Below, piece after piece: positions 1-43,923 of a DNA stretch of 43,923 nt. The notes below the pieces were generated by a model. It was not told the DNA's origin. It ran no database searches and worked only from the letters and a program-made list of their open reading frames with translations. The DNA lies in assembly GCA_004297825.1 (NCBI GenBank), contig SCSX01000067.1:1-43923 (forward strand), given 5' to 3'. A program made the translations under genes and the position numbers. Each line of letters begins with the position of its first letter. Within the stretch, counting starts at the first letter, position 1. The DNA is from Spirochaetota bacterium. Its GTDB lineage: Bacteria; Spirochaetota; UBA4802; UBA5368.

Positions 1-2381
1 AACTCGAGCGCCTCCGAGGCCGACATGTCGAGCACCTCGTAGATGTTCTTCCCGCGGAACCGGACCTCGAGCGTTTCGTGGTTATAGCGCCTTCCCTTGC
101 AGACCTCGCAGGTCACGTACACGTCCGGGAGGAAGTGCATCTCGATCTTCTTGATGCCGTCGCCCTCGCAGGACTCGCAGCGCCCTCCCGGGACATTGAA
201 CGAGAACCTTCCTGCCTTGTACCCGCGCGCCTTCGACTCGGGGAGCCCCGTGAAAAGCTCGCGGATGGGGGTGAAAACCCCGGTGTAGGTCGCGGGGTTC
301 GAGCGGGGCGTGCGCCCTATGGGGGACTGGTCGATGTCGATGACCTTGTCGATCTGCTCTACGCCCGAAATTTTCGTGAACTTGCCGGGGTGCTCCTTGG
401 ATTTCATCACCAGCGCCGAAAGCGCGCGGTACAGGATCTCGATGACGAGCGTCGATTTTCCGGAGCCCGATACGCCCGTCACGCAGGTGAGCACCCCCAG
501 CGGGAAGCGGGCGTTCACGTCGCGCAGGTTGTTTTCCTTCGCGCCGGTGATCTCTATAAAGCCCCGGGGTTCCCTTCTGCGGAGCGGGATCTCGATCCTG
601 AATGTTCCCGCGAGATATTTCCCGGTGAGCGATTTTGGGTTGCGCGCGATCTCGTCGGGCGTGCCCTTCGCGATTATGTAGCCGCCGGCGAACCCGGCCC
701 CAGGCCCCAGGTCGACGACGTAGTCGGCCTCGCGGATGGTTTCCTCGTCGTGCTCGACCACGATCACGGTGTTGCCCAGGTCGCGCAGGTACTTGAGCGT
801 ATCCAGGAGCTTCCGGTTGTCCCTCTGGTGGAGACCGATACTGGGCTCGTCCAGGATGTAGAGCACGCCCATGAGGCTCGAGCCTATCTGCGTCGCGAGT
901 CGTATGCGCTGCGCCTCCCCCCCAGACAGGGTCCCGGCGGCGCGGTCGAGCGTGAGGTAGTCGATGCCCACGTCTTTCAGAAAATTCAACCGTGTGCGGA
1001 TCTCCTTGAGCACCTGGGTCGCGATCTTCATCTCGGTCTCGGTGAGCTCGATGGACCCGAAAAAGCCGTGCGCGTCGCGTATGGAATAGCCCGTCACTTC
1101 GTGGATGTTCTTCCCGGCGACGCGCACCGCGAGGCTTTCCGGCCGAAGCCGCATGCCCCCGCAGGCGTCGCACACGCGGTTCTCCATGAAGCGCTCCATC
1201 CATTCGCGCATGTCCTCGGACTTCGTCTCGCGGTAGCGGCGCTCCAGGTTGGGGATCACGCCCTCGAATGTCCGGGCGAACTTGAACTGCGCGTCCTCGC
1301 GCTTGATGTCGTAGCGTATCTTCTTCCCCCCGGTGCCAAAGAGGATGACGTCCTTTATCTTTTTGGGGAGGTCCTTCCACGGCCGGGACCCGTCGAACTG
1401 GAAATTTTTTTCAAGCGCCTCGAGCTGCTCGCGGTACCAGTAGCTTATCGTTTTCCCCCATACCTCCAGGGCCCCCTCGTACAGCGATTTTTCGGGGTCG
1501 CCCACGACGAGCTCGGGCGAAAACTGCATGAGGTAGCCCAGCCCGCTGCACGTTTCGCAGGCGCCGTAGGGGCTGTTGAACGAGAACATCCGCGGCGAAA
1601 GCTCGGGGATCGATATTCCGCAATCCGGGCACGAGAGCGAGGTGGAATAGAGGCGCTCCTGGCCGTTCACGTCCACGACGACCAGCCCCTCCGCGAGCTC
1701 GATCGCGGTCTCGACGGAATCGGCGAGCCTGGAGCGGATCGCGTCTTTCAGGACGATACGGTCGACAACGATCTCGATGTTGTGCTTCTTGTTCTTGTCT
1801 AGCTTGATCTCCTCGTCGAGCGAGCGCTGCTGGCCGTCCACGCGAACCCTCGCGAAGCCGCTCTTGCGCGCGAACTCGAAACGGTCCCCGTGTTCCCCCT
1901 TGCGCCCGCGCACGACCGGGGCCATCACCTGGATCTTCGATCCGGGCGGGAGCGTGAGCATCGATTCCGTGATCTGGTCGACCGATTGCGAGGAGATGCG
2001 CTTCCCGCACTGCGGGCAGTACGGGATTCCCACGCGCGCGAAGAGAAGGCGAAGGTAATCGTAAATCTCCGTGACCGTGCCCACCGTGGAACGCGGGTTG
2101 CGGTGCGTGGTCTTCTGCTCGATGGAAATCGCGGGGGAAAGCCCGTCTATGAGGTCCACGTCGGGCTTTTCCATGATTCCCAGGAACTGGCGCGCGTACG
2201 CCGAGAGCGACTCGACGTATCGTCTCTGTCCCTCCGCGTAGATCGTATCGAACGCGAGCGAGCTCTTTCCCGAGCCCGAAAGGCCGGTGATGACCACCAG
2301 GCTTTCCCTGGGCAAATCTATGGAGATGTTCTTGAGGTTGTGTTCCCTCGCCCCTTTGATCCGGATGACATCCAGGCTCAT
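1..2381 (-). CDS. uvrA: UvrA, excinuclease ABC subunit A (3' end cut by window)
   Basis: This is the damage-recognition ATPase of nucleotide excision repair, which loads UvrB onto distorted DNA. About 793 codons are visible, against roughly 940-950 for the whole protein. The N-terminus begins [16 protein letters not shown] and is followed by Walker [10 protein letters not shown] near residues 33-41. A first zinc module (CPQC), CETC and CDAC pairs, the ABC signature [12 protein letters not shown], a second Walker [10 protein letters not shown] and the C-terminal zinc finger pairs CESC and CEVC follow. The second signature and Walker B lie beyond position 1. The ATG at 2381 overlaps the stop of the upstream zinc-ribbon gene by 4 bases (ATGA), so the two are probably translated together. 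The identification is secure. Confidence 0.97.
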
Positions 2382-2770
2382 ATCAGGGTGATGGTAGTCG
2401 AACCGCACATGGGACATACGACATCGAAATCCTCGCCGTCGTCGAGCTCGTCTTTTTTCTTGAGGATATAGTCCTCCCAGCGGTAATCGCAGTCTTCGCA
2501 GGCGTAGCTCACCTCGATTTTGCGAAGGTTTTTCTTTTTCTTTTTCTTGGTGGGATCTTCCTCGTCGGCCTCGTCTCCTTCGTCGGCCTCGTCTCCCTCG
2601 TCGGCCTCGTCCTCCTCGACATCACCGGTCTCCCGGGTGATATCTACCTCCTCGTAGCCGGCCGCCCCGAGATCTTCCTCGTCTGCAAGCTCTTCCTCGT
2701 CGAAGTGTTCATCGTAGTACTCGTCTTCGTACACTTCGTCGTCGTATTCTTTTTCGAATTCAACTGCCAT
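2378..2770 (-). CDS. Small acidic protein with C-terminal zinc ribbon
   Basis: This 130-residue protein is of unknown function. Residues 1-72 are extremely acidic (Asp/Glu/Tyr runs) and contain a GDEADE repeat encoded by an 18-bp tandem DNA repeat. A lysine run (75-80) follows. The C-terminus holds two CxxC pairs, C91/C94 and C119/C122, as in a zinc ribbon. The last bases overlap the uvrA start (ATGA), which implies co-transcription and translational coupling. The ribbon could bind nucleic acid or a protein partner, and the acidic tail could mimic DNA or act as a flexible linker; both are inferences. A TTGACA-type promoter candidate lies about 220 bases upstream. I recognise no named family beyond the zinc-ribbon pattern. 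Confidence 0.85.
2563..2616. repeat. Three tandem 18-bp units inside the acidic zinc-ribbon gene
   Basis: Three consecutive units begin at 2563, 2581 and 2599. Each starts CGTCGGCCTCGTC, and they differ only in their last few bases. On the coding (minus) strand they encode the repeated hexapeptide GDEADE. The unit is a multiple of three, so copy-number change would lengthen or shorten the acidic tail without a frameshift. Confidence 0.9.
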
Positions 2771-2990
2771 GGCATCACCCTGAATGGAACAATATCACCG
2801 CTCCGCACAAGGATTGTATGATACTCCCTGTGTGCGCCCTCTGCCGACGGTTCGCTTACGCGGCGGCTTTCCAATCGAGACTCGTGGTCTCCCTATATTA
2901 TAGCTGAAAGGCGGCGCGAAGCACAACCGTTTAGTCGTTTTTTATCGAAAAAATTTCGACACTGCACGTCGCTGCGTAATTCTCGGACAA

Positions 2991-3019
2991 ATCTATGGAG
3001 CCGGTCATTTTTTTGTCAA
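2991..3019 (-). promoter_or_regulatory. Candidate sigma70 promoter for the zinc-ribbon/uvrA pair
   Basis: On the minus strand a perfect TTGACA (3014-3019) is followed after 16 bases by CATAGA (2992-2997), a weak -10. The A/T-rich stretch just upstream of the -35 is repeated almost exactly at 5740-5754, in front of another minus-strand promoter. The implied leader is about 215 bases. Confidence 0.35.
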
Positions 3020-3198
3020 ATAAATTGCCGAAAAAATTTATTTTTTGTCGGGCCGCGATTTAACGTACGTTTTCATGTCGAATTTCGCTCAAGGCCCTTC
3101 GCCTTAATGTAACGCACCTTGCCGAAATTAGGCGCCCAGGTCGCGTCCGTCCAGCCCCCGCATGTTGATAAAAATAGCACGGTCTGATACGCATCCGT

Positions 3199-3211
3199 GG
3201 GGTCAGAGCCC
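3199..3211 (+). repeat. REP-like repeat, copy 1
   Basis: The sequence is GGGGTCAGAGCCC. It is a quasi-palindrome: GGG pairs with CCC and TC with GA around a central A, with one mismatch. It is the first of five same-orientation copies between 3.2 and 5.0 kb, around the RAYT transposase gene. Confidence 0.75.
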
Positions 3212-3346
3212 TATTCCGGGATATTCTTACCCCGGTGCAAAGTGACAATTTCCATGGCATCATGGTTCGCGGCGGCACACGCGACCAAAGGGGGCATTAT
3301 ATGATGGGAATGGGCGATCGCGCAGGTGGGATACGCACCCGGAAGA

Positions 3347-3358
3347 GGGTCAGAGCCC
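3347..3358 (+). repeat. REP-like repeat, copy 2
   Basis: The sequence is GGGTCAGAGCCC. It is preceded by GATACGCA, as at copy 1, and lies 190 bp upstream of the acyltransferase start. Confidence 0.75.
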
Positions 3359-3547
3359 TTCCTGGCGAATTGTGGAGCCTCGGTTTGCACCGGCCCGTCT
3401 CGATCCGGGGCAAATGAATTATCGGAACCCCGTGCCGGTGATAGAATCATCCTTGCTGGAATAGCCTGGATTTCCGTGAATCTGACCGCTTGACAAATTC
3501 CGTATGTTGCATGCAGTATCAGGTATTTCACTGACCGGGGGATGATT

Positions 3548-4327
3548 ATGAATTACCTGACATATGCGCGGGAAGAGCGGGAATACCATTCCAGGTTTGC
3601 GCGATATAACCGGAGAAAAAAGGCGTTCCTGAAATGGTATTTCAAGCTTTATCACCGGCTGGAGGTAAGGGGGCTCGATAATATCCCCGAGGGGCCCGCG
3701 CTCATCGTTCCCAACCACAGCGGCGGGTTCGATCTCGATATAATGGCGATCATGTTTTTTGCTCATCCGTCGCGGGAAATAAGCGTGCTCATCGCCCGCG
3801 AATGGCATTTCATTGAAAGTACATGGGGGCGATACTTTGTAGGAGGAGGCATTCCCCTGCGGCTGCGGGGAGGCATACAGTATGATTATATCGATCCCTG
3901 GCTGGTGAAAGGAGGCGCACGCTTCCCCGGCCTGGTGTGCATTTTCCCCGAGGGCGGATCAGGGACCGTGTGGAACCGCGGGAAGCTTAAGCCTTTTTAT
4001 CCTGGCGTTGTCAGGCTTGCGCTTCGGTATCAAGTACCCATAGTTCCTGTCGCGATGATCGGGTTCGACCTCGCCTCGCCTATCGTCATGGAAATCGCGC
4101 GGGACCACCGTACACCTGACGTTGTCATGCCGCCCTTCACCCTTCCCGTGAAAACACGAATCGAATTCGGACGACCCTTCGAACTGGAGTCCCTTTATGG
4201 AAGGGAACTTGGTAGAAAAGATGAATTTCGTATCGCGAATGAAATCGTTCGCCCAAGGGTGGCCGAGGTTATTCATCGGCACCGCGCGGTCTCGCTCGTA
4301 CCATGGGATGGGGGTCAGAGCCGTTAG
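3548..4327 (+). CDS. PlsC-type 1-acyl-glycerol-3-phosphate acyltransferase family protein
   Basis: This 259-residue acyltransferase of the LPLAT superfamily probably transfers a fatty acyl chain to lysophosphatidate or a related lipid at the inner membrane. The catalytic HX4D motif is visible as HSGGFD (H57, D62). FPEGGSGT (133-140) supplies the phosphate-binding motif, and an isolated PIVP motif follows. There is no clear N-terminal membrane anchor. ATG 3548 is preferred over ATG 3542 because the GGGGG at 3537-3541 abuts the latter and sits 6 bases from the former. The last residues (DGGQSR) are encoded by REP-like repeat copy 3, so an insertion has probably replaced the natural C-terminus. 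The substrate cannot be told from sequence. Confidence 0.85.
   Translation: MNYLTYAREEREYHSRFARYNRRKKAFLKWYFKLYHRLEVRGLDNIPEGPALIVPNHSGGFDLDIMAIMFFAHPSREISVLIAREWHFIESTWGRYFVGGGIPLRLRGGIQYDYIDPWLVKGGARFPGLVCIFPEGGSGTVWNRGKLKPFYPGVVRLALRYQVPIVPVAMIGFDLASPIVMEIARDHRTPDVVMPPFTLPVKTRIEFGRPFELESLYGRELGRKDEFRIANEIVRPRVAEVIHRHRAVSLVPWDGGQSR
4311..4322 (+). repeat. REP-like repeat, copy 3, forming the 3' end of the acyltransferase gene
   Basis: GGGGTCAGAGCC overlaps the last codons of the acyltransferase, which stops at the TAG just after it. It lies 21 bp from copy 4 in the same orientation. Confidence 0.8.
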
Positions 4328-4342
4328 TCTTAAAATTTATCG

Positions 4343-4354
4343 GGGGTCAGAGCC
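4343..4354 (+). repeat. REP-like repeat, copy 4
   Basis: GGGGTCAGAGCC lies 69 bp upstream of the RAYT start. With copy 3 it forms the left flank of the transposase gene, and copy 5 is on the right. Confidence 0.8.
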
Positions 4355-4422
4355 ATTTTTGTTCCGTTTTCCGAGCCTGTATTCGTAAAGATAAGCGGAG
4401 CACAAAAAATGGAGCAGGCCCA

Positions 4423-5067
4423 ATGCCCAGACCGCATCGACGATGTCTTCCGAATACAACTTATCATGTCTATTCCCGGTGCATAGAATGGAAAACCCTT
4501 CTCACAGAAGATAGTGCGAAGGACATGATGATTTTCACTCTACGACGCACCCAGCGGAAATATCGATTTGAATTGATATTCTACCAGATCATGGACAGCC
4601 ATTTTCACCTGGTAGTCAGGACACTCCACGGGGGAGCCACAATCTCCCGCATCATGCAGTATTTCAAGGCACGCTACGCGGAGTCCTTCAATCGGGCGGC
4701 GAAGCGGATAGGCCCCTTCTGGAATGAAAGATTCAAAGATACGATTGTTGAAGAGCACTACCGGTCGCGCGACGAGGTATTGGGAATGCTTTGGTACCTT
4801 GCTTATAACCCGGTTAGGCATAAAAAGGAAAAAGATCCTCGGGGCTATCGGTATGGAGCGGTCAATTGTTACCTTGATGACAAATTCAGGACGCTGGTAG
4901 AGATCACGCACCATGCCGCATTCACTGGGCTGGGAAGGTCAATGGGAGAACGGATCAGAAAATTTCAGGAATTTGAGGGGATTTATTTCAATTACTATGA
5001 CGGGGTCAGAGCCCGTAAGGCCTGTAAAAACAGGCGATGGGTTCGAATACAATATTCGAGGGAATAA
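4423..5067 (+). CDS. REP-associated tyrosine transposase (RAYT), Y1/IS200-like
   Basis: This 214-residue protein belongs to the TnpA_REP/Y1 HUH-transposase family, which nicks single-stranded DNA at hairpins and is thought to mobilise REP elements. It starts MPRPHRRCLPNTTYHVYSRC, which is typical of the family. The HUH motif is HFH (60-62), and the catalytic tyrosine is probably Y125 in WYLAYNPVR, the conserved YxxxNPVR block. ATG 4423 is chosen for its fit to the family N-terminus and a GGAG about 9 bases upstream; the frame is open further upstream. The C-terminal GVRAR is encoded by repeat copy 5. The gene looks intact. RAYTs are usually single-copy and domesticated, and the five nearby GGGGTCAGAGCC repeats are its likely substrate (inference). 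Confidence 0.9.
   Translation: MPRPHRRCLPNTTYHVYSRCIEWKTLLTEDSAKDMMIFTLRRTQRKYRFELIFYQIMDSHFHLVVRTLHGGATISRIMQYFKARYAESFNRAAKRIGPFWNERFKDTIVEEHYRSRDEVLGMLWYLAYNPVRHKKEKDPRGYRYGAVNCYLDDKFRTLVEITHHAAFTGLGRSMGERIRKFQEFEGIYFNYYDGVRARKACKNRRWVRIQYSRE
5002..5014 (+). repeat. REP-like repeat, copy 5, inside the RAYT 3' end
   Basis: GGGGTCAGAGCCC is read in frame as GVRA near the transposase C-terminus. A small hairpin, CCTGT-AAAA-ACAGG (5021-5034), follows directly, still within the coding sequence. REP-type elements often pair a tetranucleotide guide with such a hairpin. Confidence 0.8.
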
Positions 5068-5103
5068 CCTGCCCACCACCCGATGGACCTATCCCTTGAA
5101 CAG

Positions 5104-5670
5104 TTACTTTATCAACCTCATCACCGTATCCGCATTGAGTGCCGAATGCGCGCTTACGTCGTTTCCTGCTTTTTCAAGCGCCATGGAAACGCTTTTCAGC
5201 ACATCAGCAGTTTTCCCACCGTCCGCAATGTTGCTCGCGACGATATTTTCAACTTCGATTTCGAGCCTCGTGATGCGTGAGATTTCTTCGCGAATCGTGG
5301 AATGCACCTGGTCCCGTTTCTCTTGAAGAATGGCTGCGGTCGGTGAATCACCCACGAAATCCTTTAAGACCTTTTTCCCTTCGAAGGTAGAGGAATCAAG
5401 GATTTGCCTGCCCTCGTTCCCACCGCGTGCAAGATCCTTTTCCAGGAGATCGATGCCGTTCCTTACCACCTGGCTCCGGGTGAGGGCCGATTGCAGGTCG
5501 CGAAGCTCCACCTGGATCGAATCGAGACGACTGTTGACGCGGTTCCCGATTTCAATGGAATCCCCGCGGAGCTCGCCGCGTTTCTTGCGATCGCGACCTT
5601 CCCCTTCGACCTGGCGATCATTGGATATTTTGCTCGCGGAACCTAGAATCCCATCAATGGAAACCTTCAT
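5104..5670 (-). CDS. Conserved-looking coiled-coil protein of unknown function
   Basis: This 188-residue cytoplasmic protein has no signal peptide or membrane segment. It starts MKVSIDGILGS and is rich in Lys, Arg, Glu and Asp. Residues ~40-85 and ~115-145 have the heptad spacing of coiled coils (NRVNSRLDSIQVELRDLQSA; EEISRITRLEIEVENIVA). I do not recognise a family. Length and helical character recall small flagellar or cell-envelope accessory proteins, but nothing nearby supports that. The start is well supported by GGAGGG 6-7 bases upstream of ATG 5670 and by a strong promoter (5720-5748). The stop lies 36 bp from the stop of the convergent RAYT gene. Confidence 0.75.
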   Translation of the reverse strand: MKVSIDGILGSASKISNDRQVEGEGRDRKKRGELRGDSIEIGNRVNSRLDSIQVELRDLQSALTRSQVVRNGIDLLEKDLARGGNEGRQILDSSTFEGKKVLKDFVGDSPTAAILQEKRDQVHSTIREEISRITRLEIEVENIVASNIADGGKTADVLKSVSMALEKAGNDVSAHSALNADTVMRLIK

Positions 5671-5719
5671 GTTACACCCTCCGTTGTGCGCGCGTCAGCA
5701 CAGTTTACCATTCTCGTGT

Positions 5720-5748
5720 ATCTTAGGGGTCGTGCGGGTTTTTGTCAA
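5720..5748 (-). promoter_or_regulatory. Sigma70-type promoter of the coiled-coil gene
   Basis: On the minus strand a perfect TTGACA (5743-5748) is followed after 17 bases by TAAGAT (5720-5725). The A/T-rich block upstream of the -35 matches the one at 3011-3025. Transcription would start about 40 bases before the ATG at 5670. Confidence 0.7.
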
Positions 5749-5850
5749 ATAAATAATTCCAGGAGACATAATAAATACAAAGGCGGGCAGGGGGCCGATA
5801 CACGGGTACGAGGCGCGACAGACTCCTTCCCGGACGGGAGCGTCACCGGG

Positions 5851-8601
5851 TCAAACTGCCTTCTTTTCCGCTTTCTCCATGCGAAGAGATACCACCTTGG
5901 AAACGCCCGGCTCCTCCATGGTCACGCCGTAGATGGATTCCCCTATCCGCATGGTCTTCTTGTTGTGGGTCACGATGACGAACTGCGAGGTCTTGGCGAA
6001 CTGCTGGAGCATCCTCAAAAATCGCCCGATATTCTCCTCATCCAGTGGCGCGTCGATCTCGTCAAGGAAACAAAAAGGCGACGGTTTCACCATGTAGGTC
6101 GCGAAGAGCAACGCGATCGCGGTGAGCGCCCTTTCGCCGCCCGAAAGCAGGTTGATACTCTTGGGTTTTTTCCCCGGAGGGCGCACGAAGATGTCGATCC
6201 CGCTCTCGAGAACGTTTTCGGGTTCGGTGAGCTCGAGGCTCGCAGTCCCTCCCTCGAAGAGCTGCTTGAATATCTCGGAAAAATTTTTCTGTATATCCAT
6301 GAAGGTCGACAGGAACATGTCCATCGACGTCTTGTTGATGTCCTGGATGACGGAAATGATGTCCTCTTTCGCCTTCTCGATATCCTTGCGCTGGTTTATG
6401 TAATAGTCGAAGCGCTTCTTTAAATCCTTGAATTCCTCGATCGCGAGGTTGTTTATCGGACCAAGGTCCTGGATCTTTTTTTTCAGCTCCTGGATGTTCC
6501 TCTGGATATCGGGGAGCTGGGAATCGTCGGCCTGGACCGATTTCATGTCGGCGACCTTTTTCTCGTACTCGGTCCACACGTATTCCTCTATGCCGTTCAT
6601 CCGGAAAATAAGCTCGACCAGCCCCTTGTCCATCTCGCCGATACGGTCGTTCATCTTTGCCAGACTCTCGGAATCCTTGCGCGATACGTCCTTCCGGTTC
6701 ATTATCTGCCGCTCGATCTCGCCGCGCCGCTCGTTGCATTCGGCAATCTTTTTCCTGAGCGTCTCGCTCCGCTCGCCGAACTCGACCAGGCGATCCTCCA
6801 TCTCGCGTATTTCACCCTGGAGCGCCTGGATGGCTTCCTCCGACCTGGTGAGATCCTGGCGGTGGGCGTCTATCTGCGCCTGGACGTCGCCAATCTGGTG
6901 CGCGAGCGATTTCAAATGCTTCTCGATCCAGTCGTTCTCCTTTTCGTTCCCGGAGAGGTCCTTTTCGAGCTTCATGATCATGCCGTTGATGTTCTCGACC
7001 TCGGCCTGCTCGTTTCTGATGAACTCCTCGAGGGACGCGATCTCGGCGTTCAACGACTCGTTCGACGACATCGTGCCCGCGATACTGCCGTCAAGCTGTT
7101 CCTTTTCGGCGTGGATGCCGGTCTTATCGAACAGGATGGAGCGGAACCCGTCCTCGAAGCTTTCGAAAAGCGCGATGTCGCCCTTGAGCGTTTCCAGGTC
7201 TATGCCCCGCAGGGACGCCCGCGCCTCGTCGGTAAGGCCCAGCTCAAGGTTCTGCAGGCCTCCCCGCAGCGCGTCCTCGATCATCCTGATCTCCTCGCCT
7301 ATTCGCGCGCGCACGCGCTGGCGCTCTTCCTCCGAACCCGCGAGCTCCGCCTTTCGCTTCTCGATCGCGTCGACGAGCTTTTTTATGACGCGTTCAAGGC
7401 TCTCGCGCAGCGACTTGAGTGTCTCCTCGTTTTCCTTTATCCGCCGGCGGTTCAGCTCGATCCTGTCGCGCGACGTGTGGATCGACTGGATCTTCTTCTT
7501 GCGCATCTCGTAGATGCTCTCGAGGCGGTCGCGATCTTCCTTGATCTTTCGGCGGATATCCACTCCGGCCTGCTCGGTCTTGACGCGCTCGTCCGCGAGG
7601 CGCGCCAGGCTCTCGCCGCGCTCGGCGATGTTTTTCTCCACCGCCGCGCGCCTCTTCATGGTCTCCTCGATGAGCGAGCGGTTCTTCCCACTGCGCGCGT
7701 CGATGTCCTCGACCTTGATGCTGTAGGCATGGAGCTTCTTGTCGAGTTCGAACATCTCGAGCTGTATGTCGTTGCGGTACTTCTCGTCCTTCTCGTTCTC
7801 CGCGCTCACCACGCTCACCTTCGCGGTGAGCGCCTCGCGTTCCCTCTTGAGACCCGCCAGGTCCGCCTCGATCTTTTTCCTGCGGCGCACGAGCTCCGCG
7901 TATTTCAGGAAATTGAGCCGAATATCGTATTCCTTGAGCTCGCCGGTGAGTCCCAGGTAGACCTTCGTCTTCTCGGCCTGTTTGGCCTTGAGGTCTTTTT
8001 CCCGCTCGATCTCACGCACGATATCGTTGATGCGCTCCAGGTTGGTGCTCGTCTCCTCGAGCTTGCGCAGGCTTTCCCGTTTCTGGAATTTAAAGCGCGA
8101 AATGCCCGCCGCCTCTTCGAAGATGTAGCGTCGGTCCTCCGCGCGCGTCGAGAGTATCAGGTCCATGCGTCCCTGCTCCATCACGGAGTAGGCGGATTTC
8201 CCGATCCCCGTATCCATGAAAAGCTCCTCGATGTCCTTGAGGCGCACGGGCGACTTGTTGATCAGGTATTCGGATTCGCCGTCGCGAAAGACGCGCCTGG
8301 TGACGGTGACCTCCTCGGAATCGAGCGCGAGCACGCGGTTGGCGTTGTCGATCGTGATGCTCACCTCGGCCAGCGACAGCGGTTTGCGCGAATCGGTGCC
8401 CGAGAAAATGATGTCCTCCATCTTCTCGCCCCGGATGTTGCGCGCCTGTTTCTCCCCGAGCACCCATTTTATTGAATCGACGACGTTCGACTTGCCGCAG
8501 CCGTTCGGGCCCACGATCGCAGTGATCCCGGGTTCGAATACGACGGGGGTCCGTTCCGCGAAGGATTTGAACCCGAATATTTCCATGGACTTGAGAAACA
8601 T
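5851..8601 (-). CDS. smc: SMC chromosome-segregation ATPase, short and lacking a normal hinge
   Basis: This is the core ATPase of the bacterial condensin. It starts MFLKSMEIFGFKSFAERT; Walker A is GPNGCGKS (31-38) and the Q-loop lies near 142-145. The C-terminal head carries the signature LLSGGERAL (818-826), Walker B FCFLDEIDAPLD (843-854) and the H-loop VTHN. It has 916 residues, whereas most bacterial SMCs have about 1150-1200. Between the coils (about 445-505) there are only some 60 residues that are not obviously coiled coil. They include a TLKGDIALFESFEDGF block but no Gly-rich hinge of the usual ~150 residues. No Shine-Dalgarno is evident; the start is fixed by homology to the SMC N-terminus. 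The ferredoxin-like gene lies upstream on the same strand. Confidence 0.93.
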   Translation of the reverse strand: MFLKSMEIFGFKSFAERTPVVFEPGITAIVGPNGCGKSNVVDSIKWVLGEKQARNIRGEKMEDIIFSGTDSRKPLSLAEVSITIDNANRVLALDSEEVTVTRRVFRDGESEYLINKSPVRLKDIEELFMDTGIGKSAYSVMEQGRMDLILSTRAEDRRYIFEEAAGISRFKFQKRESLRKLEETSTNLERINDIVREIEREKDLKAKQAEKTKVYLGLTGELKEYDIRLNFLKYAELVRRRKKIEADLAGLKREREALTAKVSVVSAENEKDEKYRNDIQLEMFELDKKLHAYSIKVEDIDARSGKNRSLIEETMKRRAAVEKNIAERGESLARLADERVKTEQAGVDIRRKIKEDRDRLESIYEMRKKKIQSIHTSRDRIELNRRRIKENEETLKSLRESLERVIKKLVDAIEKRKAELAGSEEERQRVRARIGEEIRMIEDALRGGLQNLELGLTDEARASLRGIDLETLKGDIALFESFEDGFRSILFDKTGIHAEKEQLDGSIAGTMSSNESLNAEIASLEEFIRNEQAEVENINGMIMKLEKDLSGNEKENDWIEKHLKSLAHQIGDVQAQIDAHRQDLTRSEEAIQALQGEIREMEDRLVEFGERSETLRKKIAECNERRGEIERQIMNRKDVSRKDSESLAKMNDRIGEMDKGLVELIFRMNGIEEYVWTEYEKKVADMKSVQADDSQLPDIQRNIQELKKKIQDLGPINNLAIEEFKDLKKRFDYYINQRKDIEKAKEDIISVIQDINKTSMDMFLSTFMDIQKNFSEIFKQLFEGGTASLELTEPENVLESGIDIFVRPPGKKPKSINLLSGGERALTAIALLFATYMVKPSPFCFLDEIDAPLDEENIGRFLRMLQQFAKTSQFVIVTHNKKTMRIGESIYGVTMEEPGVSKVVSLRMEKAEKKAV

Positions 8602-8682
8602 GTTCAGTCAGGTGCGTTCGTTTTTTTCCGTGTTTCTTATTTCAGGAGTCGATTCGGCCCTGAAGAGGGGATGCGCCGGTCA

Positions 8683-8703
8683 CGGGACGCGATTGCCGTC
8701 CCG
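8683..8703. repeat. Hairpin in the smc leader
   Basis: Arms CGGGACG (8683-8689) and CGTCCCG (8697-8703) enclose a 7-base loop. The inner GACGCGATT resembles the core of the large palindromes at 23.0 and 25.5 kb, so this may be a degraded relative. No U-tract follows on either strand, so it is not an obvious terminator. Confidence 0.4.
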
Positions 8704-8852
8704 CGTGAGCGTCTGTTTCGAAATAAGATTATGTGCTTCAATAAGGCGGGAGCGCCCATTAGGCAAGTAGAATTTTACCCGGCCCCGTGTTTTTTGCCGC
8801 TGTGCCGGGCGGTGTTCTCCGGGCGCGGGCGCCGATATCGCTTTCGGTAATA

Positions 8853-9641
8853 TCAGAACCCCACCCTTGTCCTTTTGCCGTAAATCCGCATAAGCTCCGC
8901 GGAAATCTCCCCCGGCGCCGATACCCGGACCTCTATGGCGTGCTCCGGGCAGAGCGCCGCACAGCGGCCGCACCCCTTGCACAGCGCCCCGTCGATGAGG
9001 GCTCTGACCCCTTCCCGCGAGATCGCGCGGGCCATGCACGCGTCCACGCACGCGCCGCAGCCCGTGCACGAATCGAGCACCACAACCGATACGCCGGGAA
9101 GCCTGAAGGTATTCTCGGTGAATCCCGGTGAGAGGCGCTCCCGCACGATCCGCCGGACGGTGCAGCAGCACTCGCAGCAGAAGCACACGTTCAACATGCG
9201 CCGGTAGTCGACGCCCCACATCCAGGCGTCGAAGCTGTTGTGCACCACAAGCGGGAAAAGCCCGGACGCGATCGCGTCTGCCGCATGGCGCACCGCCCGG
9301 TCCGCCGTCACCTCGAGGCCCAGCCCCGGGTCGAGCCCGCCCACGGCGTCCCCCAGGAGCAGGCAGCCCAGCGTTACCGGGTGTGTGCGACACCCCTCCC
9401 CGCGGCGGCACAGGCACTCGCGCATGACAGCGACGCGGGAAGCCCCGCGAATGAGCGGTTCGAGTATCGCGAGCGGCAGCACGACATGGGGGCCCGATAC
9501 CACCGTCGCGTGTATCGGAACCATATGACCGGAAGTGGTACGCGAGGAATCGCGCCGCGAAAACACGCGCCACCGCTCGAACGGGCGAAGCAGCCTGCCA
9601 AGCGCCATGATGACGCGATACCGATACGCCCTGTACCCCAT
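8853..9641 (-). CDS. 4Fe-4S dicluster ferredoxin-domain protein
   Basis: This 262-residue protein has two C-terminal ferredoxin motifs, CTGCGACVDAC and CKGCGRCAALCP, each able to hold a [4Fe-4S] cluster. The N-terminal two thirds contain two further cysteine groups, CLCRRGEGC and CFCCECCC, which suggest another metal centre or disulfides. This layout resembles ferredoxin-like proteins with an N-terminal Cys-rich domain found as electron carriers in anaerobes. The redox partner is unknown. It lies upstream of smc on the same strand, 251 bp away, and nothing links the two functionally. The ATG at 9641 has AGAAGGA only 2 bases upstream, so the exact start is uncertain; ATG 9608 is an alternative. 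Confidence 0.8.
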   Translation of the reverse strand: MGYRAYRYRVIMALGRLLRPFERWRVFSRRDSSRTTSGHMVPIHATVVSGPHVVLPLAILEPLIRGASRVAVMRECLCRRGEGCRTHPVTLGCLLLGDAVGGLDPGLGLEVTADRAVRHAADAIASGLFPLVVHNSFDAWMWGVDYRRMLNVCFCCECCCTVRRIVRERLSPGFTENTFRLPGVSVVVLDSCTGCGACVDACMARAISREGVRALIDGALCKGCGRCAALCPEHAIEVRVSAPGEISAELMRIYGKRTRVGF

Positions 9642-9945
9642 TGTCCTTCTATTGCCTCGATCCCATTGCCCAATGACCGGAACGCCCTGCGCGGCAGTGT
9701 AGTGCGCCTCTGAGTTTCATGCTTATGATGCCATTGTCAATCTATTTCGCGTGCAGCTATAACGGCACATGTCATGTGGTACCGTTCGCGTCACCCTTTC
9801 CGATACCTTGACAAGCTGGAGCATTCGTATCGGCGCGTTACTTTCCAAATACCACAAATGGTTGACCGTTTTCACGGGGCCCTGTATACTTTCATATGAA
9901 CGGCCGCCCTGTTTCGCGGCCCCGAAATCCAGGCAGGCCGATACA
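9642..9945. other. Divergent intergenic region
   Basis: The 304 bp lie between the minus-strand ferredoxin gene and the plus-strand lipoprotein gene. The only clear signal is the TTGACC/TATACT promoter at 9862-9890. Reading frames cross this stretch, but none has a start with a ribosome site or a recognisable product. Confidence 0.6.
9862..9890 (+). promoter_or_regulatory. Sigma70-type promoter of the lipoprotein/TPR pair
   Basis: TTGACC (9862-9867), a 17-base spacer and TATACT (9885-9890) preceded by TG. It lies about 55 bases upstream of the chosen TTG start at 9946, which supports that start over the ATG far upstream. Confidence 0.7.
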
Positions 9946-10530
9946 TTGGAAACACGATCACGCATCACGGAAATTCCCCAGACGCTCATCCTGGCGCTCA
10001 CGATCGTCCTTGCCGCCGGCTGGCTGGCCGGGTGCGCCAGCACCGGGAAGGCCAGGATATACAGGTTCACCGACACCTACACGGGGGGGCCAAACAAGCA
10101 GACGGAAACCGCCGACCGGATTGAGCGGGAGGCCACCTACGCGGTCTATTTCAAGCTCCTTCGCACCGAGGAATGCATCCGCGTGAGCATGAGCGCCCAG
10201 AAGGCCGGCCAGGAAAACATTTTTTTGCAGGAGAAGGCCCTTCCCATGTTCTTCATCGTCGAAAAGGCCATCGACATCAGGAAACTCGCGGTTCCGGGCC
10301 AGCAATTCATGTTTTCGGAACTGGGAAGAAATTACGATATCAATTTCAAGCCGAAACAGGACGTCGAGATATGCTCCGACGAGGCCTATCCCATCAAGAG
10401 GCTCGACGCCGCGGTGTACCGCATCCGCTTCTCGGCGCTCAGTGGCGAGGATTTCGAGCTGTTCACCTCCGTGTTCTCCAACGCGTCGCAGGCCGTCATC
10501 TACGCCGACCCGGAACAGGCGTTCAAATGA
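9946..10530 (+). CDS. Putative lipoprotein of unknown function
   Basis: This 194-residue protein has a signal sequence and lipobox (IVLAAGWLAGC, lipidated C30), so it is probably membrane-anchored. The mature part has no family I recognise; it contains alternating beta-like segments and a few cysteines. Start choice: the frame is open to 9769, but TTG 9946 puts the lipobox at the right distance from the N-terminus, has AGGCAGG 8 bases upstream and lies just downstream of a good promoter. Its TGA overlaps the ATG of the following TPR gene (ATGA at 10527-10530), so the two form an operon and may work together. Confidence 0.75.
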   Translation: METRSRITEIPQTLILALTIVLAAGWLAGCASTGKARIYRFTDTYTGGPNKQTETADRIEREATYAVYFKLLRTEECIRVSMSAQKAGQENIFLQEKALPMFFIVEKAIDIRKLAVPGQQFMFSELGRNYDINFKPKQDVEICSDEAYPIKRLDAAVYRIRFSALSGEDFELFTSVFSNASQAVIYADPEQAFK

Positions 10531-10910
10531 AGCATTATGTCTATCTCGAGTCCGAGAACAACTTCGAAATGGGCGAGGAGTGGCTGCGAAGAAAGGACTA
10601 CGAGAAGGCGGAGCTGCATCTGAAAAAGGCGATAGAGCTCAATCCCCGCTTCATGTATTCGTATATCGTGCTCGCGGAGGTGTACGCCAGGAAAAAAGAC
10701 TTCACGAAAGCGGGTCAGATATTGAACAAGGCATCGAAGATCGATCCGGAGTTCCATAAGCTCCACCACCTCATGGCAAAATACGCCTTCAAGGCGGGCG
10801 ACTACCCGCTCGCGCTCCGGCACATCGACCGCGCTCTCAGCGAGAACGCGCAGCCCCTGTACGAGAAGTCGCGCCGCGTGATTGATCGGGCGCTTAAAAA
10901 CCGCCGGTAG
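10527..10910 (+). CDS. Small TPR-repeat protein
   Basis: This 127-residue protein consists of about three tetratricopeptide repeats. The clearest run is EMGEEWLRRKDYEKAELHLK followed by KAIELNPRFMYSYIVLAEVY, then KKDFTKAGQILNKASKIDPE and KAGDYPLALRHIDRAL. TPRs mediate protein-protein contacts. There is no signal peptide, so it is probably cytoplasmic or inner-membrane associated. Translation is coupled to the upstream lipoprotein gene by an ATGA overlap. The same frame is open upstream, but the ATG at 10527 starts where the TPR fold begins. The partner is unknown. Confidence 0.85.
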   Translation: MKHYVYLESENNFEMGEEWLRRKDYEKAELHLKKAIELNPRFMYSYIVLAEVYARKKDFTKAGQILNKASKIDPEFHKLHHLMAKYAFKAGDYPLALRHIDRALSENAQPLYEKSRRVIDRALKNRR

Positions 10911-10927
10911 GTCCGCATGGATTTTCC

Positions 10928-10956
10928 TTGACGGCCCGAGACATAATCGGTATATT
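10928..10956 (+). promoter_or_regulatory. Sigma70-type promoter of the small outer-membrane barrel gene
   Basis: TTGACG (10928-10933), a 17-base spacer and TATATT (10951-10956). It lies about 118 bases upstream of the ATG at 11075. Confidence 0.7.
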
Positions 10957-11074
10957 ATGCGTGATTTTGCGCGACGTGACCGTCTCGCCTCGTTTTTGTG
11001 CGGGGTATCGTGCGTTTCGGGCAGAATTAACGGGTATTTGGACCCGCATATTTTGAATCAAATATGGAGGAAAC

Positions 11075-11602
11075 ATGAAAAAACTGGTAGTGATGCTTGC
11101 CGTGCTCGGCCTGCTGTTCCTGGCCGCGGACACCTCTTACGCGCGCGGAATCGGAATCAAGGGCGGATACGCCGTTATGGGTGGCGATTATGCGGATGCC
11201 GAGATCGATGATACCCCATTTTTTGGCGTATTTTTCGACGCTGGAAATTTTCTTTTCAACAGCCTGAAATTCAAACCGGGCCTGGATTACCTGACACTCA
11301 AGGGACCCAATGACACCTTCGAAGCCGACGTGTGGGGCATTCATATCGACTGGTACTGGCACTTCCTGGGACAGACTGCGATCAGCCCATTCCTTGGATT
11401 CGGTCCCGCTCTGAACCTGTATGATTTCAAGACCTCGCATGAATCCGATTCCGATGCGGGCATCGAAGGATTTGCCGGGTGCGAATTCGCGATAGCGGGT
11501 CCCTTTACCCTTATACTCGAAGCGCGTTACGTAATCCACGACATCGCGTCGACAGACACAAACATGTGGAAGCTGGGCGTAGGGATTCAGTATAATTTCT
11601 AA
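11075..11602 (+). CDS. Small outer-membrane beta-barrel protein
   Basis: This 175-residue protein has a cleavable signal peptide (1-23, ending SYA). The rest is a run of amphipathic beta-strands with Gly/aromatic pairs (GIGIKGGYAVMGGDY, WGIHIDWYWHFLG, FLGFGPALNLYDF, FTLILEARYVIHDI) and ends LGVGIQYNF. The terminal Phe is the usual BAM-recognition residue. The size fits an eight-stranded OmpX/OmpA-type barrel. GGAGG lies 6-7 bases before the ATG. The gene is monocistronic, with its own promoter and a large hairpin 36 bp beyond the stop. Ligand or role is unknown. Confidence 0.85.
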   Translation: MKKLVVMLAVLGLLFLAADTSYARGIGIKGGYAVMGGDYADAEIDDTPFFGVFFDAGNFLFNSLKFKPGLDYLTLKGPNDTFEADVWGIHIDWYWHFLGQTAISPFLGFGPALNLYDFKTSHESDSDAGIEGFAGCEFAIAGPFTLILEARYVIHDIASTDTNMWKLGVGIQYNF

Positions 11603-11637
11603 CTCCGAGTTCTCAGTCGGATAAAATCCCCTTCTCG

Positions 11638-11672
11638 CAAGTAGAGCCGTCCCACCGGGACGGCTCTACTTG
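11638..11672. repeat. Large palindrome, member 1 (possible bidirectional terminator)
   Basis: Sixteen-base perfect arms (11638-11653 and 11657-11672) flank a 3-base loop. The inner sequence GTAGAGCCGTCCC is close to that of the palindrome at 27.4 kb. It sits between the convergent barrel gene and pyrE, where it could stop transcription from both sides, although no long U-tract is present. Confidence 0.9.
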
Positions 11673-11697
11673 AATGCGTATCGGCCCCCAAAACTCC

Positions 11698-12258
11698 TTA
11701 CGCCTTTCTCCTCTTATCAAAATCCGCCCGGCTGAAAAGCGCTATCACCTGCACGCCCGTCGCCTCGATCGCTTCGCGGCCGCCTTCCTCACGGTCGACC
11801 ACCACCGCAGCCCTGATCACGTTCAGGCCGGATTCGCGCATACGTTCGATCGCCGTGATCGTGGAGCCGCCCGTCGTGATCACGTCGTCGATCACCACCA
11901 CGTCTTTCACACCCTCCAGCACGCCCTCGATCCATTTTTGCGTGCCGTGCTTCTTGGGCTCCTTGCGCACGATGAGCGGTTTAATGATCGCGCCGTTGCG
12001 GAACGCCTCCAGGCTTGCCGCTAGCGCGATCGGGTCGGCGCCCAGGGTGAGGCCGCCGCAGGCCTGGCAGCCCAGGTCCTTCACCGCCTGGAACATGAGT
12101 TTCCCCGTGAGGGTGCATCCCTCCGGGTCCAGCGTCGTCGCCTTGCAGTCGAAATAATAAAAGCTCTCGCGCCCGGATACGAGCTTGAAGGGCGGTACCT
12201 CCCGGTACATGAATGATTTCGTATAAAGTATTTCGAACAGTCTCTCGCGATCGGTCAT
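11698..12258 (-). CDS. pyrE: Orotate phosphoribosyltransferase
   Basis: This enzyme converts orotate and PRPP to orotidine 5'-phosphate in de novo pyrimidine synthesis. It has 186 residues, within the family range. The PRPP-binding motif VVVIDDVITTGGS is at about 120-132. The catalytic basic loop is present as RKEPKKHG (98-105), and the SGRESFYYFD segment near the N-terminus is typical of the group. AGGAGAG lies about 5 bases before the ATG. It is the last gene of a minus-strand series after rarA, with a 202-bp gap that holds only G/C-rich low-complexity sequence. Confidence 0.95.
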   Translation of the reverse strand: MTDRERLFEILYTKSFMYREVPPFKLVSGRESFYYFDCKATTLDPEGCTLTGKLMFQAVKDLGCQACGGLTLGADPIALAASLEAFRNGAIIKPLIVRKEPKKHGTQKWIEGVLEGVKDVVVIDDVITTGGSTITAIERMRESGLNVIRAAVVVDREEGGREAIEATGVQVIALFSRADFDKRRKA

Positions 12259-12460
12259 TCGTCTCTCCTGAATTGATTATTGATTATTCACATTAAGCGT
12301 TTATCCGCCGGCGCCCCTCAAGGGAGATGAAGACCCTGTTTTTACGCTCTTAACAATTCTCTCCATTTCTCTCTTTGCCCCCTCCGGGGGTGCGGGGGCT
12401 TCCCATTCCCTACCCTTCCGTATTAAGCTTTGACGCGGGGGTGTTTTCGTGCAAGTCTTT

Positions 12461-13747
12461 TCACTTCTCTTTTTTGTACTTCTCCGGCCACAGGCGCTCG
12501 AGCCTTTCGCGGATGGCCTTTTCACTTCCTTCCATGGAAGGCTTGTAGTAGACCTTGTCTTCCAGTCCCTGCGGCAGGTAGCTTTCTTTCACGAAATGTC
12601 CCGCGAAGTCATGCGGGTACCGGTAGCCCTTCGCGTAGCCCAGGTCCTTCATGAGGCCAGTGGGCGCGTTCCGGAGATGCAGCGGTATCGGAACCGAATG
12701 GTCTTTCGCCTGTTCGCGCGCGGCCGTGAGGGCCATGTACGACGCGTTGCTCTTGGGGCACGACGCGAGGAAGGTGGCGCAGTGCGAGAGTATGATCGCG
12801 GCCTCCGGCATGCCGATATTCTGCACGGCCACCATAGCCGAGGTCGCGATCGACAGCGCCTGGGGAGAGGCGTTCGCCACGTCCTCGGAGGCGAATATCA
12901 CCATGCGCCGCGCGAGGAAGACGGCGTCCTCCCCCGCCTCAATCATGCGCGCCAGGTAGTAGACCGCGGCGTTGGGGTCAGAGCCCCTCATGGACTTGAT
13001 GAAGGCGGATATAGTGTCATAATGCCGGTCCCCGGCGCGATCGTAGTAGACCACGCTGTCGCGGACCGCCTCATCCAATATTTCGCGGGTGATGACCCCG
13101 TCCAACGAGAGCATCGCCGACTGCTCGAGCACGTTCAGCATCCGCCGTGCGTCCCCTTGTGCCAGGGCCACCAGCCTCTTCTTCAGATCGTCGTCTATGC
13201 GAACCCCCGCGTCGATGAGCGCCTTATCACCGGCCAGGGCGTTCTCGAGTATGACCGATAAATCCCCGGGCGCAAGGGGCTTCATCCGCAGCACCCGGGT
13301 CCGGGAGAGCAGGGGCGCGATCACCTGGAACGAGGGATTCTCCGTCGTGGCGCCGATAAGCACGATGTCCCCGCCCTCCACAGCGCCCAGCACCGCGTCC
13401 TGCTGCGCCTTGTTGAAGCGGTGAATTTCGTCCAGGAAGAGAAGCGTCTTCACGCCCCGCGCGCGATTCTCCTTGCCCTTCTCGATCACCTTGCGCACCT
13501 CGGGCACCCCCGAGGAGACCGCGCTCAGGAAATACGACTCCATGCCGCAATGCTCCGCGATGAGGCGCGCGAGCGTTGTCTTCCCGCACCCTGGCTCGCC
13601 CCAGAGGATCATGGAGAACGGCGACGCGCGCTCGATCAGGGTGCTCACGATGCGTCCCGGTCCCAGGAGGTGGGCCTGCCCCGCGAAGCCGGGGAGCGTG
13701 AGGGGCCGGCATCGCTCTGCAAGCGGCCGAATGTCGGGCGTGGTCAC
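12461..13747 (-). CDS. rarA: RarA/MgsA family AAA+ ATPase (replication-associated recombination protein A)
   Basis: RarA is a clamp-loader-like ATPase that acts at stalled replication forks. The protein has 428 residues with Walker A GEPGCGKTT (50-58), Walker B FLDEIHRFNKAQQD (104-117), sensor 1 IGATTENPSF and the tetramerisation domain. The SMRGSDPNAAVYYLARM block of the family is present. The start is GTG at 13747; the N-terminus is slightly shorter than in many homologues. rpsU lies upstream on the same strand, but a strong terminator separates them. The GGCTCTGACCCC sequence in this gene encodes the conserved GSDP and is not a transposed repeat. Confidence 0.95.
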   Translation of the reverse strand: MTTPDIRPLAERCRPLTLPGFAGQAHLLGPGRIVSTLIERASPFSMILWGEPGCGKTTLARLIAEHCGMESYFLSAVSSGVPEVRKVIEKGKENRARGVKTLLFLDEIHRFNKAQQDAVLGAVEGGDIVLIGATTENPSFQVIAPLLSRTRVLRMKPLAPGDLSVILENALAGDKALIDAGVRIDDDLKKRLVALAQGDARRMLNVLEQSAMLSLDGVITREILDEAVRDSVVYYDRAGDRHYDTISAFIKSMRGSDPNAAVYYLARMIEAGEDAVFLARRMVIFASEDVANASPQALSIATSAMVAVQNIGMPEAAIILSHCATFLASCPKSNASYMALTAAREQAKDHSVPIPLHLRNAPTGLMKDLGYAKGYRYPHDFAGHFVKESYLPQGLEDKVYYKPSMEGSEKAIRERLERLWPEKYKKEK

Positions 13748-13825
13748 GAGTGTATACCTCGATTTTTGACTGGGGATGCGGGCACCCCGGGGAGATTCTC
13801 TGCACGGCGGGGGGTACTGTAAAAT

Positions 13826-13854
13826 AAAAAAATCCGGCAGTACCGGATTTTTTT
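13826..13854 (-). terminator. Intrinsic terminator of rpsU
   Basis: A CCGG/CCGG stem with a CAGTA loop is extended by an A-run/T-run pairing of seven bases. On the minus strand the stem is followed by a run of T. It lies 24 bases beyond the rpsU stop and may also work in the opposite direction. Confidence 0.85.
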
Positions 13855-13878
13855 AGGTGTATCAGCGACGGTTCAAAT

Positions 13879-14148
13879 CTAGCTGCGCTCTTCTTCAGCG
13901 TGGTCCTTCGCGACGACCTTGACTGCCACGAAGCGCCTGCCCTTGCTCTGGGCCGCAAAACGCCTGATCTTCTTGATCCGCCTGCGCTCTGCCTCTTCAC
14001 GCTTGCGCTTTTTCTCTTCGCTGGGCTTCTCGTAATAGCGCCTGCGCTTGAGCTCTTTGAAGATGCCCTCGAAGGCCATTTTCTTCTTCAAGTTCTTGAA
14101 GGCCTTCTCGATATCCCCATTGACATCGACTTCTATCGGTGCCGGCAT
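13879..14148 (-). CDS. rpsU: Ribosomal protein S21
   Basis: This small-subunit protein sits near the anti-Shine-Dalgarno region of 16S rRNA and helps initiation. It has 89 residues and begins MPAPIEVDVNGDIEKAFKNL; the S21 signature KRRRYYEKPSEEKKRKREEA lies in the middle. Usual length is about 60-70, so the C-terminus (RFAAQSKGRRFVAVKVVAKD and beyond) is extended by some 20 residues. ATG 14148 is preferred because S21 proteins start MP; a GTG at 14160 with AAGGA 2 bases upstream is possible. A strong terminator follows. Confidence 0.93.
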   Translation of the reverse strand: MPAPIEVDVNGDIEKAFKNLKKKMAFEGIFKELKRRRYYEKPSEEKKRKREEAERRRIKKIRRFAAQSKGRRFVAVKVVAKDHAEEERS

Positions 14149-14224
14149 TGCCTGTCTCACATCCTTTTTTTAAAGTTTGTACAAGCCTATTGGACCCGCA
14201 TGAATTGTCAATTAAAATTAAGAA

Positions 14225-14249
14225 GGGCGCGGGGGGTTCCCGCGCCCTG
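14225..14249 (-). terminator. Intrinsic terminator of the YtfJ-like gene
   Basis: Perfect 10-base arms AGGGCGCGGG and CCCGCGCCCT enclose a 5-base loop. On the minus strand the stem is followed by TCTTAATTTT. It sits 21 bases downstream of the stop at 14270 and separates this gene from rpsU. Confidence 0.8.
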
Positions 14250-14269
14250 TTTTTATACTATCAATAATG

Positions 14270-14788
14270 TTACTTCGCGATTTCCTGATCGATAAGAGCC
14301 AGAACCTCGTCAACATTGTATACTGTTCCGTAGTTGATGAACTTGACCTTCAAGTCCTTCCCGATGAGAATGACGATTGACATGTCATCGACGTTACCGA
14401 GTCCCCACTGGGTCGGGAGTGAACGGTCGGCGTCGGTGAGGATCGTAGTATTGAACTGGGCCTCCTTCTTCCGCACCATCGCGCGAATGGCGGAATTGGG
14501 GATCCATTTTGAATCGGCGAGATTCGCGACGCCCTGTCCGCGGAATACGGATTCGGAATAGCTCTTACCTTTAACCGCGGTAGAAAGCGCATCGTTCGCA
14601 TCGGCGGCGGTGCTGTCCGCGTAGGTGATCATGACCACCTTGGAGCCGAGATCCGGAATGACGGCGGGATTATCGGCCGAGTCGCGCAGCTGGATGTTCC
14701 ATACGGCGTCGCCTACGCCTAACGCATATGCGCTGACCGCGCACGCAATGGCGCAGAATATCGTCAGAGCGATCAAAGACTTTCTCAT
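14270..14788 (-). CDS. Secreted thioredoxin-fold protein, YtfJ-like
   Basis: This 172-residue protein has a signal peptide (1-22, ending AYA), so it is periplasmic. The mature part shows a thioredoxin-like order: a GDAVWNIQL start, SKVVMITYADSTAADANDAL as the beta-alpha unit, TTILTDADRSLPTQWGL and a late SIVILIGKDLKVKFINYG strand pair. The QWGLG...SIVILIGKD stretch recalls the YtfJ family. No CxxC is present, so disulfide chemistry is unlikely. ATG 14788 has AGGAGGG about 9 bases upstream; the frame is open above it but carries no signal peptide there. The function of YtfJ proteins is not established. Confidence 0.7.
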   Translation of the reverse strand: MRKSLIALTIFCAIACAVSAYALGVGDAVWNIQLRDSADNPAVIPDLGSKVVMITYADSTAADANDALSTAVKGKSYSESVFRGQGVANLADSKWIPNSAIRAMVRKKEAQFNTTILTDADRSLPTQWGLGNVDDMSIVILIGKDLKVKFINYGTVYNVDEVLALIDQEIAK

Positions 14789-14943
14789 AATATAAAACCC
14801 TCCTGTATTTTTACTCCCCCGACCATGAGTACGTAGACCGCATGAGACCCTGTTACCATGTATCCACCGCCGGGAAACGCATGGGCGGCGCACAGGATAA
14901 TTGAATATCCATGCCTGCTCAGCACCTGTCTGGGTTTGTATCT

Positions 14944-14972
14944 GACATATATCATCCCGAAATTTATGTCAA
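14944..14972 (-). promoter_or_regulatory. Candidate promoter of the YtfJ-like gene
   Basis: On the minus strand TTGACA (14967-14972) is followed after 17 bases by TATGTC (14944-14949). TATATG at a 15-base spacing is an alternative -10. The leader would be about 150 bases; I see no riboswitch in it. Confidence 0.4.
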
Positions 14973-15084
14973 CCACTTAAATATGGATGGCGGTGCGGCT
15001 TTTTTGTTTGACCCTGACCGCGCGATGGGATAAGCATGAGGGGACCCCAACATTCGTAAAACAATTCATCCAAGGAGCGCAGCC

Positions 15085-17406
15085 ATGAGTGAAAAAATCC
15101 CGGCCCCCGCGGCACATGACAAAAAACGGGCGGAAGAAAAACAATCCCGGCTGTCCGTCCTCAAGGCAAAGCTTATGTCGTTCCTGAACGACGTATACCT
15201 GGGTGAAAAAACCTACAACAAGATCACGGGAAAAATACTGAATGTGATCAAGATTTTCATTGTCTCGACGCGCAAGTTCATGCTGGACGACTGTCTCACC
15301 AAGGCCTCGGCGATTGCGTACACGACGGTGGTCTCCCTGATCCCCACGCTCACCGTGGGACTCACCTTTTATTCCATATTCGCGGGCGCCGGCGCGAAAA
15401 AGGAAGACCTCTTCCGCATGATGACCCAGTACATGACCGAGCACAACATCAAGCTCAATATCGACACCATCATAGAATCGATATCCTCCCTCATCGACAA
15501 CGCCGCGCAGATAGGGGGCATCGGCGCCGTGGTCATGGTCTTCACCGCGACCGCCGTGCTGCGCTCACTCGAGAGCTCGCTCAACAGCATCTGGCAGGTG
15601 GAGCGCCAGCGGCCCGTGTTTCTCAAGATCATCTATTACTGGGCCGCGCTCACCCTGGGCCCGCTCATGCTCATAGCCGGGACCACGGCCGCCACGCAGG
15701 TATCCGCGTTCTTCTCCGCGCCCAATTACAATGCGGCAACCATCGCGCCCGACGGCCGCCTGTGGGTGACCGGGCAGAAATTGAGCATCCAGAACACGGC
15801 CCTGGGCGCCCTCAGCCTCCAGCCCGTCAAGCCGGACCGCTTCGACATGGACAACCAGCGCGTATTCGATTTCGATCCCGCGACGAAGACATTCAAGGAA
15901 CAGGAATTCCGGCTGGAGGAGATGGAGCTTCGTAAACACGAACTCACCGACATCCAGTTTGTCAACAACCGCGGGTGGGTCGTCGGAAAAGGCGGCGTCA
16001 TCTTCACCTCGTATGATCGCGGCAACACATGGCTCCCGGAGAAATGGGGCGGATTTAATTTCAGGGATATCCACATGCTGGACGCGATGCGCGGCTTCAT
16101 CGCCGCCGAGGACGGCTACCTCCTGAAAACGGAGGACGGCGGGAAAAAATGGACCATCCAGGAATTCGGCGGGTTCAACTCAAACCTGAACTCCATAAGC
16201 TTTTATAACACTACCGGGATAATCACCGCCGATCGCGGGGCCCTGATCATAACCACCGACGGGGGAAAGACCTGGGCGCTCGATTACCTGAACGAGGCGA
16301 AACGCAAGAAACGCCCGGTAAGCCTCAACCAGGCCTCGATGCTCTCCGAGCAGAACATCTGGATCGTGGGCGACGAGGGGTTGATACTCAATACCGAAAA
16401 CGGCGGGAAAAAATGGACCGTGTTCAAGTTCCAGGAAAAGAATTACACTGCCGTATATTTCGCGAATAAAACCACGGGCTATATCGGCGGCGAGAAAGGA
16501 ATGTTTATCTATACCGATAACGGGGGCGAGAAATGGACGCGCTCGAATCTCCCCTCGCCCACGGTCAGGCGGTTTGTGCCGGGAGACGGCGGTATCATCG
16601 CGGTGGGTGACGCGGGAATGGTGCTCAAGTCCGTGGATAAGGGTAGCACGTGGCATGGATCCAAAGGCTCAAACGTGGTGGGTTATCTCCTGAACTTCTT
16701 CGCGCCGTTCGTTTTCATCTGGCTCCTCTTCCTCCTGACCTACATCGCGCTTCCCAACATGAAGATTCCGTTCAAGGCGGCTGCGGTAGGCGCCTCGTTC
16801 ACCGGCGCGGTCTGGGTGGGCTTCATCCTGATATTCATCGTCTACGTGAAAAGCTTCGCGACGGGCACGGTTGCCGTGTACGGCGGACTTGCGGCCATTC
16901 CCATATTCCTGCTCCTGGTTTACTCATCGGCCGTGATCATCCTGTACGGCGCGCAGATCGCCTATACGCTCATGCATCCCTTTTCTTACCAGAACCTGAG
17001 ACGGGCGTTCAAGGAAAACAAGGAAACGGCCGTCTATTACGGCATCGCGATCCTTTATACTATTTACCGTAATTTTGAAAAAGGCAAGGGCCCAACCTAT
17101 TTCAAGGACCTGTTGAAGGCGACGGCGAACCAGGCGGACGATATCGATCACTTCAACGCGATCTTCAAGAAGGAAAAGCTCATCATTGAGACGGGAGACG
17201 GGGGTCTCATCCCGTCGACGTCGTCCGGCAATATCAGGCTTTCCGCCGTGATGGACATCATCCAGAGCAGCGACCTGGCGCTCCCGGCGCACGGCACCGA
17301 TTCCCTTAAGCGCTATTTCAGCGACGTATTCAAGACGCTTAAAACTCAGCGCAACGAAACGCTCGGCGACATCACGCTTGAGAAAGTCATAGACGAGGTG
17401 GGCTGA
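15085..17406 (+). CDS. YihY/BrkB family membrane protein with an inserted Asp-box (YCF48/BNR-like) beta-propeller
   Basis: This 773-residue protein is two folds in one chain. Residues ~45-210 and ~527-635 together form the six-helix YihY/BrkB core: helices near 75-100, 140-165 and 178-205, then 528-556, 563-590 and 602-630. Between the third and fourth helices sits a ~310-residue insert. It carries six Asp-box motifs of the S/TxDxGxxW type: YDRGNTW (310-316), EDGGKKW (350-356), TDGGKTW (391-397), ENGGKKW (438-444), DNGGEKW (478-484) and VDKGSTW (517-523), with a further degenerate blade near 216-230. This pattern fits a YCF48/BNR propeller. The helix count puts the insert in the periplasm. 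A C-terminal cytoplasmic domain (~640-773) follows. AGGAG lies 7 bases before the ATG. The gene ends 7 bp from the convergent TonB-like gene. Function is unknown; YihY proteins are no longer accepted as RNase BN. Confidence 0.85.
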   Translation: MSEKIPAPAAHDKKRAEEKQSRLSVLKAKLMSFLNDVYLGEKTYNKITGKILNVIKIFIVSTRKFMLDDCLTKASAIAYTTVVSLIPTLTVGLTFYSIFAGAGAKKEDLFRMMTQYMTEHNIKLNIDTIIESISSLIDNAAQIGGIGAVVMVFTATAVLRSLESSLNSIWQVERQRPVFLKIIYYWAALTLGPLMLIAGTTAATQVSAFFSAPNYNAATIAPDGRLWVTGQKLSIQNTALGALSLQPVKPDRFDMDNQRVFDFDPATKTFKEQEFRLEEMELRKHELTDIQFVNNRGWVVGKGGVIFTSYDRGNTWLPEKWGGFNFRDIHMLDAMRGFIAAEDGYLLKTEDGGKKWTIQEFGGFNSNLNSISFYNTTGIITADRGALIITTDGGKTWALDYLNEAKRKKRPVSLNQASMLSEQNIWIVGDEGLILNTENGGKKWTVFKFQEKNYTAVYFANKTTGYIGGEKGMFIYTDNGGEKWTRSNLPSPTVRRFVPGDGGIIAVGDAGMVLKSVDKGSTWHGSKGSNVVGYLLNFFAPFVFIWLLFLLTYIALPNMKIPFKAAAVGASFTGAVWVGFILIFIVYVKSFATGTVAVYGGLAAIPIFLLLVYSSAVIILYGAQIAYTLMHPFSYQNLRRAFKENKETAVYYGIAILYTIYRNFEKGKGPTYFKDLLKATANQADDIDHFNAIFKKEKLIIETGDGGLIPSTSSGNIRLSAVMDIIQSSDLALPAHGTDSLKRYFSDVFKTLKTQRNETLGDITLEKVIDEVG

Positions 17407-17413
17407 TACGCTA

Positions 17414-18301
17414 TCAGTTGATAATGTAAAGGAACACGCAGGGGATGACGATCCTTTCCCCCTTGATGTCCTCGGGGATGGGACCGAATTCTTTCGAGAT
17501 GGTGACGGAATCCAGGCAGGAGGAATCAAGCGAGGCGGTTCCCAGGGAGTCCACGATCTGGACGTGCTGAACCTCCCCGGCGCGGTTCAGCACGAAAAAG
17601 AGGCGCACCTCCTGGTTGGGTATCGCCATGATGCGCAGCCGCCCCGGCGTGTAGGTGCCCGTTATCGGGTCAAACCCGCTGATCACGGAATTGGCGAGCA
17701 TGGGCGGGAACCAGTTCGAACCGATCCTGTCCATCATTGCCTTGAAGTACCTGAAATGGGGGTACTTCTTCGTATTGAACGAGAAACTGCCGCTGTTGGT
17801 GAAGAAGAGCGCGTTGTCGCGGGAGTAGCCCAGCTTGTCGGGAACGCGCGTGAGATCGGTCGAGCCCTCGTCACCCAGCACCCCGCCCCGCGTTACCGGG
17901 GCAATCGATATCTGAACCTCGCTGTCTTCGCCGGTGAGGGCCTCGGAAAGGTCCTGCGAGGACGCCCTGCCCATCGTGCCCGATTTACCCCTGCCGCGCT
18001 GGAGGACGAAGTCCCTTGAATTGTTGAGCCAGGTGTCTCCCTGGTTAAGGCTCATGTATCCCTTTGCCGAAGAATCCTTCTCGCCAAGCATCGTGGTATC
18101 GTTCACGACCTGCTGCTCGTCCTCGTTTATGTTGGCGATGATCTGGCGCCCGCCAAAGAGCTGGCTCGCCGCGTGGTGTTTCGCCAGCTCGTCGAGCCTC
18201 TGGTGATAGTCCGGGAGAACGACCGCGAGGATTCCCATCGCGTGCAGGCACATCGACACCAGGACGACGAGCGTGAATTTTATTTCGACCGGTCTCTCCA
18301 T
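17414..18301 (-). CDS. TonB-like protein with one N-terminal membrane anchor
   Basis: This 295-residue protein has a single N-terminal transmembrane helix (about 9-31) and a long, low-complexity middle with no Pro-rich linker. The C-terminal ~90 residues (RLRIMAIPNQEVRLFFVLNR ... VQIVDSLGTASLDSSCLDSV) follow the beta-alpha-beta pattern of TonB C-terminal domains. It probably spans the periplasm and contacts outer-membrane proteins. No ExbB/ExbD genes are nearby. ATG 18301 is chosen because the transmembrane helix then sits close to the N-terminus and GGAAG and GAGG lie upstream; ATG 18334 is an alternative. The start overlaps the end of the upstream GlmU-like gene by 22 bases. Confidence 0.7.
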   Translation of the reverse strand: MERPVEIKFTLVVLVSMCLHAMGILAVVLPDYHQRLDELAKHHAASQLFGGRQIIANINEDEQQVVNDTTMLGEKDSSAKGYMSLNQGDTWLNNSRDFVLQRGRGKSGTMGRASSQDLSEALTGEDSEVQISIAPVTRGGVLGDEGSTDLTRVPDKLGYSRDNALFFTNSGSFSFNTKKYPHFRYFKAMMDRIGSNWFPPMLANSVISGFDPITGTYTPGRLRIMAIPNQEVRLFFVLNRAGEVQHVQIVDSLGTASLDSSCLDSVTISKEFGPIPEDIKGERIVIPCVFLYIIN

Positions 18302-19560
18302 TTCCTCACTTCCGATTTCCTCGATTCCTCGCATACGCCGTAGAGCCGTTCGAGCACCCCGCTATGCGCCCGGCTCAGGACCGCACCCCTGCGCCCCATG
18401 ATCACGCCACAGGTATTCAGCGTGGTCTGGAGGGGCTCGCCCTCCGAGAGCTGGTTGTTCATGAACCAGGCGAACGAGGGTACGTAGCGCGGCGCCATGT
18501 ACCCGGCGTGCACCAGCATGCACCCCACGCCGATCGAGCTCCCGGTGTTTATAAGGGTGCCGATGCTCGTCCGCGTGAAATCGCCTATAAAGCAGCCCAC
18601 CTTCAGTTTCTCGGTCTGGATGCGCCTTCCCTGGAGATTGACCTTCACGGTGGAATAGCTGTTCTTGAGATCGCTGTTCGTGGTGAGCGCGCCCAAATTG
18701 ACCCATTCTCCCACGTAGGAATGCCCCAGGAATCCGTCATGGTACTTGTTGCATCGAGCATGCATAATGCACTGCTCCACTTCACCCCCGACCCGGCAGG
18801 CGTCCCCGATCGTGGTCCCCCCGCGCAGCCTGGCGCCGAGTATCACGCAATCACGCCCGATGCTGCAGGGACCCTCGATACGGGTGAACGCATGAATCCT
18901 GGTTCCAGCCCCGATGATCACTGGACCGGAACCCGCATCGATGAACGTCATCGGGTCGATTTGGACCCCCTCAGCTATGTAGATTTGACCGGGATCGCCC
19001 GTGATTGTTACACCCGGGGGGACCGGGGCGCGATACAGTCCCGACCCCCGGACCTGCGCCGCGTCTCGCGTGATGAGCGCGGGATTCTCGTCCACGAGCG
19101 TCCAGATATAGTCGATAAGTTTAAGCCGGGGATTCGCCGCTTCGACGCATCCCTTCGCGTTCAGCAGACGCCGGCCGAGGACAGGCGTATCGGCCCCCAG
19201 CCCTGCCGGAACGACGTTGGCCGCGAGAACGGCGCCGTTGCTTTTTACGATCGTGTTTTCGGGGATCGAAAATACCCAGGGGTCGGGTATGAGCGCGCAA
19301 TTGAGAAACAGCACCGATTCCCGCGACGCGATGATTGAGGGCTCGTTGATGCGGCAGGAGGGCAGCAATTCCCTTGCAAGCGGGACGAGCTCTTCCCTGG
19401 TATAATACCAGGTTTCGGAGCCGGGAGCGTTCCCCGCGATACACGCGTCCCAGCGCTCGCGCAGGGAAAAACAGCCGGCGCGGAGCTCCCATATCGGCCG
19501 CGTAAGGCTGAGCGGATAAAAATTGTCGTGGTTCCCGTCTTCGAATAACACGATGTGCAT
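18280..19560 (-). CDS. GlmU-like sugar nucleotidyltransferase/acyltransferase family protein
   Basis: This 426-residue protein has an N-terminal domain (MHIVLFEDGNHDNFYPLSLT) of the degenerate nucleotidyltransferase type found in GlmU-related proteins. The canonical LAAGxGTRM motif of GlmU is missing. The C-terminal half (~195-400) is a left-handed beta-helix of hexapeptide repeats (VIIGAGTRIHAFTRIEG, CSIGRDCVILGARLRGG, TSIGTLINTGSSIGVG). An NKYHDGFLGHSYVGEWVNLG block resembles the acetyltransferase site. It may make or modify an activated sugar for the envelope. The start is backed by GGGAGAG. The last codons overlap the TonB-like gene, so the two are probably co-transcribed. Confidence 0.85.
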   Translation of the reverse strand: MHIVLFEDGNHDNFYPLSLTRPIWELRAGCFSLRERWDACIAGNAPGSETWYYTREELVPLARELLPSCRINEPSIIASRESVLFLNCALIPDPWVFSIPENTIVKSNGAVLAANVVPAGLGADTPVLGRRLLNAKGCVEAANPRLKLIDYIWTLVDENPALITRDAAQVRGSGLYRAPVPPGVTITGDPGQIYIAEGVQIDPMTFIDAGSGPVIIGAGTRIHAFTRIEGPCSIGRDCVILGARLRGGTTIGDACRVGGEVEQCIMHARCNKYHDGFLGHSYVGEWVNLGALTTNSDLKNSYSTVKVNLQGRRIQTEKLKVGCFIGDFTRTSIGTLINTGSSIGVGCMLVHAGYMAPRYVPSFAWFMNNQLSEGEPLQTTLNTCGVIMGRRGAVLSRAHSGVLERLYGVCEESRKSEVRKWRDRSK

Positions 19561-19668
19561 GGTTCGCTCTCCCTCCCCGCTTCTTACGATCGGGTGCTAG
19601 TATACCCCGCCGCCCCGCCGGCTCAAGCCGGTTTTTTCGCCGGGGCGCGAATTTTCAAGCGCACAAAA

Positions 19669-19699
19669 CAAAGGGGCCGCCCCCCGGGCGGCCCCTTTG
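19669..19699 (-). terminator. Terminator of the EF-G paralogue gene
   Basis: A 14-base perfect stem has a CCC loop. On the minus strand it is followed by GTTTTGTG. It lies 20 bases beyond the stop at 19719. A second short hairpin with a T6 tail (19618-19637) points the other way and may protect against antisense reading into this gene. Confidence 0.8.
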
Positions 19700-19718
19700 C
19701 GAATGCCCTGCTTTACGA

Positions 19719-21830
19719 TTACTTGTTCGCTTCTTCCTCGAGCATCTTCTTGCGCTCCTCGACCACCTTCTCGGCTATCTTGCCCGAGATGGGATCGTAA
19801 TGGGAAAAGCGCATCTCGAAGGTGGCCTTGCCGGATGTCATGGCGCGCAAGTCGATCGAGTAGCGCAGCATCTCCGCCAGCGGCACCTGGGCCTTGACAA
19901 CCGACACGCCCGCGTCGCTCTCGTCCTTGGTGCCCATGCCCAGGACACGTCCCCTTCTGCCGTTGATGTCGTTCAGGATATCGCCCATGAAATCCTTGTC
20001 CACGAACACGTCCACCTCCATGACGGGCTCAAGGAGAATGGGCCCCGCCGATTCCATCGCCTTCTTCAGAGCGCTGCGGGCCGCGATCTTGAACGACATT
20101 TCGGACGAGTCCACGTCGTGGTACGATCCAAAGAACAAGTCCACGCGCACGTCGACCACGGGGAAGCGTCCCAGCACCCCTTCCTCCATGCCTTCTTTGA
20201 AACCCTTTTCGCAGCCGGGTATATATTGCTTGGGAATGACGCCGCCCACGATCGAGTTCAGGAACTCGAACCCGCCCCCGCGCGGAAGCGGCTCCACGCG
20301 GATGCTCACGTCGCCGTACTGCCCGTGGCCGCCGGTTTGTTTCTTATGCTTGTACTGTGCCTCTGCTTTCCTCGTAATGGTTTCGCGGTAGGCGACCCGC
20401 GGCTCCTCGGTGAGCACTTCGAGTTTGTTCTTTTCACGGAGCGTTTTCAGGATGATATCGAGCTGCATCTCGCCCATCCCGGACAGGACCGTTTGATGTG
20501 TTTCCGGGTTGAACTGGTAGGTGATGGTCGGGTTCTCGTCGGTGATCTTCTGGAGTATCTGACCTATCTTGTCCTCGTCGCCCTTCTTTCCCGCCTCGAT
20601 CGCATACGGGAACACGGGATGCGGAAGGGTGATGATGTCAAGCTCGACCTGGGTCTTGGGATCGCACAGGGTGTCAAGCGTGTTCGTCCGTTCCAGCTTG
20701 ACCGCGACGCCGATATCGCCGCAGGTGATCTTGGGCATGTCGACCTGCTTGCTCCCGATCATCGAGTAGAGTTTGCCGATGCGCTCGCGCGAGTTCCTGT
20801 GCGCGTTCAGCAGCTCGGTATCGGGAAGGAGCTCCCCGGAGATGACCTTGAAATAGTTGAAACGGCCCGCGTACTGGTCGATATACGTTTTCCACACGAT
20901 CGCGGAGACCGGCTGGTCCGGCTTCATGACCACGGATTTCGCCGTTTTCACGTCGCCCATGGCGTGGCCTTTGAACTCGGTGCCTTCCTTCGGGGCGGGA
21001 ACGAAATCCCTGATCACATTAAGCAGGTTCTTGATGCCCACGAGCTTCTGGGGAGAGCCGCAGATCACGGGATGGAGCTTCGCCTCGCTGAGCATGGTCT
21101 TGAGCCCGCGGCGAATCTCGTCGACCGTAAGGGTCTGACCATCGAGGAATTTCTCGATGAGGGCGTCCTCGCCCTCCGCGGCCTGTTCGACAAGCACGGT
21201 CTGCTGCAGTTCGGCATTTTCCTTGAATTCGGCGGGGATGTCGGTGACGGCGATCGTTTTGCCGTCCGGTTTTGGTATCATCGCCTTCATGGCGATGAGG
21301 TCGATTATGCCCTTGAGGTTTTCGGCCTCCCCGATGGGAAGGCACAGGGGGGCGACCTTTGCGTTGAGGTCGGTGCTCAGGTTCCCGATCACCTTCTCGA
21401 AGCTCGCGCGCTCCTTGTCCATGCGGTTGATGAAGATAATGCGCGGAATCTTCATTTCGTTCAGGTACCGCCATACCTTTTCGGTTTCGATTTGCACGCC
21501 GTCCACCGCATCCACCACCAGGATCGCGGCCTCGGCGGCCTGGAGGGCGGCCCGCGCCTCGCCTATGAAATCGGACATGCCGGGTGTGTCAATGATATTG
21601 ATCTTCACGTCGTCCATCTCGACGAATCCCAGGGCGCTGCGGATGGACATCTGCCTGTTTTTTTCCTCGTCGTCGTAGTCGGAGGTGAGCGTTCCGTCCT
21701 TGGGGCTTCCAATCTTGTCGATTTTTCCGCCAATAAGCAGCATCGCGTCGAAGAGCGTCGATTTGCCGGTACTGCCGTGGCCGATTATGGCCACATTGCG
21801 TATGTCCTTCGTTTTATACTCTTTGAGCAT
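19719..21830 (-). CDS. EF-G paralogue (FusA2-type translational GTPase)
   Basis: This 703-residue translation-factor GTPase has all five EF-G domains. The P-loop is GHGSTGKS (17-24) instead of the canonical AHIDAGKT. G3 is DTPGMSD and G4 is NRMD. Switch I reads TSDYDDEEKNRQMSIRSAL. Domain IV has the QTGGHGQYGDV block. These features match the divergent second EF-G class rather than the main elongation factor, and there are no rpsL/rpsG/tufA neighbours. Such paralogues may act in recycling, ribosome rescue or under stress. ATG 21830 has GGAGG 8 bases upstream; a TTG at 21851 is also open. A strong terminator follows. Confidence 0.9.
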   Translation of the reverse strand: MLKEYKTKDIRNVAIIGHGSTGKSTLFDAMLLIGGKIDKIGSPKDGTLTSDYDDEEKNRQMSIRSALGFVEMDDVKINIIDTPGMSDFIGEARAALQAAEAAILVVDAVDGVQIETEKVWRYLNEMKIPRIIFINRMDKERASFEKVIGNLSTDLNAKVAPLCLPIGEAENLKGIIDLIAMKAMIPKPDGKTIAVTDIPAEFKENAELQQTVLVEQAAEGEDALIEKFLDGQTLTVDEIRRGLKTMLSEAKLHPVICGSPQKLVGIKNLLNVIRDFVPAPKEGTEFKGHAMGDVKTAKSVVMKPDQPVSAIVWKTYIDQYAGRFNYFKVISGELLPDTELLNAHRNSRERIGKLYSMIGSKQVDMPKITCGDIGVAVKLERTNTLDTLCDPKTQVELDIITLPHPVFPYAIEAGKKGDEDKIGQILQKITDENPTITYQFNPETHQTVLSGMGEMQLDIILKTLREKNKLEVLTEEPRVAYRETITRKAEAQYKHKKQTGGHGQYGDVSIRVEPLPRGGGFEFLNSIVGGVIPKQYIPGCEKGFKEGMEEGVLGRFPVVDVRVDLFFGSYHDVDSSEMSFKIAARSALKKAMESAGPILLEPVMEVDVFVDKDFMGDILNDINGRRGRVLGMGTKDESDAGVSVVKAQVPLAEMLRYSIDLRAMTSGKATFEMRFSHYDPISGKIAEKVVEERKKMLEEEANK

Positions 21831-21987
21831 TCTCCAGACCTCCGGTTGCAATCCATATTAGTACGGTCCGCGGACGCGAACACGCATCCGGCGGAGGCGA
21901 AATTCCATATCACCATAATCGGGGTTTGTTTTTTGTAAAGAATTTTTGCGGGGCGCGGCGTATAAATCGGCCGTCCGGCTGGTTTTT

Positions 21988-22950
21988 TTAGCGATCCAGC
22001 TCGCGCTCCATCCGGGGCTCGAACATGATAACGCGGTTTTTGCCCTGCTGTTTCGCGAGGTAAAGCGCGTAGTCGGTCTTCTTGATGAGCTCATCCATGA
22101 GCTGCTCGTTCGCGATCTTTCCGCGGCCCTCGCCCGAGAACGAGTAGGGACACAACCCCACGCTCGCGGTGAGACTGATGGACGCGTCGCCGAATATCAT
22201 CTTTTCCGCATTGATCGCCTCGCGAATGCGCTCGGCGACGACACGCGAGCCCTCCCGGTCCGTTTTAGGAAGGAATATGAGGAATTCCTCGCCCCCGTAG
22301 CGGCCGATCAGGTCGTATTCGCGGCAGCTGTCCTTGATGCGCTTCGCGAACTCGACCAGCGCCAGGTCGCCGGCGAGCTGGCCGTGGGCTTCGTTGATGG
22401 CCTTGAAGTCGTCGGCGTCCACGAGGACGGTCGCGAAGGGCGAATTCTCGCGCGAGGAGCGGCTTATCTCGCGGAGGATCTCGTCGAAGAGGGCGCGGCG
22501 ATTCAGTATCCTGGTGAGCGGATCCTCCTTCGCGAGCTTCATGAGCTTTTTCTGGTTGTTGATGAGCTTGTTCTCGAGCTCGATAATGCGGATTCCCGCG
22601 CGCACGCGGGCTGCGAGCTCTTCTTCCTCGAACGGCTTCGTGATGTAGTCGTCGGCGCCGGCGTCCAACGCCTCGACGATGTCCTTCTTGCGCGTCTTCG
22701 AGGTGATGACGATCATGTAGACGTAGCGCGGCAGCCTGAGCTTCCGCACGCGCCGGCACAGGGCGAGTCCGTCCATTCCCGGCCCGGGGAGCACCCAGTC
22801 GGTCACCACGATGCGTATCCTTTCTTCGGCGATGGTGCGCAGGGCATCGTCCCCCTGCGCGCGTATCAGAACCTCGAAGCCCTGCTTGGTGAAGAGCTTC
22901 CTGAGCGCGTTCTGCAGAAACTGGTCTTCCTCGACGATGAGTACCTTCAT
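21988..22950 (-). CDS. Response regulator with GGDEF diguanylate cyclase output
   Basis: This 320-residue PleD-like protein makes c-di-GMP under phosphorylation control. The REC domain spans 1-120, with the acidic pocket E7/E8/D9, phospho-acceptor D51 and K105. A helical linker (118-140) joins it to the GGDEF domain. The active-site loop is GGEEF (209-213), and the inhibitory I-site RxxD is R200-EY-D203, five residues before it, so product inhibition is expected. The metal-binding Asp and LTRILNRR are present. No histidine kinase is next to it. It lies upstream of the EF-G paralogue on the same strand but is probably separate, with 157 bp between them. Confidence 0.93.
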   Translation of the reverse strand: MKVLIVEEDQFLQNALRKLFTKQGFEVLIRAQGDDALRTIAEERIRIVVTDWVLPGPGMDGLALCRRVRKLRLPRYVYMIVITSKTRKKDIVEALDAGADDYITKPFEEEELAARVRAGIRIIELENKLINNQKKLMKLAKEDPLTRILNRRALFDEILREISRSSRENSPFATVLVDADDFKAINEAHGQLAGDLALVEFAKRIKDSCREYDLIGRYGGEEFLIFLPKTDREGSRVVAERIREAINAEKMIFGDASISLTASVGLCPYSFSGEGRGKIANEQLMDELIKKTDYALYLAKQQGKNRVIMFEPRMERELDR

Positions 22951-23014
22951 GGCGCCACCTGTCCGCTGGATTGGTGTCGTATCGGAACACGGAAAGGCAT
23001 CGAAATCAAATATA

Positions 23015-23035
23015 TTTTATCGGACTCCGATAAAA
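23015..23035. repeat. A/T-flanked hairpin upstream of the envelope block
   Basis: Ten-base arms TTTTATCGGA and TCCGATAAAA surround one central C. With A-runs and T-runs on both sides it could act as a terminator in either direction. It lies 8 bp from the 50-bp palindrome that follows, in the divergent region between the diguanylate cyclase and the outer-membrane protein gene. Confidence 0.8.
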
Positions 23036-23042
23036 ATTTTGC

Positions 23043-23092
23043 CGTCCGGAAGGGTAGAGACGCGATTAATCGCGTCTCTACCCTTCCGGACG
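23043..23092. repeat. Large palindrome, member 2 (50 bp, perfect)
   Basis: This is a perfect 25-base inverted repeat without a spacer, centred on ATTAAT. Inner half: GTAGAGACGCGATT. Outer half: CGTCCGGAAGG, unique to this site. The inner half recurs, with two base changes, in the palindrome at 25480-25537. It lies between divergent genes, so a pure terminator role is unlikely. Confidence 0.95.
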
Positions 23093-23106
23093 AACCTCGA
23101 TTTTTA

Positions 23107-23134
23107 TTGACTTTCGCCGTTTTCCTGGTATGAT
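23107..23134 (+). promoter_or_regulatory. Sigma70-type promoter of the outer-membrane protein/lipoprotein pair
   Basis: TTGACT (23107-23112), a 16-base spacer and an extended -10 TGGTATGAT (hexamer 23129-23134). It lies about 110 bases upstream of the ATG at 23244. Confidence 0.7.
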
Positions 23135-23243
23135 TTATACTATCACTTTGGATTCAGTCTCGCCGCGCGCCTGTCCGGTCCGCGCGGAACTATCAGCGGC
23201 AATATCGATCAATAACTAACGTCACTCTCTAAGGGGGATTTGC

Positions 23244-30655: not shown

Positions 30656-30720
30656 ATCCGCGAAAATCCGTGGCTAAAAAGATAGGCATGAGCCACGGAT
30701 TGGCACGGATGAACGCGGAT
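30656..30720. repeat. Short nested inverted repeat of ATCCGTGG type
   Basis: Outer arms ATCCGCG (30656-30662) and CGCGGAT (30714-30720); inner arms ATCCGTGGCT (30666-30675) and AGCCACGGAT (30691-30700). In between lie more CACGGAT words. Such CCGTGG/CCGCG word clusters are seen as dispersed intergenic repeats in many genomes (recollection). It lies just after the aminotransferase gene. Confidence 0.6.
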
Positions 30721-30741
30721 CAAGCACGTCGTAAAGTATTT

Positions 30742-31881
30742 TCAGCCCTTAAAGTACCGCTCCACCCGGTCCAGTCCTTCCTTGATATTTTCAACCGAAT
30801 TCGCGTACGAAAAGCGGAGGAATCCCTCCCCGCCCGAGCCGAAATCGACGCCCGGTGTGACGCCTACCTTGGCCTTTTCCACAATGCTGAAGGCGGTCTT
30901 GTAGGAATCTTCGAACAGGTGACGCCCGTCCGCAAACACGTAAAACGCGCCCGTGGGCTCGACGTGGATCCTGAATCCGATTGCACGAAGACGGTCGATC
31001 ATGTAGCGCCGCCGCTCGTTGTAAATGCCGATCATCGATTTGATCTCGGGTACCGCTTGCCGGTATGCGTCGATGCACGCCCACTGCACGAAGCTGTTCG
31101 CCGAGATCATGAAGTTCTGGTGGATGCGCTGCATGGCCGTGGAAAACTCGCGGGGGAAGATCAGGTAGCCCAACCTCCATCCGGTCATCGCGAAGAGCTT
31201 CGAGAATCCGTTCACCACGAAGGCCTTATCTGTAAATTCGAGGATGGAGCGGGCGCGCCCCTCGTAGACCAGCCCGTGATATATCTCGTCCGAAATAATA
31301 TATTGATCGCCAAACTGCGCGATGTCCTCAAGGTTTTTATCGGTCATCACGATGCCGGTGGGATTGCAGGGCGAGTTCACGATAATGCCCCTGGTGCGCG
31401 GTGAAAGCACCTTCCGGATCTCGTCGGGCCGGTACTGGAAGCCGTCCTCGGGATAGGTCCGCACCTCGACGATCTTCCCGTTCACGGAGTTTATGAAGTT
31501 CGGGTAGCACGCGTAGCGCGGGTTGGAGGTGATCACCTCGTCGCCCGACTCGAGAATGGAAAGCATCATGAACAGGAACGCCGGAGATGTCCCGGAGGTG
31601 ACGAGCACCTGGTCGGGAGTCACGCGAACATTGTACTCGTCGTGGTAATGCGCGCATATCGCCTCGCGGAGCTCGATGAGCCCCATTGCGTGGGTATAGT
31701 GCGTCTTGCCCGACCTGATCGCCTCGATGGCCGCCTCGCGGATCACCTCGGGCGTGTCGAAATCGGGCTCGCCCACCTCGAGATGGATGACATGCTCCCC
31801 CCTGCGCTCAAGCTCCTCCGCCCGCGCCATGACGTCCATGACGATGAAGGGAGTCACTTCCTGAGCTTTTTTCGAGATCAT
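30742..31881 (-). CDS. PLP-dependent aminotransferase, class I/II
   Basis: This 379-residue fold-type I aminotransferase acts on an unidentified amino acid. The catalytic Lys is K228 in NGFSKLFAMTGWRLGY, NPTG is at 173-176 and the PLP-ring Asp is D198 in ISDEIYH. The N-terminal HLEVGEPDFDTP is typical of aspartate or alanine aminotransferases. The substrate cannot be assigned. GGAGG lies upstream of the ATG. It is the last gene of a minus-strand run from 39.7 kb and is 113 bp from the flippase-like gene; it may supply an amino sugar or amino acid, or be unrelated. Confidence 0.93.
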   Translation of the reverse strand: MISKKAQEVTPFIVMDVMARAEELERRGEHVIHLEVGEPDFDTPEVIREAAIEAIRSGKTHYTHAMGLIELREAICAHYHDEYNVRVTPDQVLVTSGTSPAFLFMMLSILESGDEVITSNPRYACYPNFINSVNGKIVEVRTYPEDGFQYRPDEIRKVLSPRTRGIIVNSPCNPTGIVMTDKNLEDIAQFGDQYIISDEIYHGLVYEGRARSILEFTDKAFVVNGFSKLFAMTGWRLGYLIFPREFSTAMQRIHQNFMISANSFVQWACIDAYRQAVPEIKSMIGIYNERRRYMIDRLRAIGFRIHVEPTGAFYVFADGRHLFEDSYKTAFSIVEKAKVGVTPGVDFGSGGEGFLRFSYANSVENIKEGLDRVERYFKG

Positions 31882-31994
31882 GAGGCCTCCATTGAAGGGG
31901 TGTACACCGGTGTAGTGCTATCCCGTGAAAATACATGCATTCTCTTCATTTATGCGCCCGCGCAAACATGGCTTGTTACGCGAGTCCCTAAAGC

Positions 31995-33029
31995 TTATTT
32001 ACGATTTTTTACCTTCAGCACGATTGCGCCTGCAATCGCGATCGCCGCCGCGGCGACGAAATTGAGTATGTGGTTTCCGAACCCGGTGGTGATCGCGTCC
32101 TGTTCGCCCATGCCCACGAGCATGAAGCCGCCGGTCCAGCCCACCTCGAGCGTTCCGAAGCTCCCGAAGCTGTTTATGGGGAGCACGTTGGTGAGCACCG
32201 CGCCCGTCGCGCCCGCAACCGATTGCATGAAGTTAATATCGACGCCGAAGGCGTGGATCGTCACGAAGGACATTGAATACAGCGCGCCCCACACCAGCAG
32301 GCTCGTAAAGGCGAGTCCCGGGATGAAACGTTTCGTGTCGAAGCCGGAGAACTCATCTTCCACCTCGATCACCTTCGCCAGAACCTTTTTCACGATCGAT
32401 TTTTCGCGCAGGCGAAGCACGGCCATCGTGCGTTCAAAGACGGAGCGCGAAAGTATGACGATCCATTTGAGGTAGAACAGGGAAACGATGGATAACGCGA
32501 GAAATCCGATCCCGACCGCAAGCAGGGCTACTGAGGTCTGCCTTCCGTAATGGATGATTATCGAGCATACGAAGAATGCGGCGACGATGATAAAATCGAA
32601 TATGCGGGTGACCAGGAGCGCGTGCAGCCCGCGGGAAATATCGGCCCCCGCCAATTTCTTCAAATAGTACACGAAGGTGAGCTCGCCCGTCCTCGCGGGG
32701 AGTATCTGGTTGAAGAAATTATGGTAGCTCGTGATCGCGAAGAGCTTGAATTGCGGAACCTCGAGATCTTTGAGCAAAACGGCGAAGCGGATCGACTTGA
32801 ACAGGTTCGAAAACACGTATATAACGCAGGCAAGGCCAAGGAGCCGGTAATCGGCATCGCGGAAGGTCCGCGCGGTCTCTCCCAGGTCGATGCGCCGGAG
32901 CAGAAAGTAAACGAGCCCCGCGGACAGTGCGAAAAACACTACGGTCCGGGGATTGAGAATCCGCTTCCTCCTTTCGCGGATTATTTCGTCCGCGGATTCT
33001 GGTGCGTGGTTCGTTGTAGTATCTTTCAT
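31995..33029 (-). CDS. Lysylphosphatidylglycerol-synthase-type membrane domain protein (flippase-like)
   Basis: This 344-residue integral membrane protein has about eight transmembrane helices and the PARTGELTFVYYLKK motif of the LPG_synthase_TM/YbhN (UPF0104) family. These domains are thought to move lipid-linked groups across the membrane or to stabilise glycosyltransferases. The N-terminus (1-25) is hydrophilic. A 203-bp gap that is A/T-richer than its neighbours separates it from the upstream methyltransferase. It lies in a glycan locus, so a role in glycolipid handling is plausible. Confidence 0.85.
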   Translation of the reverse strand: MKDTTTNHAPESADEIIRERRKRILNPRTVVFFALSAGLVYFLLRRIDLGETARTFRDADYRLLGLACVIYVFSNLFKSIRFAVLLKDLEVPQFKLFAITSYHNFFNQILPARTGELTFVYYLKKLAGADISRGLHALLVTRIFDFIIVAAFFVCSIIIHYGRQTSVALLAVGIGFLALSIVSLFYLKWIVILSRSVFERTMAVLRLREKSIVKKVLAKVIEVEDEFSGFDTKRFIPGLAFTSLLVWGALYSMSFVTIHAFGVDINFMQSVAGATGAVLTNVLPINSFGSFGTLEVGWTGGFMLVGMGEQDAITTGFGNHILNFVAAAAIAIAGAIVLKVKNRK

Positions 33030-33232
33030 GGGGTTATTTTATTTGAATAATTGCAGTCGTTTAATATTCGATATGGCCATGCGCGAATGAAATGCCCTAC
33101 ATTGAGGTTTCAAATTCCAGAAGACAAGCGATTGATTTATTGCCATCTTTACCGGGTAATTCACCTTGAACTCGGGCATTTAACGCGTTTTAAAGGCGCT
33201 GCGTCGAAATAATGACGGCCTGCGCGGCCGGC

Positions 33233-34102
33233 CTAGGTTTTGCGGAACAGGGCGTAGAGATTGATCGTCTCAAGGTCTTCCCGGTTTTTTTCCGCGAACT
33301 TCTTGTGGAGTTTACAGGAATCCAGATTGAGTCCCGTCCCCCTTTCGACATCAAGCAATTTAAACCCGTACCTGCCCGCAAAATCCATGTAATCATCCGA
33401 CCTGAGCCTGTTCGTGAAGGAATATCCCTCCTTCGTGAGCAGCGTATTCCATACCCGGTCCGAATATTTCAGAAACTTGAAGGGCTTGTCGAAATTATAG
33501 TGATCGGCCAGGGAAATGTAATGATACATGACCCCCCGCGGTTTTAAAATCCTGTTCATCTCCCTGAAGGCGGTATCCATGTCGGTCACGTGCTCGAGCA
33601 CGCCTGCGCTCACTATGATATCGACCGAGCCGTCCGGAACGTCCTTCATGTCTTCCACGGAATTAGGCGCGTAAAAAAACCTGTCTGCCCTGGGCCTGAA
33701 ATCCGACTCGAAAAACCGCATCGCGTCCTTCTTCACCTTCTCCTTGAGGTACTCGATATCCTCGCTGATATTGGTCCTGTCCCAGCGAGGATACTTGTCG
33801 ACCAGTATGATTTTTCTAGCCGATTTAAGCAGGAAGCCGATGCCCATGATCAGCGACGTGCCCGGACCGATCTCCAGGACTACGGAATTCTTGATTGGTA
33901 TCCGCGCGCGCTTCAGCGCAGCGACGATGCGGCAGTGCATCGCGTAGCAGTAATTTCCGCTGCGCGCGTATAGTTTATTGAATAGGATGGCACGAATAGC
34001 GTCACGGAGAAACGGCACGCGGGAATACATCACCCTGATTAAAAAGTCGAACCGGTTGAACATGGACAGCAGCAATGACGATTTGATCATTTTTTCACGC
34101 AT
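33233..34102 (-). CDS. SAM-dependent methyltransferase, class I
   Basis: This 289-residue protein has SAM-binding motif I EIGPGTS (77-83) and the acidic ribose-binding residue in IILVDKYPRWD. Motif IV-like VDIIVSAGVLEHVTD and post-motif EMNRILKPRGVMYHYISL are typical of the Methyltransf_11 type. The N-terminal ~65 residues are extra helices. In a polysaccharide locus such enzymes often methylate a sugar or a lipid carrier; the acceptor is unknown. It lies between GT2 and the flippase-like gene. Confidence 0.88.
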   Translation of the reverse strand: MREKMIKSSLLLSMFNRFDFLIRVMYSRVPFLRDAIRAILFNKLYARSGNYCYAMHCRIVAALKRARIPIKNSVVLEIGPGTSLIMGIGFLLKSARKIILVDKYPRWDRTNISEDIEYLKEKVKKDAMRFFESDFRPRADRFFYAPNSVEDMKDVPDGSVDIIVSAGVLEHVTDMDTAFREMNRILKPRGVMYHYISLADHYNFDKPFKFLKYSDRVWNTLLTKEGYSFTNRLRSDDYMDFAGRYGFKLLDVERGTGLNLDSCKLHKKFAEKNREDLETINLYALFRKT

Positions 34103-34188
34103 AGTACCTCTGCCAATATGTGCATCCGGCGCGTTGAAGCGCTTTATTATTCAATGCGAGACGGCCCTTTCGCAGGGGAAATGACCGT

Positions 34189-35109
34189 TTACTGTTTGCG
34201 CGTCTTGACGATGAGCTCGGCGATGAGCCCGAAGAAAAAGGTCTGCAGGCCGAATACCGAGAGGCCCAGCAGCAGGTTCACGTGCACCACCGGCTTGTCG
34301 TCCAGTCCCATGAAATATAGCGCAAGTTCAGTCGCGAAAAGCAAAAATGCGGGCGCTAAAAACAGGAGTCCTATTGACCCGAATATCTTCATGGGTTCCA
34401 CGGACACCAGGACCATGAGTATCTGCCGCGAGACCTTGAAGGGGTACTTGAGCGATACGAAAGATTTACCGGTAATGCGCCTCTGGAAGGAGACCGAGAC
34501 GTGGGCGAAACGCAATCCACGGTGGTAGGCGTCCAGGAGCACCTGCTGCGTGTAGTTGTAATTGCCGGGCAGGTAAAAGTTTTCCAGGTAGTCCTTGTTG
34601 ACCGCGAATATGCCCGGCTGGCTGTCTTTAAGAGGCCACCCGGTGAGAAAGCGCATGAGCCCGGTGAACATGATGTTCCCGATCCGGCGCACGAACGGCA
34701 TCTTGTAGGCGATTTTTTCGAAGCGGTTGCCGTACACCACGTCGGCCTCGTCGTCCTGGATAGGCTGTATCATGGGGAAGATGTCGTTGGGGTCGTGCTG
34801 GAGATCGGCGTCGAACTTGACGACGATGTCTGCGCCGTCCTTGCGCGCGCTTCCGAGACCGGTGCGTATCGCCGCCCCCAGTCCCCGGTTGATCTTGTGG
34901 CGCACCACTTTGTCCGCGCCCGCGGCCTGTGCGAGCTTGCCCGTATCGTCGGAAGAGCCGTCGTCGATCACGTAGACCAGGTGGTCGACGCCCATTTTCG
35001 CGAAAGGCGCCCGGACGGTCTTGAGCGCCTTGATGGTTGCCTCGATGCGTTCGGCCTCGTTGTAGGCCGGGACTATTACTATGAGCTTCGTGCGTGCTTT
35101 TCTTGCCAT
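34189..35109 (-). CDS. Family 2 glycosyltransferase, dolichol-phosphate-mannose-synthase-like
   Basis: This 306-residue GT-A enzyme has VIVPAYNEAERI (11-22), VIDDGSSDDT (48-57) and the metal-binding FDADLQHD (99-106). Two C-terminal transmembrane segments lie around 240-300. This layout matches polyprenyl-phosphate sugar transferases that charge undecaprenyl phosphate with one sugar. The two GT-C enzymes beside it would use such a donor in the periplasm. It probably belongs to the same operon as its neighbours. Confidence 0.92.
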   Translation of the reverse strand: MARKARTKLIVIVPAYNEAERIEATIKALKTVRAPFAKMGVDHLVYVIDDGSSDDTGKLAQAAGADKVVRHKINRGLGAAIRTGLGSARKDGADIVVKFDADLQHDPNDIFPMIQPIQDDEADVVYGNRFEKIAYKMPFVRRIGNIMFTGLMRFLTGWPLKDSQPGIFAVNKDYLENFYLPGNYNYTQQVLLDAYHRGLRFAHVSVSFQRRITGKSFVSLKYPFKVSRQILMVLVSVEPMKIFGSIGLLFLAPAFLLFATELALYFMGLDDKPVVHVNLLLGLSVFGLQTFFFGLIAELIVKTRKQ

Positions 35110-35173
35110 TATCGGTTCCCGTGAATGGAGTTTAGGTCAGATAGACAGACTATGCGCGGACGCATTTTGAAAA

Positions 35174-36883
35174 TCAAGGAATAAATTCGTAGACCCCGCT
35201 CACGATGCCGCCCCTGGTCTCGAATTTTTCAACCTGCCGGAAATGCCCGGTCGATTCCCCCCGATCGCGTATTTCTTTAAAGAGGTGGGCCTTCCTGTCA
35301 ATCGCGTTTTTATCCCCGTATTGGAGCCTGCGGACGTAAAAATCGTCCACGAACACGTACGTGACCTTTTTTTCCGCGAGCTCGGATACCAGGTCGTCGA
35401 GCTTCAGGCTCCTGAGCCGCAGCGATCCCAGGAAACGGGATTCGTCCATGTCGGAGTAATAGCGCGACACCACCGTTTCGGCGATGAGCATGCGATCGCC
35501 GGGGCGCGCGTGCGCGGAGAACCACTCGGCGGCCTTCCGGAACTCGACGCGCTTCCATCCGTAATGATCCATGGCGTTGACCCCGAACGAGACCGCCAGG
35601 AGCGCCGCCGCGGCGGCCGTACAGAACAGGAACGCCCGAGCGCGGGTCGTATCGGACCCCCCGAATTTAACGATGATAACGGCCCAGAGCGCGACGAAAC
35701 AGCACGCGGCGACCGTGAGCGGGAGGCCCAGCCCCGGGACAAGTACCAGCCCCCTTCCCATCGCAAGGGCCGTTATGAGACATGCCGCGATTGCGAGGGC
35801 CCTGAATGCCGTGGCGCGCCTGATGAACATTCTTTTAATCCAGGGTGCAAGCCCGTTTTCGATGCCGTAAAACATGAAAAGCACAAGCAGCCAAAGAATG
35901 GGGGTGACATAGCGCTCCTTGGTGTTCTGGTAGATCATGTGGATGGCGAGGTAGCCGGCGAAGAAGATGAGGAGCGGCGCGTTTTCCCTGAGCCGGTTCC
36001 TCGCGATGACCGCGACGCCCCATATCGCCGATACGACCGTGAACAGGGTGAACGCGACGACGACAGGGTAATAAGCCGCCTTCACGATGGTCGAGCCCGA
36101 GAAATACGCGCCCGTCGCCATCCACGGGACGAAGCCGGCGAGGATCAGGAAACAGTCGACGATGTAGCGATAGGTCGCCGGGCCCCGCTGCGCGATTTCC
36201 TTCACGTACGGATTACCGTATTCCCCGGAGTTGACAAGGCTGAGCGCGAACCAGGCGGCCACGCCCGAAACCGCGCACAGGCCGAGCAGGATGGCGCGTA
36301 ACCGGCGCCGGTTTTCGAAAAAATCGCGGTACATCGCCGCCGGGATGGCGAACACGGAATCCCATTTCACCGCCGACGCGAGAAAGGCCCCCGCGTAGGA
36401 TGCCGGCGATCCCCTGAGCGCGAGAAGCACCGTCCCCGCGGTGAGGAGCGCGAGTGCCATCTCAAGCTCCGCGTTCACCGCCGTGAAGACCGAGTACACG
36501 TTCATGACAAGGTACGCGAGCGCGGCGAGCGTCATGCGCGGCGAGAGGAATCTCTTGAACACGGCGTGCGCGACCAGCAGGAAGGGAACGTACAATAACA
36601 GGTTCAGTATCATCGCCGTGAGATAGATGACGTCATGCGCGGGCAGCGGGTTGATCTTCGCGCCCAGTGCGACCAGGAGCGGGTAGATCGGCAGGATCTT
36701 GAAGTTCTTCCCGGGAAAGTCGCCCGCCATGTACTCGGCGATGCGAGGGCGAAAGTTGCCGATATAATCCTCGGAGGGCGTCTGGAAATAATTGAAATAG
36801 AGCGCGGCGTACAGCGTCCCCGCGAGGATGATGCAGGCGAGGACCAGCCGGTAGGCACGCGAACCGAATTCCAGCACGTTCAT
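35174..36883 (-). CDS. Multi-pass membrane glycosyltransferase (GT-C type)
   Basis: This 569-residue protein has about 10-12 transmembrane helices and a first extracytoplasmic loop with acidic residues (SEDYIGNFRPRIAEYM, 37-52) as in GT39/GT83-type enzymes. The C-terminal ~120 residues form a soluble domain (GDRMLIAETVVSRYYSDMD). It likely moves a sugar from a polyprenyl-phosphate donor to a glycan or protein on the outer face of the inner membrane. The start lies 1 bp beyond the stop of the hydrolase gene, so the two are co-transcribed. Confidence 0.85.
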   Translation of the reverse strand: MNVLEFGSRAYRLVLACIILAGTLYAALYFNYFQTPSEDYIGNFRPRIAEYMAGDFPGKNFKILPIYPLLVALGAKINPLPAHDVIYLTAMILNLLLYVPFLLVAHAVFKRFLSPRMTLAALAYLVMNVYSVFTAVNAELEMALALLTAGTVLLALRGSPASYAGAFLASAVKWDSVFAIPAAMYRDFFENRRRLRAILLGLCAVSGVAAWFALSLVNSGEYGNPYVKEIAQRGPATYRYIVDCFLILAGFVPWMATGAYFSGSTIVKAAYYPVVVAFTLFTVVSAIWGVAVIARNRLRENAPLLIFFAGYLAIHMIYQNTKERYVTPILWLLVLFMFYGIENGLAPWIKRMFIRRATAFRALAIAACLITALAMGRGLVLVPGLGLPLTVAACCFVALWAVIIVKFGGSDTTRARAFLFCTAAAAALLAVSFGVNAMDHYGWKRVEFRKAAEWFSAHARPGDRMLIAETVVSRYYSDMDESRFLGSLRLRSLKLDDLVSELAEKKVTYVFVDDFYVRRLQYGDKNAIDRKAHLFKEIRDRGESTGHFRQVEKFETRGGIVSGVYEFIP

Positions 36884-36884
36884 C

Positions 36885-37898
36885 CTACCTGAATCGCTGG
36901 ACCATCTCGTCCACGATCCTGACCAGAAGTTCGGGCTCGTCGAAATGGATGTTTTTCATGCTCTTCGCCGACACGATCCGTTCTGCGCGCGGCGAGAGCT
37001 TGAGGTACCGGTCGTACGCGTCGCGCGTGATCGTTTCGATCTTGCGCGCCTGGTCGACCGGTACGCCCCAGAACATCATGTCGTCGTGGTAGAGTTTGGG
37101 CGAGTGCTCGATGACGACGAGCGGGATTTTGGGAAAGGGGCCCGCCTCGGCCAGCTTCGCGCTCCCCTCCCGGAAGCCCTTGCGGTATTCCGAAACCATC
37201 GTCTCGTAGAAGCGCGACTGGGACCAGGCCTCGACCAGGTCCTGTTTTATGACGGAAGGATACGTCCGGTAGGGCACGATCGAGAGCGCGCGCATGGCGC
37301 CCATGGCCGCGAACGCGCGTCCCATCTGGAGCCCGGGAGTCCTGTCGATGAAATTGTTGTAGACCCCGGGATCAAGCTCTTTTTTAAAGCGCTCGAAATT
37401 CAGGGGGAGCGGATCGACGAGCACCACGCCCACCACCGCGAAGGGATCCGTGCGCGCGAAATACTCCGCGTACAGCGCGCCGATATCGTGCCCCACGATC
37501 ACGTACGGGGGCGTGATCCCCTCCTTTTCGAGCGCGAACTTCAGCTCATTCACGATCGCCTCGGGCGCGCGCGCGCCCTGCGCGTCGCCGCTGTGCCCGT
37601 ACCCGGCACGTTCGTACAGAATCACACGCGCGCGCTTCGAAAGCGCGTCCTGCACCCCCGCCCATTCCGCGGCGGTCGATCCCAGGCCGGTCTCGATTAT
37701 CACCGCCGGGCTCGCGGTGCCTTTTTCGATGATGCAGAGTTTCGTCGTCCCCGCGTCGACGAGTTTCCCATTGACGGGGAGCGCCGCGCGCCACTTCGAG
37801 GAAAGAATCGAATTTTTTACGGCGGCGTAGCCTGTGAGGAGCGCCAGCAGACCCACGACAACGGCCGCGAATATTCCGATATATTTTAACAATTTCAT
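36885..37898 (-). CDS. Membrane-anchored alpha/beta-hydrolase with Asp at the nucleophile position
   Basis: This 337-residue protein has an N-terminal transmembrane helix (5-27) and an alpha/beta-hydrolase domain. The oxyanion-hole part is VIIETGLGSTAAEW, and VILYERAGYGHS follows. The nucleophile elbow reads VIVGHDIGALYA: D138 stands where the usual serine of GHSxG would be. Asp is the nucleophile in haloalkane dehalogenases and epoxide hydrolases. The general-base His is probably in MKNIHFDEPEL near 321. The codon is GAT in the sequence. The gene lies inside the glycosyltransferase run but its role there is unclear. Confidence 0.88.
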   Translation of the reverse strand: MKLLKYIGIFAAVVVGLLALLTGYAAVKNSILSSKWRAALPVNGKLVDAGTTKLCIIEKGTASPAVIIETGLGSTAAEWAGVQDALSKRARVILYERAGYGHSGDAQGARAPEAIVNELKFALEKEGITPPYVIVGHDIGALYAEYFARTDPFAVVGVVLVDPLPLNFERFKKELDPGVYNNFIDRTPGLQMGRAFAAMGAMRALSIVPYRTYPSVIKQDLVEAWSQSRFYETMVSEYRKGFREGSAKLAEAGPFPKIPLVVIEHSPKLYHDDMMFWGVPVDQARKIETITRDAYDRYLKLSPRAERIVSAKSMKNIHFDEPELLVRIVDEMVQRFR

Positions 37899-37971
37899 AA
37901 AGCTTTCTCCATCTGGACGTTTAACGATAGCCCGCCCCGCCGATACGGCGGCAGCGCCGGAAATGCACGCT

Positions 37972-39669
37972 TTACTTCTTTTCCGCCCCCAGGCGCCTGT
38001 ATACGAGAATATGGTCCGGCGAGATCTTCTGGGCCGCGGGGACGCGGAAAAAGGGCACGTCCAGGTCGAAGCGCTTTTCCAACCGGTAGTTCAGCCGGTC
38101 GGCGAAAAGGTCGTCAAGGAATTCCGGCATGCCCGATTTGCTGTCGCGCTCCATGCGGATGGTCGTCATCCTCCCCGTATCCAGCTCGGGCTTTCTCAAG
38201 AAGCGCTGGTAATATTTGGAAGTGAGCACGAGGTAGTCGGGCCTGCGCTTCTCGATATCGCCCACATCATTTTTCACCCGGTACGAGCGGCTTCCCCCGG
38301 GAAACCGCGGCAGATACTGGAGATACGAGTAGTACTCGATGACGGCGCCTTTCGTCATGTGCGTGTTCATCCACGCCTCCGCGTCGTAGCGCACGTCTCC
38401 GAGCATCGTGGCGTTGACCGAAAGCCCCTCGTACAGCGCGAACGCGCCGACAAGGACCAGCATGACCGATACCGCTTTTTTCCCGAGGCCCGCGGTTTTC
38501 TCGAGAAGGTAATCCGCGGCAAACCCCGCGAAGACGGTTATAAACAGGCTGGTGGGAAGCGAGTAGCGGACCGAGCTCTGGCGTATAACCTGCACGAAAA
38601 ATATCGAGTACGAGAGTGCCGGGAACAGATAGAACAGCTTGAGAAACAGTTCGCGCCCGTCCTTCCTGTACCGATACGCGACCAGCCCCATCCCCGCCAC
38701 CGACAGCACGAACAGCGGCACCGTCATCGCGTCGAGCATCATGAACTTGATCGAGTCGCGCCACAGGGCGTAGATACCGTCGATCGCGTACGAATACTGG
38801 ATGTTCCGCACCCCGCCCTCTTTCGTGAGGTGCTCGAACCGCGCGACGAAGCCGTCGGGATTGAAGAGGACGCTCTGCGCCAGGAGCGAGCTCACCACGA
38901 GCGCCCCCGCGCCGATCCACAATTTTTTACGGAGGAGGACGTCCCTGATGGACAGGGCTTTATCGGACCTCGCAACGACCTGGTAAACCACCATGAAGAG
39001 CACGAAGGGCAGGACGAAGATCGCGTACCCCTGGTCCTTTGACCCGTGCGAAAGGCTCGCGGCGACGACACACCAGACGTAATCGCGCAGGCCGTCGTAT
39101 TTCACGATGCGTATCAGGAAGTAGAGCGACACCACCGCCCAGAACACGTATGGCACCTCGACCTTGGCGACGTGCGCGTAATAGTTGAGCGAAATATTGA
39201 ACGAGGCGAGAAGCGCACCGATAAGCGCCGCCCGCTCGCTGAAAAGCTCGCGCGCCCCTAGGTAAAGGAAGTACACCGTGAGAAGGCCCATGGTGACCGA
39301 TACCAGCCTGTCTATGAGAATGAGCCAGGTCGCGAACTCCGCGGACCTCGCGTAGGAGAGGAACTCGTAAAGCCGGAACCCGTCCGGCGAGATGTGCGCG
39401 ATGAATGCGCCGATAACCACCGGGAGGTTCAGCACCGCGAGGATGAGCTGGTGGACGACCGGGTACTTGTTGAAATACCCGAAGGAAAACGCCTTGGACA
39501 GCCCGATAAGCGGGTGGTACGGCGCGAGTGAATCGGTGAGCCAGTCCTCGACGTTGGGAAGCCCCCAGGTGACGCCCACGAGGTAGATCGCCAGGTCGAG
39601 GGCGAGGATGTAGAGGATCGGTTTTTTCAAAGCCGATAAATTGAACCTTCCTGCGAGCCCTTCCAGCAT
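37972..39669 (-). CDS. Multi-pass membrane glycosyltransferase (GT-C, GT39/ArnT-like)
   Basis: This 565-residue protein has about 10-12 transmembrane helices. The first periplasmic loop carries acidic residues (LPNVEDWLTDSLAPYHPL) as in PMT/ArnT enzymes. The rest is hydrophobic with a C-terminal soluble domain of about 130 residues (residues 425-565). It is probably a polyprenyl-phosphate-sugar-dependent transferase and the first gene of the minus-strand series that ends at 30.7 kb. A divergent promoter region separates it from the GT4 gene. Confidence 0.85.
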   Translation of the reverse strand: MLEGLAGRFNLSALKKPILYILALDLAIYLVGVTWGLPNVEDWLTDSLAPYHPLIGLSKAFSFGYFNKYPVVHQLILAVLNLPVVIGAFIAHISPDGFRLYEFLSYARSAEFATWLILIDRLVSVTMGLLTVYFLYLGARELFSERAALIGALLASFNISLNYYAHVAKVEVPYVFWAVVSLYFLIRIVKYDGLRDYVWCVVAASLSHGSKDQGYAIFVLPFVLFMVVYQVVARSDKALSIRDVLLRKKLWIGAGALVVSSLLAQSVLFNPDGFVARFEHLTKEGGVRNIQYSYAIDGIYALWRDSIKFMMLDAMTVPLFVLSVAGMGLVAYRYRKDGRELFLKLFYLFPALSYSIFFVQVIRQSSVRYSLPTSLFITVFAGFAADYLLEKTAGLGKKAVSVMLVLVGAFALYEGLSVNATMLGDVRYDAEAWMNTHMTKGAVIEYYSYLQYLPRFPGGSRSYRVKNDVGDIEKRRPDYLVLTSKYYQRFLRKPELDTGRMTTIRMERDSKSGMPEFLDDLFADRLNYRLEKRFDLDVPFFRVPAAQKISPDHILVYRRLGAEKK

Positions 39670-39734
39670 ATTCTTTCACCGCACCGGGATTAGTGTTCGT
39701 CCGATACCACGACGGTCCGAAACGAGTATTCTGT

Positions 39735-39761
39735 TTGACAATTTCGCCCCCAGGGTAAACT
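39735..39761 (+). promoter_or_regulatory. Candidate promoter of the GT4 gene
   Basis: TTGACA (39735-39740) and, after 15 bases, TAAACT (39756-39761). The spacing is shorter than ideal. An inverted repeat lies immediately downstream. Confidence 0.35.
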
Positions 39762-39783
39762 AAATCAAGAATAATCTTGATTT
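39762..39783. repeat. Inverted repeat in the GT4 leader (possible operator)
   Basis: Nine-base arms AAATCAAGA and TCTTGATTT surround ATAA. It lies directly after the promoter candidate and 18 bp before the GTG start, where a bound repressor or an RNA hairpin could block expression. Confidence 0.5.
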
Positions 39784-39801
39784 GACCACGGACGGGTACC
39801 A

Positions 39802-40893
39802 GTGAAAATTGCGATCATATTCCCCAAGGATTCCGAGGCGCTTTTCGACAGGAACTCCACAAGGACATTCGGCGGGGCGAACGTCCAGCTTTTCATGATC
39901 GCGCGGGAACTCGCGAATCATAAGGATATCGCCACGTTCTCGCTGATCCCGAATTACCCTGTCATTGACTTTGACGATGCGGACAAATTTTCACTCGTGA
40001 AGACCTTCAATGAGTCCGATTCGATGCCGGTGAAGGTGCTCAAGTATCACCGGGCGATAAGAAGACTGAAGCCGGATGTGATTATCCAGAGGGGGCTTAC
40101 CCTGGAGTCGTGCCTGTTCGCGGTATATTGCCGGTTGTTCGGGATAAAGTTCGTGTTCATGCTGGCGCACGATGTTGAGAGCGAGGGGAGGTACCAAAAA
40201 AACCGCAGTAAATGTACTCTCTTCTTTTTGCTATTAAAATTCACAAACCTTATTATCGCGCAAAACGAATTGGAGCGGGATAATGTGAAAAAGGAGCAAC
40301 CTTCCGCATGCGTCGCCATTCTCAAGAAAGGGTTGGATATCGGCAAAGTCAGGAAGTCTCGGAATAAAGACTACGACTGCATCTGGATTGCGCGTTGTGA
40401 ACAATGGAAAAATCCGGAGGTCTTCCTTGATCTTGCCGCGGCGAACCCAAAGTTTCGCTTTTGCATGATTTGCTCGAAAGTGGCCGGGCACGAGGTTTAT
40501 TTCGAAGAAGTACGAAAAAGGGCCCGCGGAATCAGAAACGTGACATTCTTCGAATTCGTCAAATACGACGATGTCTACACGCTGCTCGCGAAGAGCAGAG
40601 TCTTCTGCATCACCTCGTCCTTCGAGGGGGATTGGCCCATGACTGTGTTAGAGGCCACGGCGACGGGGCTGCCGGTGCTTTCATATAAATTGAATTATGG
40701 GGAATTGTTAAATAATTACGAGGCGGGGTATTATTGTGAAGGGAGCATGAAATTGATTTATTCTTATTTTACAAAATTACTTACTGACAGCAGAATGTAC
40801 CACCGTAAATCGAATCGGGCCTTTTCTTACGCATACGACCTCCACAGCATCGAAAGCAACGTCGCCGCATTGATCAATTTATTAATATCTTGA
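39802..40893 (+). CDS. Family 4 glycosyltransferase
   Basis: This 363-residue GT-B enzyme has an N-terminal acceptor domain with FGGANVQLFMIARELA (23-38) and a C-terminal donor domain with SSFEGDWPMTVLEATATGLP, where E275 and E284 match the E-x-E donor motif with one extra residue. The start is GTG. It is the only plus-strand gene in the glycan cluster. Base composition falls along this gene towards the A/T-rich genes that follow. The sugar cannot be assigned. A convergent gene ends 35 bp beyond its stop. Confidence 0.9.
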   Translation: MKIAIIFPKDSEALFDRNSTRTFGGANVQLFMIARELANHKDIATFSLIPNYPVIDFDDADKFSLVKTFNESDSMPVKVLKYHRAIRRLKPDVIIQRGLTLESCLFAVYCRLFGIKFVFMLAHDVESEGRYQKNRSKCTLFFLLLKFTNLIIAQNELERDNVKKEQPSACVAILKKGLDIGKVRKSRNKDYDCIWIARCEQWKNPEVFLDLAAANPKFRFCMICSKVAGHEVYFEEVRKRARGIRNVTFFEFVKYDDVYTLLAKSRVFCITSSFEGDWPMTVLEATATGLPVLSYKLNYGELLNNYEAGYYCEGSMKLIYSYFTKLLTDSRMYHRKSNRAFSYAYDLHSIESNVAALINLLIS

Positions 40894-40928
40894 AACAATG
40901 AGCAGACAGACTCTTCCGTGCCTGTAGG

Positions 40929-42269
40929 TTATTTCAAATACTCGATTATTCTTTTATCTGACTTGATTTTCACCGCTTTCCCGACCTCGATAAACTTTTT
41001 CATATGTTCTATTCCCGGCAGATCGATCAACAAAATGGTGCAGTCAAAGTTCAGTGCCTCGAATATAACCGTGGACGATAATCCGATCAGATACCGCGAT
41101 TCCGCGAGGAGTTGGTAAAGGGGGAGTGCGTTATTGTCGATGACTTTTACGTTTACGTACTCAGATAGTCTGACCAAGCTGTCATACTGTCGCCATCTAT
41201 CGTATTCACCCGGATGAAGTTTATAGACTATAGTGTAATCTTTTAAATCTTGAACATTTTGCAAGATGAAATCCGACATCTTCGGTCCCGCAATCCCCTG
41301 GGAAACCACAATGATCTGGTTTTCGTTCTTTTTGACATACCGAAATCCGTCTTTCGTTTTCTGCAAGTGGCGAAAACCATACGGTATAATTCGATCATCG
41401 GTCAGCGGCAGGTCGCACATCTCTCTCCAGAAATCATCCCATATTAAAAGCCTGTCCGGAAAATATTCCAGCGAATTTTTCGACACGGAGGGAAAATGAT
41501 AGCCGAGCGCGAATTCGGAGAATATCCCATGCTGGATTTCCACGGAGGTTATACCCAAATCCCGTGCGGCCTTTATTAGTGGAGCCTCCCCATAACCTAC
41601 CACAAGGTATACCGTACGTGCGCCTTTTTTTCTCAACAGTGCCCGGAGCAGTTTATGTTTTATTTTAAACCGCGATATCTCTTTACTAAAAAGTTTCAGG
41701 AAATCGATGCGTATTTTGAACGTAGAATTTATTTCATTTTGTAATCCAAGCAGGAAATTCTGGTCTGATTTTGTAATTGCGCTTGGGAAGAATATTCCAA
41801 ACAGAGTCGTCATAATCAATATGATATCCAGGTGTTTTCTGTATATTTCGTCCTTAGCATAGTGTCGGTTCATATATGGACGTTCGTATACTTCGAACGC
41901 CCCGCCTTGGCTCAGTAAATCGTCAACGAAGTATTTTGTATGAATATCCACGAACTCGCTGCCAATTTTAATTTTTCTGCCATGGTCGAACACCAGCGTC
42001 TCTATTTTAGCCTTTCCACAATATGGATTGTAGAACAGTATGCTTCGTGCGAAGCTGCGGATTGCTTTGATCCTGTCCAGCGCCGAATCCTTTATCGTAT
42101 GAGGGACTTCGTAGCATCCTGTCTTAATCCCTATCTCAAGGAATACCGGCACCCGTAGGGCCTGCCAGATTTTAACCCCATTGATTTCATGATCCAGCAG
42201 ACCATGTTTACGCTCGAGACGCAACATCTCATCGCGTATCATCTCTATGGTGAAGCGAGTATGTTCCAT
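40929..42269 (-). CDS. Putative capsule/surface polysaccharide biosynthesis protein, GT-B-like
   Basis: This 446-residue cytoplasmic protein has two-domain GT-B features: VYLVVGYGEAPLIKAARDLG then VEIQHGIFSEF (about 240), a YKLHPGEYDRW motif and a GLSSTVIFEALNFD block near the end. The HPxE and SS-x-EAL motifs are those of CDP-glycerol glycerophosphotransferase-like and related surface-glycan enzymes, but the substrate is not clear. The gene is A/T-rich compared with the rest of the window, which suggests horizontal acquisition. It follows the Wzx-type gene on the same strand with a 54-bp gap. Confidence 0.7.
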   Translation of the reverse strand: MEHTRFTIEMIRDEMLRLERKHGLLDHEINGVKIWQALRVPVFLEIGIKTGCYEVPHTIKDSALDRIKAIRSFARSILFYNPYCGKAKIETLVFDHGRKIKIGSEFVDIHTKYFVDDLLSQGGAFEVYERPYMNRHYAKDEIYRKHLDIILIMTTLFGIFFPSAITKSDQNFLLGLQNEINSTFKIRIDFLKLFSKEISRFKIKHKLLRALLRKKGARTVYLVVGYGEAPLIKAARDLGITSVEIQHGIFSEFALGYHFPSVSKNSLEYFPDRLLIWDDFWREMCDLPLTDDRIIPYGFRHLQKTKDGFRYVKKNENQIIVVSQGIAGPKMSDFILQNVQDLKDYTIVYKLHPGEYDRWRQYDSLVRLSEYVNVKVIDNNALPLYQLLAESRYLIGLSSTVIFEALNFDCTILLIDLPGIEHMKKFIEVGKAVKIKSDKRIIEYLK

Positions 42270-42323
42270 TTATTCATACCTGAGCATTTCTCAAGGAATT
42301 TGGTCCATTAATGCCATGAAAAT

Positions 42324-43760
42324 TTATCTCCACGTCACCAGTCCGGCGATCTTCTGAATAAACTTGAATATTTCTTTACGGTCGGACCAGAAGACTATAA
42401 TAGCGAAAAATGTAAACAGCGCGAACTTAATCAATATAGATAGCGATAGACTCAGTTTATCTAAGAAATACAATGGTAATATAAATGGGAGCAAGGCCCC
42501 CATACATTTAAGGAAAAAACCGGCTGGCGGTGAATATATATCCGGAATTCTTCGAGTGAAAAACCATGCTGACACCGCCATCACCATATATGCCGCAACT
42601 GTAGCATATGCCGCGGTGATGGCTCCGTATACCGGGATAAAAACAGCATTTATAGCGATGTTGAGGATGGCGGCGACCAGCACTATCAATGATATATAGA
42701 TCGGCTTTTTGATATAACCGAATCCCCAGCTGTAAATAAAAAAAAGAGAGTTGAACAAATATCCAACGACAATGATCGGAATCATGCCAAGTCCGGAATA
42801 GTAGTTTTGTTTTGCGAGCAACATCCCTATTTCCTTACCGAAATAGATCAGGAATAATGCAGCAATTATTATCAGCTTAAATATGCGTTTTGTATTATCA
42901 AAAAGCTTTTTGTAATCTTTACCGTCCATAAGTTCGAAATAATATGGTATCCAAGCACGAAATACCGCCATAAAGAAAACATTTAATAACATTCCTATAT
43001 TATACGCAAAGCTATACAATCCAGCATCACTCGCTCCCAGGTTGGTATTTATCATTATTCTATCGATATAATTCAGTATCCGGTTGCTGAGCGCATAGGG
43101 TATCAATACAACGGCGTTGCTCACGATATAATGGATATGATCCGACTTCAATTGCCCGTTAAAATAAGGCTTAAGCTGCCAGATGTAATAAAACAGGAAT
43201 AGAATTCCTACAATCAGATATGCATATATTTGTCCAAGGTATTTCTTTTCGTCGAGGAACAGTATTATTCCGATCGAGAGTGCGAAACTCGAATATGCTT
43301 GTACCGTCATACGTGCAGCTATCTTTTTACTCTGTTTTTGCGGCGCGTAAACCTGATCGTAGAAGGATGTAGCTACCGTGAATATTACGAATGGAACGAT
43401 ATAATAGGACAATTCGGGCGGCATTTTCAGCAAATCCGGTATCAAATAATTCAATAGATGAAATGCCGCCGAGGAAACGAGGATCGTTATGGCCGAGAGC
43501 ATGATGCTGGTGCTAAAAAACGAAGTGAAATCATTACTATTTTCGTAGTAATATCTGCTGACTGCAGCGAATGTGTTAAAAGTAAAGATAATGACGAATA
43601 TGCTGATGTACGAATTAAAAACATTGACGATTCCGTATTCCTCTGGCGTCAGGAGCCGCGTCATCACAGGTATCGAAATGAATGCCAGAGCGCGCGTGGC
43701 TACTTCGGCGCCGAAATAGTTGCGCGTATGATATAATATATTTATGAATCCTTTTTTCAT
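42324..43760 (-). CDS. Wzx-type polysaccharide flippase (MOP superfamily)
   Basis: This 478-residue integral membrane protein has about 12-14 transmembrane helices. The N-terminus (RALAFISIPVMTRLLTPEEY) has the signature of the polysaccharide-biosynthesis/oligosaccharide-flippase family: MTRLLTPEEYGIVNVF. It likely flips undecaprenyl-linked O-antigen or capsule repeat units to the periplasm. It is A/T-rich. AGGAGGG lies about 23 bases before the ATG, too far to be a good ribosome site, so the start may be helped by a leader structure. The 163 bp to the window edge holds no gene that I see. Confidence 0.92.
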   Translation of the reverse strand: MKKGFINILYHTRNYFGAEVATRALAFISIPVMTRLLTPEEYGIVNVFNSYISIFVIIFTFNTFAAVSRYYYENSNDFTSFFSTSIMLSAITILVSSAAFHLLNYLIPDLLKMPPELSYYIVPFVIFTVATSFYDQVYAPQKQSKKIAARMTVQAYSSFALSIGIILFLDEKKYLGQIYAYLIVGILFLFYYIWQLKPYFNGQLKSDHIHYIVSNAVVLIPYALSNRILNYIDRIMINTNLGASDAGLYSFAYNIGMLLNVFFMAVFRAWIPYYFELMDGKDYKKLFDNTKRIFKLIIIAALFLIYFGKEIGMLLAKQNYYSGLGMIPIIVVGYLFNSLFFIYSWGFGYIKKPIYISLIVLVAAILNIAINAVFIPVYGAITAAYATVAAYMVMAVSAWFFTRRIPDIYSPPAGFFLKCMGALLPFILPLYFLDKLSLSLSILIKFALFTFFAIIVFWSDRKEIFKFIQKIAGLVTWR

Positions 43761-43923
43761 AGGCCTAGTTTTACTAAAAAACCCTCCTTTTGTTTCCTGC
43801 TAAACAAACGAAGGGTCGATTAATTGCGCGTAATGTTTTTAAAATTTTTGGGGCTTCAGACTATCGTGTGGAATCCGGAAACAGGTCTAATCCACCTAAA
43901 TGAAACAGAATTGCGGTTTTAAA

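Follow-up and report, generated by a model that had tools for sequence, protein, structure and literature searches.

We know of no agreed function for the YihY/BrkB family, and a search of the open-access literature on the function of YihY/BrkB/UPF0761 returned just annotations, screens and a 2015 predicted structure. Members of the family, which were present in 10 of 14 control genomes, usually have a short loop between helices 3 and 4 (loop 3–4), a feature of their anatomy that lies outside the Pfam definition; the loop spans 10–22 residues in E. coli YihY and in the plain BrkB proteins of Bacteroides and other Spirochaetota. The ER membrane complex (EMC) is known for membrane protein insertion, and EMC1 carries an N-terminal propeller on its extracytosolic side. 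YCF48/HCF136 (PF14870), a soluble lipoprotein factor of photosystem II (PSII), is a seven-bladed Asp-box propeller, and cryo-EM shows that, while PSII is being assembled, YCF48 binds D1 on its lumenal face (PMC10403576). A YCF48-related protein also occurs together with an MMPL/RND protein in the ‘nanopod’ cluster, which has been detected by proteomics and for which hydrophobe transport has been proposed (PMC13101534).

In the window, by which we mean the whole 43,923-nt stretch of Spirochaetota DNA that was analysed, the gene at 15085–17406 (+) encodes a BrkB/YihY core that is split between TM3 and TM4 by a YCF48-type propeller of ~320 residues. The fusion shares with E. coli YihY (PF03631/TIGR00765) core halves that score above the cut-off, six hydrophobic segments and the conserved core residues, but the propeller stands where YihY has a loop of 15 residues, and a cytosolic winged-helix-like domain is present in addition to what the YihY/BrkB family has. 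With YCF48/HCF136, its best match in both structure and sequence, the fusion shares the seven-bladed Asp-box propeller and an extracytoplasmic location, predicted in the case of the fusion; however, here the propeller belongs to a multi-pass membrane protein, whereas YCF48/HCF136 is a soluble lipoprotein, and these bacteria are not expected to have a photosystem. The nanopod-type pairs likewise link a YCF48-type propeller to an inner-membrane transporter-like protein, but in them propeller and transporter are encoded separately and the transporter family is unrelated, whereas the fusion is a single polypeptide with a BrkB core. The EMC1 propeller is likewise attached to a membrane machine outside the cytosol, but its membrane core differs and a single weak sequence match links it to the fusion, as one relative also matches the Pfam model of the EMC1 N-terminal propeller. 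Both domains are already known. The earlier note, made from the sequence before this analysis, knew of no description of such a fusion, and a search of the open-access literature, outside which most subscription journals lie, found no account of the propeller insertion in BrkB, of its single origin in Spirochaetota or of its reversal.

The frame at 15085–17406 is free of internal stops over its 773 codons, as had been read at first, and the PF03631 (Virul_fac_BrkB) model matches the protein in two stretches, the best covering residues 68–209 (E 1.4e-39; 136.7 bits against a Pfam cut-off of 33.7) and the second lying at 16678–16971. Together with hydropathy, these matches place the N-terminal half of the core (TM1–TM3) at residues 46–211 (15220–15717, +) and the C-terminal half (TM4–TM6) at residues 531–631 (16675–16977, +). 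The NCBIfam model TIGR00765 (yihY_not_rbn) scores 112.8 bits against a cut-off of 73.15, and this is the only PF03631 protein found in the genome. Between the two halves, residues 212–530 (15718–16674, +) match PF14870 (PSII_BNR/YCF48) with an E value of 4.6e-24 in the whole protein and 6.1e-26 when the insert is searched alone (91.8 bits against a Pfam cut-off of 27), while the NCBIfam YCF48 equivalog PRK13684 is matched at 93.6 bits, below its cut-off of 326. The initial description of a YihY core whose two halves flank an insert was correct but incomplete, since the protein also has a tail of ~140 residues (632–773; 16978–17403, +), predicted to be cytosolic and similar to an Rrf2-type winged helix.

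By hydropathy, three hydrophobic regions precede the insert and three follow it; none lies inside, where the largest 19-residue mean is 1.01. The N-terminus has 14 K/R against 6 D/E, and loops 2–3 and 4–5 are short and basic. As these charges favour an N-in orientation, the propeller is predicted from hydropathy and charge to lie on the periplasmic side, in agreement with the topology first proposed. AF2 of the whole protein, run with three sequences, did not model the core (mean pLDDT 46.6); its helices agree with the six segments at low confidence. A sequence search of the PDB returned no solved structure related to the YihY/BrkB core.

The insert carries six copies of [ST]x[DN]xGxxW, at residues 309, 349, 390, 437, 477 and 516 with spacings of 40, 41, 47, 40 and 39. 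These are SYDRGNTW (residues 309–316; 16009–16032, +), TEDGGKKW (349–356; 16129–16152, +), TTDGGKTW (390–397; 16252–16275, +), TENGGKKW (437–444; 16393–16416, +), TDNGGEKW (477–484; 16513–16536, +) and SVDKGSTW (516–523; 16630–16653, +). The earlier note had counted six evenly spaced S/TxDxGxxW motifs; the number and the regular spacing (39–47) stand, but four of the six follow the strict form and the other two have Asn in place of Asp. Shuffling residues 212–531 20,000 times gave a mean motif count of 0.02 and a maximum of 2. AF2 of residues 206–532 alone, run with two relatives, gave a model (pLDDT 76; pTM 0.80) whose 28 strands fall into seven four-stranded groups, so that the insert is modelled as a complete seven-bladed propeller. 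The six Asp-boxes sit in blades 2 to 7, one in each, as the count of six repeats would have it; the blade that this count missed is blade 1 (residues 214–273; 15724–15903, +), which has no Asp-box and instead shows a conserved D254-x-x-N257-Q258 motif. Foldseek of the insert model against the PDB returned YCF48/HCF136 for all of the best 12 matches, with a TM score of about 0.7. A profile of 24 inserts searched against PDB sequences also placed YCF48 first (7e-33), followed by designed propellers (2e-9) and natural glycosidases (from 4e-6). The VIA-align ranking did not separate the propeller families, and YCF48 chains were absent from its top 50. Together with the PF14870 match, the models bear out a YCF48-type propeller between helices 3 and 4.

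Full-length homologues are found across the whole order of the window at 41–60% identity, including two near relatives that are MAGs labelled Spirochaetes bacterium, and in further Spirochaetota families at about 20–31% identity. The insert-bearing proteins that we extracted number 54, of which two are partial, and two further loci repeat records from the same genomes. In all 54, the loop 3–4 segment is 327–398 residues long and its position is identical, and PF14870 was matched independently by 36 of the 43 that were scanned. They come from 11 Spirochaetota family groups (f1, f2, f4–f7, f11, f22, f34, f38 and f41), with a twelfth, f3, represented by full-length matches in the searches, so that the survey of lineages that had been suggested at the outset reveals a trait of a large clade. 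In a tree built from core columns only, the insert-bearing proteins form one clade (FastTree local support 0.998), for which a single ancient insertion in the ancestor followed by vertical descent would be the simplest reading; a tree of the inserts alone recovers the main groups. The distances of core and insert correlate at 0.93, as expected from shared descent alone, which argues against domain swapping and does not in itself demonstrate an interaction. No BrkB–propeller fusion was present among 199 Bacillota genomes, no place in the plasmid set covered 80% of the fused query, and the insert had no match in the phage set. A stand-alone YCF48 paralogue was considered as the donor of the insert, and none was found in this genome.

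Other departures from the usual architecture were seen in relatives. Four Brachyspira-like, AT-rich genomes (G118, G114, G053 and G076; loci L061, L062, L064 and L065, respectively) encode BrkB proteins with a normal loop 3–4 and an insert of roughly 100–150 residues in loop 5–6, predicted to be periplasmic. We considered whether the extra length in L061–L065 was the same propeller and rejected it, as it is located after helix 5 and has no Asp-boxes; here an outer loop has been enlarged for a second time and independently. In the MAG G039 (locus L066, 3986–6130), the fused gene is broken across three frames, through either pseudogene formation or sequencing errors.

The insert is kept under purifying selection, with dN/dS between close relatives (NG86) of 0.03–0.20 for the insert and 0.01–0.10 for the core, ratios that are rough because dS is high in some pairs. 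In one congener, G032, the syntenic orthologue is 468 aa long, has the same neighbours and joins TM3 to TM4 by 13 residues. It adjoins a propeller-bearing congener in the core tree, the deletion is in frame and at the propeller edges, and no other PF14870 match was found in the G032 genome; by sequence comparison, then, G032 represents a natural, clean loss of the propeller, and at least one secondary loss has occurred in the clade. The core branch of G032 is comparatively long, which may reflect relaxed or changed constraint. In two further congeners, G025 and G033, neither domain was matched, suggesting that the fused gene is dispensable in some close relatives, though both genomes are MAGs.

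Conserved neighbours in the order of the window are S21, RarA and PyrE, as well as a TonB_C protein, an alternative GlmU and EF-G, all of them housekeeping genes or on the opposite strand and none indicating a partner. The TonB C-terminal-type gene at 17414–18334 (−), which is syntenic throughout the order, converges on the fused gene. In one genus, a PAP2 gene lies upstream of the fused gene. In f34 loci, for example L046 (7401–8144, −) and L050 (6791–7492, −), the gene directly upstream on the same strand, a probable operon partner of the fused gene, encodes a protein whose N-terminus bears a hydrophobic segment and which also has an F5/8 type C (NADase_transloc-like) domain; a Wzy_C O-antigen ligase gene is divergent. 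Elsewhere in the window, 31995–43760 holds an envelope glycan cluster with genes for an LPG_synthase_TM protein, a methyltransferase and GT2, PMT-like, GT1 and Wzx-type (Polysacc_synt) proteins, and 4303–5067 (+) encodes an IS200-like (Y1) transposase domain. A promoter scan near the fused gene stayed at chance level and terminator-like sites were barely above it, and the window contains no tRNA genes or Rfam matches.

Among the possible roles, we tentatively favour an inner-membrane, transporter-like core with a periplasmic docking propeller fused in cis. The substrate that the BrkB core would move or flip would be an envelope compound of hydrophobic or lipid-like nature. The propeller, as a permanently attached docking module above the outer face of the core, would hold on to a partner protein or guide the substrate toward one. 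The model for such docking is YCF48 on D1, together with stand-alone YCF48-related proteins that may serve co-encoded MMPL/RND transporters. In a Pseudomonas plasmid, a stand-alone YCF48-related gene adjoins an MMPL/RND gene with a 4-nt overlap, and an Azoarcus plasmid has the gene order DUF1329–DUF1302–RND–YCF48. The stand-alone genes and the MMPL/RND genes that they adjoin lie at 3783–7243 in L117 and 4411–7801 in L119. Such pairs are possibly a two-gene version of the same idea, by an analogy drawn from gene neighbourhood. The position of YCF48 on the lumenal face, these gene pairs and the envelope-gene neighbours of relatives are the reasons why we prefer docking. Against it count the lack of an established YihY/BrkB function, which makes transport by the core putative, the neighbours in the window's order, which name no partner, and the close relatives without the gene. 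As the in-frame loss in G032 shows the core persisting alone, it is more probable that the propeller is an accessory, serving the choice of partner or efficiency, than that it is the core engine.

It is possible, though we consider it doubtful, that the protein is instead an assembly or insertion factor, in which the propeller would bind nascent periplasmic segments of a membrane complex and the BrkB core would serve as the membrane platform. YCF48 and HCF136 are the closest relatives in both fold and sequence, YCF48 is seen on D1 during PSII assembly, and the match of one relative to the EMC1 propeller model points in the same direction. However, the photosystem that YCF48 serves is not expected here, the Arg patch by which it binds D1 has no clear equivalent in the insert (the register between repeats being ambiguous), and loss of the gene in some close relatives is unexpected for a core factor.

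A transmembrane sensor, in which the propeller would sense a periplasmic signal, the core relay it and the tail act on DNA or protein, appears unlikely. Its best argument is the tail, in which no Pfam family exceeds the threshold at residues 632–773 but whose profile from 12 relatives matches the Rrf2-family regulator 4cic in the PDB at E 1.3e-4 over nearly its full length (positions 22–143 of 144), making a winged-helix-like fold plausible and DNA binding putative. The Brachyspira-like BrkB of L065 matches the Pfam Rrf2 model at 2.0e-8, above the cut-off; the tail profile compared with a profile of the Brachyspira-like tails was not significant by probability. The pairing of tail and propeller is not specific, however, since plain BrkB proteins without a propeller (about 400–450 aa) are long enough for such a tail, and it is not a strict coupling either, since most f34 members (about 620–700 aa) keep the propeller and have no tail.

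Asp-box propellers are common in glycosidases, and a membrane-anchored glycan-binding or sialidase-like propeller would agree with the lower-scoring matches that the PDB and NCBIfam searches gave for sialidases, GH74 and the F510_1955 glycosylhydrolase family. We regard this as improbable, as these matches rank far below YCF48 (4e-6 or weaker against 7e-33), F510_1955 reaches 61.5 bits against a cut-off of 175, and the conserved residues of the insert are mainly Gly, Trp and Asp with a structural role in the blades, together with D254/N257/Q258. An assembly or sequencing chimera, which the earlier note had listed among the grounds for refutation as far as assembly is concerned, is refuted by the same junctions in 54 proteins of independent genomes, their single clade and the equal GC3 of core and insert, and nothing was found in its favour.

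Returning to the docking propeller, its position in an outer loop hints that YihY/BrkB works with an extramembrane partner, and the insertion site predicts which face of the core meets it. The propeller offers a purifiable bait, for which the propeller-less orthologue of G032 is a natural control from the same genus. A broader proposal, which we consider rather unlikely at present, is that, in the periplasm, propellers of the YCF48 type serve generally as adaptors for inner-membrane transporters of hydrophobes or lipids, and that one such propeller is hard-wired into BrkB here. If so, BrkB/YihY would itself be such a transporter, providing a first handle on a widespread orphan family. The fusion connects the envelope biology of non-photosynthetic bacteria with a propeller family that is known above all from photosynthesis.
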